Shown piece after piece: positions 1 to 64,000 of a stretch of 64,000 nt of DNA. The stretch is taken from assembly GCA_002084805.1 (NCBI GenBank), contig NBMC01000025.1, positions 1 through 64,000 on the forward strand, in the 5' to 3' direction. The DNA is from Spirochaetaceae bacterium 4572_59. Lineage in GTDB: Bacteria; Spirochaetota; Spirochaetia; DSM-2461. Each line of letters opens with the position of its first letter. The first letter of the stretch is position 1. The translations under genes and the position numbers were made by a program. The notes under the pieces were generated by a model. That model was not told the origin of the DNA, did not search any database, and saw nothing but the letters and a program-made list of their open reading frames with translations.

Positions 1-2
1 AA

Positions 3-347
3 TGCACGGCTATTTTACACTTGTTGCTTTTACAAAATAAAGATCCTCTCATTATGGATCAGCCAGAGGACAATCTTGATAATGCTTTTATTGCCGACAG
101 GATTGTAACTGAGTTAAGGTCAGAAAAGATAAATCGGCAGTTTCTCTTTGCAACACATAATGCCAATATTCCGGTTTTTGGTGATGCCGAATGGATTGGA
201 ATATTAGAATCATCCGAAAATCAGGCGTTTATGGCTGAAGAAAACCAAGGGGCAATTGATGTGTCTGCTGTTCGCGATAAAACGGCGAATATTCTGGAAG
301 GTGGAAAAACCGCGTTTAATCAAAGAAAAGAAAAGTATGGATTTTAA
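3..347 (+). CDS. C-terminal part of SMC/TrlF-like AAA ATPase (gene runs off the left edge)
   Basis: Reading frame open to window start; IMDQPEDNLDNAFIADRIV (Walker B/D-loop style) and LFATHNANIPVFGDAEWI typical of SMC-like ATPase C-termini. Confidence 0.65.
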   Translation, partial: CTAILHLLLLQNKDPLIMDQPEDNLDNAFIADRIVTELRSEKINRQFLFATHNANIPVFGDAEWIGILESSENQAFMAEENQGAIDVSAVRDKTANILEGGKTAFNQRKEKYGF

Positions 348-356
348 GGAATAGGT

Positions 357-1224
357 ATGCTGAAATCAGAATTAATAGAGATTATTTCTAATGGAGAGAA
401 CTCCGGAATAGAATTTAAAAGAGATGATATCAGACCGGAACAACTTGCTAAAGAAATTGTCGCAATGGTGAATTTTCAGGGAGGACGTGTTCTTCTGGGG
501 GTTGAAGATGACGGCTCAATTTCCGGACTACAACGTGAGAATACGGAAGAATGGGTTATGAATATCATCAGAGATAAAGTCCACCCGCTTGTGCTGCCTT
601 ATTATGAAAAAATAAAAATCGACGAAGAAAAATCAGTTGCAGTTATAACTTTTCCACAGGGAATCTCAAAACCCTATGTAATGCGTCATTCCGGAAGGGA
701 AGAGATTTATATCAGAGTAGGAACAACTTCACAGATTGCGACTCGGGAACAGCAAATGTGCCTTTTTGAACTCGGAGGAATGCTTCATACTGAATTGCCA
801 CCTGTACCCGGTACTGATTTTGTTCGGTAAAGCACCGAGAAGGTATCTAAGACAAGCAGGTCTTCGAGTCTTTGGTTTTAAAAGTGAACAAAAAGAATAT
901 AAAGCTCTCTTCAATGAAATTCTGGATGCTCCTTTAGTTGGTCGCTGGGAGATCAAAAACTCTGAAAAAACATTAATTGATTCCGGAATCATTGAACGGT
1001 TTATAGATATGATAAAACCATTTATATCTGAAGAGTCCGATTCTGTTAATGATAATTTCCGAAGGGACAGTCAGTGGTTCTATCCTCTGGAAGCCATAAG
1101 AGAAGTCTTTATCAATGCTTTGGCACATCGCGACTGGACAAGATTTGTTGAGATTGAAATTGGTAGTTATTCAAACAGATTGGAAGTTATCAGTCCTGGA
1201 GCTTTACCTAATTCCATAAGATGA
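357..1224 (+). pseudogene. AlbA_2 (schlafen/RecG-like) putative DNA-binding protein, internally deleted/frameshifted and 3' truncated
   Basis: ORF 357-830 carries AlbA_2 features (ENSGIEFKRDDIRPEQLAKEIVAMVNFQGGRVLLGVEDDGSISG); continuation LFGKAPRRYLRQAGLRVFGFK is in another frame within ORF 736-1224; ends abruptly at SPGALPNSIR. Confidence 0.7.
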
Positions 1225-1267
1225 AAACGCAACGATAAACTATGCCTTTAATCAGCTTCAATGCTAC

Positions 1268-1294
1268 AAAAAAGCTCCGGATCTTCTCCGGAGC
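1268..1294 (-). terminator. Rho-independent terminator for the 1318-2465 minus-strand genes
   Basis: On minus strand GCTCCGG-AGAAGAT-CCGGAGC followed by a T run. Confidence 0.85.
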
Positions 1295-1317
1295 CATCTC
1301 TTTAACTCATACGCTAC

Positions 1318-2028
1318 TTATTTAACAAATCCGTTTGTCCAGGTTCCGCTTCGAAGTTCTCCTGATGCTGAAGGAATTTTAATCACCATACCGGGCAGTA
1401 TCAGTCTGGGATTGTTCGGATCGGGCAGCTGATCTTTATTGGCTTCGTAAAGCAATTCCCATTTCCATGGGTCTCCGTAAACAAAATTGTATCCTGCAAT
1501 GTTCCAGAGGCAGTCTCTGTTTTCAGGGATCAGACGAACCGTATAGGCTGAGACCTTTGTTCCCGCAGGGGCTGTGGGGGGGGCGCGGACATATTCAATA
1601 ACAGACATAACATCCAGTGCTTTCAAAGATTTCTCATAGCTGAGTTCATAGTTCTCATCCTGAAAGAGTTTGTAGGCTTCATCGTAGAGAGCCTTGCCCG
1701 ATGCGTAGGCTTCGGGAAAATTCACCTCAGCTTTTACTTTGGCGGCAGATCTTAGTTCGGTTTCTACCCGTCTTAAAGCAGAATTGGCTCTGTAACGTTT
1801 AAGCATCATCTGAATCCAGGCATCAGATTTTTCCGCATAGAGCTTAGACTCTTCCGCCAGCGTTCTAGCTTCATCATATTCTGCTTCATCGAAGGCCTGT
1901 TCGCTCTGTTTTTTCAGTTCCAGGGATTTTCTGTAATCGGGATTGTCCTGCAGGGACTGTGAAAAAAGAGGGGATGAAAAAAAGATCCCCAGGATCAGAA
2001 CTGACAGGATCTTTGTTAGTTTTCTCAT
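1318..2028 (-). CDS. Secreted LysM-domain-like protein
   Basis: Signal peptide; C-terminal YTVRLIPENRDCLWNIAGYNFVYGDPWKWELLYEANKDQLPDPNNPRLILPGMVIKIP resembles LysM. Confidence 0.75.
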   Translation of the reverse strand: MRKLTKILSVLILGIFFSSPLFSQSLQDNPDYRKSLELKKQSEQAFDEAEYDEARTLAEESKLYAEKSDAWIQMMLKRYRANSALRRVETELRSAAKVKAEVNFPEAYASGKALYDEAYKLFQDENYELSYEKSLKALDVMSVIEYVRAPPTAPAGTKVSAYTVRLIPENRDCLWNIAGYNFVYGDPWKWELLYEANKDQLPDPNNPRLILPGMVIKIPSASGELRSGTWTNGFVK

Positions 2029-2465
2029 TATTCTTCTCCTTCCTGAGCCTCTGCAGTCGCAGCCTTAGCTTTGTTTTCAGCATCGGCGATGGCGTTATCC
2101 GCGGCATTCATAGCATCCAGTGCTGCCTGTTTTTTCTCTTCTGCACTGGCTTTTGCTGTATTGAATCCTTCTTCAGCAGACTGATAGGCTGTGAACGCAA
2201 GTTCCAGATCGACTCTATCTTCCGCTTCCTTTGCTTCAGTATAAATGGTTTCAGCTGACTGATACTCATCCTTGGCTGCCTTTTCTGCTCTAACTTCCAA
2301 CGCCGCAGCTTTGGCTGAGTCTGCATTTTCTCTAGCCTCTATTACTTTGGACCTATCAATTGCAACAGCTCCTTCGACTGGAGTTTCCGTAGAGGCACAG
2401 GACATGAGAAATGATCCCAGGATAAGAATCACAATGATGAGTAGAAAATGTCTTTTTTGTTTCAT
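2028..2465 (-). CDS. Alanine-rich coiled-coil lipoprotein
   Basis: Lipobox-like LGSFLMSCAS; Ala/Glu/Lys-rich; overlaps next gene. Confidence 0.7.
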   Translation of the reverse strand: MKQKRHFLLIIVILILGSFLMSCASTETPVEGAVAIDRSKVIEARENADSAKAAALEVRAEKAAKDEYQSAETIYTEAKEAEDRVDLELAFTAYQSAEEGFNTAKASAEEKKQAALDAMNAADNAIADAENKAKAATAEAQEGEE

Positions 2466-2653
2466 AATGTCTCCTTGATTAACTGATCTGTTAATATGAA
2501 CCGTTAATTCTTATCATAACTTTCATGTATAATAAAAGACAGCTTTTCCATTATTTTACGTTATCTAGAATGACTTTTTAATTCATTATGTCTGTACTTG
2601 AGATAACAATATAAATGAAATAGAATAGAAAATGAAAAGAAATACATTAAAAG

Positions 2654-4003
2654 GTGATACGAAAGTTTATGGAAGATTTATCCTCATACGAAATATTAAA
2701 AAGCCTGAATGTTCCTTCTATGGAAAAAAGACTGGAAGCCTGTGCAAGCCTTGCTGCCAATAAAGAACTGATGAGCAGCCTTCCTCCGGAATCCGATGAA
2801 GTTAACAATCATGTTCATACAAGTTATTCTTTCAGCCCCTATTCTCCCAGTGCCGCAGTCTGGTTTGCCAGAGAGGCCGGTTTAAAAGCGGTGGGTAGTA
2901 TGGATCATGACAGTATTGCTGCCGCAAGAGAGACCCTCGCCGCCGGTAAAATTTTTGGAGTCGCTACAACCGTTGGATTTGAGGTTCGGGTCAATTTTAC
3001 AGGAACCGTCGTGGAAGGCCGGAAACTGAATAATCCTGATTCTTTGAATATTGTCTATATGACGGTTCATGGTATTCCTGAAGATAAAATAGATGATGCT
3101 GCGGAATTCCTGAAACCCATTCAGAAAAATCGGAACCTGCGGAATAGAAAAGAGACAGAGGCTTTAAATAATCTGATAACTCCTCTGGGAATTGAAGCCC
3201 TTGATTTTGACCGGGATGTGTATGGTAGCTCTGAAGCTGCCCATGGCGGTAGTATTACAGAAAGACATATCCTCTATGCTCTTTCTCAGAAGATTGTGGA
3301 GAAAGCCGGTAAAGGTTCTTCTTTAGTCTCTTTTCTGGAGGAGGGGATGGGCATTACTGTTTCCGGGAAAATTCGAGAGTTTCTGCTGGATGAAAGTAAT
3401 CCCCACTACTTCTATGACCTCTTAGGAATCCTGAAAGGGAATTTCCTCGGCCGTTTCTTTATCCAGCCTGATACTAAGGAGTGTCCCTCTGTTTATGACG
3501 TGGTCCGTTTTGCAAACTCTATTGGAGCCATGCCGTCTTATGCCTACCTGGGGGATGTGAGAGAGAGTCCTACGGGTGATAAAAAGGCGGAGAAGTTTGA
3601 GGATGATTTTCTGGATGAACTGATTCCCCAGTTGAAGAAAATCGGTTTTAAGGCCGTAACCTATATGCCCCCCCGGAATACTTTAAAACAACTGCAAAGG
3701 GTTCAGAAGCTCTGCGCGGAGAATGATCTGATGGAAATCAGTGGAGTGGATATAAACTCTTCCAGACAGAGCTTTAATTGCCCGGAGATTCTTCAAGCCG
3801 ATTTTACCCATTTGATCAGCTCTACCTGGGCTCTGATTGCACATGAAAAACTGGCAGCCGGTGATGCCCGCTATGGGTTCTTCCATCCGGAAAACCCTCT
3901 TGCAGCTCTTTCTCTTTCAGAGAGAATAAAACGCTATGGCATTGTGGGAGAAGGAATGGATAGAACTTGTCCTGAGAAATTGATAAAGACAGTTGATTTT
4001 TAA
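2654..4003 (+). CDS. PHP domain-containing protein
   Basis: NNHVHTSYSFSPYSP and GSMDHDSIAAARE PHP metal-binding motifs. Confidence 0.85.
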   Translation: MIRKFMEDLSSYEILKSLNVPSMEKRLEACASLAANKELMSSLPPESDEVNNHVHTSYSFSPYSPSAAVWFAREAGLKAVGSMDHDSIAAARETLAAGKIFGVATTVGFEVRVNFTGTVVEGRKLNNPDSLNIVYMTVHGIPEDKIDDAAEFLKPIQKNRNLRNRKETEALNNLITPLGIEALDFDRDVYGSSEAAHGGSITERHILYALSQKIVEKAGKGSSLVSFLEEGMGITVSGKIREFLLDESNPHYFYDLLGILKGNFLGRFFIQPDTKECPSVYDVVRFANSIGAMPSYAYLGDVRESPTGDKKAEKFEDDFLDELIPQLKKIGFKAVTYMPPRNTLKQLQRVQKLCAENDLMEISGVDINSSRQSFNCPEILQADFTHLISSTWALIAHEKLAAGDARYGFFHPENPLAALSLSERIKRYGIVGEGMDRTCPEKLIKTVDF

Positions 4004-4563
4004 GATGCGCTGATATTCTTCAGAGGAATCCTGTTCTTTCCCAGGGCTTTCCCTTCGGGAGTTTTCAGGAATTCCCTGTTGAGTTTTCCGAGAATAAGGT
4101 TCCACTCCTCCATATTCAGAACATCCTCCGGATCAAAGATATCTTCCATGGTTTCTTCGCTGACATCGGTGAAATTCAGGTCACACCAGCTGATCTGCCA
4201 TTCCGGTTCATCCACTTTTATCCGGATGCCCGCATCATTATAATCCTGGGTCAGGTAGAGAAGAGGAAGTCCGTGGGTCCGGCATATAAGAGGGCGGTAG
4301 GGATAGACCATACAGGCATCGTTATCCAGCATGGTACAGCGTTCTTCACTTACATAAGGCTGGGGATGGAGACCCTCATCCTGGACAACTTTATCCAGTG
4401 CAAACCATTCAAGAGGAAGGAGTGTCAGGTCGGTACAGCACTGGCTGCAGCCTTTCTTACAGACCATATATTCCCTGTAAATCTCAGTCAATCTGGCTGC
4501 TTCTTCCGAAACATCCGATAGAAACGCTCTGTAGTCTTTAAGAATGGCATCAACTGTTCTCAT
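4000..4563 (-). CDS. YkgJ-family cysteine cluster protein
   Basis: CKKGCSQCCTDLTLLPLE ... CTMLDNDACMVYPYRPLICRTHGLPL pattern. Confidence 0.85.
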   Translation of the reverse strand: MRTVDAILKDYRAFLSDVSEEAARLTEIYREYMVCKKGCSQCCTDLTLLPLEWFALDKVVQDEGLHPQPYVSEERCTMLDNDACMVYPYRPLICRTHGLPLLYLTQDYNDAGIRIKVDEPEWQISWCDLNFTDVSEETMEDIFDPEDVLNMEEWNLILGKLNREFLKTPEGKALGKNRIPLKNISAS

Positions 4564-4865
4564 AGCTGAATTGTAAAGCTAGAAGGGATCCATTGGGAAG
4601 GGATTTTTGTAAATGATGCGGTTCTTGATGAGGAATTAGAGAGTGTGGCATTTCCAGCCCATGTTTCTCCATCAGCTCTCTGTCTGCCATAATCCCCCTG
4701 ATGGATCCTTCCTTCATCAATAAGAATCGCTCTGCTGCAGGTTTCCAGTAGGAATTCCATATTATGAGAAGATATGAAAAGGGATTCGCTCATCCCTTTA
4801 ATCAGCTCGCATACTTTTCTTTTATTCCGGGTATCCAGGTTTATAGTGAGCCCCCTTGTCAACAC
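4560..4865 (-). pseudogene. CbiO/EcfA-type ABC ATPase remnant (5' truncated, frameshifted)
   Basis: LDTRNKRKVCELIKGMSESLFISSHNMEFLLETCSRAILIDEGRI matches ATPase C-terminal half; Walker A/signature missing; after a GGGGG run the native continuation MADRELMEKHGLEMPHSL is in another frame. Confidence 0.8.
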
Positions 4866-4904
4866 ATATTTTGAAAAGGTTTTAAGTGTTATGCATACTC
4901 CCTG

Positions 4905-5627
4905 TTATCTCAGGCTAACAAGAAGATCCTCTCTCCCTCTTTTTTCAATACGGACACCACTCCATTGTTTCATCTCATGCATATTAAAATCTATTTGAAA
5001 AGGAAAGAGGCAGGGATTCTGTATTATCTCTTCAATAAGCATAGAACTACGCAAGGCACCGAATAAAATACAGTTTGCAACAAATCCATGCATTTCTACT
5101 GGAATGATAGTTTTAGAACTATCATCATATATCGAAAAAAGACCCTGTTTCCCACTTTTCAACCAACCCCATTGTTCTATTGTCTTCAATGATCGTTGAA
5201 CAGCCCTTATGGTTGTACTTCGTTCTCCCCATTTTTCTTGAATTTTAGTAAGAATCTGTTTTGAAGTAATAGAATCAGATAGCCTTAAAGCTCTCCCGGT
5301 TAACAGGCAAACATCAAAGAAAAAGGGGTAGTTTGCCAATGCCATCAAGTAGTGAATAATCTTTTTCTCTGAATCATCTGCGTGTAAGAATAAATCAATT
5401 GTCTGATTTCTCAAGGGTCTTATCTCAACTGGTACGGTAGACCAAATTCCCATAAGGAGATTAATTGTCTTTCGGAGAGCATCACTGGTTTGATCTTCAA
5501 ATGACTCTCGAAACTTGATTCTTACTTCTTCCGGACTGTTTCCATCTGCCACAAGATAAGCAACTTGATTTAGCCAGTCATTAGTAAGCTGCCTGTCAAA
5601 GCCTATTTTATTCTTTCGTAGAGCCAT
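4905..5627 (-). CDS. brxA: BREX protein BrxA (DUF1819-like)
   Basis: Position after pglZ in a type 3-like BREX operon; overall sequence style of DUF1819 (RALRLSDSITSKQILTKIQEKWG..ERSTTIRAVQRSLKTIEQWGWL). Confidence 0.8.
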   Translation of the reverse strand: MALRKNKIGFDRQLTNDWLNQVAYLVADGNSPEEVRIKFRESFEDQTSDALRKTINLLMGIWSTVPVEIRPLRNQTIDLFLHADDSEKKIIHYLMALANYPFFFDVCLLTGRALRLSDSITSKQILTKIQEKWGERSTTIRAVQRSLKTIEQWGWLKSGKQGLFSIYDDSSKTIIPVEMHGFVANCILFGALRSSMLIEEIIQNPCLFPFQIDFNMHEMKQWSGVRIEKRGREDLLVSLR

Positions 5628-7057
5628 TACTCTTGCTCCTTCTTAATATGAATAAAAGGAACGATAACTTCCTGCACAGATATTCCACCATGTGTTATGA
5701 CAGGTCCTGCTGTGCCAAAGTATTCAGCTTTTTTTTGAGCAACTGCAAAGTAACTATCAGGGAGTGCATATTTTGCAGATTCTATTTTCATTAAATCCTC
5801 ATAATTGACCATAGCCTTTTCTCGGGCAGTTTCTCTGTCATAAACTCGTACTCTCTGACCTTTCGTTTCAACAATAATTCCTTCATTGAGCTTTCTACCA
5901 GGCAAAGCTTCAATATTTCCATGATCAGCAGTGATGTAGATATCATATTCCTGTTTGATAAGTTCTTTTATGATTTCATTGAAATATCCATGCTTCAGCC
6001 ATAATTGAATGCTGTTATACATCTGGGAATATCCCTGGCTCATTTTATGCATGAGTTCATCTACAATGGGAAAAACCGTACCGATAATATTTACACGATC
6101 ATCTTCAATTATCTCTTTCAATCTCTCAAATTGTTTTTGGAAGTCTTCCTGTGGTTTGATAAATTTTGCTTCTGTATTATTTTCAGCTTCCCAGAAAATA
6201 TCCCAGTACTCCTTTTCTTTTTGAGTTGTATTGATTGATTGGCTGTATTCTTTCGGTAATTTACCAGAAAAAATCGCCTGCCTTGATACACTGGTGAGAG
6301 TGGGAATCATAGCGAAGATTCCCGTTTCTTCAACCTGGACTGTGTTTATGAATGAGATCTCCTTTTTTATCAACTCCCACTGGTCAAATGACATCCCATC
6401 AAACACCAGTAAAGCAACCTTTTCTATTTCCTGTTTTCTTCTCTTATAGGCAATATGGGACAAGATATTATTCAGTGTTTGAGGACTATGAATATAAGGA
6501 GCTGTAAGCACAAGTGAATAATTACTGTCACACCAGTTTGAGAATATGAGATTTATTTTATCTACTAATTGAAATAAGATACTTACATATTCATAAGATT
6601 CATCAGATTTATGAAATTGGAAGAGTAGTTCACCTAGCTTTTGGGCAAAGGAAAACCAGTCTTTAGAGTTCCCTGGAAGATTATGAGTTAGTTTTTCTAT
6701 GGCTGAAATTCTTGAAGGAAACAGTTGTGGAAAAGAATAGTTAAAGACTCTAAAATCTCTTTCTCCTATTTCCAATATATCAAAGTCAACCTGATCCAAA
6801 GAATCGGTAGTTATTATAACTAGAGAAAATCCATCAAGATTATCCTGTTCAATTTTCTGTCGATATAGGGTCTCATATTTTTCTCTATAATTATGATAGG
6901 GAAATGCATTAAGTAATGTAAATCCAGATTTTCTTAAAAAATCATTTATATCAAAGATATCAAGAACGGATTGAGATGTTTGGATAATAGAGAGAGGTAT
7001 AGTTCCGATAATATCCGCCGGAAAATCCTCTTCAATTCTTTGTTTTATACTAATCAT
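5627..7057 (-). CDS. pglZ: BREX alkaline-phosphatase-like protein PglZ
   Basis: PglZ motifs EKVALLVFDGMSFDQWELI, IPTLTSVSRQAIFSGKLP, YITADHGNIEALPG; ATG at 7057 overlaps brxHII stop (ATGA). Confidence 0.9.
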   Translation of the reverse strand: MISIKQRIEEDFPADIIGTIPLSIIQTSQSVLDIFDINDFLRKSGFTLLNAFPYHNYREKYETLYRQKIEQDNLDGFSLVIITTDSLDQVDFDILEIGERDFRVFNYSFPQLFPSRISAIEKLTHNLPGNSKDWFSFAQKLGELLFQFHKSDESYEYVSILFQLVDKINLIFSNWCDSNYSLVLTAPYIHSPQTLNNILSHIAYKRRKQEIEKVALLVFDGMSFDQWELIKKEISFINTVQVEETGIFAMIPTLTSVSRQAIFSGKLPKEYSQSINTTQKEKEYWDIFWEAENNTEAKFIKPQEDFQKQFERLKEIIEDDRVNIIGTVFPIVDELMHKMSQGYSQMYNSIQLWLKHGYFNEIIKELIKQEYDIYITADHGNIEALPGRKLNEGIIVETKGQRVRVYDRETAREKAMVNYEDLMKIESAKYALPDSYFAVAQKKAEYFGTAGPVITHGGISVQEVIVPFIHIKKEQE

Positions 7058-9816
7058 TTCTTTTCCCGACATACAGAGAAATAAGATTTTAAGAAGACCA
7101 GCTCCTCTTGCCAAGCCTCAACCTCAAGGTTCAACTGTTTCTGTCGATGATTTCGAACGGTCTGTAAACCTATTTGCTTAATGGCTCTCTGTCGTGCAGA
7201 AAAAAGTAGCTCCTTACTCTTCATCTTTCTGTTAATCAATTCTTCGTGTTTGGTCTGTAGCAATTGATAGTACTGCTGTCCCTGATCCAAAGCTTTACAC
7301 TCAGAGTTCTCAAAATCAACAGATTTTACATCCTGCATGAACTTTGCTTTCCCGGAAATAAGGGTGTTCCATATTTTTTCTGCCGATGGTTTGAAGAATT
7401 TACCCTCTTTGCTTTCAAATAGGGGGAAATATCGTACAAGTTTATTAGTATCTGAATAAAGGGTAACCTGCCATAGAGACCATATACCTTCAATTACATT
7501 TGAAACTTCCGGGATTATAACAACAGGTAAAGAGTTATTATTTGGCCGGGGAGAACTCTTTTCCAGTAATTGTTGAATGATGCTACTCTCAAGGGAAAGT
7601 AAATCGAGGCTATATGTATCCGATTGGACCCGATCAAAAGTCACTTCTTCTGAGAAATCACCATCGGGCCAATAAATATTGTAACCTGTTTTTCCTTCTT
7701 CAATACGAGCATTGTTCTGTTTATTCCATCTCAGATAATTCATAACCATCTGTTTAATCCAGAAACCTATGGGGTGCTGTTCTATCTCTCTGGCAATTCC
7801 CGGGTCCATGGACCCGGTTGACCCAAGTACGGCATTCGAATGTCTTTTCTGACTCATTATCCGCTTAATTTGGGCAATCAATTTATCCACATCCTGTAGA
7901 GCTGTTGATTCATCAACGATAGCAGCCGTATAAAGTTTATTGAAATCTGTATTGGAAGATTCAGAATCCAGGACATCTGATAGCTTATCGGCCCCATACT
8001 CATGGAGAATTTTTTCTAACTTGATCTCAACCACTTCTCGGACCCGATCCTCAACGGTATCAGCAATGGTGAGATTGTAGGCTTCAACGGGGTGGCTTTG
8101 TCCGATTCTGTCTATACGACCAATCCTCTGTTCTAATTTCATGGGATTCCAGGGAATATCATAATTGATGACAGCATGGCAAAACTGCATATTCAATCCC
8201 TCTCCACCAGCCTCTGTAGATACCAGGATCTGTACTTGGTCGGCGAAATGTCTGATAGCAGCTTTTCTTTCATCCATATCCATGGAACCATTCAAAGTTG
8301 CAATAGAAAAGCCCCTTTCTGTCAGGTATTCTTTCAACATATCCTGAGTAGCAACGAATTCAGTAAAGATCAGTATCTTAACAATAGACTCTTCTTCCTG
8401 CTGTTTTTTGTGAATGATGGATATAAGATCATAAAACTTGCGGTCCGGTCCCTGATTCTCACTGTCCCTGGCAAGGTTTACCAGCAATTCGACTTCCTGG
8501 ATTTCCTTTTCCAGTTCTTTCAGATTGAGAGAGAGTAGATCAACCTGATCTTCAAAATCATCTTCAAAGTTCCACTCTTCATTCATACTAACGATCTGAT
8601 TACTATTATTTTTCTGATCTTTTAACAGCTCAAGACGCCTTTCGAGGGTTCTGCGAATGGCTCTTGTACTGGATAGGACCATTCTTTGGAACAACACCAT
8701 GAGGAAACCGTAGGCAGTCTGTTTTTCTGATTGAGCCTTGTTGTATCCCAAGCGGATATAATCGGTCAGACTGTTATAGAGAGAACACTGTAATACATCG
8801 GCTTCTCCCCACTGAGAAGAAATAAGCTTTGTCTGACGTTTATTAAAAAGCGGTTTTCCATCCGAATCTATTGCTAAGCGCTTTTCTGTACGAATGACAT
8901 AGGGACGTACTGTTGTATGGGAAATATTTCCTTCATCACTGAAGGTTTCTTTATCAAGAAAAGACATCAAACGACAAAAAGCATCGCTTTTCCCCTGGTG
9001 AGGAGTGGCGGAAAGAAGCAGGAGATAGGGGGTAGCATTGGATAATCCCTCTCCCAGCTTAAATCGAGCGACCGTATCAGCGCTGCCTCCCAGTCGATGA
9101 GCCTCGTCTATGATGATCAGATCCCAATTGGCAGAGACCAGGCTGTCAAAGCGCTCCTGATTATACTCATCGACCTTTTCCTGGGACCAGCCTTTTCGTG
9201 CTTCCAATGGTTTTACAGAATCAAGGGTACAGATGACCTGATTATGTACTTCCCAGACGTTTTGATCATCCTCAACAAATCCGGAATTACGCAACTGACT
9301 GAACCCTTGAGGTTGAAGAAGATGAAAGCTTTCGGCAAACTTGGTTTTCATCTCCGCCACCCACTGATAGGCCAAACCTGTGGGTGTCACAATCAATATC
9401 CGTTTAACTAGGCCTCGGCTTTTTAGTTCTCGAAGGATAAGTCCGGCCTCAATGGTTTTCCCAAGTCCTACTTCATCGGCCAGGAGATAGCGGACCGTGT
9501 CTTTTTCCATAGCCCTGCTAAGGCATTTCAACTGATGGGGAAGAGGAATAACGGGAGCCTCAAAGGGAGAAACTAATACATTCTGTCCCAGGGTATCCTG
9601 TATCTTGGCTGCCGCAGCTAAATAACCAATATGATGAGTCGTCTGATCCCCTGTCTGCAACTCTTTTAAAGCTTCTTCCTGTACCCAGAGAATCTCCTTC
9701 TCTTCAGGAATAATGATTTCATAGGAGGTTTTATCCCATAAAACCGAAGAACTTAGTATCTTTGCTTCTTTCTTATGCTGCCTGGACCAGACCAGTTCCC
9801 CTATGGAGTACTTCAC
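7054..9816 (-). CDS. brxHII: BREX SNF2/DEAD-like helicase BrxHII
   Basis: LLADEVGLGKTIEAGLILREL (Walker A), LIIIDEAHRLGG, LSATPHQGK, EAGGEGLNMQFCHAVINYDIPWNPMKLEQRIGRIDRIGQ helicase motifs. Confidence 0.9.
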   Translation of the reverse strand: MKYSIGELVWSRQHKKEAKILSSSVLWDKTSYEIIIPEEKEILWVQEEALKELQTGDQTTHHIGYLAAAAKIQDTLGQNVLVSPFEAPVIPLPHQLKCLSRAMEKDTVRYLLADEVGLGKTIEAGLILRELKSRGLVKRILIVTPTGLAYQWVAEMKTKFAESFHLLQPQGFSQLRNSGFVEDDQNVWEVHNQVICTLDSVKPLEARKGWSQEKVDEYNQERFDSLVSANWDLIIIDEAHRLGGSADTVARFKLGEGLSNATPYLLLLSATPHQGKSDAFCRLMSFLDKETFSDEGNISHTTVRPYVIRTEKRLAIDSDGKPLFNKRQTKLISSQWGEADVLQCSLYNSLTDYIRLGYNKAQSEKQTAYGFLMVLFQRMVLSSTRAIRRTLERRLELLKDQKNNSNQIVSMNEEWNFEDDFEDQVDLLSLNLKELEKEIQEVELLVNLARDSENQGPDRKFYDLISIIHKKQQEEESIVKILIFTEFVATQDMLKEYLTERGFSIATLNGSMDMDERKAAIRHFADQVQILVSTEAGGEGLNMQFCHAVINYDIPWNPMKLEQRIGRIDRIGQSHPVEAYNLTIADTVEDRVREVVEIKLEKILHEYGADKLSDVLDSESSNTDFNKLYTAAIVDESTALQDVDKLIAQIKRIMSQKRHSNAVLGSTGSMDPGIAREIEQHPIGFWIKQMVMNYLRWNKQNNARIEEGKTGYNIYWPDGDFSEEVTFDRVQSDTYSLDLLSLESSIIQQLLEKSSPRPNNNSLPVVIIPEVSNVIEGIWSLWQVTLYSDTNKLVRYFPLFESKEGKFFKPSAEKIWNTLISGKAKFMQDVKSVDFENSECKALDQGQQYYQLLQTKHEELINRKMKSKELLFSARQRAIKQIGLQTVRNHRQKQLNLEVEAWQEELVFLKSYFSVCREKK

Positions 9817-9818
9817 CC

Positions 9819-12623
9819 TTAATCCTCAACCACCATACTGGCGTAATCGTAGTACATCAGCAGAGTTTCATCTTCATCGATAATGGCTGGTTTGAGTCTT
9901 TTGGAGATAAGCATTATATTTTTAAACTCTTTGTTCTGGTAATCTTGTTTAAATCCGGCACGGAGAGCTTCACGGCGGACTTCTTTTAACTTACCCTTAC
10001 CCTCTTTATACCCTCCATACTCTTTAAGAAGAGACTTCAAGCGTACTTTTTCCAGGTCCGCTTCTTTATTGGGATCAGGGACATACCAACGGTCCTTAGA
10101 TTTGGATATCAGTGTCTCATCATTCTTATCCAGGTTTCTCAGATCCTTAAAGTTCGTAGAGAGATAAGAGTGTATCTGGGAGGGAACTTCCTCATTCCCT
10201 TCATATCGTAGAAAGTTGAGACCAAGAAGATCCTGTAACTCAGGCTGTTTCTCTCCAGCTTTCCAACTATTAGCAGACATCTGCTGCATAAAGTTGGGAT
10301 TGATATCGGCATAGGTTCCTGGTTTCTTCTTTAGATAATCCCGAAGCCAATCTATTGCTGACTTTTCATCATCAACAAAGAGAGAGAGTTGAACCTGCCC
10401 GGAGGCTTTGGTCCGAGCCTTATCATACTGCATAACTTGATCATGAAGAAAAAACATACCGTCCCGCTCTTCAAAGCGTTCAGCCAGTCCATTCTGAAAC
10501 TCCTGACTGGAAAGAGGAATGTTATATCCTTTACGGACGTAGTAGGAAATAAGCTGATCGTATAGGATACGAGGATCTCGTTCGGGTACAGGTATGAGAC
10601 TAGAACCACTCTTCTTGGTAACAACCAGATATTTCAGATGAGTACCAATAAAATCCCAGACTCCATCTTCTGTATTGGCTTCCCTTATAAAGCGGTCTTC
10701 AAAACCGCCGTTGGGTTTGTAGGCAGAAATGACTAGGTCTTGTTTGACAGAGGTGGGATTATTGACAGCATTGAAACTTCCTTGTTTTTTATCGAGTGCC
10801 GCTACATTCGCAACAATAAATCCGGCATCAGTTAATGATGTTTGAATTGAATTCCAAACAGCAGCTTTAGTATTAGAAAACTCAACTGTCATCCAGCATC
10901 CAGGTTTAAGCATACGGTATGTCTTTTTAAAACAATCAGTCATAATAATTCGATACTCTTCAGACTTCTTATTCTGAGACTTATTTTCAAGTGCTTCCTG
11001 TTTTTCACTCGTAACAATTTTTAACCACGCTTCATCATTTCTATTTAGTTCTGAATATTGAAGATTTGACCCGAAAGGTGGATCGATAAAAACAAAATCA
11101 ATTGAATTATCTTTAATTCCACACTCCTCTAAGGATTGTGTGGATAGAGTATATGAGCCGTCAATATTTAATTTTTTATATCCTCTTAATAGAGTAGAGA
11201 TCCTATCAGAAAATATTTTTACTGCTGGAATTTCAGGAGACAACGATGGAATATAAAGAGTACCATTAAGATGGCCTTTACACACACCACCACCTCCATT
11301 AAAATAATTAGAAACATGTAGCGAGCTTTGCTTATTTGCACGTGTTAGCATATTAATTACTATATCTATAAATGGACCTCCTAATAGCTTTGTCTTCTCA
11401 TAAAGATTTGACAATGTAATGAGATTCCGTTTAGTAAAAAAATGATGTGTATGTGTTATACCTATTCTTAATGGTTCTCCCGTTTTATCACCCTTTTTAA
11501 TCTCAGATATTGGAACCCAATTTGTTATTGGATAAGCCTCAACTCTCTGGATTATATCTAAATCTTTATTATCAGGTTTCTTCTTATGAGTTCCACCAAT
11601 ACCATTTATTGAATAATTTATTAGGACAGGAACCTGTTTTGCCTGTCGTACAATTTTGTTTAGTACGCTATCATGATTGGTGTTCCAAGCTCTTTCTACT
11701 TTACGTTTCGTAAGTAACGCATCACAATATGAACATGGAAAAGAATCTAATATTCTTTTTTCATCATGACTTAGAGCTGTATCCCAAAAAACAATTTCAT
11801 GCCCGCATTCAGGGCAGACAAACACATCGGACCATACGGTATAATTGATTTTGCCTTTGGTAACACCATCAGTATGGAGAGTTTCATACATCCAGCCACA
11901 CTCTTCTTCAACTTCATTAAGAATACGCTTAGCTTCTCTTTCAAATTGAACTACATCAACAGGAGTATTGTAGTTGTAGGCAATAAAGGTTGCTGCTGGA
12001 GAAAGGTCATTTAGGACGGCTTTACGAGCACCCAATTTAGAGAAGGGAGTCCAGATAGTTTTATCCTCTTCATCTGTCTCTTCCTGTAAAATCGTCCCAT
12101 CAGAGTTTACCCGGTATTCAAGAGATTGTACCGTGTCTATATCACCACACATTTGAGCAGCAACTCCGGTCATGCCCGTTCCACAGAATCCATCAAACAC
12201 TATATCTCCTGGTTCGGTGTAATGAAGAATATAACGCATTATGGCCTTATGAGGCACTTTTGTATGATAGGAGTGGGCATTGTAGATGGGATCATTTTTC
12301 CCTTCACTCACATCGGCAGCAAAAGGTTCACGATGATATTTATATCCCTCCGGTTTATTTGGTTTTTCCTGCTCCCATTGCTCAATGAACTTGCCCATCC
12401 AGGGATTGGGACAGGCCGTGTAATAGGGAGGATCGGAAAGAGCGAGGATATCTTCGTCTTCACCATGGGGAAAGCCTTCTATGGCTCGGAACTCCGGTTC
12501 TTTCAATTTTTCTCGTAGTTGTTCTGTATAGTAGATTCGTCGTTCTTCATCGTTGTTGAATGTTTTGCCCAAGCACTCTACAGGACCTTTTTCTTCTGTG
12601 AAATCCAGGTGATTGTCACTCAT
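9819..12623 (-). CDS. pglX: BREX adenine-specific DNA methyltransferase PglX (type 3-like)
   Basis: SAM motif DIVFDGFCGTGMTGVAAQ, catalytic IDPPFGSNLQYSELN, inserted Zn ribbon CPECGHEIVF..CSYCDA. Confidence 0.88.
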   Translation of the reverse strand: MSDNHLDFTEEKGPVECLGKTFNNDEERRIYYTEQLREKLKEPEFRAIEGFPHGEDEDILALSDPPYYTACPNPWMGKFIEQWEQEKPNKPEGYKYHREPFAADVSEGKNDPIYNAHSYHTKVPHKAIMRYILHYTEPGDIVFDGFCGTGMTGVAAQMCGDIDTVQSLEYRVNSDGTILQEETDEEDKTIWTPFSKLGARKAVLNDLSPAATFIAYNYNTPVDVVQFEREAKRILNEVEEECGWMYETLHTDGVTKGKINYTVWSDVFVCPECGHEIVFWDTALSHDEKRILDSFPCSYCDALLTKRKVERAWNTNHDSVLNKIVRQAKQVPVLINYSINGIGGTHKKKPDNKDLDIIQRVEAYPITNWVPISEIKKGDKTGEPLRIGITHTHHFFTKRNLITLSNLYEKTKLLGGPFIDIVINMLTRANKQSSLHVSNYFNGGGGVCKGHLNGTLYIPSLSPEIPAVKIFSDRISTLLRGYKKLNIDGSYTLSTQSLEECGIKDNSIDFVFIDPPFGSNLQYSELNRNDEAWLKIVTSEKQEALENKSQNKKSEEYRIIMTDCFKKTYRMLKPGCWMTVEFSNTKAAVWNSIQTSLTDAGFIVANVAALDKKQGSFNAVNNPTSVKQDLVISAYKPNGGFEDRFIREANTEDGVWDFIGTHLKYLVVTKKSGSSLIPVPERDPRILYDQLISYYVRKGYNIPLSSQEFQNGLAERFEERDGMFFLHDQVMQYDKARTKASGQVQLSLFVDDEKSAIDWLRDYLKKKPGTYADINPNFMQQMSANSWKAGEKQPELQDLLGLNFLRYEGNEEVPSQIHSYLSTNFKDLRNLDKNDETLISKSKDRWYVPDPNKEADLEKVRLKSLLKEYGGYKEGKGKLKEVRREALRAGFKQDYQNKEFKNIMLISKRLKPAIIDEDETLLMYYDYASMVVED

Positions 12624-12633
12624 CGTTTATTCC

Positions 12634-13305
12634 TTATGCCCTGCAATAGGACTGATGCTTTTTTAATTTATATACGGCAACACCATAGAATGGTTTATGC
12701 TGACCTTTAGAACCCAATGCTTCCCATCTATTTATGAGTTTCTGTATTTCTGATTTTGTCCTGGTTCCTTTCTTTTTACTCAGAACCCGCTCAATCTCTT
12801 GTAGAACACCTAATCGATGCATTTTCAACATTTTAAAATTAAGATTGAGCGTTTGTACTAATTGATCATTAAGTTCCGCATCAGTAGATAATATTTTTCC
12901 CTGAGAATTGTACTGAATGAGTCGTTCCATATCATACTTTTGTTCTGATGGGTTAAAATGAAATGACTTTTCACCTTTTTTTGTATCACAATGCTGATCT
13001 ACAGGCTTATGTCCCTCATTTCCTTTACAGCATAATAATAAATTATCATAGTCCAATTTTTTTTTCGATGATTCATCTTGAGATATACAATGTTCAATTT
13101 TGCACTTTAATGGATCATTTTCAATTTTCTGCATACAGTATGCACAAATATATCCCTGCTCCTCAATGAGTGAAGTTCGCAGATCACTTTTTTCTTTGAA
13201 ATCATCAAAAATATCTTTACCAACAAGATCCTTATCATGTATTTTTTGTTGACGCTTATAATCGATTAATGATTGAGGAGGGGTCTTTTTATTTATATTT
13301 ACCAA
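12634..13305 (-). CDS. HNH endonuclease, PtuB/TIGR02646-like
   Basis: EEQGYICAYCMQKIENDPLKCKIEHCISQ ... YDNLLLCCKGNEG....HCDTKKGEK; located directly after an ATPase partner. Confidence 0.8.
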   Translation of the reverse strand: MVNINKKTPPQSLIDYKRQQKIHDKDLVGKDIFDDFKEKSDLRTSLIEEQGYICAYCMQKIENDPLKCKIEHCISQDESSKKKLDYDNLLLCCKGNEGHKPVDQHCDTKKGEKSFHFNPSEQKYDMERLIQYNSQGKILSTDAELNDQLVQTLNLNFKMLKMHRLGVLQEIERVLSKKKGTRTKSEIQKLINRWEALGSKGQHKPFYGVAVYKLKKHQSYCRA

Positions 13306-13310
13306 GATGA

Positions 13311-14585
13311 TTACTCCACATCAGAATACATAGTTATCAAAGCTTCAGCTCTGGAAATATCAGGAACTGAACCATATTTTTTTATAAAAGCTGCAATATA
13401 ATCTTTGGCGATTATGAATTTGTCAGTATCAATAAGATTAAAAATTTCATCAATTTCCCTTTTTACCAACTCATTAATTGAATTGGTTTCCATTAATATT
13501 TCAAGAATCTCACTAGAAGTTAAACCAATAGCCTGATCTGGTTTATAACAGCTAATATTTTTTTGTTTATCTAGGTAAAGGGAGTATATATTATTCCCTT
13601 CAACTTCACTTAGAACCTGAGGAGAATGAGTGGAAACAATAAATTGAATATTTGAAAATGTTTGCATTAGCTTCAGAATTATCTTCTTCTGCCATTGTGG
13701 ATGAAGGTGTAAGTCGATCTCATCAATTAGAACAATTCCTTCACCTTCAAGCGGGTTTGATAAACTGGGATTCGCAATGGATAAACGTCTTGCTAAGTCA
13801 CCGGCCATTGCTAAAAGACATTTTTCCCCGTCAGAAAGCTGATCGACTCTCAGCTTTTCACCATTTTTAGAAACTTCCATTCGCAGGGGATTACGATTTA
13901 CAGAAATCCCACTGAAACCTGAAATAGAAGAGATAGCTTTTCGGACCGTTTCCAATTGCTTGTCATTGAAGGAACTGGGATTGTACTGTGATGATTTAAT
14001 CTCTTTAGTCATCTCCCTAAAATTTTCATTTTCAAGATCTTCCCGGTTACGATACCATTCGAAGAAACTTCTAAAATTTACTCCTGATTCCAGTGATCCA
14101 TCGTATGTTTCTAATAGGTTAAATTCATGTTTCCCCCTTATTCGAAGAGGAATATCATTTACAACCCTGTTTGTGCTGTAATAAATAAAAACAGGAATAG
14201 AAGTATTCTCATTATCAGTAATTTCCTGCCTGATTCGTTTTGCACAATTTGAAAAGTCGATCATGCTTGATTTTTCGTCACCCAAACGACCCTTTTTATA
14301 TTTAACTAATTTTCCTGAGTATGAATAACCATCATCCTTGATAAAAAGCTCTGTTTTAGAATAGGGTTCATCATTTTTAACATCATGCTCACTAATAGGT
14401 CTACCTGGACTTTTACCTGTACGGATTCTAGCAACAATCCACGATAACTGAATAGCTATGGCATCGAGAATACTGCTTTTACCAACACCATTAATTCCAC
14501 AAATTACATTCAATTGCTTATTCAGGTTGACATCTAAATCATGAATACCACGAAAATTCCGAAGTGCTAACTTACTAATAATCAT
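13311..14585 (-). CDS. AAA ATPase, PtuA-like / OLD-SMC-like
   Basis: LRNFRGIHDLDVNLNKQLNVICGINGVGKSSILDAIA (Walker A), DQLSDGEKCLLAMAGDLARRL signature, GIVLIDEIDLHLHPQWQ Walker B, FIVSTHSPQVL. Confidence 0.85.
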   Translation of the reverse strand: MIISKLALRNFRGIHDLDVNLNKQLNVICGINGVGKSSILDAIAIQLSWIVARIRTGKSPGRPISEHDVKNDEPYSKTELFIKDDGYSYSGKLVKYKKGRLGDEKSSMIDFSNCAKRIRQEITDNENTSIPVFIYYSTNRVVNDIPLRIRGKHEFNLLETYDGSLESGVNFRSFFEWYRNREDLENENFREMTKEIKSSQYNPSSFNDKQLETVRKAISSISGFSGISVNRNPLRMEVSKNGEKLRVDQLSDGEKCLLAMAGDLARRLSIANPSLSNPLEGEGIVLIDEIDLHLHPQWQKKIILKLMQTFSNIQFIVSTHSPQVLSEVEGNNIYSLYLDKQKNISCYKPDQAIGLTSSEILEILMETNSINELVKREIDEIFNLIDTDKFIIAKDYIAAFIKKYGSVPDISRAEALITMYSDVE

Positions 14586-14588
14586 AAA

Positions 14589-17500
14589 TCACTCCTCAAT
14601 CACAATTCTGATCTGCTTTTCTTCTCTACCAGCAATCATATTACTTAAATAAGTTTCAAACCGTTCTCGCAGTTCATTGGGAGAAATCGGTAGTCCTGTT
14701 TTATTTAATGCCTCTATGAACTCTTTTTGATTAATGGATACTTTATCAAGTCCCTTTAATACATCCTTTATAGCCTGCACCAATGAGGACGAAATGGTAT
14801 CTGGTAGATTGCCATCACTGATAAAAAACTTGATAACAGAAACAGATTCCTTATCTCCTAAAAGATCAAGATTCGCCTGAATGGTTGGATCTTCCATCTC
14901 TTCTTTTAATGTTATTTTCCAATTGCTGTATAGCTCATCGAGCTCTGAGTCCAGTTCTTGTAATCTCTGATCAGCACTCAGTGATGTTCTGCCCACACCT
15001 TTTCGTTCAAAACCACAATGAAGGCATTTGGGAGAATTCTCTAAGTCAGACATCGTTAATAAAGTACAATTCTTCAAGGAGACAAGAGTCTCTTCCCAGT
15101 TTCGCAGCTGATGAAAAGGAAGGATTTCAATTGTACTCAATGCTCTTAAACACTCTAATCTACTATCTCTTTGAAGTGATCCCTTATACTCATGAGCCTT
15201 TGGTCCCAATCTAAAGTGTTTATGGATTTCGATATAGTCATTCATATACCGGTTTTTCAGCTTCTGCATTTGTGATTTCAAATCACTCTGAGTGTCAGCA
15301 GATTTCCAGGGTTCAGCAGTAGCCAAACTGTTTATGAAATGGGATCGTAAATTGTTGTAATCTTCTTCCCATGCAGTTTCATCGGGAATCTCACTCTCCG
15401 CTCTGGCTAGATAATTAGCAAGCGGTTGGAATTCCTGGACAAATCTTACCATTCCTTCAATTTCACTTAGTAATCCCAACTTCGTTTTAAATGACTCAAT
15501 CTCTTCGAGAGTTTTTTTGAAGTTTATGATTTTTGCTGGCGTATTATACCGGGAAATAGTCTCAATAAAGCCCTTAACGTCTACCAGAGAGTCAATATAC
15601 TCCTGTGCTCTGCCTTCAGAAAGAAGCTTCTGTTCCCAGAGGATAAAACCATTTCGGATTTTTCGCTCGCTTTCGGCACACTCGTTTAGAAGAGCATCTG
15701 CTCTATCAATAAGTTCCTTTATCGCTTCTTTCCTCGTACTGGATTGTACAATTAAGCCTGGTCGAAGCTTCAAAACAGTAAACAATGCCTTTAACTCTAC
15801 CAGAGGAAAATCTTCAGCCTTTTTAATATGATTGAAATCAATGATTTGATTAAAACCGATAGAGAGTAGTGCATCCAGGTTGGATGCAGTAAATCGTTCA
15901 GATCCAATGGAAAGATTGATAAAACCTTCACTTATCAATGCAGATAGATATACAGGTAGGAAATCTATTTCGAGAGAACTGTTTACAATAAACTCTTTAT
16001 CATTTCGTTTAATGACAAGCTCATTGCGGTTTACAACCTGATTAGTCTCTTTGGAATTAATGATAGTAAGAATGTTACTACAGATCACCGAGTGATCCAC
16101 CGAAATGCCTTCTGCAGATAACAGATCCAAAGCAGTAAGCACAGCATTGGCCTGACCATTTATTTGACCTCTTACAACAGCTTTTAGTGCCTCTTGAACA
16201 GTCTGCTTTCTATTTTGATTGGTAATTTTAATGGAGAACTCAGGATAATCTGGCTTCTGTTCGGTAATATAATCGGATAAGAGGCCGGAGGAGAGAGTAT
16301 CAATTTGCTGCTTGAATGTCAGTCTTTCAGAACTACTAATCCCAGATAATTCTCTTAGATTTATACTGGCAGACCAAGTGGTAAAAAGTTTTGTACTGTT
16401 CTTATAGGACACTTGAAAACGATCGGAAATATTATCCTTCAACCAATTTAATAGTTCTCTCTGGTATTTTTGGGCTAACTGATTATAGACCGTTTTATAG
16501 TCTTGAACAGCAGTTAAACTTAACTCTTTGGCAGCAGCATAATGGCGTAGATTTTCTTCAAAAATATCATCCACATCCTTTAACTGAAAAAAAACTTCAT
16601 CTTCTTTCCCTGAGGAGATAGTTGAACTTTGCCTGAAAGGATCGATGAAGTAGATATAAAACTCTCTTGGAGGCTGTGTCGTAGATCTCTCGTTAGGGCT
16701 TCCAAAAAATAGGTATCCGTCAATCTCAGATTTCTTCTGATGCCACATTAATTGATATTCCCAAATTTTGAATCCAGTACGGTAAGTTACATCAGTCTGT
16801 TCCATGATTAAGGAAAGGATCTCAAAATAGTAACGGGTCAGTTCCTTATCGGCAGAGAGCTTGCTGGCCTTATTCCTGATCTCCTGATTTGGATCTTTAC
16901 CCATATCTGTATAGATATAATAGTGCCTGTTCTCTTCATTCAGTCTGATATACAAACTGTTAAGAGTGGTCATGATATTTTTAATGACTTTCTGAATTAT
17001 GATTAATAGAAAGTTCTCATCTTTCTCTGGAACTGTGAGGTAGAGAAACAGTTCATCTTTAAGGTTCTCAGCGGTTAAACCTACGGCAGCTTTTAAATCA
17101 CCGGTAGTTAAACGATGAATTGCCAGTGCGGACACAATCTTATGTGCCACCTGAAGCTGTTCTTTAGATCCCTCGTAGGACTCATTGAGAATGGTTTCAA
17201 CTCGTTCTGATATTTCAATAACTTTTTTAACATCGGGATTTGCCCGGTTTGTATGATCATCAACAATAATTTTCCAGTAAGAATCATAGGAGAAAATACC
17301 TGTCCCTTTCTCCGGTACTTCAAGATCAATAATGGACTGAATTTTTTTGCTGATAGATTCAAGGATCTTTCTCTGCTCTCCAATATTGACTAATTGAAAT
17401 TTCTCAAAATACTGTTCATGAACTGGGAATAAATCGACATAATTCTCAAGACCGCCAGATAAAGGCTTATAAAACAGCTGGAATTTCTCTAAATGTTCCC

Positions 17501-18314
17501 TGATTTTAGCTTTCTGCTTTGGGGTTTTCTTGAGAAGGCGTTCGGAGACAACATAACTGACATCTTCCTTCTGAATGGTGGCTTGAATATACCTTTCAGA
17601 GACTCGTCCCAAAGAATCAGCAGCAAACTTAAAAGAAGGGCTCTCAAAAAGGGATTCCTGGACTCCAGTAATAAATCGGAATCGGGAATTCTTACAAACT
17701 TCCCCGATTTCTCTTAAAAACCCCAAATCCTGGAGTAGTTTCTGGTCATCTTCTCTTCCCCGGAGGAAATCCAATAACTCATCAAGAATCAAAACGAGTC
17801 CTTGATCTGGATATTTCTCCTGAAACAAAGCCATCATCTCATGGATAGAATCTTTATTATTAGCAATCTTATCAATTGAAGGAAAAGTAAAATTGATTCC
17901 CAATTTACAAAGGTGCTTTTCCAACTCCATACAGATGGCATTACGTAAGGTCGTGGAAACTCCACCCAATTCAGATCGAATGACTTTGAACTTACCGGCA
18001 ATCTGTTTTGCCTGTTCCTTGACTATTGAATTATTTACTAAATCCAAATAGTCGCTGTTTTCTGCCAAGGCAGATATGAATGCCATTAAGTGAGATTTAC
18101 CAGTACCATAGTTACCAACGATAAATATCCCTTTTTGATCACTGGGAATATCAAACTGGAGATTGGGAATAATAATGTTATTAAGATTGATCTCCATAGA
18201 TTGAGAAATAACAAAGGTTTTAACTAAATCCGCAGCCTTCTTTTCATTATCGGCTTCCGTAAGGGTTATGACAGTTTCAATAGGATCAAATTGGATTAAA
18301 TCTTTATATTTCAT
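14589..18314 (-). CDS. brxC: BREX P-loop ATPase BrxC
   Basis: FIVGNYGTGKSHLMAFISALAE Walker A, GLVLILDELLDFLRG Walker B, 1241 aa, between brxF and methyltransferase module. Confidence 0.88.
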   Translation of the reverse strand: MKYKDLIQFDPIETVITLTEADNEKKAADLVKTFVISQSMEINLNNIIIPNLQFDIPSDQKGIFIVGNYGTGKSHLMAFISALAENSDYLDLVNNSIVKEQAKQIAGKFKVIRSELGGVSTTLRNAICMELEKHLCKLGINFTFPSIDKIANNKDSIHEMMALFQEKYPDQGLVLILDELLDFLRGREDDQKLLQDLGFLREIGEVCKNSRFRFITGVQESLFESPSFKFAADSLGRVSERYIQATIQKEDVSYVVSERLLKKTPKQKAKIREHLEKFQLFYKPLSGGLENYVDLFPVHEQYFEKFQLVNIGEQRKILESISKKIQSIIDLEVPEKGTGIFSYDSYWKIIVDDHTNRANPDVKKVIEISERVETILNESYEGSKEQLQVAHKIVSALAIHRLTTGDLKAAVGLTAENLKDELFLYLTVPEKDENFLLIIIQKVIKNIMTTLNSLYIRLNEENRHYYIYTDMGKDPNQEIRNKASKLSADKELTRYYFEILSLIMEQTDVTYRTGFKIWEYQLMWHQKKSEIDGYLFFGSPNERSTTQPPREFYIYFIDPFRQSSTISSGKEDEVFFQLKDVDDIFEENLRHYAAAKELSLTAVQDYKTVYNQLAQKYQRELLNWLKDNISDRFQVSYKNSTKLFTTWSASINLRELSGISSSERLTFKQQIDTLSSGLLSDYITEQKPDYPEFSIKITNQNRKQTVQEALKAVVRGQINGQANAVLTALDLLSAEGISVDHSVICSNILTIINSKETNQVVNRNELVIKRNDKEFIVNSSLEIDFLPVYLSALISEGFINLSIGSERFTASNLDALLSIGFNQIIDFNHIKKAEDFPLVELKALFTVLKLRPGLIVQSSTRKEAIKELIDRADALLNECAESERKIRNGFILWEQKLLSEGRAQEYIDSLVDVKGFIETISRYNTPAKIINFKKTLEEIESFKTKLGLLSEIEGMVRFVQEFQPLANYLARAESEIPDETAWEEDYNNLRSHFINSLATAEPWKSADTQSDLKSQMQKLKNRYMNDYIEIHKHFRLGPKAHEYKGSLQRDSRLECLRALSTIEILPFHQLRNWEETLVSLKNCTLLTMSDLENSPKCLHCGFERKGVGRTSLSADQRLQELDSELDELYSNWKITLKEEMEDPTIQANLDLLGDKESVSVIKFFISDGNLPDTISSSLVQAIKDVLKGLDKVSINQKEFIEALNKTGLPISPNELRERFETYLSNMIAGREEKQIRIVIEE

Positions 18315-18718
18315 TACTCATCCTTGTAAACAAGATAATTGTCTATTTTATGTGTATAATAATCCGGTCTACCTGGCCGGCTGTATATTACTTGATCTTT
18401 TTGGATTTCTCCCGGCCAGATTATAGCAATCTTCTGAGTTTTTGACTTCTCTTTTATAAAAGATAGCAGATCAAAACGGTATTCAGGACGGAACAGAATT
18501 TCAAAATTATAGAGGCATATAATATCATATTGTGATTCGACATATTTAGAATATATTTGTTCAAAATCAAAGTGATCTGCTTTCAAGCCTTTCTGGCATA
18601 AAATTGAATTAATATTTAAGGAATTATCTTTGAAATGCTTCTCAACAATTGATTCTTTAAGTTTTCTGTCAAAGAGAGCTAATTTATAATATTGCTTCTC
18701 AATTTTATCATTTAACAT
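18314..18718 (-). CDS. brxF: BREX protein BrxF
   Basis: 134 aa small protein overlapping brxC (ATGA) in a type 3-like BREX order; assignment mainly by size and position. Confidence 0.7.
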   Translation of the reverse strand: MLNDKIEKQYYKLALFDRKLKESIVEKHFKDNSLNINSILCQKGLKADHFDFEQIYSKYVESQYDIICLYNFEILFRPEYRFDLLSFIKEKSKTQKIAIIWPGEIQKDQVIYSRPGRPDYYTHKIDNYLVYKDE

Positions 18719-18720
18719 CT

Positions 18721-18870
18721 TTATAATATTACCCCTGTCTTCAGTCTATAGTTGAGTTTCCGTTTCCATAATACTGTATGAACTTGTAGGTCTGGAAAAT
18801 GAGGATGCTCGTTAATCAAAGGCAGAAGCTGCAAGAGAAGAGTGGGTTGATTTACATACTGCTCATACAT
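18721..18870 (-). pseudogene. 49-codon ORF, possible AbiEii toxin N-terminal stub
   Basis: Translated by hand: MYEQYVNQPTLLLQLLPLINEHPHFPDLQVHTVLWKRKLNYRLKTGVIL*; start overlaps abiEi stop (ATGTATGA); first ~25 aa resemble AbiEii starts, nucleotidyltransferase motif absent. Confidence 0.5.
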
Positions 18871-19645
18871 AAGATTCATCCTTCAAAAGTGGAGCTGGTA
18901 CTGTTATATTGTATTTCTTATCCAACACCCCAGCTACCTGAATCACACGTTTTCCTGCTCCCAATGAGATAGAGTCGGGATTCAGCTTAAAGAACCAATC
19001 ATGCTGATGATACTCAGCCATATAGAGAGCTAAGCGATTCACCTTTACACTGCTGCTCTCTTCCAGAAGTGTTTGTAAGAGGGACGCCCTGAGCATGGTT
19101 AGATTCTCTACTATATCTCTGGCTTCAGAGAAACTGATCTGTTTAGGTATGCCATCAAGCATTTCGAGGTAGGCAAGCTCCGGTGCGGAGATCATTAGAG
19201 AATAATCACCGAAGCTACGGCTTATCAACGGCAGCTCTTCCAGCTGAAGGAAATTGCGTGTACTGACTGTCACATTATTCTTATTCATCATCTTTCGAAA
19301 CCAGAGTGGAAGGTCTTTGATTTGTTGTCCGTATAGAAAGATCCTCCGCTCTACCATAGATAGATAATGGCTATAGCCTTCCTGCTCCAGGGCAAAGAGT
19401 CCTCCAGGATATATCGAGAGGTCTATACCTTTTTGTAGAGCATATAGGCCGCCGGTCCAATCAGCGGTCTGGCCAGCAAGCCCGTATACTCCTTTTGCAG
19501 GAGAAACAAGCCAGCCGGATTTCTTATAACGTGTTAGAAGTGAGGTGTTATACCCGAGATCTGACAATTCCTTGCTTGTTTTCAGGCTGTTCTTTTCCCA
19601 AATTTGGAGGAGTTTGTTTATATTGGTCGTCTTAACTTTACTCAT
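18863..19645 (-). CDS. Type IV TA antitoxin AbiEi-like wHTH protein
   Basis: N-terminal wHTH (SLKTSKELSDLGYNTSLLTRYKKSGWLVSPAKGVYGLAG) plus AbiEi C-terminal domain style. Confidence 0.8.
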   Translation of the reverse strand: MSKVKTTNINKLLQIWEKNSLKTSKELSDLGYNTSLLTRYKKSGWLVSPAKGVYGLAGQTADWTGGLYALQKGIDLSIYPGGLFALEQEGYSHYLSMVERRIFLYGQQIKDLPLWFRKMMNKNNVTVSTRNFLQLEELPLISRSFGDYSLMISAPELAYLEMLDGIPKQISFSEARDIVENLTMLRASLLQTLLEESSSVKVNRLALYMAEYHQHDWFFKLNPDSISLGAGKRVIQVAGVLDKKYNITVPAPLLKDESYV

Positions 19646-19756
19646 AGTATACTTATGAACCAGATATTAAACCGAAATAGTGATGTTTTAAAGTACTTTT
19701 GAGCTCAACCTACGTTTATTCACTATATATTGCTCATTTAATGAAAGCATACCTAA

Positions 19757-19936
19757 TCATATTTAAAGTTAAAGAAAATAAACCCTAAAGTGAAAGTTCT
19801 TATTGCCACAGGGAATTCATATAACAGGAAAGTTCAGTTTATGAGAGATAACGGGGTGACCGATATAATTGTGAAACCATATAAGATCGAAGATTTTAGT
19901 TTTACAATTAGAGAGGTCCTTGATAAATCCTTATGA
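19757..19936 (+). pseudogene. 3' remnant of response-regulator receiver domain
   Basis: Translated by hand: SYLKLKKINPKVKVLIATGNSYNRKVQFMRDNGVTDIIVKPYKIEDFSFTIREVLDKSL*; contains receiver beta4 and the conserved KP region; Asp-acceptor half missing. Confidence 0.75.
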
Positions 19937-20211
19937 ACCCTGCCAAGAATACTCAATGATTTGAATGGGAGGTTTCCTCTCCTCTCAGCAACAGCTCTAT
20001 CATTTTTCTTATCCAAACTGAACCCCTTTAAGAGTATGATCCCCTGTCTTATGGACTTTTGAATGAAAGACTGTACTGCTTTAAACGATATATTTTAAAG
20101 GAGAAAGCTCTTTTTAGTTGTCATAAAAAGCATATTGAAATATAATCGAAGATATAACGAAAGCAAATAGATAGTATTTAGTAAGCTAATAACAAATTTC
20201 AGGAGTTTGAA

Positions 20212-21149
20212 ATGAATCAGATTTCATATATCGCCTCTTATTTAAGAGGAATGACCTATGATACAGCTATGATAAGGCATTAAAAAATTCTTCCGGCTCA
20301 TCAAAACCCTGGCAGGGGGGAAATCCTGCGATAGTCGATAAAATTGCCCTTGTAACAGGGGGAGCTCAGGGCTTTGGTGAAGGAATGGTTCGTGAACTGT
20401 TTGCCGCCGGCGCCTATGTTTATATCGCAGATATGAATGTCGCCGGTGCGGAATCTCTGGCAAGTGAACTAAATGAAAAAGCAGGATCCACCAGAGCTTT
20501 TGCTCTTGAGGTTAATGTGACAGATGAGAATTCCGTAGAGGCCATGCTGGATTCTGTGGCAAAAACTACCGGTGGGCTGGATATATTAATCAGCAATGCA
20601 GGAGTTTTAAAAGCTGGCAGTGTCAAAGAGATGACTCTGAGAGATTTCAAGTTCGTTACTGATGTGGATTACACCGGGTTTTTTATCTGTACTAAGTTTG
20701 CCGCCAGATTGCTGGAAGTTCAGAATGCCCCCAGCGGCGAGTACTTTTCCGACATAATCGGAATCAGTTCCAAGTCTGGCTTGGAAGGTTCCAATAAGAA
20801 TGGTGCCTATGCGGGTGCAAAGTTTGGAAGCCTCGGGCTGACCCAGAGCTTTGCCCTGGAACTGGTAACAGACAATATTAAGGTGAATTCCATCTGTCCC
20901 GGGAACTTCCTGGATGGACCTCTCTGGTCTGATCCGGACAGAGGTCTTTTTGTGCAGTATCTGAATGCCGGGAAGGTTCCGGGAGCGAAAACCGTCGCCG
21001 ATGTCAGAAAATTTTACGAAGATAAGGTTCCCATGAAGAGGGGCTGTAGAACAGAAGATGTGGTGAAGGCCATTTATTATATTGTTGATCAGAAGTATGA
21101 AACAGGCCAGGCGGTTCCGGTGACGGGCGGTCAGGTAATGCTCAACTAA
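20212..21149 (+). pseudogene. SDR family oxidoreductase (sorbitol-6-P dehydrogenase-like), apparent N-terminal frameshift
   Basis: KIALVTGGAQGFGEG Rossmann motif, SNAG, Y-x3-K (YAGAKFG); no ATG/GTG/TTG in frame upstream of the Rossmann motif; ATG with AGGAG at 20212 is in a different frame. Confidence 0.75.
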
Positions 21150-21152
21150 GTC

Positions 21153-21251
21153 GTCGAATATCTTGAGGCGATTGCGGCGTTGCCAGCCTGCTCACGTACA
21201 AATGTACGCTTCGCAGTCTGGCGCCTTGCACTCAACCTCAATATATTCGAC
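21153..21251. repeat. ~99-bp imperfect inverted repeat / large hairpin
   Basis: GTCGAATATCTTGAGGCG...TGCCAGCCTGCTCACGTACA / TGTACGCTTCGCAGTCTGGCG...CCTCAATATATTCGAC with central CGTACAAATGTACG. Confidence 0.85.
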
Positions 21252-21289
21252 TTGGGTTTTCCGTTGGGGAATGCGGCGTTCCGCCTGTT

Positions 21290-21415
21290 CCCGGTTGCGG
21301 GCTGGGCCTTTGGCCTTTTCTGATGGACGTCGGCCTTTGGCCTTGTCCGGTTGCGGGCTGGCTTTGGGTTTGGCCTTTTTGAATGTATAGATGTTGGATC
21401 TTGGCCTGTGGCCTT
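21290..21415. repeat. Short imperfect direct repeats (GGTTGCGGGCTGG and GGCCTTTGGCCTT, two copies each)
   Basis: GGTTGCGGGCTGG at 21293 and 21349; GGCCTTTGGCCTT at 21305 and 21332. Confidence 0.7.
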
Positions 21416-21451
21416 GTTCAGTTCGGTTTGGTTTATAGTGGAGATAATTGT

Positions 21452-22714
21452 ATGAAGACAAAAGCAGTTCGATTGTATGGAAAGATGGATTTAAGGTTGG
21501 AGGAGTTTGATCTTCCGACGATTAAGAGTGATGAGATTCTGGCGACTGTTGTTTCCGATAGTATTTGTATGTCCTCATACAAGGCGGCATCTCAGGGGTC
21601 TGATCATAAGAGGGTTCCCGATGATGTGGCGGTTAATCCGATTATTATCGGGCATGAGTTTTGCGGGGAGATTCTGGAGGTTGGTTCCACGTGGTCGGGT
21701 CAGTTTACGCCGGGGCAGAAGTTTTCCATTCAGCCGGCTCTCAACTATAAGGGTTCTCTGGATGCGCCGGGTTACTCTTTTCAGCATATCGGTGGAGATG
21801 CTACCAATATCATTATTCCTAATGAGGTGATGGAGATGAATTGCCTGCTTCCCTACGAAGGGGATGCATTTTTTATGGGATCTTTGAGTGAGCCTGTATC
21901 CTGTATTGTGGGAACCTACCATGCTATGTATCATATTCCCCAGGGAACATATATCCATAATATGGGAATAAAAGCTGGCGGAAAACTTGCCATTATTGCC
22001 GGTGTCGGACCCATGGGATTGGGTGCTATCGATTATGCGATTCATGCTCCCATCAAACCGGGTTTGCTGGTGGTTACCGATATTGATGATGCCAGACTGG
22101 AAAGAGCTGCTTCAATCTATACGGTGGAAGAGGCTGCCAAAAATGGTGTGACATTGATCTATAAAAACACCAGGGACTGTGCTGATGCCAATGCCGAGCT
22201 GATTGCTTTGACAGATGGTACAGGTTTTGATGATGTTCTGGTTATGGCTCCTGTCCGTCCCCTGGTTGAACAGGGTGATGCAATTCTGAACAAAGACGGT
22301 TGTCTGAACTTTTTTGCCGGTCCTTCCAATACAGAATTTAAGGCGGAGCTGAACTTCTATAATGTTCACTATGCCTTCCATCATATTGTGGGTACAAGCG
22401 GTGGGAATACAGATGATATGAAAGAATCCCTTGAGATGATGGGAGATGGACGTTTGAATCCTTCCGCTATGATTACTCATATCGGTGGTCTGGATGCTGT
22501 GGTGGATACCACTCTGAATTTGCCGAAAATCCCGGGTGGGAAAAAATTGATCTATAATCATAAAAAGATGGATTTGACGGCTATCGCTGATTTTGAAGAG
22601 TTGGGAAAATCGTCTGCCTTTTTTGCAGAGCTGGACAGGCTGGTCGGGAAGTATAACGGTTTATGGAATATTGAGGCGGAAAAGTATTTTCTGGCTAATG
22701 CTGATAATATTTAA
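21452..22714 (+). CDS. Zn-dependent dehydrogenase, L-sorbose-1-phosphate reductase-like
   Basis: MKTKAVRLYGKMDLRLEEFDLP, IIGHEFCGEILEVGS, GPMGLGAIDYA; product guess from overall similarity. Confidence 0.75.
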   Translation: MKTKAVRLYGKMDLRLEEFDLPTIKSDEILATVVSDSICMSSYKAASQGSDHKRVPDDVAVNPIIIGHEFCGEILEVGSTWSGQFTPGQKFSIQPALNYKGSLDAPGYSFQHIGGDATNIIIPNEVMEMNCLLPYEGDAFFMGSLSEPVSCIVGTYHAMYHIPQGTYIHNMGIKAGGKLAIIAGVGPMGLGAIDYAIHAPIKPGLLVVTDIDDARLERAASIYTVEEAAKNGVTLIYKNTRDCADANAELIALTDGTGFDDVLVMAPVRPLVEQGDAILNKDGCLNFFAGPSNTEFKAELNFYNVHYAFHHIVGTSGGNTDDMKESLEMMGDGRLNPSAMITHIGGLDAVVDTTLNLPKIPGGKKLIYNHKKMDLTAIADFEELGKSSAFFAELDRLVGKYNGLWNIEAEKYFLANADNI

Positions 22715-22735
22715 TCCTTATGAGAGGAGATTTGA

Positions 22736-23407
22736 TTGAGCAATACTGAATTAAAAGGTGTTCTTTTCGATATGGACGGTGTTCTGGCGGATTCAGAGGA
22801 ATTTATCTGCGAAGCCGCTATGAAAATGTTTGCTGAATTGGAGCTGACAGTTCGGCCGGAAGATTTTCTGCCCTTTGTGGGAGCGGGTGAAAACCGCTAT
22901 CTTGGAGGAGTGGCCGAACAGTATAATTTTGATCTGAAAGCTGCCATCGGCGGTATTGATCAGGCAAAAGCACGGACCTATGCGATCTATGGTGAGATTA
23001 TCAGAGGACGGATGAAGGAACTGCCCGGAGCCGCGGAGTTTGTCAATTCCTGCCGGAAAAAAGGCTTGAAGACTGCTTTAGCCACCAGTGCAGACAAGCT
23101 TAAAATGGTTTATACCCTGGATGAAATTGGACTTCCTCTCAGCAGCTTTGATGCCAGTATCAACGGACTGGATGTGGAGAGAAAAAAACCATTTCCTGAT
23201 ATCTATCTGAAAGCGGCCGAACTTATCGGATTAAAACCCGAACAGTGCCTGGTTGTAGAAGATGCCGTTAATGGTGTTCAAGCTGCCAAAGCTGCGGGAT
23301 GTCGCTGTCTGGGACTGACCAGCAGTTTTACAATAGAAGAGCTGGAAGGGGCAAACTGGTTTGCAGCGGACCTTTCGGAGGTTCCCCCGGAAGCTCTTAA
23401 GTGGTAG
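22736..23407 (+). CDS. HAD hydrolase (beta-phosphoglucomutase-like)
   Basis: LFDMDGVLADSEE, TSADKLKM, VVEDAVNGVQAAKAAG. Confidence 0.85.
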   Translation: MSNTELKGVLFDMDGVLADSEEFICEAAMKMFAELELTVRPEDFLPFVGAGENRYLGGVAEQYNFDLKAAIGGIDQAKARTYAIYGEIIRGRMKELPGAAEFVNSCRKKGLKTALATSADKLKMVYTLDEIGLPLSSFDASINGLDVERKKPFPDIYLKAAELIGLKPEQCLVVEDAVNGVQAAKAAGCRCLGLTSSFTIEELEGANWFAADLSEVPPEALKW

Positions 23408-23506
23408 AATGCTGGCACTACTGTATCAATCCACTAATTTGATTCTTTGGTATAAAGAATCACAAAACAACAAACTATTTTCTTATTGAAAGTGAGGAAT
23501 ACACGA

Positions 23507-25537
23507 ATGAGTAATGAAGTAATGAATAAGGCTGCGGATAATATCCGTATCCTGGCTGCCTCCATGGTAGAAAAAGCTAAATCCGGACACCCCGGTGGTG
23601 CCATGGGCGGTGCTGATTATTTAAATGTTCTTTTTTCTGAGTTTATGAATTTTGATCCCTCTGATGGTAAGTGGATTAACCGGGACCGGTTCTTTCTGGA
23701 TCCCGGACATATGTCACCCATGCTCTATTCTACTCTATCCTTTTACGGACATTATACTATGGATGAGCTGGCAAGTTTCCGTCAGTGGGACAGTCCTACT
23801 CCCGGACATCCTGAAGTTGATGCCAGTAGGGGCGTGGAAAATACTTCCGGTCCTCTGGGACAGGGGCATACTTTTGCAGTTGGTGCTGCTATTGCGGAAA
23901 AATTCCTGACTGCGAAATTCGGTGACTGGATGAGTCATAAAATCTATACCTTTATATCTGACGGTGGCGTTCAGGAAGAGATTTCTCAGGGTGCCGGTCG
24001 ATTGGCTGGACATCTTGGTCTGGATAATCTGATCATGTTCTATGATTCAAATGATATTCAGCTATCCTCTACCGTTTCCGAGGTAACCACTGAAAATACA
24101 GCAAAGAAATATGAAGCCTGGGGATGGAAGGTCCTTTCTATCGATGGACATGATGCTGATGCCATTCGCGGGGCTCTGAAAGAAGCTCAGGCGGTGAAAG
24201 GTCAGCCCACAATCATAATTGGTAAAACCATTATGGGAAAAGGTGCTGTTGACGCCGACGGTAACAGCTTTGAGGGAAAAACCTCCACTCATGGTCAGCC
24301 CCTGAGTGCTGCCGGTGCCTCGTTTAAGGGTACCGTTGAAAACCTGGGCGGTGATGGGGATAATCCTTTTCAGATTTTTCCCGAAGTTCAGCAGTGGCTG
24401 GACGGTCTTATTAAAGAGAAGATTGCTAACGCAGCAACTAAAAAAGCGGAACAGGCAGAATGGGCAAAAGCCAATCCTGAACTGGCCGCCAAACTTGAAA
24501 TGTTCTACAGCGGTAAAACTCCTGAGATCGACTGGGCCGGTATTGAGCAGAAGTCCGGTGTGGCCACTAGAGCCGCCTCTGCAGCCGTACTCGGCGTGTT
24601 GGCTGAAAATGTAGAAAATATGATTGTTTCCTCCGCTGACTTGTCTAATTCTGATAAAACCGATGGATTCCTGAAGAAAACAAAGGCTATTACTAAGGAT
24701 GATTTTTCAGGTTCTTTTCTGCAATCAGGTGTTGCTGAACTGACCATGGCCTGTGCCTGTTCCGGTATGGCTCTGCATGGCGGTGTTATCCCCGCCTGCG
24801 GTACTTTTTTTGTATTTTCTGATTATATTAAACCTGCTTTGAGAACAGCCGCTCTGATGGAGTTGCCTGTTATCTATATCTGGACTCACGATGCTTTTCG
24901 CGTTGGTGAGGATGGACCTACTCATCAGCCTGTTGAACATGAAGCGCAGCTGCGTTTGATGGAACAGCTTCAGAATCATTCTCACAGGAACAGTACCCTC
25001 GTATTGCGTCCCGCGGATGCACAAGAAGCAACGGTTGCCTGGAAAATGGCCATTGAAAACCGGATCACTCCTACTGCTCTGATACTTTCCAGACAGAATA
25101 TTAAAGAGCTTCCTGCCAGATCCAGCCGTGTGGAAGAAGCATTTCAGGCGGTTAAGGGTGCCTATATTGTGGAAGAAGCAGATGGTAAAGCGGATGTAAT
25201 TCTTGTTGCTTCCGGTTCTGAAGTTTCTACACTGGTAGAAGGCGCTGCCCTGCTGAGAGAGAAGAAAGGTCTGAAGGTTCAGGTTGTATCTGCTCCTTCA
25301 GAAGGTCTTTTCCGTAATCAGGATCCTGCCTATCAGGCAAAGGTGCTTCCTGCGGGAACCCCCAAGTTTGGTATGACTGCCGGTCTTCCCGTAACACTTC
25401 AGGGACTGGTGGGAGCCGATGGTAAAGTTTTCGGTCTGAGTTCCTTCGGTTACAGTGCTCCTGCGGGGGTTCTGGATCAGAAACTGGGGTATACAGGTGA
25501 AAACGTATTTAACCAGGTTCTGGAGATGCTGAACTAA
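23507..25537 (+). CDS. tkt: Transketolase
   Basis: KSGHPGGAMGGADY, SDGGVQEEISQGAGRLAGHLGLDNLIMFYDSNDIQLS, THDAFRVGEDGPTHQPVEH. Confidence 0.95.
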   Translation: MSNEVMNKAADNIRILAASMVEKAKSGHPGGAMGGADYLNVLFSEFMNFDPSDGKWINRDRFFLDPGHMSPMLYSTLSFYGHYTMDELASFRQWDSPTPGHPEVDASRGVENTSGPLGQGHTFAVGAAIAEKFLTAKFGDWMSHKIYTFISDGGVQEEISQGAGRLAGHLGLDNLIMFYDSNDIQLSSTVSEVTTENTAKKYEAWGWKVLSIDGHDADAIRGALKEAQAVKGQPTIIIGKTIMGKGAVDADGNSFEGKTSTHGQPLSAAGASFKGTVENLGGDGDNPFQIFPEVQQWLDGLIKEKIANAATKKAEQAEWAKANPELAAKLEMFYSGKTPEIDWAGIEQKSGVATRAASAAVLGVLAENVENMIVSSADLSNSDKTDGFLKKTKAITKDDFSGSFLQSGVAELTMACACSGMALHGGVIPACGTFFVFSDYIKPALRTAALMELPVIYIWTHDAFRVGEDGPTHQPVEHEAQLRLMEQLQNHSHRNSTLVLRPADAQEATVAWKMAIENRITPTALILSRQNIKELPARSSRVEEAFQAVKGAYIVEEADGKADVILVASGSEVSTLVEGAALLREKKGLKVQVVSAPSEGLFRNQDPAYQAKVLPAGTPKFGMTAGLPVTLQGLVGADGKVFGLSSFGYSAPAGVLDQKLGYTGENVFNQVLEMLN

Positions 25538-25562
25538 TTTTTTCGAATCTTCAATAGTGGTA

Positions 25563-25597
25563 AACCTGCCATCCTTTCCGGAATGGCAGGTTTTTTT
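25563..25597 (+). terminator. Rho-independent terminator after transketolase
   Basis: AACCTGCCAT-CCTTTCCGGA-ATGGCAGGTTTTTTT. Confidence 0.93.
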
Positions 25598-25730
25598 ATC
25601 TGTAAAAATTACAATTTTTAATTAAAATTATATTTATTCTCTCATTATTTATTGGTAATCGATAGTAAATCAGTTTAAAATTCTTACTATTGTGTTTACA
25701 CGAATATCAAAAAATATGAAGGAGAAATCA

Positions 25731-27641
25731 ATGAAGTTTTCAAATCTAAAAATTGGTACTAAACTGATCATTTTGATGTCACTGTCGGTCCTCTTGATTA
25801 TATCTCTTTTTGTTATGATTATAAGAAACAAAACACTGGATCTGGCCACTAAGGATGCTCAGGTTATTGCCAGAGAGTATGCTATGCACTATGGATCGGA
25901 TGTAGAAACTCTGTTTGCTGTAGCCTTAGGTGAGACTGCCACGGCAGCAGATGCCATGGAATCTATAGTTCGAAACGGTACGGGGAGTGGATCGAGAGAA
26001 CTGGCAACGGAAATTATGAAGGACTGGTACCGCAGAGGGCAGAAGGAAAGTCAGATTTATGATACCTGGGTTTATTTTGAACCGGGGAAATTTGATGAAT
26101 TTGATGATGAATATGCTGGCTCTGAAACTTATGGTCAATCAGGAAACTATAGTACCTGGGTTCTGGAGGAAGAATGTTACCCCCTGGTATTACTGGGTGA
26201 TCCTGTAGAAGATCAGTGGTATCTCGGACCAAAAGGCAGAAAACAGATAACGGTTTCCGATTTTTTTAAATATGAATATCCTGATGGAATACAAACAGTA
26301 GTTGCCATAGGGACGCCTCTATATGATGAACAGGGAGCTTTGCTCGGAGTTCTAGGCTGTGACTTTGAAGTAGGATCCCTGCATGCCGAGATAAGAGAAG
26401 TTTCTCTGTATGGCCAGGGTTTTCTGACCCTTGTTTCAGAAGGGGGTGGGATCGTCTCTACGAAAGATGAGAATGCTATTGGTAAAAATATATCCTATTT
26501 CTCATGGATGAATAATGACATACAGACTCGGATCAATGAGAAGGATTTATTCAGTTTCGAATATAATTCAGATTTGTTGAATGAACAAATGTTAGCCTAC
26601 GCTGTCCCTGTTGAATTGGGTCTTAGTGGTAAAACCTGGACCATGATTGTCAGTATCCCTCAGAAAAGGATCAACAGTGTTGCAATAGGTCTCTCTCAAT
26701 TAATCATGCTAATCGGGGTGGTGGCTGTTCTTATCCTAATACTGATTCTGTTTTTGATATCACGGACGATTACCAATCCTTTGAAAGAGGCGGTTCTTTT
26801 TGCCGGAGAAATCTCAGAAGGTAATCTGAGGGCCACTCTGGATTACTCCAATAAAGATGAGTTGGGAGATCTTGCTGACGCCTTAAAGGAAATGAAAAAG
26901 AATCTGTCATCCATTATTTCGGGCATCAGAGATTCCACCGGACAGTTTCAGGCTGGAAGCAGCGAGTTAAACCATTCCGCTGTTAATATTTCAGAAGGAG
27001 CCAATCAGCAGGCTTCAGGAGTGGAGGAGATCTCCTCCAGTATGGAAGAGCTTTTGTCCAATATTCAGCAGAATTCAGATAATGCCAATCACTCAAGCAA
27101 ATTGGCTATAGCCGCTTCCCAATCTGCCTCAGAGGGGGGGGATGCCGTAATGGATACTGTTGAGGCCATGAAAGCCATTGCCGAGAAGATTGCCGTAATT
27201 GAAGATATATCCCGAAATACCAATTTGTTGGCTTTGAATGCTGCCATTGAAGCGGCCAGAGCCGGTGAAGCGGGTAAGGGTTTTGCCGTTGTTGCGTCAG
27301 AAGTCAGAAAACTGGCAGAAAACAGTAGCCATGCTGCTTCGGAAATAACAAGCATTGCCGGCGAAAGTGTGGCAAGGGCCGAGAAAGCCGGAGATCTCAT
27401 TACTAAAATGGTTCCGAATATTAGAAAAACTGCAGATCTGATCCAGGAAATCTCTGCTGCCAGTAATGAGCAGAGTCATGGTTCGGAGCAGGTTAATAGT
27501 GCTATTTTGCAGATGAGCGAGGTGGTACAACAGAATGTGGGTGTTGCAGATGATATGGCCAGTATGGCTGAAGAACTGGATTCCCAGGCTCAGGCCCTGC
27601 AGGACCGTATTTCCTATTTTAAGCTGGAGACGGCGAAATAA
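25731..27641 (+). CDS. Methyl-accepting chemotaxis protein (dCache-type sensor)
   Basis: HAMP region and [46 protein letters not shown]. Confidence 0.95.
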
Positions 27642-27682
27642 ATCAGGGACGTTCCCGGTATGGCTGTGTGTGCCGATGTAAT

Positions 27683-29200
27683 CTAGAGTGGAAGAAAGGG
27701 GGCATGGTTGGTGGTAAAGACAGGAGGAGTTTTTTTTAAGATCTCCTTCAGTTCGGGAACTTTCCGGATTTCTCTGTTAAGAAAGGTTCTTACTTTACCG
27801 CGATCCCAGCCACCCGGGTGTTTGAAGTTTGTATAGAGGGAGAGGTCTCCCTCATAAAAAGAGTGGGTTTGCAGATGGGCCGCTTCACCACTTCCCGCAG
27901 GCATATTGAATATGGATATATTGAGGTAATCGATATTTTCTTTTTGGGCCAGAACAAAATCTCTTGTTCTGTATGCTTCCTCTCTGTTTTCGGCCGGTGT
28001 TCCAAACATGATATAGATAAAGGTCCGGATTCCCGCTTCTTTCAGATTCTCCAGAATATGAGAGACCTGTTCCAGACGTATCCCTTTTTTCAGGCTGTCC
28101 AGAACAGCCTGGTCTCCTGATTCCAGTCCCATGCAGAGCATAGTGCATCCCGAAGCGGCCAGTTTCCGGCAGTAGGCCGATCCGGTCATTTCCGGAATAA
28201 AACGGCTGAATCCGTACCAAGCCGGACCGGGAGGCTGCTGCATCAGTTTTTGAAGGAGTTGCCGGCTTATTTCACTGTCGCAGAGATGAATAAGGTCTGG
28301 CTGATACTGCTCGGACAGAGCTGCCAGTTCATGACAGGTCTCAAGTGCGGGTATTTCACAGTAGGGGTTATCCTCCCATTTCTCCGAACAGAAGGTGCAG
28401 CGTTTCCAGGAACAACCTGTAGAAGCGCTGAAAGGCAGTATCCTTCCGGGAGAGAGGTATGCGTGTGTGGCAGCAGGTTCATAAAGATCTTTAAAATCTG
28501 GAATCCCTGGTCCTCTATAAACTCGTCCACAGAAGCGAACTATGGCTTCTTCTCCCTCACCGGCATGAATCTCATGGGCCATCATATTCAGAAAATCCGT
28601 TCGGGAAGGTCCCTTTATCCATGAGTTGATCAGACCGCCGCCCAGCTGTATCTTCAGGGAGGGATATTCCTTTTTCAGATATCCGCACATGGCTATGGCT
28701 GTTAATGCCTGACTGAGATAATTTATGGAAATCCCTGCATGACTGTGCTTTCCATCCTTCATAAGGGAGGATAAACGCTTTGAAAACCAGGGATAAAAAA
28801 GATTTTTCTCAGGATTATGCCAGCTGTATATAAGATCCTGTGATTTAAGAGGAGATAAGCCGGGATCCTGGTAGTCTGCCGGAGAGATCTGTACTCCTGA
28901 AGCCATAACAGGAGCGGATGTCCCGGCAAGCAGTTTTATATCAGAAATCTGTTTCTTATAGGCATCCATTGAGCGGGTACCCAGGCTGAGGTCCAGTATG
29001 CGGCTTTTCTTTCTTCTGACCCGTTTCGCCTGGGGATCATCGGGATTTCCCGCATCCTGATCGCACAGCCATAGAAACGCTTCAAGTGCTCCATCTAGTA
29101 TTGTCACGTCTTCTCCAGCAGCTTTGAGTGCCCCTGCCAGGCGGGTGAGGGCAACGGGAGGTTCACAGTTACGAACTTGTGGGGGGTGTATGAGAAGCAT
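27683..29200 (-). CDS. B12-binding-type radical SAM protein
   Basis: SASTGCSWKRCTFCSEKW (CxxxxxCxxC-type cluster), N-terminal LIHPPQVRNCEPPVALTRLAGALKAAGEDVTILD. Confidence 0.85.
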   Translation of the reverse strand: MLLIHPPQVRNCEPPVALTRLAGALKAAGEDVTILDGALEAFLWLCDQDAGNPDDPQAKRVRRKKSRILDLSLGTRSMDAYKKQISDIKLLAGTSAPVMASGVQISPADYQDPGLSPLKSQDLIYSWHNPEKNLFYPWFSKRLSSLMKDGKHSHAGISINYLSQALTAIAMCGYLKKEYPSLKIQLGGGLINSWIKGPSRTDFLNMMAHEIHAGEGEEAIVRFCGRVYRGPGIPDFKDLYEPAATHAYLSPGRILPFSASTGCSWKRCTFCSEKWEDNPYCEIPALETCHELAALSEQYQPDLIHLCDSEISRQLLQKLMQQPPGPAWYGFSRFIPEMTGSAYCRKLAASGCTMLCMGLESGDQAVLDSLKKGIRLEQVSHILENLKEAGIRTFIYIMFGTPAENREEAYRTRDFVLAQKENIDYLNISIFNMPAGSGEAAHLQTHSFYEGDLSLYTNFKHPGGWDRGKVRTFLNREIRKVPELKEILKKTPPVFTTNHAPFLPL

Positions 29201-29382
29201 GGAGGGAGTATAGCATAGTAAGATAAAAATCCCTATGCCGTTTTATTTGAGACAGAACTCCCAAGCAGATTTTGTAAAATATGTGTTAAAGCATTGATCA
29301 TTCTGTATTCTTTCTGTTGACATCATAATCCCAAGCCCGTAACATTACCGGCTGTGGGAAGATATTTCCCGAAGGATACAAC

Positions 29383-30384
29383 ATGAAAAGGATTCTACTC
29401 TCGGCGATAATTGTTTCAGCCGTGTTTTTAAGCTGCGGGAGCAAAGAACTGCCCGAAGGTGCAGTCGCTGTGGTTAATAAAACCTCCATTACTGAAGAAG
29501 AGTTTAATGCAGAATTGGATCTCTTTAAAGGACAATATGAAGCTCAGGGAATGGAGATTTCCGAAGGTGATCTGGAAATAGTAAAACCCCAGCTTCTGGA
29601 CTCTCTCATTATTAAAATGCTACTGCTGGAAAAAGCGGAAGATCTTAAACTAACAAGCGATCAGGAAGTAATAGCTTCTCAGATTGAAGGATTCAAAGAT
29701 CAGTTCGGTTCAGAGGAAGCTTTTGCTGAAGCTCTGAAAGCCAACAACTTCACCAAAGAAAAACTGATTGCAGATATGGAAGAACAATCCATTATCCAGC
29801 AGGTTTTCGAAAAAGAAGTAAAAGAAGAAATCGTTATTGATGAAAAAAAAATGAAGGCTTTTTATGAAGAGAATAAGGAAACAGTATTCCAGGTTCCCGA
29901 ATCTGTAGAAGCCAGTCATATCCTCGTTATGGTTAATGATGATCAGGCTGAAGCGGCTGCTCTTAGCAAGATTAAAGATATCAAAGTAAAGATCGATGCC
30001 GGAATGGATTTCGGAGAAGCAGCGCTCCAGTACTCTGAGGGACCCAGTAATACACAGAAAGGTTATCTTGGTCAGTTCGGAAAGGGACAGATGGTTCCCG
30101 AATTTGAAGCAGTCGCGTTCAATCTTGAACCTGGGGTTGTTAGTGAACCTGTACTGACACAGTTCGGTTATCACCTGATTCTTGTAAAGACCAAGAATGA
30201 ATCAGAAACTGTCAGTTTTGATGATGCCAAAGGTTCTATCGAACAGCAGATGAGTCAGGAAGAGTACAATGCAAAATCCGCTGAGTTTATTGAAAACTTG
30301 AAGGATAAAGCAAAGATTCTTCTTCCCGAATGGGCTACACCCAAAGAAGAAGAGGCCGTCTCTCTTCAGACTACTGCCAACTAA
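29383..30384 (+). CDS. Peptidylprolyl isomerase lipoprotein (PrsA/SurA-like)
   Basis: Lipobox VFLSCGS; parvulin region EASHILVMVNDDQAEA...DFGEAALQYSEGPSNTQKGYLGQFGKGQMVPEFE. Confidence 0.9.
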   Translation: MKRILLSAIIVSAVFLSCGSKELPEGAVAVVNKTSITEEEFNAELDLFKGQYEAQGMEISEGDLEIVKPQLLDSLIIKMLLLEKAEDLKLTSDQEVIASQIEGFKDQFGSEEAFAEALKANNFTKEKLIADMEEQSIIQQVFEKEVKEEIVIDEKKMKAFYEENKETVFQVPESVEASHILVMVNDDQAEAAALSKIKDIKVKIDAGMDFGEAALQYSEGPSNTQKGYLGQFGKGQMVPEFEAVAFNLEPGVVSEPVLTQFGYHLILVKTKNESETVSFDDAKGSIEQQMSQEEYNAKSAEFIENLKDKAKILLPEWATPKEEEAVSLQTTAN

Positions 30385-30423
30385 TATATATTAAAGGCTG
30401 AATCTGACAGAATAGGATAGTTC

Positions 30424-31557
30424 TTATTCTGTCAGCGCATTCTGAATTTTTCTAATTTTGTCCAGGTTGTCCAGGAATGTCTGAACAACTTCTGGATCAA
30501 ACTGTTTTCCCGACTCCTCTCTTATCAACGCCAGACAGTCCTCTTCCGGCCAGGGATCTTTATAGGGCCTGTAGCTTCTCAGAGCGTCATAAACATCCGC
30601 AACTGCTGTGATACGTGCTTCCACGGGAATCTCTACTCCCTTTATTCCTGTAGGATAACCTGCTCCGTTCCAGTGTTCATGGTGGTATAAAGCAATATTA
30701 GCCGCGGTTTCAATCAGTTTCTGTCCGGCTTCTTTTTGAACATTTTCCGGCTCCAGTTCTTCATCTGTGTGGGTAAAGAAGTTTACAAAACGGTTGGAAG
30801 TCAGAATCCTTTCACCATAACGACAGTGTTTTTTCATAATGGTCCACTCTTCAGCTGTGAGCTTTCCTTTCTTCAGCAGAATATTGTCAGGAATTCCGAT
30901 TTTCCCGATATCATGAACTGGGGAGGCTAGTTGGATCATGTCTACATCTTTTTTGTCCCATCCCATGCCCCTTGCAATACAGGCTGAAAACTCAGAGACC
31001 CGGAGAAAGTGGTCTCCTGTCTCAAAATCCCTGTATTCGGCAGCCTGAGAGAGTATTCCTACAATTTGTCGTCTCGAGAGATCGAGCTGCTCGTTCCTGA
31101 GTTGTAACTGCATGGTTCTTTCTTCCACCAGTTCTTCCAGATGTTCCCGGTACTGCCGGTTCTCTTTCAGAAGACTCGACTTTTCCAATGATTTTTCAAT
31201 TGTATAAGAAAGGATGGAAAGGTCTCTTACCGGTTTGATCAGATAGTCCCAGGCTCCCTGCCTCAGGGCATTAATGGCATCATCCAGGCTGTTCACTCCG
31301 GATATCACAACTACCGGAATTTCCGGGTCCAGCTCTCTTGCTGCTTTCAGAACATCCATTCCATTAGCTTCGGGCATACGGAGGTCTGTTAATATTATCT
31401 GGGGGAGTTCTTCTTTGAGAAGCTCTATTCCGGTCCGTCCGTTGTCCGCTGTTACAATTTCATATCCTTGATCTTCAAGATAGTAGGAAAATACCTGACG
31501 GATTAATGATTCGTCGTCAATAATTAGTATCTTTTTTTGTAATATATTTTCGCCCAT
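30424..31557 (-). CDS. Response regulator with HD-GYP phosphodiesterase domain
   Basis: ILIIDDESLIRQVFSYYL receiver; HDIGKIGIPDNIL, HHEHWNGAGYPTGIKG HD-GYP motifs. Confidence 0.95.
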   Translation of the reverse strand: MGENILQKKILIIDDESLIRQVFSYYLEDQGYEIVTADNGRTGIELLKEELPQIILTDLRMPEANGMDVLKAARELDPEIPVVVISGVNSLDDAINALRQGAWDYLIKPVRDLSILSYTIEKSLEKSSLLKENRQYREHLEELVEERTMQLQLRNEQLDLSRRQIVGILSQAAEYRDFETGDHFLRVSEFSACIARGMGWDKKDVDMIQLASPVHDIGKIGIPDNILLKKGKLTAEEWTIMKKHCRYGERILTSNRFVNFFTHTDEELEPENVQKEAGQKLIETAANIALYHHEHWNGAGYPTGIKGVEIPVEARITAVADVYDALRSYRPYKDPWPEEDCLALIREESGKQFDPEVVQTFLDNLDKIRKIQNALTE

Positions 31558-31709
31558 AATCTGATTATAGCCAATTTATTCTGAAGGTTCGAATTTTTTA
31601 TCAAAAAAACAGCGGTAGATATATTGGCAAAGGCTCCCATATTTACAGTTTCAGGTCAGTCGCTTATACTGCTGTTACTACAAATAATTACAATTTTTGG
31701 AGAAAGTTC

Positions 31710-32519
31710 ATGAAAAAGAGTCTAATCGTTTTCTTGGTTCTGGCTGTATGTTCAGCATCAGTTTTTGCCGGGGGAAACCAGGAAAGTGCATCCGGAGATA
31801 ACTCTCTGGAATATATCAAAGAAAAGGGCGTTTTTGTTCTGGGACTGGATGACAGTTTCCCTCCTATGGGATTCCGGGATGAAAATGGTGAAATTACAGG
31901 ATTTGATATTGATCTGGCTAAAGAAGTCTGTAAAAGAATGGGTGTTGAACTTAAACTGCAGCCCATTGACTGGGATGCCAAGATTCTGGATCTGAACAGT
32001 AAAGATATCGATGTTATCTGGAATGGTCTCTCTATCAATCCTGAAAGAAAAGAGAAAATTGAATTTTCAAAAGCATATATTGCCAATCGTCAGATCATAA
32101 TTGTTCAGGCTGGTTCCGCCATTGACAGCAAAGCTGATCTGGCTGCTAAGACAGTCGGTGTACAGCTGGGAAGTACAGCAGATGATGCTGTAAATAATGA
32201 TGCTGACACAATGGCTTCTCTGGATGAGCTTGTGAAATTCCAGGATAATGTTCAGGCTCTGATGGACCTGGAAGTGGGAAGGATCGATGCTGTTGTTGTC
32301 GATGAGATTCTGGGACGTTACTATATTTCCAAAAAAGAGGGCGTTTTCGGAGTTGCTTCCGAGTCTTTTACAGAAGAAGAGTATGGAATCGGATTCCGGA
32401 AAGGGGAACTTGCTTTTGTAGCCGAAGTGGACCGTATCATTGATGAAATGGTTAAAGATGGTGCAGCCGCAGCCATTTCAAACAAATGGTTTGCTGAAGA
32501 TATACTTTTGCCCCGCTGA
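31710..32519 (+). CDS. Amino-acid ABC transporter substrate-binding protein
   Basis: Signal peptide; VLGLDDSFPPMGFRDENGEITGFDIDLAKEVCKRMG. Confidence 0.92.
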   Translation: MKKSLIVFLVLAVCSASVFAGGNQESASGDNSLEYIKEKGVFVLGLDDSFPPMGFRDENGEITGFDIDLAKEVCKRMGVELKLQPIDWDAKILDLNSKDIDVIWNGLSINPERKEKIEFSKAYIANRQIIIVQAGSAIDSKADLAAKTVGVQLGSTADDAVNNDADTMASLDELVKFQDNVQALMDLEVGRIDAVVVDEILGRYYISKKEGVFGVASESFTEEEYGIGFRKGELAFVAEVDRIIDEMVKDGAAAAISNKWFAEDILLPR

Positions 32520-33166
32520 TGGAATATCTGATTGATTCGACCCGGTATATCCTTATGGGATGTACTGTAACGTTGAAACTGTTTTTTATTACATTGATCT
32601 TATCTCTCCCCTTGGGTTTTATCTGTGCTATGGGTAAAGCTTCCAGCTGGAGGACTGTCCGGGTATTAATGGACTCCTATACCTCTGTTGTGCGGGGAAC
32701 ACCCCTGCTGTTGCAGATCTTTTTTGTCTATTACGGGCTTCCCATTATAATCCCTGGTTTGCGTCTGGAGCGTTTTAATGCCGCCGCTCTGACTTTTATT
32801 CTTAATTATGGTGCTTACTTTACCGAGATTTTCCGAAGTGGAATCCAGTCTATCGACCGGGGGCAGTATGAGGCTTCCCGGGTTCTGGGGATGAGTTATA
32901 CTCAGACTATGATACGGATTGTTCTGCCTCAGACTATTAAACGAGTACTCCCGACCATTGCAAATGAGGCAATAACTCTTGTAAAAGATACAGCACTTAT
33001 TGTTGTTCTGGGAATTGGTGATATTCTGAGAAACTCAAAAGAGATCGTTGCCCGGGACTTTACAATCAGTCCTTTTGTTATTGCCGCTCTGATCTATCTT
33101 GGTATGAACTATCTCTTGGTGCTGTTCTTTAACAGGATGGAAAAAAGGTATTCCGTTTATGAGTGA
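32519..33166 (+). CDS. Amino-acid ABC transporter permease
   Basis: [17 protein letters not shown] and [21 protein letters not shown]. Confidence 0.93.
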
Positions 33167-33908
33167 TATGATACATATAAGAGGGCTGAAAAAGTCCTTT
33201 GGAAGTCTTGAGGTTTTAAAGGGTGTGGATATGACTGTCCGGAAAGGGGAGATCATCTCTATTATCGGACCTTCCGGTTCCGGAAAGAGTACTCTTCTCA
33301 GAACTCTGATCCATCTTGAAAAAGCCTCAGACGGAGAGATTATTATCGAGGGTGAGGCGACGCTGACACAATCGGGAGAGCATATATCCGAAAGCCAGAT
33401 TCGCCAGCGCTGCCGGAAGCTGGGAATGGTATTTCAGAACTTCAATCTTTTCCCTCATAAAACTGCCCTGGAAAACGTAATGGAAGCCCCCCTGACTGTT
33501 CTGAAAAAGGATAAGTCAGAAGCTATTCGTATAGCTGAGGAGCTACTAGCAAAAGTTGGTCTCTCGGATAAACGGGATAGTTATCCCTACTATCTGTCGG
33601 GAGGACAAAAACAGCGTGTTGCCATTGCTCGTGCTCTGGCTATGGCTCCGGATATTATGCTTTTTGATGAACCCACCAGTGCTTTGGATCCCGAGCTGAT
33701 TGGAGAAGTTCTTTCGGTTATCAAGGATCTTGCTTCAGAACATATGACCATGCTGATTGTTACCCACGAAATGACATTTGCCCGTGAGGTTTCTGATAAG
33801 GTTGTCTTTATGGATGAAGGTCGAATTCTTGAGATGGCTCCTCCTGAAAAGATCTTTAGCGATCCGGATCATCCTCGAATCAAGACATTCTTGGACAAAA
33901 TGCTCTGA
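33159..33908 (+). CDS. Amino-acid ABC transporter ATP-binding protein
   Basis: [47 protein letters not shown]. Confidence 0.95.
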
Positions 33909-33959
33909 TTTGTAAATCCCGGTAGTATCCTGTACACTTTTTTTATCAGTTAAGAGGGG

Positions 33960-36770
33960 TTGTGTGTGGAAGTTGTATTGATTCTATTGGGATTGGGGCT
34001 TTTTTTCTCTCCTGTTATTGCAGTCCTGGTTTTCAGAAGAAAGTTAAAGGATCTGGATGAGCGTTACCGCCGTCTGGAGGAACGCCTCAGCATATTTGAA
34101 AAAAACGGAACAAAACTGTCAGCCTCCGATTCCAGCGGAGTTGAAGAGCCATTCATTCCAGAGTCCTCCCCTGATGTTCCCCTTGACAAATCCGGAAGAA
34201 AGAAACGTTCCGGATCAGAAATTAAACCTCATCCCCTGCCGCCTGTTCTGAAAAAACTGGAAAAGCAATTTCTGGATAACTGGACCGGAATTCTCGGTGC
34301 TGTTATTATTGTAGTGGGTGTTGGTTTTTTAAGTCTTTATGCCGCTCTCAATATGGGTGAGTTTGCCCGCTTTCTACTCCTGCTGTTTCTTGCGGCTATC
34401 CCGGCAGGGCTCTTCTATTATCTGAAAGACAGTGAAAAGTGGGTGCGTCAGGCCAGCTGGTTCCGCAGTATCAGCGGGGCCATTTTTCTTTTCGCCTGTC
34501 TTGGCTCAGGAGGTATTCCCGGTCTACAATGGATCCATAATCCTTTTCAGTCTCTGGGACTTCTGATGCTGGGTATTGTTGTTAACCTGGGGCTTTCCTC
34601 TCTGGGGGGAAAACAGTACTTTGCCTCTTTTCATACCCTTCTCAGTTTACTGGCTTTGATTGTGATTCCCCCCGGGACAACAACCCTTGTTGTAGCTGCC
34701 CTTATCTGCCTCTATGCCATCATTCAGACTTACAAGGTCTGCTGGGATCTGCACCTTCTGCTCACTATCACAGGATTTTTTGCTTACCATCTCTTCTGGA
34801 TGACCTCACTGCAGAAGGACGGCTTCAGTGATCTGGCCCGCTTTCAGGGAGCCGGAGCTGTTGTTCTGATCTTTATGGCAGCGGCTATGATTCATTATAG
34901 GAAAAACTATGCCACTGGTCGTTTTGAGCTTTTCCCCTTCCTGGTTCATCTGGCAAACTGGGCTTATTTCAGTGCCGGTATGATCCTCTATATCGGGGAG
35001 TATCAGTGGCGTACTGTTCCCCTGATCGCGGCGGCTCTGGCAGCCATGGTTCTTGCAGGTATGGCAGAAAAAAAAGATATAAAATGGCTGCGGACAACAG
35101 ATTATATGATTATGCAGATCCTGGTTCTGGCGGCCCTGTTTACTCTTAAAGGGTGGGATGTTCAGAATTATATGATCTGGGGACTGATCTTTGCGGAAAC
35201 AACCATTTTTACCCGTACGATGCTTGTGCAGAACTATCATCTTCTTTTCAGGATTGGGGTGAACATTGGATATCTCTCATCCCTTGTCTTGACGGTTCTT
35301 GCCTTCGATGCATCTCCTGGAGAGTATGCTGCGGTTCTTATACCCGCTGCTGCTCTAGTTCTGACAGTGTTCAATCACAGATTATTCTATCATCAGGACG
35401 ATTCCCGCTGGATTCTGGGAGATACCCTTCCCGGGATGGGCAGAAATAATAAGGAATTTGCCCTGAGCGGAATATTTATGGCTGTTCTTGGATGTGCCGT
35501 TCTGGCGGCCCTACAGGAAGTGAAGCTTCCCGCGGGCTTTGAAATCCTTCCGGCAGCTCCGTTATTGATTCTTGTCCTCTGGAGCCGTAAAGAATCTCCC
35601 TCACGGGGTATGTCATGGGGAGCCGTTCTATTTTTGTCTGTATTCGTTCTGACAGGATGGGAGCAACTTTTAAGACTGAACTCTCCGGGAGAGCATCTTC
35701 TGACAGGGCTCGCTCTGCTCTCTTCTACAGTTGCGGGGGGATCTTTTCTAAAGGGGGGGGATAAAAAATTGACTGGGCCGGTTTTCGCCTGGCTTTTGAT
35801 GACGGGGTCCATTCTTTTTCTCTCCTATGCTCTGCTTAATCCCTTATCAGCGATTTTGCCGGGGATACTGTGGCTGAGTCTGTCTGCCGGTCTGGCGGTT
35901 GCACTCCCTGTTCCCCGAATCGTCAGGCAGATGGGGCTGATTTTTCTGGCCTCCTATCTGTTGCGGCATTTTATGGTGCATATTCACCTGGAAGAACAAT
36001 GGGTCGGGATCCCCGTAAAGTATCTTTTGGATGTGCTGCCACTTCCTGTCTTGATTCTCTGGTATCGGCAGAAGGGCAAATGGATGCCCCTGCTGTTGGA
36101 ATTGACCCTTGTTTTTTCTGTAGCTGTTGTTCTGATTGAACTTCCTTTGATATGGATCCCCGCCGCTCTTGAGGGCCTGGCCCTCATTGCCTTGTTTACA
36201 GGCTGTATCGGTCAGGCTCATTCCCGTTTGAGAATCTACTCTCTTCTTTTGAATTGGGTTTCCCTGGTTCTTCTGATAACGGTTGTTTTTGTACAATCTG
36301 ATAATCCGCTTTTTCCCCTGGCCGGGGCGCTTTCTCTTCTGTTGGGGCTTGCCTATCTTGTTCTCTCTTACCGTCATGCCTCTTTCGAAACGCTTGAGAC
36401 TCCTCGTATCCTTCCCTGGCTTAAAAAGGTATGCGGAGAAATCCAAAAGAGTTTTCATGCTCTCCTTCTTTATCCTATATTCCTGGCTTGTGCTTTTTTT
36501 ATATTTCATACGGCTGCTGCAGAAATAAGAACCTTTTTCTGGGCGCTGGAATGCTTTCTCCTCTACGGGGCCAGTCTCTTTCTTGGTGAGGAACACTTCA
36601 GGACTATCTCTCAGGGCGGATTATTTTTCTGTGTGATTCGTCTTGTCTTTGTGGATATGTCCGGTAGTACACCTTTGATCCGGGGGCTTGTATTTCTGGG
36701 AGTGGGGATGATGATGCTGGGAGTGAATATTCTGTACAATCGCTTTAAAGAACGTTTTCAAAAAGAATAG
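33960..36770 (+). CDS. Large polytopic membrane protein (DUF2339-like)
   Basis: N-terminal coiled coil then many TM segments; LDNWTGILGAVIIVVGVGFLSLYA. Confidence 0.7.
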   Translation: MCVEVVLILLGLGLFFSPVIAVLVFRRKLKDLDERYRRLEERLSIFEKNGTKLSASDSSGVEEPFIPESSPDVPLDKSGRKKRSGSEIKPHPLPPVLKKLEKQFLDNWTGILGAVIIVVGVGFLSLYAALNMGEFARFLLLLFLAAIPAGLFYYLKDSEKWVRQASWFRSISGAIFLFACLGSGGIPGLQWIHNPFQSLGLLMLGIVVNLGLSSLGGKQYFASFHTLLSLLALIVIPPGTTTLVVAALICLYAIIQTYKVCWDLHLLLTITGFFAYHLFWMTSLQKDGFSDLARFQGAGAVVLIFMAAAMIHYRKNYATGRFELFPFLVHLANWAYFSAGMILYIGEYQWRTVPLIAAALAAMVLAGMAEKKDIKWLRTTDYMIMQILVLAALFTLKGWDVQNYMIWGLIFAETTIFTRTMLVQNYHLLFRIGVNIGYLSSLVLTVLAFDASPGEYAAVLIPAAALVLTVFNHRLFYHQDDSRWILGDTLPGMGRNNKEFALSGIFMAVLGCAVLAALQEVKLPAGFEILPAAPLLILVLWSRKESPSRGMSWGAVLFLSVFVLTGWEQLLRLNSPGEHLLTGLALLSSTVAGGSFLKGGDKKLTGPVFAWLLMTGSILFLSYALLNPLSAILPGILWLSLSAGLAVALPVPRIVRQMGLIFLASYLLRHFMVHIHLEEQWVGIPVKYLLDVLPLPVLILWYRQKGKWMPLLLELTLVFSVAVVLIELPLIWIPAALEGLALIALFTGCIGQAHSRLRIYSLLLNWVSLVLLITVVFVQSDNPLFPLAGALSLLLGLAYLVLSYRHASFETLETPRILPWLKKVCGEIQKSFHALLLYPIFLACAFFIFHTAAAEIRTFFWALECFLLYGASLFLGEEHFRTISQGGLFFCVIRLVFVDMSGSTPLIRGLVFLGVGMMMLGVNILYNRFKERFQKE

Positions 36771-36858
36771 AATCCTCTTCTTGAAAATAATTAATAAAGT
36801 GCGTGATTTGATCCGGAAAAGAGTTATAATATGTTGATATTGTTAGGGAGGGTTCTTG

Positions 36859-37392
36859 TTGGCCAGGATATATAATTTTCCGACTGATAACGTAGAAATT
36901 GATTTGTCTCAACATGATACTGTATTCAAAATTCCTCTGCTAACGGAAAATCAGTTTATGAAATCCCGTTGCAGTGAAAAAGAGAAGCAGGAGCTTCTGC
37001 CTGTCTTTATAGATCTTTTTTCACTTCATCACAGTTATCAGGATGGCGGAATCCCCGCCCTTGAACAAGATCTCAATATCCTCCGGCATCCCTTTATGGT
37101 TGAAGCTTTACAGATGTTTCTGAATGGGGAATCTCCCGAGCAGACAAACAAAAAATTATCCAGGAAAGTCCAGTCCTCCAGGGTCTCTGGAAAGGCTCTT
37201 TTGGAAAAGATGCTTATCCAGAGGGCTGTGCTCAGTATGGCAGTGGGGAATCTCCCAGGGACAACCCATAAACTACTTATGGATCTTCTGGATTTTGATG
37301 ATCCTACCTGTGTGGTTGATATTCTCTTTGAAGCTTTATACCAGTCCAGACCGGAAAAAAGTGGAGATATTATTCCCTTCGAATCCTGTTGA
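36859..37392 (+). CDS. Hypothetical protein
   Basis: Single ~178-aa ORF, no recognised motif. Confidence 0.6.
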   Translation: MARIYNFPTDNVEIDLSQHDTVFKIPLLTENQFMKSRCSEKEKQELLPVFIDLFSLHHSYQDGGIPALEQDLNILRHPFMVEALQMFLNGESPEQTNKKLSRKVQSSRVSGKALLEKMLIQRAVLSMAVGNLPGTTHKLLMDLLDFDDPTCVVDILFEALYQSRPEKSGDIIPFESC

Positions 37393-37413
37393 TCTCAGTT
37401 TTTTTATAGAGAT

Positions 37414-38337
37414 TTATCCTCCACAAAGTCCACAGGGATCACCCTCTTTTTTATCAGTAAAATATCCATTTTTCGTGTTCCCGTAATAACGGCATCCCGG
37501 GTTGTGACGGGTCCCGTTTGAGCTATTGATCCAGTACTCAACCCCTTCCATAGTCTGCTCTGTTGAGGCTGCCTTTCCTTTCGGGAGCTGATAGGATTCA
37601 AAGTTCCACAGATCTTTATCGAAACGGGCTTCCAGTTCAATTTCAAGGTCATCCTCAAGGGCAGGAAAGAAATCAATACCAGTCATAATTTCCACATCAT
37701 CTACCGAAAGCGCATAGGAGGAGGGCGGAAAATCACTTTTCTTATTGGGCAGGATAAATCCGATGCATTTTATTCCGGGCTCCTCCATATCCAGGATCAC
37801 CTTATAGTAGTATTCAGGAACCGCTACCGCGTTTGCTCCGATTCTGATGTAGTCTTTCTTGTTTAGAACCGGTCCTGTCACCACATAGATCGATTTGTTT
37901 TCATAGGCCCATTGCCGGACAAGGGCTTCCAGTTTTTTCCATATTCCTCTATTGAAGGAAGGATCCTGGGGACTCATATTAGAAAGATAAAAGGATTCCG
38001 ACATGGCGTGGGGGGAGAACTTCATATCTGCGGCGGGTGCCAGATGGCCTCTGTCGTATCCGGAACCTCTGTAATCATTCAAAGAGGCGGAATGGGATGT
38101 AATCAGTGGATCTGAGCGAAAGTTGTCGGCTCTTTTTTCACTGCCCAGAACTTCCTGTCGGGTCAGCTCATAGGCCACCCAGTCGGCCTGTTCGAACTCT
38201 TCATTATAACTGAGGGTATAGTTTTCATGATAGATCAGCTGATCATCAGGACGGGGGGCGGGGATCTCGGGGGATTGTGCCCGCAAGCAGATCTGTGCTA
38301 GCAGTAGGGAGATTAGGAGGGACCATTTTCGTTTCAT
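37414..38337 (-). CDS. Secreted DNA/RNA non-specific endonuclease
   Basis: Signal peptide; YRGSGYDRGHLAPAADMKFS (DRGH motif); Cys-containing C-terminus. Confidence 0.9.
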   Translation of the reverse strand: MKRKWSLLISLLLAQICLRAQSPEIPAPRPDDQLIYHENYTLSYNEEFEQADWVAYELTRQEVLGSEKRADNFRSDPLITSHSASLNDYRGSGYDRGHLAPAADMKFSPHAMSESFYLSNMSPQDPSFNRGIWKKLEALVRQWAYENKSIYVVTGPVLNKKDYIRIGANAVAVPEYYYKVILDMEEPGIKCIGFILPNKKSDFPPSSYALSVDDVEIMTGIDFFPALEDDLEIELEARFDKDLWNFESYQLPKGKAASTEQTMEGVEYWINSSNGTRHNPGCRYYGNTKNGYFTDKKEGDPCGLCGG

Positions 38338-38620
38338 TTCTAAATTGTAACTTTTTTTGAGATTATTTGAAGTAGCAACGATAATTTTTCCGTTTGTTCT
38401 CTTCAGTTCTTATCCCTCTAGCGATGTGCTACAACTATCACACAATATCTATTTCGCCCCACAGTCCGTCTAAAGCATCCGTCTCAGAACTTCCGGTTGT
38501 TGCTTAAATTCTCATTTTGAACATGGTTTAACTCTTTTAAGTAGGGATATAGCAAAAAGTGTATCATTTTGTAATAAAAGTATATCTTTCCGATAAAAAA
38601 TCCATCAATTAGTGAAAAAT

Positions 38621-38647
38621 GGTGAATTGCTAAAATTGGAATTCACC
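38621..38647. promoter_or_regulatory. Perfect 8-bp inverted repeat upstream of sugar ABC operon, candidate operator
   Basis: GGTGAATT-11 nt-AATTCACC. Confidence 0.45.
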
Positions 38648-38678
38648 CTGGATAATTGAGACTGTTAAGGAGGCAGGA

Positions 38679-40163
38679 ATGGGTCGAACCCTAGTCGAAA
38701 TTGAAAAAATTTCAAAAATTTTTCCCGGTGTAAAAGCTTTACAGAATGTGGGCTTTAATATTAATACGGGAGAGATACATGCTCTGATTGGAGAAAACGG
38801 AGCGGGGAAATCCACTCTGATAAAAATATTGTCCGGCGTCTATCAACCTGAAGCTGGTGGTAAGATTACTATGAATGGAAAGGTTCTGGAGGAGTTGACT
38901 CCCTTGGAATCTCTGCGAAATGGTATTGTCGTCATTTATCAGGATTTTTCACTGTTCCCCAATTTGTCAGTCATGGAAAACATAGCCCTCGGGCATAGTG
39001 TTGAAAAAAATGATACCCTTGTTAGCTGGAAAGCAATGGAGGCGATTGCCGCTGATGCTCTTGACCAGCTGGGACTTATACTGGATTTTCATGTGCCTCT
39101 GGGGGAGTTGTCTGTTGCTAAACAGCAGCTGGTTGCCATCGCCAGAGCTCTGGCAAATAATGCGAAGCTTCTGATTCTGGATGAGCCTACCTCCTCTCTC
39201 TCAAAGGGTGAAGTGAAAAAGCTGTTTGAAATCATGCTTTCTCTAAAAAAAAGAGGTATCGCGCTTCTTTTTATCAGCCATAAACTGGATGAGCTATTTG
39301 CGGTATCCGATCGCTTCACCGTTCTGAGGGATGGCCAGTACATTGGTACCTATAGCGAAGATGAACTTGATGATGATCAGCTTATTTCCCTTATGGTAGG
39401 TCGCAAGATTGAATACACCATCTATCCGAAGAACAAAAAAGAGGAACCTCTGCTGGAAATACAAAATTTTTCCAAAAAAGGAAATTTTCAGGATATCAAC
39501 TTCACCTTGCATAAGGGGGAAATCCTGGGGCTGACAGGACTGGTCGGTGCGGGAAGAACCGAGGTGGCTCAAGCTATCTTCGGTCTGAATCCGGTGGATG
39601 AAGGAACCATGCTGCTGGATGGTGCCCCCCTTGTTATCAATACGCCCGATGAGGCTGTGAAAGCCGGAATCGCCTATGTCCCGGAGAACCGGCTACAGGA
39701 AGGGCTTGTTCTGCGGAAATCCATCGAGGATAATATATCTCTTTCAGTATTGGACTCCATATCCGCCAACAACGGTCTGGTAGACCTGACTCTGAAGAGG
39801 TCTTTAACTGAAAAATGGATGGATCAGCTGGGTATCCGGCCGAACAATCCTCAAATGCTTGCCTCCAAACTTTCCGGTGGGAACCAGCAGCGTGTGGTCA
39901 TTTCAAAATGGCTGGCAACTGAACCGCGGGTCCTTATCGTCGATGAACCGACCAACGGGATCGATATCGGGGCAAAATCAGAAATCCATCAGCTTTTGAG
40001 GGAGCTTGCCGCTTCCGGTCTGGGGATTCTGGTAATATCCTCAGAGTTGCCGGAAATCCTGGCAATCGCCGACCGTGTCGCGGTTATGCGGCACGGCCGA
40101 ATCATCACGCAGATGTTCTGTGAGGGGTTGAATCAGGAAGATATTATGAGTAAGGCATTGTAG
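38679..40163 (+). CDS. Sugar ABC transporter ATP-binding protein (RbsA-type)
   Basis: Two ABC domains; IGENGAGKSTLIKILSG; LSGGNQQRVVISKWLA. Confidence 0.95.
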   Translation: MGRTLVEIEKISKIFPGVKALQNVGFNINTGEIHALIGENGAGKSTLIKILSGVYQPEAGGKITMNGKVLEELTPLESLRNGIVVIYQDFSLFPNLSVMENIALGHSVEKNDTLVSWKAMEAIAADALDQLGLILDFHVPLGELSVAKQQLVAIARALANNAKLLILDEPTSSLSKGEVKKLFEIMLSLKKRGIALLFISHKLDELFAVSDRFTVLRDGQYIGTYSEDELDDDQLISLMVGRKIEYTIYPKNKKEEPLLEIQNFSKKGNFQDINFTLHKGEILGLTGLVGAGRTEVAQAIFGLNPVDEGTMLLDGAPLVINTPDEAVKAGIAYVPENRLQEGLVLRKSIEDNISLSVLDSISANNGLVDLTLKRSLTEKWMDQLGIRPNNPQMLASKLSGGNQQRVVISKWLATEPRVLIVDEPTNGIDIGAKSEIHQLLRELAASGLGILVISSELPEILAIADRVAVMRHGRIITQMFCEGLNQEDIMSKAL

Positions 40164-40173
40164 GGGTGTGTGA

Positions 40174-41172
40174 GTGAATATTAAATCATTAAAAATTAAA
40201 GAATTGCCGATTCTGCTGATTCTTTTACTGTTGTCGCTGATTATTACCATTGCCAATCCTACCTTTTTGACTGTGGAAAATTTTCTGGATATCCTGAAGA
40301 GCAATCTGGTTCTGGCTATGATGGCTTTGGGGATGCTTATGGTATTGCTCACAGGTGGTATTGATGTTTCCGTGGCATCCATTATAGCGGCTGTTACTGT
40401 TATTACCGGTCAGTCTCTGATTCACTTTAGTTCCAATATCTTTGTGACCATACTGGTGGCATGTCTGAGTGGCACTCTGATGGGCCTGGTTAATGGTCTG
40501 TTGATCGCGAAACTGAAAATCCCGCCCATAGTAGCCACTCTAGGAACTATGAGTGTCATTCTGGGCCTTGTTCTCTATCTGACCAATGGGGCCTGGATCA
40601 CGGGAATCCCAGACAGTTTTATCGAGTTTGGCCGTATAACACTGTTTTCTTTTGAACTGGTTGACGGACGCACAATCGGCTTTCCCGTACAGGTCCTCTT
40701 TCTGATACCTGTCATTTTTCTGACCTGGTTCATTCTGAAAAAAACTGTCATTGGTAGAGGGATTTATGCGATCGGAGGCAATCTGGAATCAGCGGAAAGA
40801 ATGGGATTCAAGGCGGATCGGATCCTGATTTTTGTCTACAGTTTTGAAGGATTCCTGATCGGGCTGGCCGCAGTGGTGCATACCTCTATCATGAGGCAGG
40901 TGGATCCTAATGCTTTCCTGGGATTTGAAATGCAGGTGATTGCCGCAGTCGTTCTGGGGGGTGCCAGTGTTCTGGGAGGATTCGGTTCCGTTCTGGGAAC
41001 GGTAATCGGGGTATCTCTGTTCTGTGTTATCAACAATGGTTTGATTCTGATGCACATCCCTGTTTTCTGGCAGAAGATTGTTGTTGGTTTGATTATTATC
41101 GGATCCATCAGTATCGATATGATTCAGAAACAGCGGGTTGAGAAAAACAAAATCCGTGTGGATGTGGAGTAG
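40174..41172 (+). CDS. Sugar ABC transporter permease (RbsC-type)
   Basis: LTGGIDVSVASI, IGGNLESAERMGFKA, VVLGGASVLGGFGSVLGTVIG. Confidence 0.93.
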   Translation: MNIKSLKIKELPILLILLLLSLIITIANPTFLTVENFLDILKSNLVLAMMALGMLMVLLTGGIDVSVASIIAAVTVITGQSLIHFSSNIFVTILVACLSGTLMGLVNGLLIAKLKIPPIVATLGTMSVILGLVLYLTNGAWITGIPDSFIEFGRITLFSFELVDGRTIGFPVQVLFLIPVIFLTWFILKKTVIGRGIYAIGGNLESAERMGFKADRILIFVYSFEGFLIGLAAVVHTSIMRQVDPNAFLGFEMQVIAAVVLGGASVLGGFGSVLGTVIGVSLFCVINNGLILMHIPVFWQKIVVGLIIIGSISIDMIQKQRVEKNKIRVDVE

Positions 41173-41179
41173 AAGTTAT

Positions 41180-42154
41180 ATGAAATCGGGTGTAAAAAAA
41201 CTAATCGTAAGCAAAGAAGGAATCCTTTTCTGTATCTTTTTGTTTGTATTTTTTCTGATGAGCTTGCTCTCTCCGGGACGGTTTCTCAGTTGGTACAATC
41301 TTCAGTCTATGGCCTATCAATTACCTGAGTTCGGTATCCTGGCTCTGTCCATGATGATTGTTATTGTTACAGGAGGGATCAATCTTTCTCTGACCTATAC
41401 GGCAACCCTGTCCATGATTGTGGGCGGGATGGTTATGGCAAACATCTCCGCAGCCGGCGGAAACGGCATCCTTGCTGTTCTTGCTGGAATTGTTATTATG
41501 ATTGGCATGGCCTCGCTCTGCGGTGTCTTTAACGGTTTTGTAGTTGCCTATATAGGTGTCACTCCTATGTTGGCAACTCTGGGAGCTATGACGCTCTTTG
41601 AAGGTATCAGTCTGAATATTACTAAAGGCGGAGCCATCTCCGGTTTCCCCTTTGAGTTCCTTATGATAGGAAGCGGCACTGTTTTGGGAATCCCCATACC
41701 AATGATCCTGTTTATTCTGATTATTGTGGGAACTTGGCTGTTTCTTGAAAGGAGCAAAATGGGTATGTCCATTTATATGATTGGCTGTAATCCCAAAGTA
41801 GCCCTTTACTCCGGGGTCAGGGTCAAAAGGATTATTTTTCAGACCTACCTGATTGCCAGTGTTCTGGCTGCTATAGCCGGTGTCCTGATGGCTTCCCGCT
41901 ATAACTCGGCCAAGGAGTCTTACGGATCCTCCTATCTACTGCAGGCTGTAGCCGCCTCCGTCCTGGGGGGGACCAATATTAGCGGAGGAGAGGGAAAAAT
42001 CGCGGGAACGGTTATTGCCGTTATGATCCTGCAGGTTATCTCCAGTGGTTTGAATATATTCGGTCTCAATCGCTATCTGACAAATGTGGTGATGGGTGGC
42101 ATTCTTATTGTTGTTCTGACAATCAATTTTCTGACTGAAAAAAGGTCTAAATAA
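41180..42154 (+). CDS. Sugar ABC transporter permease (RbsC-type)
   Basis: TGGINLSLTYTATLS, SVLGGTNISGGEGKIAGT; start codon approximate. Confidence 0.9.
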   Translation: MKSGVKKLIVSKEGILFCIFLFVFFLMSLLSPGRFLSWYNLQSMAYQLPEFGILALSMMIVIVTGGINLSLTYTATLSMIVGGMVMANISAAGGNGILAVLAGIVIMIGMASLCGVFNGFVVAYIGVTPMLATLGAMTLFEGISLNITKGGAISGFPFEFLMIGSGTVLGIPIPMILFILIIVGTWLFLERSKMGMSIYMIGCNPKVALYSGVRVKRIIFQTYLIASVLAAIAGVLMASRYNSAKESYGSSYLLQAVAASVLGGTNISGGEGKIAGTVIAVMILQVISSGLNIFGLNRYLTNVVMGGILIVVLTINFLTEKRSK

Positions 42155-42204
42155 CTTTTGAATCATCTGATGTATGTCAGATTATATATTAAGGAGGAGA
42201 ACTG

Positions 42205-43203
42205 ATGAAAAGAGTTCTTACTGTTCTATTACTTATGATGTTTTGTCTCAGCTTTGTTGTGGCAAATGGATCTCAGGAAGTAGCCGTCAGCGATGAGATT
42301 ACAATTGTTGTAATGCCCAAGCTGGTAGGAATCCCTTACTTTAATGCTTCCGAAACTGGTGCGATTCAGGCTGGTAAAGATCTGGGAATCAATGTGATTT
42401 ATACCGGACCTACGACTCCCGATGCGGCCGAGCAGGTAAGAATGCTAGAAGATCTGATCAGCAAGGGTGTTGATGCCATCTGTGTAGCTCCCAATGATGC
42501 TGCTGCAATGACTCCTGTTCTGATGAAAGCAAAAAAAGCCGGAATCGCTGTGCTTGATTGGGATACTCCCGCTGATGCTTCTGTTGTAGATCTGTCTATT
42601 CACCAGATTGATGACAGAGAATATGGTGAACATATCTGGGATCTCCTTGTACAGGAAATGGGTGATACTGGAGACTATGCTATTGTAACCGGCGGTCTGT
42701 CTGCTGCCAACTTGAATACCTGGATCGATGCTGGTCTGGCTTATGCTAAAAAACAGTATCCCGGACTGAATCTGGTTACAGGTAAAGTCCCTACTGATGA
42801 AAAACAGCAGGTTGCTTACCAGAAAACTCTTGATCTGATCAAAGCCTATCCTAATCTGAAAGGTGTAGTTGGAGTTAGTACTCCTGCACCCCTTGGTGCT
42901 GCACAGGCTGTTCAGGAAAAAGGAATGAAAGACAGCATCGCAGTTGTCGGGACATCTCTTCCCACCGATTCAGGCCCCTACCTGGCTGACGAATCATTAA
43001 GAGTCGGTACTCTCTGGGATCCCGCTAAACTGGGTTACCTGACCGTCGTTATGGCCTATAACTTCCTGAATGGTGAAAAACCTCAGGATGGACAGGAAAT
43101 TGCCAATGTTGGTAAGATCTCCGTATGGGCTGATGGAAGAACCGTAATAATGGGACCTCCTGCTGACTTTACAAAAGAAAACTACGCTTCTTTCAGTTTC
43201 TAA
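42205..43203 (+). CDS. Sugar ABC transporter substrate-binding protein (RhaS/LsrB-like)
   Basis: Signal peptide; PKLVGIPYFNASETGAIQAGKDLGINVIYTGP, VDAICVAPNDAAAMTPVL. Confidence 0.9.
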   Translation: MKRVLTVLLLMMFCLSFVVANGSQEVAVSDEITIVVMPKLVGIPYFNASETGAIQAGKDLGINVIYTGPTTPDAAEQVRMLEDLISKGVDAICVAPNDAAAMTPVLMKAKKAGIAVLDWDTPADASVVDLSIHQIDDREYGEHIWDLLVQEMGDTGDYAIVTGGLSAANLNTWIDAGLAYAKKQYPGLNLVTGKVPTDEKQQVAYQKTLDLIKAYPNLKGVVGVSTPAPLGAAQAVQEKGMKDSIAVVGTSLPTDSGPYLADESLRVGTLWDPAKLGYLTVVMAYNFLNGEKPQDGQEIANVGKISVWADGRTVIMGPPADFTKENYASFSF

Positions 43204-43229
43204 TAGTTTTAACTGTTGATTATATAACA

Positions 43230-43262
43230 TGCCGGGGGGGGGTAACCCTCCGGCTGTTTTTA
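43230..43262 (+). terminator. Rho-independent terminator after sugar ABC operon
   Basis: GCCGGGGGGGGGTAACCCTCCGGCTGTTTTT. Confidence 0.75.
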
Positions 43263-43423
43263 TTGATCTGCCAGTATGGAAGATCTTCCTGAATAATTGA
43301 GGAGTGAAGGAGGGATAGTTGTGATATTGTATTATGTGTTTTACAATTAGGTCTACACTCTGGGAAAAAGGTGTTGAGGGGAAAGTATAAAAGTATATGC
43401 ATGTTATTCCTGATAAGATGAAA

Positions 43424-44332
43424 ACTTACTTTCGTTATCTGCCGTACAGTGATGTGGATGTTCTCTGGCAGCTGTATGCAACAACTGTCGGAATAGTGAA
43501 CATCCAGAAGGGAGAGCCCTACCCATTTAAAGCGGATGAGCAACCTCCCGCTTATACCTGTGACTGGTCAACCGGACGGGTGCTGAGTGAATTTCAGTTC
43601 GTTTACATAACCGAAGGAGTCGGGCGTTTCCGTTCGTTTCAGGGGGACTTTACCGTCTCTGCCGGGACCGTGCTTCTGCTGGTTCCGGGAGAGCGGCACT
43701 GGTATCAGCCGGATAAAGATACCGGTTGGACCGAATACTGGTTGGGGTTCAACGGCGAATGTGCAGAAAAATGGCTTGAGAGGAGTTTTATTGAACGGGA
43801 TAACCCTCTCTATCATATAGGAATCAGTCAATCCGTGATTGCCCTCTTTGAGAAGGCCATTCATTATGCCATGCAAGAACCCGTCTGCATGCAGCAGATG
43901 ATAGCCTCTCTTGTCCCTCAAATTCTGGCCAGACTCCAAGGTAGTCGGAAAAATATAGGGAAGGAGAAGGAGTATGACTCTCTTTTGGATCAGGCCCGGT
44001 CTGTATTTGAAAAGAATATCTATGTCAAATTTGACGTGGAGGCCATCACAAAGGCTTTGAATGTGAACTATCATACTCTCCGGGACTATTTTAATGAGCA
44101 TACCGGTCTCTCTCCCTATCAGTATTTTTTGCAGATGAAGATTAATAAGGCAAAAGAACTTCTGTTTCAAAAAGATCTGAGTGTTAAAGAGGTTTCTTTT
44201 AAACTGGCATTTGACAACCCCTATTATTTCTCACGATTTTTTAAGAAGAAAACCGGAGTCTCTCCATCTAAATGGAACGGGGCTCATGTCAAAAATGATC
44301 TGGATTTATGGAGTGAAGAAAATGAACCGTAA
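43424..44332 (+). CDS. AraC-family transcriptional regulator
   Basis: C-terminal double HTH: ITKALNVNYHTLRDYFNEHTGLSPYQYFLQMKINKAKELLFQKDLSVKEVSFKLAFDNPYYFSRFFKKKTGVSPSKW. Confidence 0.93.
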   Translation, partial: TYFRYLPYSDVDVLWQLYATTVGIVNIQKGEPYPFKADEQPPAYTCDWSTGRVLSEFQFVYITEGVGRFRSFQGDFTVSAGTVLLLVPGERHWYQPDKDTGWTEYWLGFNGECAEKWLERSFIERDNPLYHIGISQSVIALFEKAIHYAMQEPVCMQQMIASLVPQILARLQGSRKNIGKEKEYDSLLDQARSVFEKNIYVKFDVEAITKALNVNYHTLRDYFNEHTGLSPYQYFLQMKINKAKELLFQKDLSVKEVSFKLAFDNPYYFSRFFKKKTGVSPSKWNGAHVKNDLDLWSEENEP

Positions 44333-45241
44333 AATTGGAATTTATTATGCGTATTGGGCGGAAGCCTGGGAGGCGGATTTTCTGCCTTACATTTCAAAAG
44401 TCAAAAAACTTGGCTTTGACCAGTTAGAGGTTCAGGCTGCTGCAGTCTTAAATCTCTCTTCCGAGAAAAGACAGGAGTTGAAAAAAGAAGCGGATATCCA
44501 GGGGATAGACCTCTCCTATGGGATAGGTCTAAGCGCCGACTATGATGTTTCCTCTCTGGATGAGACGACCCGTCTGCGGGGAGTTTCCTTCATGAAGAAC
44601 ATGATCAGTGCGGTCTCTTCCATCGGGGGGAAAATGATCAGCGGTACCGTTCATAGCTACTGGCCCGCAGTTCCCCCGGAAGGCTTGATTAATAAGCAGC
44701 CTGTATGGGATCAGAGCATTAAAAGTATGATAGAACTGGTAAAGGTAGCTGAGGAGCGCGATGTAATTCTTAATGTGGAAGTCATTAACCGTTTTGAACA
44801 GTTTCTGCTCAATACCAGTGAAGAGGCTGTTAAATATGTTGAACAGGTGAACAGCCCCTACTGCCGGATTCTGCTGGATACCTTCCATATGAATATTGAA
44901 GAGGACTCCATCGAGGATGCCATTAAACGCTGCGGCCCTTTATGAATATTGAAGAGGACTCCATCGAGGATGCCATTAAACGCTGCGGCCCTTATCTGTC
45001 GGCTCTGCATATTGGTGAGACAAACCGGAAACCACCCGGATGTGGACGGATGCCCTGGAAAGAGATTAAAAAGGCTCTGGATGACATAAATTTCACAGGG
45101 CCTCTGGTTATGGAACCCTTTGTCCGCCCCGGCGGCCAGGTAGGGCGGGACATCGCGGTCTGGAGAGATTTGATGCCCGGTGCCGATCTGGATGAAGAGG
45201 CAGCTAAGGCAGTCCGATTTGTTAGAAAGGAGCTTTGCTAG
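44322..45241 (+). pseudogene. Sugar epimerase/isomerase-like TIM barrel (psicose/tagatose 3-epimerase-like), broken by tandem duplication
   Basis: MNRKIGIYYAYWAEAWEADFL...VINRFEQFLLNTSEEAVKYVEQVNSPYCRILLDTFHMNIEEDSI; reading frame split at the 53-bp duplication, second half 44942-45241. Confidence 0.85.
44888..44993. repeat. Perfect 53-bp tandem duplication (2 copies)
   Basis: TATGAATATTGAAGAGGACTCCATCGAGGATGCCATTAAACGCTGCGGCCCTT at 44888-44940 and 44941-44993. Confidence 0.97.
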
Positions 45242-45423
45242 TTTTCTAAATTTTCAAAGCGGGAGATCGTGGGAGGAAGGATTTATCTCCCGCCCACCAT
45301 ACTTCTACTATAAAATTCTGCCTTTATTTTCTGAATGAATCTGTTATGAAGTGGGGTAGGACTGATTTACCGTTCTGACGGCCTGTGTACTGAACAAAAC
45401 AGAATTGTTATACTCAAAATTCT

Positions 45424-46059
45424 ATGAAAGACTACAAAACCTATCTTTTTGATATAGACGGAACCCTTCTGGATACGATGGAGCTGATCTATCAGACCTT
45501 CCATTACAGCTGTAATAAATATGCCGGCCTGGACCTGGATCGGGAAACTGTCTGGTCCGCTGTCGGGATCCCGCTGGATACGCAGCTCGAGATGTATCTG
45601 GGCGATCTGGGAGATGATCTGAAGAAAGTATTTAATATACATGAGGATTACCAGCGCTCCATCTATCAAGAGTTCCTGAAAATTTTTCCGGGCGTCCGGG
45701 AGACTCTGGGTGCCCTCTTTGCAAAGGGGAAGGGGCTGGGAGTCGTTACATCCCGAACCATGCCTTCCCTTATGCGCTATCTCAGCCATTTTGATATTGA
45801 TCAGTATTTCTCTGTTTTTATCACTCCCGAGTGCTCTGATAAGCATAAACCAGAACCGGATCCGGTGCTTTTGGCGCTGGAGAAGTTTGGAACCCGGCCG
45901 GAAGAGACCCTTTTTCTGGGGGATGCGGAAGTTGATATTCTCAGCGGCAGCAGAGCCGGTGTTGATACGGCCTTCGCCAAATGGGGACCTAACAGGCTGG
46001 AGGACTTAAAAATCCCACCTACCTGGGACCTCGACTCAATTAAGGAATTACTGTCGTAA
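45424..46059 (+). CDS. HAD-family phosphatase (phosphoglycolate phosphatase-like)
   Basis: LFDIDGTLLDTMELI, VVTSRTM, FLGDAEVDILSGSRAGV. Confidence 0.88.
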   Translation: MKDYKTYLFDIDGTLLDTMELIYQTFHYSCNKYAGLDLDRETVWSAVGIPLDTQLEMYLGDLGDDLKKVFNIHEDYQRSIYQEFLKIFPGVRETLGALFAKGKGLGVVTSRTMPSLMRYLSHFDIDQYFSVFITPECSDKHKPEPDPVLLALEKFGTRPEETLFLGDAEVDILSGSRAGVDTAFAKWGPNRLEDLKIPPTWDLDSIKELLS

Positions 46060-46071
46060 GGAAGAGAGTCT

Positions 46072-46473
46072 CTAATCCTCTTTTTTATTCATGGGAATAA
46101 AAATGATTGTCAGAATCACAAGGATTCCGAATCCAACATAAAGAAGGGTAAAGAAGAGATCCGGAAAATCATAAAAAATCACCTTTCGGATCAAACGGGC
46201 AACAAAGGAAAGGCTTTCTTCCCTATGCTGTCCGGCCCTCTGTCTTAGATTATATTCAATTTGAGTCAGCGGGCAGAGTATGCCTAGAAGGGATTCCAGC
46301 GTAACAAACAGCACGGAAACAAGGTGGAGAGTCCGGAAAATCCTGTTCCGGACCCACTGCCATTTCAGAATCCCTCCGCTAAGAATCAGGGCCTCCCCAC
46401 AAACCGTGAACATCACATAAAGAAAGTGAATGCCCACAATCAGGTCGGCCAGCAATCCCCAGAGCCATAGCAT
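46072..46473 (-). CDS. DUF2784-like membrane protein
   Basis: ADLIVGIHFLYVMFTVCGEALILSGGILKWQWVRNRIFRTLHL. Confidence 0.75.
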   Translation of the reverse strand: MLWLWGLLADLIVGIHFLYVMFTVCGEALILSGGILKWQWVRNRIFRTLHLVSVLFVTLESLLGILCPLTQIEYNLRQRAGQHREESLSFVARLIRKVIFYDFPDLFFTLLYVGFGILVILTIIFIPMNKKED

Positions 46474-46777
46474 CCTCTTTACTTGACCTCTGCTGCCACA
46501 GCAGCGAATTCACTATGAATTTCGCTGCCTCTGTAGCTGAATTTATGATTAATAAGAAGGGTCGCAGCAAAGCTGATCATTATAGTTTTTCCTTTAATTT
46601 ACATATTCTATTAATTAATGCTCACAAGTACATTTTAATTAGTAATAGAATGTATAAATATTAAGTTAGCTTAAATATTTATGCAATAATAATGACTTGA
46701 AAAAAACTATCTGATTGTCTGAAGAAATATGGGCTGAAAACATTGCTCCGGCTGGTCTAATCTGATAATTTGAATAA

Positions 46778-47683
46778 ATGCACTTACCATTCCTTTACAC
46801 TCTATCAGTGATAATGCTGGCTTATTTTTTAAAAAAGATTGGATTTCTTCATGCGGATGATTCCTCTCTTTTATCTAAAATCGTTATGAATCTAACACTG
46901 CCTGCTATTATTCTGATAACAATTCCTAATGTTTCTTTGACGGCGGATCTTATTTTTTTGCCATTTATTTCGCTTATTATGGCCTGTATGGGGCTTAGTC
47001 TGGGTTTTTTCTTATTCAAGGATTCTCCTCCTCATTTAAAAGGTTTGATGATGATGGGCACAATGGGATTGAACCTGGGACTGTTTGCCTTTCCCATCCT
47101 TGAAGGGCTTTTCGGTTCTGAGGGAATAAAGATTGCAGCCATAATGGATATAGGAAATGCCATTACCATTCTGGGTGTCTCCTATCTGACAGGAGCTCAC
47201 TATTCACCTCTTAAGAATAAATCAAAGAGAAACTATAAAAGTCTGTTTTTGGATTTTTTTAAATCCACACCACTGGTAGCCTATTTTATTGGAATTATTA
47301 TGAATATCCTGGGCTTGCATTTTCCTGAAGCCCTACTGGACTGGATGCTTATTATTTCCCGGGCAAATCAGTTTCTGATCCTTGTTGTGCTGGGACTGGT
47401 ACTGAACCTGGATTGGAGGGTTCATGGAAAAAACGGTGTCATTCACCTTATTCTGCTTCGTTTGCTTGTAAGTACGGTACTTTCAGTTCTTTTCTGGAAT
47501 TTTCTTCCCTATGATCTGATGATAAGAAAAATTATTGTTCTGTGTCTCTATCTGCCAACGGGTTTCACAATTGTTCCTTTTTCAATGGAGCTGGGTTATG
47601 ACAGAGATGCAGCCGGAGCTATTGTAAATATTTCCCTCATTGTGGGATTTTTTATTATGTGGGGCTTGATGATCTTTCTTTGA
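46778..47683 (+). CDS. AEC-family (auxin efflux carrier-like) transporter
   Basis: 10-TM style; LKKIGFLHADDSSLLSKIVMNLTLPAIILI. Confidence 0.82.
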   Translation: MHLPFLYTLSVIMLAYFLKKIGFLHADDSSLLSKIVMNLTLPAIILITIPNVSLTADLIFLPFISLIMACMGLSLGFFLFKDSPPHLKGLMMMGTMGLNLGLFAFPILEGLFGSEGIKIAAIMDIGNAITILGVSYLTGAHYSPLKNKSKRNYKSLFLDFFKSTPLVAYFIGIIMNILGLHFPEALLDWMLIISRANQFLILVVLGLVLNLDWRVHGKNGVIHLILLRLLVSTVLSVLFWNFLPYDLMIRKIIVLCLYLPTGFTIVPFSMELGYDRDAAGAIVNISLIVGFFIMWGLMIFL

Positions 47684-47753
47684 TGAACGAACTTGACCGT
47701 TTGCACTTGCAATTTGATCGGATTGCCCTGCATAATGAGTCAGAGGATAGAAT

Positions 47754-48539
47754 ATGAAGATGGAAATTCCCGCAGAACGGCGGGCTCGCATACTGCAGCT
47801 ATTAAAAGAAAAAGGAATTGTCCGGGTTGATGAACTGAGTCAAGACCTGGAAGTCTCGGTTATTACAGTTCGGAGAGATCTGGCTGCCATGGAGAGTGAC
47901 GGACAGCTGGAAAGAACCCACGGAGGTGCTATCAGTTCAAATCTTCGTGTGAATGAACCATCCTATAATGATAAGGGACGTCAGAATATGTCCCGTAAAT
48001 CCAGTATAGCCGTGAAAACAGCTTCCCTTGTGAAAGAGGGCGAAACAATCTTTGTGAACAGCGGTTCCACCACAGCCCTAGTGCTTCAAGAACTGGTCCA
48101 TATCCCCCGACTTACCATTATTACAAATAATATTGGTGCTCTTTATAATCTGGATATTCGTCCGGATTGTGAACTGATCCTGACAGGCGGTACCTTCCGT
48201 CCGGGAACAAGCTGTCTTGTGGGAGAAGAAGTTCTTGATAGTTTGGGATTAGTTCATCCTAGTACTACCATACTCGGTGTTGACGGTATCTCCTTCAGAA
48301 AGGGACTTACTTCACATAATTCTCATGAAGCAGCAGTCAGCCGCAAAATGATCAGTCAGACAAGTGGAAAAATCATCGTGGTGGCCGATTCTTCAAAAAT
48401 CGGATCTTTATCTCTTCACAGTATTGCAACTCTGAACAGTGTGGATACCCTTGTTACGGATAGCCTTCCGGATCCATCTTTTACTCAGGATTTTGACAGT
48501 GCGGGCATTCAATTGATCACATCTGACGATTTAAAGTGA
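47754..48539 (+). CDS. DeoR/GlpR-family transcriptional regulator
   Basis: IPAERRARILQLLKEKGIVRVDELSQDLEVSVITVRRDLAAMESDGQLERTHGGA. Confidence 0.95.
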   Translation: MKMEIPAERRARILQLLKEKGIVRVDELSQDLEVSVITVRRDLAAMESDGQLERTHGGAISSNLRVNEPSYNDKGRQNMSRKSSIAVKTASLVKEGETIFVNSGSTTALVLQELVHIPRLTIITNNIGALYNLDIRPDCELILTGGTFRPGTSCLVGEEVLDSLGLVHPSTTILGVDGISFRKGLTSHNSHEAAVSRKMISQTSGKIIVVADSSKIGSLSLHSIATLNSVDTLVTDSLPDPSFTQDFDSAGIQLITSDDLK

Positions 48540-48546
48540 TTTATAG

Positions 48547-48646
48547 GGATCGTTTTGTTGAATTTTAGATAAAAGTCAGAACTGAGCTAAAAAAAGTCCT
48601 TAAACGATCCAATAAGTTGACACAAAGATCATAAACGATCTAGAAT
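48547..48646 (+). promoter_or_regulatory. Sigma70-type promoter with three AAACGATC operator-like half sites
   Basis: TTGACA (48617) -18 nt- TAGAAT (48641); AAACGATC at 48602 and 48633, inverted GGATCGTTT at 48547. Confidence 0.7.
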
Positions 48647-48675
48647 GAGCATATTATCATGTAAGGAGAGTACAT

Positions 48676-49803
48676 ATGGGATACGCAGATGCCTATAAAG
48701 ATTGTGAGTGGGTGGACTTTGACGTCCTCGAAAGTTTTATGAAGCAGGTTTTGCTGAAAAGCGGATTGCCTGAAGCTGATGCAGACACTGTAACTGATGT
48801 ACTGATCGAATCAGATAAAAGAGGAATAGACTCTCACGGAATCGGTCGTTTGAAACCTATTTATATTGACAGACTTGATGCGAAAACTCAGAAACCTGTC
48901 ACCAAGGTCGACATTATTAAAGAAACTGAAACAACTGCTGTTCTTGATGCCAATAACGGTATGGGACATGTCGTTGCCAAACAGGCCATGCAGATGGCTA
49001 TTGATAAAGCTAAAAAGAACGGTATTGCCATGGTTACAGTACGTAACTCAACTCACTATGGAATTGCCGGATACTATACTTCGATGGCTACCAAAGCCGG
49101 AATGGTCGGTCTTACAGGAACCAACGCAAGACCTTCAATTGCACCTACTTTCGGTGTTGAAAATATGCTGGGAACCAACCCTCTGACCATTGGTCTGCCT
49201 ACGGATGAAGAGTTTGACTTTAACCTTGACTGTGCAACTTCTGTATCACAGAGAGGAAAACTGGAAGTTTACGGACGTGCCGGTAAAGATCTTCCCGAAG
49301 GCTGGGTTATCGGATCGGACGGAAAAACCAGAACTGATACACAGCAGGTTCTGGTCGATCTGACCAAAGGAAAGGCAGCTCTGGCTCCTCTGGGCGGAAT
49401 CGGTGATTTAACAGCAGGATTTAAAGGATTTGGTTACTCCACTGTAGTTGAAGTTCTTTCAGCGGCCCTTCAGGATGGTCATTTTATGAAAGAACTGAAT
49501 GGTGTCGATGAAAACGGTAAGAAAAAACCCATCCTTTTGGGACACTTCTTTATTGCCATCAATACAGAAGCGTTCCTGGGTGAAGATCTCTTTCGGAAAA
49601 TTGCCGGAACAATTATGAGAAATCTGAGAGATTCCAAAAAAGCACCCGGAGAAGAGAGAATCTACACTGCCGGTGAAAAGGAATATCTGGCATGGCAGTA
49701 CAGAAAGGATCATGGATGTCCCGTTCCCGTTGTTCTGCAGAATCAGATGACGGAACTGAGAGACCGATGGAACCTGGATTTCAAGTTCTCCTGGGATAAA
49801 TAA
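48676..49803 (+). CDS. Ldh-family (malate/lactate/ureidoglycolate-type) NAD(P) oxidoreductase
   Basis: ADTVTDVLIESDKRGIDSHGIGRL, VTVRNSTHYGIAGYYT, GTNPLTIGLPT. Confidence 0.92.
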   Translation: MGYADAYKDCEWVDFDVLESFMKQVLLKSGLPEADADTVTDVLIESDKRGIDSHGIGRLKPIYIDRLDAKTQKPVTKVDIIKETETTAVLDANNGMGHVVAKQAMQMAIDKAKKNGIAMVTVRNSTHYGIAGYYTSMATKAGMVGLTGTNARPSIAPTFGVENMLGTNPLTIGLPTDEEFDFNLDCATSVSQRGKLEVYGRAGKDLPEGWVIGSDGKTRTDTQQVLVDLTKGKAALAPLGGIGDLTAGFKGFGYSTVVEVLSAALQDGHFMKELNGVDENGKKKPILLGHFFIAINTEAFLGEDLFRKIAGTIMRNLRDSKKAPGEERIYTAGEKEYLAWQYRKDHGCPVPVVLQNQMTELRDRWNLDFKFSWDK

Positions 49804-49824
49804 AAAAAACATAAGGAAGATAAT

Positions 49825-51108
49825 ATGGATGATATGAAAAAGAGGGCTCTGGAATACCACCAGCTCGAAAATAAACCCGGAAAGCTGGAAGTTATTGCTT
49901 CCAAGCCCTGTGTTACCTCGGACGACCTTTCTCTGGCCTATTCTCCCGGAGTAGCCCATCCCGTACTGGAAATTGCCGATAATCCTTCAGATGTCTTTAA
50001 ATATACCAATAAGGGGAACCTGGTAGCCGTTATAACCAATGGTACTGCCATACTTGGTCTGGGCGATCGTGGTGCTCTGGCCAGTAAGCCTGTTATGGAA
50101 GGAAAGGGTGTTCTTTTCAAAAGATTTGCCGACATCGATGTCTTTGATATTGAGCTTGACACAAAAGATCCTAAAAAGATCATTGATATTGTTAAAACCA
50201 TGGAACCTACCTTTGGTGGTGTGAACCTGGAAGATATCGGATCTCCTCATTGTTTTGAAATAGAACAGACTCTGATTAAAGAGTGTAACATTCCTGTCTT
50301 CCATGATGATCAGCATGGTACTGCTATTATTGCTACCGCAGGTATGATGAATGCTGCAGAAGTACAGGGTAAGAAACTTGAAGATCTGAAGATTGTTGTA
50401 AACGGTGCGGGTGCTGCCGGAATCAGCTGTTCCAAGATGTTTATTGCTGCTGGTGTTAAAAAAGAGAATATGCTGCTCCTGGACTCCAAAGGTGTAATTT
50501 TCGAAGGTAGAACCGAAAGGATGACCCCCGAAAAAGTTGAGTTCGCCGCCAAGACCGACAAAAGAACTCTAGCCGATGCCGTAAAAGACGCCGATGTTTT
50601 TATGGGCCTATCCGTTCCGGATTGTCTGACCGCGGATATGCTGAAGTCCATGGCTCCCAAACCCATTATTTTTGCCATGGCAAATCCTAATCCCGAAATC
50701 AGACCTGAGTTGGCACATGCCACCAGGGACGATATTATTATGGGAACCGGGCGGAGCGATTTTCCTAACCAGGTTAATAATGTTCTGGGATTTCCCTTTA
50801 TCTTTAGAGGTGCTCTGGATGTTAAAGCTTCCGGGATTTCAGAAGGTATGAAAATGGCAGCTGCCCTGGCACTGGCAGAACTGACAAAACAGCCTGTTCC
50901 CGATGAAGTACGCACCGCCTATGGGCGAGACTTTAGCTTTGGTAAAGAGTATATCGTTCCCAAACCCTTTGATCCTCGGGTTATCGAATGGGAAGCTGTT
51001 GCTGTTGCAAAAGCCGCCTGTGATGAAGGACTTGCGGAAGAACCCATTACAGATTGGGATGCCTATCGGGCCACCCTGAGAAAGAGAATGGAAAAACACT
51101 GGAAATAA
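49825..51108 (+). CDS. NAD(P)-dependent malic enzyme
   Basis: DLSLAYSPGVAHPVLEI, VFHDDQHGTAIIATAGMMNA, VNGAGAAGISCSKMF. Confidence 0.95.
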   Translation: MDDMKKRALEYHQLENKPGKLEVIASKPCVTSDDLSLAYSPGVAHPVLEIADNPSDVFKYTNKGNLVAVITNGTAILGLGDRGALASKPVMEGKGVLFKRFADIDVFDIELDTKDPKKIIDIVKTMEPTFGGVNLEDIGSPHCFEIEQTLIKECNIPVFHDDQHGTAIIATAGMMNAAEVQGKKLEDLKIVVNGAGAAGISCSKMFIAAGVKKENMLLLDSKGVIFEGRTERMTPEKVEFAAKTDKRTLADAVKDADVFMGLSVPDCLTADMLKSMAPKPIIFAMANPNPEIRPELAHATRDDIIMGTGRSDFPNQVNNVLGFPFIFRGALDVKASGISEGMKMAAALALAELTKQPVPDEVRTAYGRDFSFGKEYIVPKPFDPRVIEWEAVAVAKAACDEGLAEEPITDWDAYRATLRKRMEKHWK

Positions 51109-51268
51109 TTAGTTAGCTTTGACAGAACTGCTTTTCCTTTGGGACGGGCAGTTCTATTAATGATTTGTAAGTTCATTTGTAGCATTTTTTTATGTTCCCG
51201 TAAATTCGAATTGCCAATCCCGACGAGAAGGACTAAAATTCAGGAAAGAAGCTCTTAAGGAGGCAGAA

Positions 51269-51913
51269 ATGCAAGTATCTCACCGAATGACAACAAATCC
51301 TGTTACCGTCCATTCCGATACCCCCGTAAATGAGGCCCGGGATATCATGAAAAAAGAGAAGATTCATCGTTTACCTGTTGTGGATAAACATGATCATCTT
51401 ATGGGCATTGTAACGGAAAAGGATATCCTCTATGCCTCCCCCTCTCCGGCCACTTCTCTTGATGTGTATGAAATTGCTTCCCTGCTGAATAAGCTGAAGG
51501 TTCATTCCGTTATGACAAAAGAGGTTATCTCCATCGATGTCGAAACTCCCATAGAAGATGCCGCCCGTATCATGTCTGATAATAATATTGGTGGTCTCCC
51601 TATTATGGAAGAAAATATTCTGGTTGGTATTATTACTGAATCAGATCTCTTTAAGGTTTTTATTGAACTTTTCGGAGCAAGAGAAAAGGGAACACGTTTG
51701 ACCTTGCTTATGCCGGAGAAACACGGAGAACTGGCTGCTGTTTCCAGTGCTATCGCCAATGCTGGGGGAGATATTATCTCTTTCGGGAATATGTTGGGAG
51801 AGAATGCCACCAATCGTTATGGTATTTTCAAGGTTCGTAATCTGAGCGAACAGGAGCTGATAGGATGTGTGGAAGCTCTGGTAGATAGAATTGTGGATAT
51901 ACGAGAAATGTAA
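51269..51913 (+). CDS. CBS-pair domain protein with C-terminal ACT-like domain
   Basis: Two CBS repeats: MTTNPVTVHSDTPVNEARDIMKKEKIHRLPVVD and VMTKEVISIDVETPIEDAARIMSDNNIGGLPIME. Confidence 0.9.
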   Translation: MQVSHRMTTNPVTVHSDTPVNEARDIMKKEKIHRLPVVDKHDHLMGIVTEKDILYASPSPATSLDVYEIASLLNKLKVHSVMTKEVISIDVETPIEDAARIMSDNNIGGLPIMEENILVGIITESDLFKVFIELFGAREKGTRLTLLMPEKHGELAAVSSAIANAGGDIISFGNMLGENATNRYGIFKVRNLSEQELIGCVEALVDRIVDIREM

Positions 51914-51930
51914 TTTCTCTGATTTGATAT

Positions 51931-51975
51931 TTCCCCCCGTAGAGGTTGTCAGGAACCGTTGCGGGGGATTTTTTT
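51931..51975 (+). terminator. Rho-independent terminator
   Basis: TCCCCCCG...CGGGGGATTTTTTTT. Confidence 0.75.
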
Positions 51976-52011
51976 TGTCTTCACATAAGCAGATATGGAC
52001 GAACCGTTAAG

Positions 52012-52600
52012 ATGGAGAGGGATGAACCGCTGCAGGATGTCATGGAGTACGAAAAACGCAAGCTCTCTCTCCGTTCTGTCATACAGGCTATTATGGGGAG
52101 GCATGGATATGAATCATACAGTTTTCTCTTCAATGACGGGATTAATATTGAACAGTTGGAAGAGGATCAGCCTAAAATGTTGAGTCTCAGTGAATCGCAG
52201 ATCCGGAATCTGGAGCATACCGTAAAATTCGGAACAGATAGTGAAATCCGAAACACCCCGGAGTCTTTGAAACTGAATGCACTCCGGGATAATAAAACAA
52301 TAGCCAATTACAGGCCATTTATGATAAGTCTGATGCACATTATGGTCAGTTACGCCGAATCTATCGGTGTTGACCTTGCTGAAGTGATGGAAGGAGACGT
52401 TCTGGATATTGTCATTAAGTTCCGAAGCCTGGAACAGGTTTTTGACTGGGCACTGGGAGGATTTTTTAAACTCCGGGAACTGAATCTTGCAACAAAAATG
52501 ACCAGCTCTCAGAAACTGTTGGATCGGGCAGTTCTCTACATAGATAATAATTATATGGATTCGACCATTTCGTCGGCATCTCTGCTTCAGAGACCTGATT
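52012..52600 (+). pseudogene. Regulator-like protein truncated just before its probable HTH (AraC-like?)
   Basis: LLDRAVLYIDNNYMDSTISSASLLQ resembles the start of an AraC HTH, but sequence then switches to permease coding in another frame. Confidence 0.45.
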
Positions 52601-53032
52601 ACCCTTTATGGAATCCTGTCTATCTACTTTGCCTCCGGAGCTCCCGGTCCTCAGCCTATCGGTGGACATGATGAACGCTATGTTGCTCTGATAAATGGAA
52701 ATGTAATGGGGGTCCCCAATCTGGTGATTATTGCAGCTCTGACAAGTTTTGTTGTCTGGGTTCTATGGAATAAGACTACCTTTGGCAAGAATATGTATGC
52801 TGTAGGTGGTAACCCTGAAGCTGCCCGTATCGGTTCTGCCAATAATGGGACAGGGTACGGATATGAGCTTGATGCTATTGCCGCCTGTGTTGTCGGTGGT
52901 ATCTCCTTCAATGGTGGTGTCGGTAAGGTTTCTGGAGCCATCGTCGGTGTTCTGATTGTCGTCGCCGTATCTCTTGATACAAAAAAGTATCTGAAAAAGT
53001 CTGATCTGTTTTCTCCTTTTCAGTTCGGATAG
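52601..53032 (+). pseudogene. MglC-like galactose/sugar ABC permease remnant with internal deletions
   Basis: TLYGILSIYFASGAPGPQPIGGHDERYVALINGNVMGVPNLVIIAALTSFVVWVLWNKTTFGKNMYAVGGNPEAARI|GSANNGTGYGYELDAIAACVVGGISFNGGVGKVSGAIVGVLI|VVAVSLDTKKYLKK; blocks present in MglC family are missing at the two bars. Confidence 0.85.
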
Positions 53033-53210
53033 TCCTGATACTTTTAGAGTCGCCCTGTAGGGGGGGCTCTTATTGTTTAGGGCAATGAATTATGATTATT
53101 GTATGAGTTCCCGTCTAAATCAAAAATACTCTTGGAAAGACTATCAGGAAGATATGTCAGCGATGCCATCTCTGTAAATCAGTAAGAGAGTAGAACTTTC
53201 CCTTTTCCTG

Positions 53211-53246
53211 TTGCATCTCTGTACTCCGGATGTCTATACTCCAGCT
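53211..53246 (+). promoter_or_regulatory. Promoter with -10 placed for a leaderless ECF ATPase transcript
   Basis: TTGCAT (53211) -18 nt- TATACT (53235-53240), ATG at 53247. Confidence 0.5.
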
Positions 53247-54716
53247 ATGGTTGAAAACACTCCAGGATCCTTCCCGCTTCTAAAAATAGAAGACTATCAT
53301 TTTACATTCCCTTCCTATCCGGGACTGAAGGGTCGTACCCTTTTCAAGGGGCTTGATCTTCAGTTGAGCCGGGGAGAATTCCTGATCATCCTGGGAAAGC
53401 CTGAGAGTGGGAAAACGACTCTTGGACGCTGCCTTTGCGCTGTTTACCCCGGGTTGACTCAGGCCACTGTACAGGGCCGGATACTCATAGACGGAGAGGA
53501 CATTTCAAAAAGATCTGCCTGTGACTGGATCGATCGTGTTTCTCTTATTTTTCAGGATCCTGATGAACAGATTGTTACAAGCCGAACAGATGATGAAGCC
53601 GCATTTGCTCTGGAGTCTCTGGGGGTCGAGCCGCATGTAATAACAGAAAGAATGAATCAGTCTTTTATCGATTTCGGAGTTAGTTGGAACAAAGAAAGGA
53701 ATCCTCTCTCTCTCTCCGGCGGAGAAAAAAAGCGTCTTCTTCTTTCCTGTATGAAGATGCAGGATACGGATTTGTGGATACTGGATGAACCTATGGATGA
53801 ACTTGACCAGCAAGGGCAGGAATTTCTTCTGAAAACCCTTAGCCATATGGCCTCTTGTGAACAAAAAGGGGTACTCCTGTTTGCATCAAAATATCATAAA
53901 TCATTTGCTTCTTCATCGGCGGAGATCGCTATACTCCATGAGGGGGGGCTACAGCAATACCAGGGTGATTCTGAATCTTTGCAGATCCTTTTTGACCAGG
54001 GGCTTGTTCCGGGAGAATCCTCTTCCCCGGAAAGTTCCGGTAAAAAAGGCCAATCGATCATTCACATTTCCGGGCTGAAATACCAGTATCCCGATAATTC
54101 TGAATTTTCTCTGGAAATTGATGAGTTTTCACTGAATGCAGGAGAAACCGCTGTTCTGGCAGGACCAAACGGCTGTGGAAAATCCACCCTGGCCCGCCTG
54201 CTTTGCGGACTGATACCGCCTCAGGAGGGAACCATTCTGCTGGAGGGTGAACCAGCAGGGAAAGAAAGGCTGAACCGCAGCTGCGGCTATCTTTTTCAGA
54301 ATCCCGACTATCAGCTTTTTCTTCCAACCGTATCGGATGAACTAGAACTGGGACTGAAGCATTCGGGACTGACCCGTAAAGAGCGCTTGGCCCTTGTGGA
54401 TGAGGCGCTTGAACTGTTCCAGCTACCCGGCAGGAATGCTCCTCCCTCCCTTATGAGTTTCGGTGTCCGTAAAAGGCTGCAGGGGGCCATCTACTATCTG
54501 TTGGAAAAAAGGCTGTATATTCTTGATGAAGCGGACTCCGGACTTAGCTATCGAGACTATGAAACCATTATCAGGCAGCTGAAGAAAAAAGACTGTGCTC
54601 TTATCATTATTACCCATAACCAGGAGATCTCTTCCATAGAGGGAGATCATCTTTACCAGATGGCGGGAGGGCGAATCCTTGAACAGCGGGATCTGCATAG
54701 GGAATACACCCTATGA
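53247..54716 (+). CDS. ECF-type ABC transporter fused double ATPase
   Basis: Two P-loops LGKPESGKTTLGRCL and AGPNGCGKSTLARLLCG; LSGGEKKRLLLSCMK. Confidence 0.93.
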   Translation: MVENTPGSFPLLKIEDYHFTFPSYPGLKGRTLFKGLDLQLSRGEFLIILGKPESGKTTLGRCLCAVYPGLTQATVQGRILIDGEDISKRSACDWIDRVSLIFQDPDEQIVTSRTDDEAAFALESLGVEPHVITERMNQSFIDFGVSWNKERNPLSLSGGEKKRLLLSCMKMQDTDLWILDEPMDELDQQGQEFLLKTLSHMASCEQKGVLLFASKYHKSFASSSAEIAILHEGGLQQYQGDSESLQILFDQGLVPGESSSPESSGKKGQSIIHISGLKYQYPDNSEFSLEIDEFSLNAGETAVLAGPNGCGKSTLARLLCGLIPPQEGTILLEGEPAGKERLNRSCGYLFQNPDYQLFLPTVSDELELGLKHSGLTRKERLALVDEALELFQLPGRNAPPSLMSFGVRKRLQGAIYYLLEKRLYILDEADSGLSYRDYETIIRQLKKKDCALIIITHNQEISSIEGDHLYQMAGGRILEQRDLHREYTL

Positions 54717-55492
54717 TCGATACACTTTACCGCAGGGGAGATTCCTTTCTTCATTATTATGACTGCCGCTTGAAACTATTTCTTCTGCCTCTATTGCTTG
54801 TGTTTTTCTTTATGCCCGCTCCCTGGTTTCTGTCTGCAGGATTTCTTCTTTTCCTTTTCTTTCTTACTCTGACAGCCTTGGGATTTGTTGATTTGCTATT
54901 GCCTCTTAAAATGATTTATCCTCTGTTGATCTTTATTCTGATTCTGACACCTTTTTTTTACCCTACGGGACTGCCTCTGTTGAAAATTGGATCTTTTGTA
55001 TTCCTGACGGATAAAGGACTGCTGGAATCCTTTTTGTATATCAGCCGCTTTACGGGAATCACTATTATCTTCTTTATGCTGTTCCGGACAACTCCCATGG
55101 AGGATATCCTGCTGGGACTGAGCTGGTACAGGCTTCCCTATACTCTTACCCTTGTTATCTCTGTGGCACTCCGTTATATACCCCATCTTGCCGGTCTTTA
55201 CGGTCAGATCACATCCGCCCATGCCCTTCGCTGCAGTGTCAATGATACTCCTCCCCGGAAGGGCCTTTTTGCGCGTCTCAGGAAGATATTCCCCATCCTT
55301 GTCTCCCTGATGATACAGGGGGTTAAGACAATTCCTGTATTGACAATGGCCCTGGAACTGAAGGGAATAGGCCGGGATAATGGCAGGACAAGACTCAGAA
55401 ACATTCCCGCTCCCGAAAAGAGGGGCTGGCAGATTTTTCTGACAATTCTGCTGCTTGTGTTTCTGATAATTTTTTTGATAGTATTTAGCTGA
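54713..55492 (+). CDS. ecfT: ECF transporter transmembrane component EcfT
   Basis: HYYDCRLKLFLLPLLLVF; LRYIPHLAGLYGQITSAHALR. Confidence 0.88.
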   Translation: MIDTLYRRGDSFLHYYDCRLKLFLLPLLLVFFFMPAPWFLSAGFLLFLFFLTLTALGFVDLLLPLKMIYPLLIFILILTPFFYPTGLPLLKIGSFVFLTDKGLLESFLYISRFTGITIIFFMLFRTTPMEDILLGLSWYRLPYTLTLVISVALRYIPHLAGLYGQITSAHALRCSVNDTPPRKGLFARLRKIFPILVSLMIQGVKTIPVLTMALELKGIGRDNGRTRLRNIPAPEKRGWQIFLTILLLVFLIIFLIVFS

Positions 55493-55517
55493 TCATTTGA
55501 TCATGGAGGAACATATA

Positions 55518-56066
55518 ATGCAAAATGAGACTAGACATTCCAAGCAGAAGCTTGCATTTCGAATCGCTTCTATTGCTATTCTGACTGCAATCACAACGGT
55601 ATTCACAATGATAGTCAGAATCCCTGTAATGCCAACCAGAGGGTATATCAATTTTGGGGACGTAGCCATCTTTTTCACAGCCCTAACCTTTGGTCCTTTT
55701 ACAGCCCTGGCTGCGGGTGGTCTGGGAACCGCTTTGGCTGATATTCTCGGTGGATATGCCCAATGGGCTCCTATTACTTTTTTTGCTCATGGTGTTCAGG
55801 GCCTTTTAATCGGTCTGGTATTCAAGATGATTAAAAAAGAGAGTAGATTTCAATTTGTCCTCTGTCTGTTGTTTTCTTTTGCTGTGGGAACCTTTGTTAT
55901 GGCCGGAACCTATTTCGTAACCGGAGGTCTCATGTACGGATTCGGTGCTGCCGTAACGGAAATCCCCGGAAATATCATTCAGAATGTAGCGGGTGTTGTT
56001 ATTGGAACGCCCCTCTATATTGCTGTCCGTAAGGCTTATCCGCCGGTGGACGGGTTTTACTGGTAG
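55518..56066 (+). CDS. ECF transporter S component
   Basis: RGYINFGDVAIFFTALTFGPFTALAAGGLGTALADILGGYAQWAPITFFAHGVQGLLIG. Confidence 0.88.
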   Translation: MQNETRHSKQKLAFRIASIAILTAITTVFTMIVRIPVMPTRGYINFGDVAIFFTALTFGPFTALAAGGLGTALADILGGYAQWAPITFFAHGVQGLLIGLVFKMIKKESRFQFVLCLLFSFAVGTFVMAGTYFVTGGLMYGFGAAVTEIPGNIIQNVAGVVIGTPLYIAVRKAYPPVDGFYW

Positions 56067-56118
56067 GGACGTCGTAAGAATATTCCGATTCATATCAGCT
56101 TGAAGGAATAACAAAGTC

Positions 56119-57149
56119 TTGAAAAAAATAAAATTATTAGGGCTGATATTGATCTCTTGCTCGTATCTCCTCTTTGCGGAGAGCGTGTCAGATTCCTGCC
56201 GGATGGGACTAATCCTCAACTATTACAACGAGCCTGCTGTAAAGCCCGGAGGGACTATCGGTCTGGATTGGGAAATCCCCATAATAAATAACTGGTACGG
56301 GGCTGTCTCTCTACCGGAACTGGGATATTTTTACTTCCCCTATATGTCCGGGGTAATACAGAGGCGGATAGCTATATTATCTGGACTCATGGCGGCCCGG
56401 GATCCTCCGGTCTCTATTATGGGGACATTGATGAAATAGCGGTCCTGCATGATGATTATCGAATAGTTTACTGGGATCAGATGAGCTCTGGAGGATCCAC
56501 CGGCAACCCCGATAAGGATGACTATAACATTGAAGAATTCTCAGACCATCATGAGGCTGTCATTAAAATTATTCAAAACAGATACAATCCAAAACGTATG
56601 ATTATTCTGGGGCATTCCTGGGGAGGTTTTTTAAGCGCCTATTATCTGATAGCCAATGGTGACAGTTCGCTCGCCACTGAACGCCAGGCTGAAATTGACG
56701 GTCTTTTATATGGCAGTGATGTTTCCACACACTACCAATATATCGAAGATGCCGGAGGGATGCTGGTTCAAAGGAACAGAAATGATGAGCTGACAAGGGA
56801 GCTTGCTCCCCGGATGCTTTTCTTTTCACCCTTTCATTTCTATAACTATTATAGTAATCAGAATACTATCAGAAGCTGTATGGATATTACCGGTAAGACT
56901 CTTGCCAATCCGAATCAGCCTAATCTGTCATCTCTTACTGTTCCAACTTTGTTTATCGCTGGTGAGGATGATAAGATTGCTTTTAAATATATGAGTGAGG
57001 AATGGTTTGATATGCTTGGATCCTATAGCGGTTCTGATGCAGAAGAGGAGGAGTATTTCAAAATGTACAGGAACTGTGCCCATGCGGCATTTCTGGATGC
57101 ACCAGATCAGTTTCAGGAAGATGTTGTCAGCTTTATAGAAAACCTGTAA
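56119..57149 (+). pseudogene. Alpha/beta hydrolase (proline iminopeptidase-like) fused out of frame to an unrelated secreted-protein N-terminus
   Basis: Signal peptide ORF 56119-56439; frame 0 from ~56337 reads PLYVRGNTEADSYIIWTHGGPGSSGLYYGDIDEIAVLHDDYRIVYWDQMSSGGS...LGHSWGGFLSAYY. Confidence 0.75.
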
Positions 57150-57236
57150 AACTTACGGGTATTCCATATAGATATTCTTACTTGAATAAGGTAGTGTTTC
57201 CTGAACTCCACAGGAGTGATAAGGAAAGGAAATAGA

Positions 57237-59063
57237 ATGCCAAACAGGAACTCATTCAATAAAGATTTAAGAAATATTGCCATAATTGCCCATGTAGACC
57301 ATGGTAAAACCACTCTGGTTGACTCCATGTTTAAACAGAGCGGCGTATTCAGAGAAGGGCAGCAAACGGAAGAACGTCTCATGGATAGTATGGACCTGGA
57401 ACGGGAGCGTGGTATTACTATCGCTGCCAAGAACTGTTCAATCCTCTGGAAAGGTATAAAGGTTAATATCCTTGATACCCCCGGACATGCCGACTTTGGC
57501 GGAGAAGTAGAAAGAGCTCTGTCTATGGTAGACGGTGTTGTTCTGCTGGTCGATGCCTCAGAAGGTCCTCTTCCTCAGACCCGTTTTGTTCTCTCCAAAG
57601 CGCTAAAATCCAATCTTTCTGTTATTGTAGTTATCAATAAAATTGACAGAGCCGATGCCCGTCCTGCAGAGGTTCTCAGTGAAGTATATGATCTTTTGAT
57701 CGACCTGGATGCCCATGAGGATCAGCTGGAATGTCCCGTTCTTTTTGCAGATGGGCGTGCGGGGATTGCTAAAAAAGAACTGGAAGATGAAGTAAGTGAT
57801 CTTCATGTCCTTCTTGATACCATAGTAGAGGAAGTTCCTCCTCCCTCATATAACGATAAAGAACCTTTTCAGATGCTTGTTACAGACCTTTCCTATTCGG
57901 ATTATCTGGGACGTCTTGCCATCGGTAAGGTTGTTCATGGTAGTGTTAAGTCCCGGGATGCACTGGTCTGTATCAATGAGCAAGGGAATCAGATGCCCCT
58001 GAATGTATCTAAACTGCAGGTTTATGAAGGAGCTGCAGTTGCGGAGACTGAAGAAGTTCTCCCCGGTGAAATTGTTGTACTGGCAGGTATTGAGGATGTT
58101 CATATCGGAGATACCATCTGTACAAAGCAGGCACCGAAAGCTCTGAGTCGGATTACCGTTGATGAGCCGACAGTTTCCATGAGATTTGCAGCTAATACCT
58201 CTCCGACCATGGGCCAGGAAGGGAAATTTGTCCAATCCAGTAAGATCCGTGAGCGCCTGCAAAAAGAAACTATGTTGAATGTGTCCATTAAAGTGGAGGA
58301 AAATCCTGAAAGGGAGGGATTCCTGGTTAAAGGACGTGGCGAATTTCAGATGGTTATCATTATTGAAACCATGCGTCGTGAGGGATTTGAACTTTGTGTC
58401 GGTCGACCTGAAGTTATCTATCACTATGAAAACGGTAAAAAAATGGAACCCATTGAAACCCTCTATGTAGACTGTGAAGAGACGTTTACCGGTATAGTTA
58501 CAGAAAAACTCTCCAAGAAGAAGGGCCGGATGGTCAGTTATGTGAACCATGAGCATGGTCGGGTTCGTTTGGAATTCTCCGTACCTTCCCGAGCTTTGAT
58601 CGGTTACAGGGATGAGTTTTTAACCGATACCCGTGGAACAGGAATAATGAACTCCTTGATCTCCGGATATGAAGAGTATAGAGGAGATTTTCCTGACAGA
58701 TTTACGGGTGCACTGATATCAGACCGGGCGGGAGAAGCTGTTCCCTATGCCCTTAACAACCTAGAACCCCGTGGTACTCTCTTTCTGGCTCCCGGTGATA
58801 TCTGTTATGAAGGAATGATTGTGGGAGAACACAACAGGGACAATGACCTGAATGTGAACCCCTGCAAGATGAAAAAACTTTCCAATGTACGAGCCTCTGG
58901 TAAGGATGATGCTGTTGTACTGACACCTGTTCTGCCCATGACGCTGGAAAGAGCTATTCAGTTTATCCAGGAGGATGAGCTGGTAGAAGTTACACCCAAA
59001 TCTATCCGTCTCAGAAAGGCTGCACTTTCGGCTGCAGAACGGAAAGTGCTCGGAAAGAAATAG
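57237..59063 (+). CDS. typA: Translational GTPase TypA/BipA
   Basis: NIAIIAHVDHGKTTLVDSMFKQSG, ERGITIAAKNCSI, DTPGHADFGGEVER. Confidence 0.97.
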   Translation: MPNRNSFNKDLRNIAIIAHVDHGKTTLVDSMFKQSGVFREGQQTEERLMDSMDLERERGITIAAKNCSILWKGIKVNILDTPGHADFGGEVERALSMVDGVVLLVDASEGPLPQTRFVLSKALKSNLSVIVVINKIDRADARPAEVLSEVYDLLIDLDAHEDQLECPVLFADGRAGIAKKELEDEVSDLHVLLDTIVEEVPPPSYNDKEPFQMLVTDLSYSDYLGRLAIGKVVHGSVKSRDALVCINEQGNQMPLNVSKLQVYEGAAVAETEEVLPGEIVVLAGIEDVHIGDTICTKQAPKALSRITVDEPTVSMRFAANTSPTMGQEGKFVQSSKIRERLQKETMLNVSIKVEENPEREGFLVKGRGEFQMVIIIETMRREGFELCVGRPEVIYHYENGKKMEPIETLYVDCEETFTGIVTEKLSKKKGRMVSYVNHEHGRVRLEFSVPSRALIGYRDEFLTDTRGTGIMNSLISGYEEYRGDFPDRFTGALISDRAGEAVPYALNNLEPRGTLFLAPGDICYEGMIVGEHNRDNDLNVNPCKMKKLSNVRASGKDDAVVLTPVLPMTLERAIQFIQEDELVEVTPKSIRLRKAALSAAERKVLGKK

Positions 59064-59181
59064 TTCATTACAATTGAATGTTCGTATCCTGACTGTGGCA
59101 TTGCGGACAGTCGGTACGGGCACGCTTTTTATGGTAGAGTATAAATCAAAATCAGATTAGAGAATAGCAGGAGATATCCCT

Positions 59182-60360
59182 ATGGCTGTTTCAAAAAAGA
59201 TACTGGATATGCAGGCTTCATCCTCATTTATCAGAAAAATGTTCGAAACCGGCGCCCGTCTGAAAACAGAATATGGCGCTGAAAATGTGTTCGACTTTTC
59301 CATCGGGAACCCCGATGCCCTTCCTCCTGCTGAATTTACACAGATTTTGCAGGAAGAGGCTGCCAAAGAAACTATGCACGGCTATATGCCCAATGCTGGA
59401 TATCCCTTTGTGCGCGAACAGATAGCAGCCTATCTGTCAAAAGAGCAGAATGTCCCTTTTCAGGCTGATCATATTTTGATGACCAGCGGTGCCGGCGGTG
59501 CTCTGAATGTGGCATTGAAGACCATTCTCAATCCCGGAGACAAGGTTCTGGCCAGCCGGCCCTGTTTTATGGAGTATAAATTCTACTGTGACAATCACGG
59601 GGGCTCACTGGAACTGGTGGATTGCAGCACAGATTTTGATTTGAATGTGGAAGCTTTTGAAAAGGCTATTGATAAGAGCACTGCCGCTGTTATTATCAAC
59701 TCACCCAACAATCCTTCAGGGAAGGTGTATTCTGAGTCTACCCTGAAAGAGCTGGCAGAAATGCTGGAAAGAAAAAGCAGTGAAATAGGCAGACGAATCT
59801 ATATCCTCTGTGACGAGCCCTATAGAAAAATTGTTTATGGAGATGTGACAGTACCATCCATCCCCGCACTCTATGACCACACCATGATCTGTACGTCCTA
59901 TTCAAAGGATCTCTCCGTTCCGGGAGAAAGAATCGGTTTTCTGGCAATTTCTCCCGAACTGGAAGACAGGGATAATATTGTGAGCGGAGCCGTCCTTTGT
60001 AATAGAATCCTTGGCTATGTGAATGCCTCGGCTCTGATGCAGCGGGTTGTCGGACGCATGCAGGGAGCTTCCTGCGATGTCAGCCAGTATCAGCGGAAAC
60101 GGGACAAGCTGGGGAAAATTCTCCAGGACTGCGGATTTGACCTGACACTGCCGGAGGGAACCTTCTACCTTTTTCCAAAAGCACCCATGGGAGACGACCA
60201 GCTGGTGGTGGATCTTCTGCAGGAACAGAACATCCTCGCCGTACCCGGTAAAGGTTTTGGCCTGCCCGGATACTTCCGTCTCTCCTACTGTGTGGATGAT
60301 GCGGTGATCGAACGCTCTGAAGCAGCTTTTAAACGGGCTGCGAAAAAGATATTCGCTTAA
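59182..60360 (+). CDS. PLP-dependent aminotransferase class I/II
   Basis: NSPNNPSGKVYSESTL, SYSKDLSVPGERIGFLA. Confidence 0.93.
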   Translation: MAVSKKILDMQASSSFIRKMFETGARLKTEYGAENVFDFSIGNPDALPPAEFTQILQEEAAKETMHGYMPNAGYPFVREQIAAYLSKEQNVPFQADHILMTSGAGGALNVALKTILNPGDKVLASRPCFMEYKFYCDNHGGSLELVDCSTDFDLNVEAFEKAIDKSTAAVIINSPNNPSGKVYSESTLKELAEMLERKSSEIGRRIYILCDEPYRKIVYGDVTVPSIPALYDHTMICTSYSKDLSVPGERIGFLAISPELEDRDNIVSGAVLCNRILGYVNASALMQRVVGRMQGASCDVSQYQRKRDKLGKILQDCGFDLTLPEGTFYLFPKAPMGDDQLVVDLLQEQNILAVPGKGFGLPGYFRLSYCVDDAVIERSEAAFKRAAKKIFA

Positions 60361-60374
60361 GGGTTAAGTCCCGA

Positions 60375-60635
60375 TTAACTCTCTTCGATTTTTTTGTTTC
60401 TAAAGTACAGAAAAATATCTACTGAAACCATCAGTAGATTTATTAGGTACAGGAATATGACAAAATCGAAGGAGTAAAATATTTTATGGAGCATCCCGCT
60501 TATATATCCTAACCATATAATAAAGAGAAAAGAAAGACTTTTACCTTTTGTGCTTTTTGACTTCAGGGATTTATAGATGGATGTGGGCCATGCAAAGCCG
60601 AAGGCCAACAGCATTAATGCTTCAAATATACTCAC
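60375..60635 (-). CDS. Small PQ-loop/SemiSWEET-like membrane protein
   Basis: FAWPTSIYKSLKSKSTKGKSLSFLFIIWLGYISGMLHKI. Confidence 0.65.
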   Translation of the reverse strand: MSIFEALMLLAFGFAWPTSIYKSLKSKSTKGKSLSFLFIIWLGYISGMLHKIFYSFDFVIFLYLINLLMVSVDIFLYFRNKKIEES

Positions 60636-60708
60636 TTCTTGTTCCTTCTTAATTATTAATATTTAAATGAACATATCAGAAATACGAGTTTTACTCTAGA
60701 ATTACCCT

Positions 60709-61197
60709 ATGGAAAAAAAGGATGTCAAAAAGGGTTCAGTATCAGCAATCTTTATAAGTCGAGCGAAGGGCACAGGCCGGGAGAGGATTTCCAGTGGGGT
60801 TTTTCGTGAAAATCATGGTCTGGAGGGGGATGCCTGGTCAGGTCCCGGTGACAGGCAGGTAGTTATCCTCACGCAGGAAGTTCGTCAAGCCGTAGAAAAT
60901 GATAGCCGGAAAGGAATCTGTTTTTCCCGTTTCAAGGAGACTCTGCAAATTCGGGGCGTTCCTGCGGATCTAATAGAAAAAGGTACCCGGATGAGTATTG
61001 GAGAAGTACTGATTGAAGTGAGCCGAAAGGGGAAAAGTTGTTTCCCCGACTGTGAGATTGTTCAATCCGGGAGTATCTGTGCCATGAAAAAGAACGCTCT
61101 CTTTGCCCGGATTCTTCAAACAGGTCAAATCTCTGAGGGGGACTCTGTTATACTCCTCGGGACTAAGCATGATGAATGTGCTTCCAGCCTGATCTGA
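60709..61197 (+). CDS. MOSC domain protein
   Basis: GLEGDAWSGPGDRQVVIL, GKSCFPDCEIVQSG, ISEGDSVIL. Confidence 0.8.
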   Translation: MEKKDVKKGSVSAIFISRAKGTGRERISSGVFRENHGLEGDAWSGPGDRQVVILTQEVRQAVENDSRKGICFSRFKETLQIRGVPADLIEKGTRMSIGEVLIEVSRKGKSCFPDCEIVQSGSICAMKKNALFARILQTGQISEGDSVILLGTKHDECASSLI

Positions 61198-61347
61198 ATC
61201 AATGGCAGGGCATATTTTCGTCGGCTTGAGATCCTTCTGATGCTTGAGGGGGGACTCTGGATTCGGGTTTTTATTGATCTTTCTCCTCCTCTGAATTTAT
61301 ACTTAAGGTTGAATACCTAGAAAATTTCGATAAGGAGTTTTTCTGCT

Positions 61348-62919
61348 ATGGAAGAAAAAGGTTCAACTAACGCTTTGCATATTCAGATTTTTCTCCGTTC
61401 CTCTCTTTATTTTATTCTAATGCTGATTGTTTCTTTTCTTATTTTCTTTGTATTTACAAGAAGCGCCAGAAACAGACGTATGATGGAATACAAGATGAAA
61501 GCCATGACTCAGCTGGAGTATCAGAGTGGTTTGATGCAAAATCACTTTCAGTCTGTACGATCAGATATTCTCTTCCTTCCGCAGCTGAATGAGGTTCTTC
61601 GTTTTACGGAAGTCAGAAATGAGGACGATCTCATCTATATAGAAAAAGAATTTCTGGCATTTACCAGGAGTAAGTTGGTATATGATCAGATTCGCTATAT
61701 TGATTCAACGGGAACGGAGCAGGTCCGTATTAACTTTAACGATGGTCATCCTTCTATTGTGAGAAAGGGAGATCTTCAGGTTAAAAGTGATCGTTACTAC
61801 TTTGTCAATACTATGTCTTTGCAGCGGGGGGAGGTCTATACTTCTCCTTTTGATCTGAACAAGGAGAAAGGAACAATCGAACAGCCTCTCAAACCTATGA
61901 TCCGTTTCGGGACTCCTGTGTTTGACAATCAGAACAGTCCGAAGGGAATCATTATTCTTAACTATCTGGGGGATACTCTTCTGCAGGACTTAAAAGTTGC
62001 CGGAGAGAACAATCTTGGACAGCTCTTTTTATTGAATAAGGAGGGGTATTGGCTGTATCATGACGATCCTGAATTTTGTTGGGGATTTATGTATCCTCAG
62101 AGGCAGAATCTCACCCTTCGTAACAGAAGCCCGGAAGTCTGGAAAACTGTTTCCAGTTCCATGAAAACTCAATTTATTGCCGATGATACTCTGATAACAT
62201 CCCTTATTCTCACACCCTTTCCCGAAATCAGCAGTTATCAACAAGAACAGAGCTGGATCCTGATGAATACAATCAGCCTTAAAGAAATGGGACTCAGCAA
62301 GAAATTTTTGACATTTAATCAGTCTTATATTCTTCTGACGATAGTCTTTCTCTCTGCTGTTCTTTCATGGTTTCTTGGAAGAGCCGTGATTCATCGGAAT
62401 ATCTACAGGGATGTTATGGAGTATTCCGCCCTGTATGACCCTTTGACTGGGCTGCCAAACAGGAAGCTTCTTAAAGAACGGGCAAGACAGCTAATAGAAG
62501 AGGCTAGAAGATACTCTCGGAGCTATGCTCTCATATTTATTGATCTGGATGGTTTTAAGGCTGTAAACGATACCTTGGGACATGAAGCCGGGGATGACCT
62601 TCTGAAGCAGGCCGGTGAGAGGATGCTTCAAAGTGTCCGCTCTTCTGATTCGGTCTATCGATTCGGAGGGGATGAATTTATCATTCTTCTTTCTCAAATA
62701 GAGAATAGAGATGACTGCGGTAAAGTAGGGCGAAAGATTCTGAAAAATATTTCAAGGGAATTTTCGGTCATTGGAGGCAAAGCGAAGATCGGAGCTAGTA
62801 TAGGGATTGCTATGGGGCATTCCGAGGCCACTGATGATCTTGAAAGTCTGATACAAAAAGCAGACAAAGCTATGTACGATGTGAAAGGCTCGGGAAAGAA
62901 CAATTGTAAAATTGTCTGA
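61348..62919 (+). CDS. Membrane sensor diguanylate cyclase
   Basis: Cache-like extracellular region; YDPLTGLPNRKLL, VYRFGGDEFIILL GGDEF motif. Confidence 0.95.
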   Translation: MEEKGSTNALHIQIFLRSSLYFILMLIVSFLIFFVFTRSARNRRMMEYKMKAMTQLEYQSGLMQNHFQSVRSDILFLPQLNEVLRFTEVRNEDDLIYIEKEFLAFTRSKLVYDQIRYIDSTGTEQVRINFNDGHPSIVRKGDLQVKSDRYYFVNTMSLQRGEVYTSPFDLNKEKGTIEQPLKPMIRFGTPVFDNQNSPKGIIILNYLGDTLLQDLKVAGENNLGQLFLLNKEGYWLYHDDPEFCWGFMYPQRQNLTLRNRSPEVWKTVSSSMKTQFIADDTLITSLILTPFPEISSYQQEQSWILMNTISLKEMGLSKKFLTFNQSYILLTIVFLSAVLSWFLGRAVIHRNIYRDVMEYSALYDPLTGLPNRKLLKERARQLIEEARRYSRSYALIFIDLDGFKAVNDTLGHEAGDDLLKQAGERMLQSVRSSDSVYRFGGDEFIILLSQIENRDDCGKVGRKILKNISREFSVIGGKAKIGASIGIAMGHSEATDDLESLIQKADKAMYDVKGSGKNNCKIV

Positions 62920-62924
62920 CCCTT

Positions 62925-63917
62925 CTAATCCACGATCTTCATGATAGTGGGAAGACGAATAATACGGGGCTTTTCTTTTAATCCCTGAATTCTTTTAATT
63001 AATAGATCAGCAGCCTTCTGACCAATCTCTTCCATAGGTTGGGCTACAATAATACTGGAATAGGGAAAGAATGCTGCCAGAGGAAGGTCATCAAAGGATA
63101 GTATATGGAGTCCTTTGACATCGTTTCCGCTTTCCAGAAGATAGCGGGCCGCGCCCAGGTGCATGAAGTAGTTAGAGATAAAAATATGTTCGGGAGGAAC
63201 GGTTTGTCCCATCAGTGTTTTCATCAGGACATATCCACTTTGGCTGTGATAGTCACCAAAGAGGATGATCGATTCGTCTACGGATAGGTTGTTATCTTTT
63301 AACGCAGTCAGATAGCCTTCATAACGCTCCTTTGCGGAGGTCAAATTCATATTGCCCCCGAGAAAACCAATCCGCACAGCCCCTTTGTTGACTGAGTACT
63401 GAACGGCATCGTAGGTTCCTTTGAAGTTATCCGACAAGACGGCATCTGTTTCAAAACCATCCACCATTCTGTCAACCAGAACAATAGGTTTCTCCCTGAA
63501 CAGGGAGAAGTGACTACCAAGGCTGCTCCCCGGGATAATAATGGCACCGTCTACATTTTTGTCATTCAGGAGTTGAATCTGTTCTTTTTCCTTGCCAGTG
63601 TTCTCGCTGGAACTACAGAGAATCACTGAGTAGCCATGTTTTTTCAGCTCTTTTTCGACTCCGGTTACAATATTCATAAAAAAATCATTGCTGAATTCGG
63701 GAGCAATGATACCTATGGAGTGAGTTTCATTTGTTTTTAGACTACGGGCAACTTGATTCATTCTGTATCCCAGTTCCTCAATAGCTTCTCTTACCAGATC
63801 AGCGGTATCTTTTTTTACTTTGGGATCTCCGTTTAAAACTCTGGAGACTGTGGCAGTGGAAACGCCGGCGTTCCGGGCAACATCCTTTACTGTAACTGTA
63901 TGACTTTTCTTTTTCAT
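62925..63917 (-). CDS. LacI-family transcriptional regulator
   Basis: TVKDVARNAGVSTATVSRVLNGDPKVKKDTADLV. Confidence 0.95.
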   Translation of the reverse strand: MKKKSHTVTVKDVARNAGVSTATVSRVLNGDPKVKKDTADLVREAIEELGYRMNQVARSLKTNETHSIGIIAPEFSNDFFMNIVTGVEKELKKHGYSVILCSSSENTGKEKEQIQLLNDKNVDGAIIIPGSSLGSHFSLFREKPIVLVDRMVDGFETDAVLSDNFKGTYDAVQYSVNKGAVRIGFLGGNMNLTSAKERYEGYLTALKDNNLSVDESIILFGDYHSQSGYVLMKTLMGQTVPPEHIFISNYFMHLGAARYLLESGNDVKGLHILSFDDLPLAAFFPYSSIIVAQPMEEIGQKAADLLIKRIQGLKEKPRIIRLPTIMKIVD

Positions 63918-64000
63918 TTTCAAATAACCTTTTGTTCTTTTGAAGAATACGCCTGAATCCTGTGAATGGCAATGCAATAGATTGAAGAATCTTCTTGCCA

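What the first reader, a model, noticed from the sequence alone, without database searches (positions are those of the whole stretch)
18721..19645. Orphan AbiEi antitoxin with an apparent AbiEii stub leading into BREX
Seen: abiEi-like gene ends in an ATGTATGA overlap with a 49-codon ORF (18721-18870), which ends 2 nt before brxF ATG. The stub's first ~25 residues look like an AbiEii N-terminus, and no nucleotidyltransferase toxin follows. Known: AbiEi is a wHTH protein that autoregulates the abiE promoter. Inference: BREX replaced the toxin and the antitoxin may have been co-opted as the BREX operon regulator, analogous in position to BrxR in other BREX loci. Alternatively the stub is a genuine small leader gene.
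Basis: partly seen in the sequence, partly recalled or inferred. Interest (0 to 1): 0.7.

Follow-up and report, generated by a model that had tools for sequence, protein, structure and literature searches.

The report
Orphan antitoxin leads a BREX operon
In this bacterium a toxin-antitoxin gene pair has lost its toxin, and the surviving antitoxin gene, a likely DNA-binding repressor, now sits joined to the front of a phage-defence (BREX) operon, in the place where many related operons carry a different regulator.

Summary
Observation confirmed. An intact AbiEi_3 antitoxin gene (18863-19645, minus) overlaps a 49-codon ORF (18721-18870) whose stop lies 2 nt before brxF. The ORF's first 25 codons are a real AbiEii remnant: they align at DNA level with a congener's abiEii start and beat all 2000 shuffles against intact toxins. 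The remnant ends before catalytic motif I, so it is not a toxin; its last 24 codons are unassigned. A complete type III BREX operon follows, with no predicted promoter or terminator between abiEi and brxF. The closest BREX sister (BrxC 84% identical) has an HTH_17 gene there instead. No AbiEi occurs in 80 other type III BREX loci, but many have HTH_17, and single ones TetR or WYL, before brxF: AbiEi occupies an established regulator slot. Against deliberate co-option: orphan AbiEi_3 is common in this class (antitoxin open 10/10, toxin full or near full length 3/10), also without BREX downstream. Best mechanism: BREX is read from the AbiEi-repressed abiEi promoter; that regulation is inferred, not shown. 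New variant of a known kind, seen once.

The parts
18863..19645 (-). abiEi: intact 260-aa type IV antitoxin / winged-HTH transcriptional regulator (AbiEi_3_N + AbiEi_3)
   Evidence: Pfam and PADLOC hits; 78-80% identical copies in own genome C60 and in congener G005; pairwise dN/dS 0.10-0.13
18796..18870 (-). 25-codon AbiEii N-terminal remnant (MYEQYVNQPTLLLQLLPLINEHPHF); lacks catalytic motifs I-IV
   Evidence: DNA homology with G005 abiEii ending at codon 25; profile score 6.9 bits, 0/2000 shuffles
18721..18795 (-). remaining 24 codons plus stop of the stub ORF; origin unassigned
   Evidence: not HTH_17-like, not AbiEii residues 26-52, only a non-significant resemblance to the AbiEii C-terminal WK motif (p 0.08-0.21)
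18863..18870 (-). ATGTATGA stop/start overlap of abiEi and the stub ORF
   Evidence: sequence
18314..18718 (-). brxF, first gene of the type III BREX operon; ATG 2 nt after the stub stop
   Evidence: PADLOC BrxF 1.5e-14
14589..18314 (-). brxC (DUF6079)
   Evidence: Pfam DUF6079 and PADLOC BrxC, both E=0
13311..14585 (-). ptuA-like ATPase (Septu) embedded in the BREX operon
   Evidence: PADLOC PtuA 1.3e-144
12634..13305 (-). ptuB-like protein (Septu)
   Evidence: PADLOC PtuB 3.6e-64
9819..12623 (-). pglXI methyltransferase
   Evidence: PADLOC PglXI E=0
7054..9816 (-). brxH helicase
   Evidence: PADLOC BrxHI|BrxHII E=0
5627..7114 (-). pglZ (short form; also short in sister locus G069)
   Evidence: PADLOC PglZ 4e-93; sister 480 aa
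4905..5627 (-). brxA
   Evidence: PADLOC BrxA 1.5e-47
19646..19673 (-). 5' flank of abiEi partly conserved with the G005 copy (GGTTTAATAT...TGG...ACT-ATG); probable -10/leader region of abiEi
   Evidence: DNA alignment; upstream sequences of the three copies
19690..19708 (-). two abutting perfect 10-bp palindromes (TTGAGCTCAA / AAAGTACTTT) 45-63 nt upstream of abiEi: weak candidate operator
   Evidence: about 2% of Markov shuffles have two within 20 bp; not found in the other copies; unique in window

Best explanation
An abiE (type IV toxin-antitoxin) module lost its toxin by a deletion that kept the intact abiEi gene and the first 25 codons of abiEii, and left abiEi directly in front of a type III BREX operon. 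The two are now one transcription unit: the BREX genes have no obvious promoter of their own and are read from the abiEi promoter. The stub ORF serves only as a translational bridge (overlap at abiEi, stop 2 nt before brxF). Because AbiEi proteins are winged-HTH autorepressors of their own promoter, AbiEi would hold the BREX operon under negative feedback, the job done by WYL BrxR at type I BREX and probably by small HTH leaders at other type III operons. Shown: gene identities, toxin loss, stub homology, frame coupling, complete BREX operon, absence of the leader gene found in the closest sister. Inferred: single transcript, AbiEi binding upstream of 19645, repression of BREX, selection for that role.
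For: AbiEi intact, with purifying selection on average. AbiEii remnant confirmed and without catalytic motifs (motifs from PMC3985639). No minus-strand promoter-like or terminator-like site between abiEi and brxF. Whole BREX operon open. Closest BREX sister (BrxC 84%) has a 65-aa HTH_17 protein overlapping brxF at the same position and no AbiEi; no HTH_17 leader exists in the window. The stretch before brxF holds an HTH_17 gene in 32 of 80 loci, TetR in one, and WYL in a Leisingera plasmid. AbiEi represses its own promoter and full-length protein is needed (PMC3985639); WYL BrxR is a described BREX regulatory element (PMC9122589).
Against: The architecture is a single instance: no AbiEi or AbiEii in 80 other type III BREX loci. 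Orphan AbiEi_3 genes persist without BREX: own-genome copy 2, G202, Pantoea plasmid, so retention needs no BREX function. No convincing AbiEi operator was found; the palindrome pair is weak and not shared. The promoter scan is a simple consensus and a promoter inside abiEi cannot be excluded. dN/dS averages over time when toxins were still present.
Confidence: 0.5

Rival explanations
1. Passive decay and juxtaposition: abiE modules in this lineage lose the toxin first because that is the only safe order, and a BREX cassette happened to end up at one such wreck. BREX may use abiEi's promoter, but AbiEi has no adapted role in BREX control.
For: Across sampled relatives AbiEi_3 is open in 10 of 10 loci while AbiEii is full or near full length in only 3 (G062, G132, G537) and broken differently or missing in the other 7. 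The congener G005 also has a truncated abiEii, there convergent with a type I BREX run. Orphan AbiEi stands alone in G202 and on a Pantoea plasmid.
Against: Frames are tightly coupled and no other promoter is evident; abiEi shows purifying selection.
Confidence: 0.35
2. The orphan AbiEi copies are kept as anti-addiction antitoxins that neutralise AbiEii toxins arriving on mobile elements; the BREX neighbourhood is incidental.
For: Two intact paralogues with no intact cognate toxin in the genome; AbiEi_3-AbiEii pairs are carried on plasmids.
Against: Plasmid AbiEi hits are all below 60% identical (best listed 37%), so cross-neutralisation is uncertain; no direct evidence.
Confidence: 0.12
3. 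The stub is a functional small leader gene (peptide or attenuator) for BREX.
For: It is open, with a stop 2 nt before brxF, and overlaps abiEi.
Against: Its first half is explained entirely as an AbiEii remnant; the second half matches nothing tested.
Confidence: 0.03

Closest known systems
AbiE type IV toxin-antitoxin system (AbiEi/AbiEii; PMC3985639)
   Same: AbiEi_3 antitoxin with N-terminal wHTH region, toxin start overlapping the antitoxin stop, AbiEii N-terminus
   Different: Toxin reduced to 25 codons; the next functional gene is brxF
BrxR / WYL leader regulators of BREX operons (PMC9122589, PMC9122601)
   Same: DNA-binding regulator gene as first gene before the BREX genes; a WYL gene overlaps brxF in a Leisingera type III BREX
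   Different: Unrelated protein family; no experimental evidence of regulation here
Type III BREX with HTH_17 leader (for example sister locus G069)
   Same: Same operon order including embedded ptuA-ptuB, BrxC 84% identical
   Different: Leader is a 65-aa HTH_17 protein overlapping brxF, not AbiEi plus stub
Orphan antitoxins
   Same: Intact antitoxin without its toxin, as in G202 and a Pantoea plasmid
   Different: Those have no downstream defence operon in frame-coupled position

Membership tests
AbiE type IV TA system | AbiEi antitoxin with wHTH and C-terminal domain | tested here: met
   Pfam AbiEi_3_N residues 6-97 and AbiEi_3 residues 100-250
AbiE type IV TA system | Intact AbiEii nucleotidyltransferase toxin downstream | tested here: not met
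   25 codons only, ending before motif I; no other AbiEii profile match in the window
[quoted passage not shown]
   only a weak palindrome pair seen
Type III BREX | brxF, brxC, pglXI, brxH, pglZ, brxA present and open | tested here: met
BREX leader regulator (BrxR-like by position) | Regulator gene directly upstream of and co-directional with the first BREX gene | tested here: met
BREX leader regulator (BrxR family proper) | WYL-domain protein | tested here: not met
   Pfam hits are AbiEi families only
BREX leader regulator | Changes BREX expression | not testable with these tools
   needs reporter or transcript data

The most novel reading that the evidence does not exclude
A toxin-antitoxin repressor has been captured as the dedicated transcriptional regulator of a BREX operon after its toxin was deleted, replacing the HTH_17 leader present in the closest sister operon.
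Probability: 0.35. Interest if true: 0.65.

Novelty: new variant of a known kind. Interest (0 to 1): 0.45.

Why it matters
How BREX systems are kept in check is known mainly for WYL BrxR leaders. A case where an autorepressing antitoxin has taken the same slot would show that the regulator position of a defence operon can be refilled from broken toxin-antitoxin modules, and would give orphan antitoxins a concrete second function. It is directly testable with one binding assay and one reporter.

Tried and rejected
Stub tail as remnant of the HTH_17 leader: rejected, scores no better than shuffles. Tail as degenerate AbiEii residues 26-52: not significant, p 0.29 protein, 0.33 DNA. Tail as AbiEii C-terminus after an internal deletion: the best placement in the whole profile is the C-terminal WK motif, but p is 0.08-0.21, so left open. 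PglZ truncated, hence BREX broken: rejected, the sister locus has an equally short PglZ. Remaining AbiEii piece elsewhere in the window: none. Intact AbiEii elsewhere in this genome or congeners: none of this kind. AlphaFold2 model of AbiEi: too poor to use (pLDDT 60); no PDB sequence match. AbiEi_3 in phages: none in the phage collection, three loci in IMG/VR, all followed by an AbiEii-like ORF of about 300 codons. Literature: no paper found describing AbiEi as a BREX leader; a 2026 BREX survey (PMC12839542) has no occurrence of 'AbiE' in its main text.

Full report
Check of the observation. On the minus strand abiEi occupies 18863-19645 (260 aa) and is a clear AbiEi_3 antitoxin (AbiEi_3 4.6e-41, AbiEi_3_N 2.1e-20; PADLOC AbiEi 1e-75). 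Its stop overlaps the start of a 49-codon ORF in the string ATGTATGA, and that ORF's TAA lies 2 nt before the brxF ATG at 18718.

The stub is a true AbiEii remnant. A same-genus genome (G005) carries an AbiEi 78% identical to the window's, and there the overlapping ORF reads MYEQYLNQSRLLLQLLPLIKKYPHFALKGGTAINFFIRDFPRLSVDIDLSY..., an unmistakable AbiEii start. DNA similarity between the two loci runs through the abiEi stop and ends at codon 25 of the toxin (window 18796). Against an HMM built only from four intact AbiEii proteins (G062 and three plasmids) the stub scores 6.9 bits at positions 1-25 and none of 2000 shuffles reaches this. The catalytic motifs hG[G/S]...DhD and beyond (PMC3985639) are all missing, so the stub cannot be a toxin. 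The 24 codons that follow are of unknown origin: not the HTH_17 leader, not the next AbiEii residues, and only insignificantly similar to the AbiEii C-terminal WK motif.

The antitoxin is orphaned, and this is common here. The genome holds a second AbiEi (80% identical) on contig C60, followed by an AbiEii fragment (about positions 165-237 of the profile) with the catalytic N-terminal part gone. A third, unrelated abiE-type locus on C52 also has stops in its toxin. No intact cognate AbiEii was found in this genome or five congeners. In the wider class or phylum samples AbiEi_3 is open in 10 of 10 loci, but the toxin is full or near full length only in G062, G132 and G537 and is truncated, internally deleted or absent in seven. 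The breakpoints differ, so the losses look independent. Toxin-first decay is the expected order for such modules (inference).

What follows is a complete type III BREX operon: brxF, brxC, ptuA, ptuB, pglXI, brxH, pglZ, brxA, all open. A genome in another family of the same class (G069) has the same operon order with BrxC 84% identical and the same embedded ptuA-ptuB, but no AbiEi; a 65-aa HTH_17 protein overlaps brxF instead. DNA similarity between the two operons begins inside brxF; upstream of it they share nothing detectable. No HTH_17-like leader remains in the window.

The slot before brxF. Among 80 loci of a GTDB-wide scan plus three relatives, brxF was found in 80 of 83; 32 of those 80 have an HTH_17-type gene in the upstream stretch, in most cases abutting or overlapping brxF. 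One has a TetR gene ending at the base before brxF and a Leisingera plasmid has a WYL gene overlapping brxF. None of the 80 scan loci has a significant AbiEi or AbiEii match anywhere in the fetched stretch. AbiEi therefore sits in a position that other type III BREX operons fill with other DNA-binding proteins, and as far as searched it is the only one of its kind.

Mechanism. No promoter-like site on the minus strand and no terminator lie between abiEi and brxF, so BREX is probably transcribed from the abiEi promoter. The partly conserved 5' flank (19646-19673) suggests that abiEi kept its own promoter core. AbiEi of Streptococcus agalactiae represses its own promoter through inverted repeats and needs the whole protein to do so (PMC3985639). 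By analogy, AbiEi here would hold itself and BREX under negative feedback. A pair of abutting 10-bp palindromes at 19690-19708 is the only operator candidate and is weak (about 2% by chance, not shared with the other copies). Average dN/dS of 0.10-0.13 among the three copies shows that the protein has been maintained, but part of that history predates toxin loss.

Verdict. The main rival is that an orphan antitoxin of a kind that persists anyway happened to end up in front of BREX. A single assembly cannot exclude a misassembly at the junction, although the two abiEi copies in the genome differ by about 20% in protein sequence and are unlikely to cause one (inference).

Noticed in passing
window 12634-14585: A Septu-like ptuA-ptuB pair is embedded between brxC and pglXI; the same arrangement occurs in G069, a different family (L029 10637-12580).
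   Followed up: partly
L008 (G005:C6) 1457-10741: In the congener, a type I BREX run (pglX, pglZ, brxL) ends convergent with abiEi and an abiEii truncated after about 52 codons, so two different BREX types abut broken abiEii genes in one genus.
   Followed up: partly
L007 805-2382 (G000:C52): A third, unrelated abiE-type locus in the same genome also has a damaged toxin (in-frame stops, start missing).
   Followed up: partly
type III BREX loci L032-L111: A small HTH_17 (excisionase-like) gene lies upstream of brxF in 32 of 80 loci with a found brxF, mostly abutting it; it looks like a standard leader regulator of type III BREX and was not found named in the survey paper searched (no 'excisionase' or 'MerR' in PMC12839542).
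   Followed up: partly
window 19790-19936: Short plus-strand ORF resembling the C-terminal part of a response-regulator receiver domain, probably a gene remnant, between abiEi and the divergent SDR gene.
   Followed up: no
window 357-830: Schlafen/AlbA_2-domain protein (Pfam 1.2e-21) near the other end of the BREX region.
   Followed up: no
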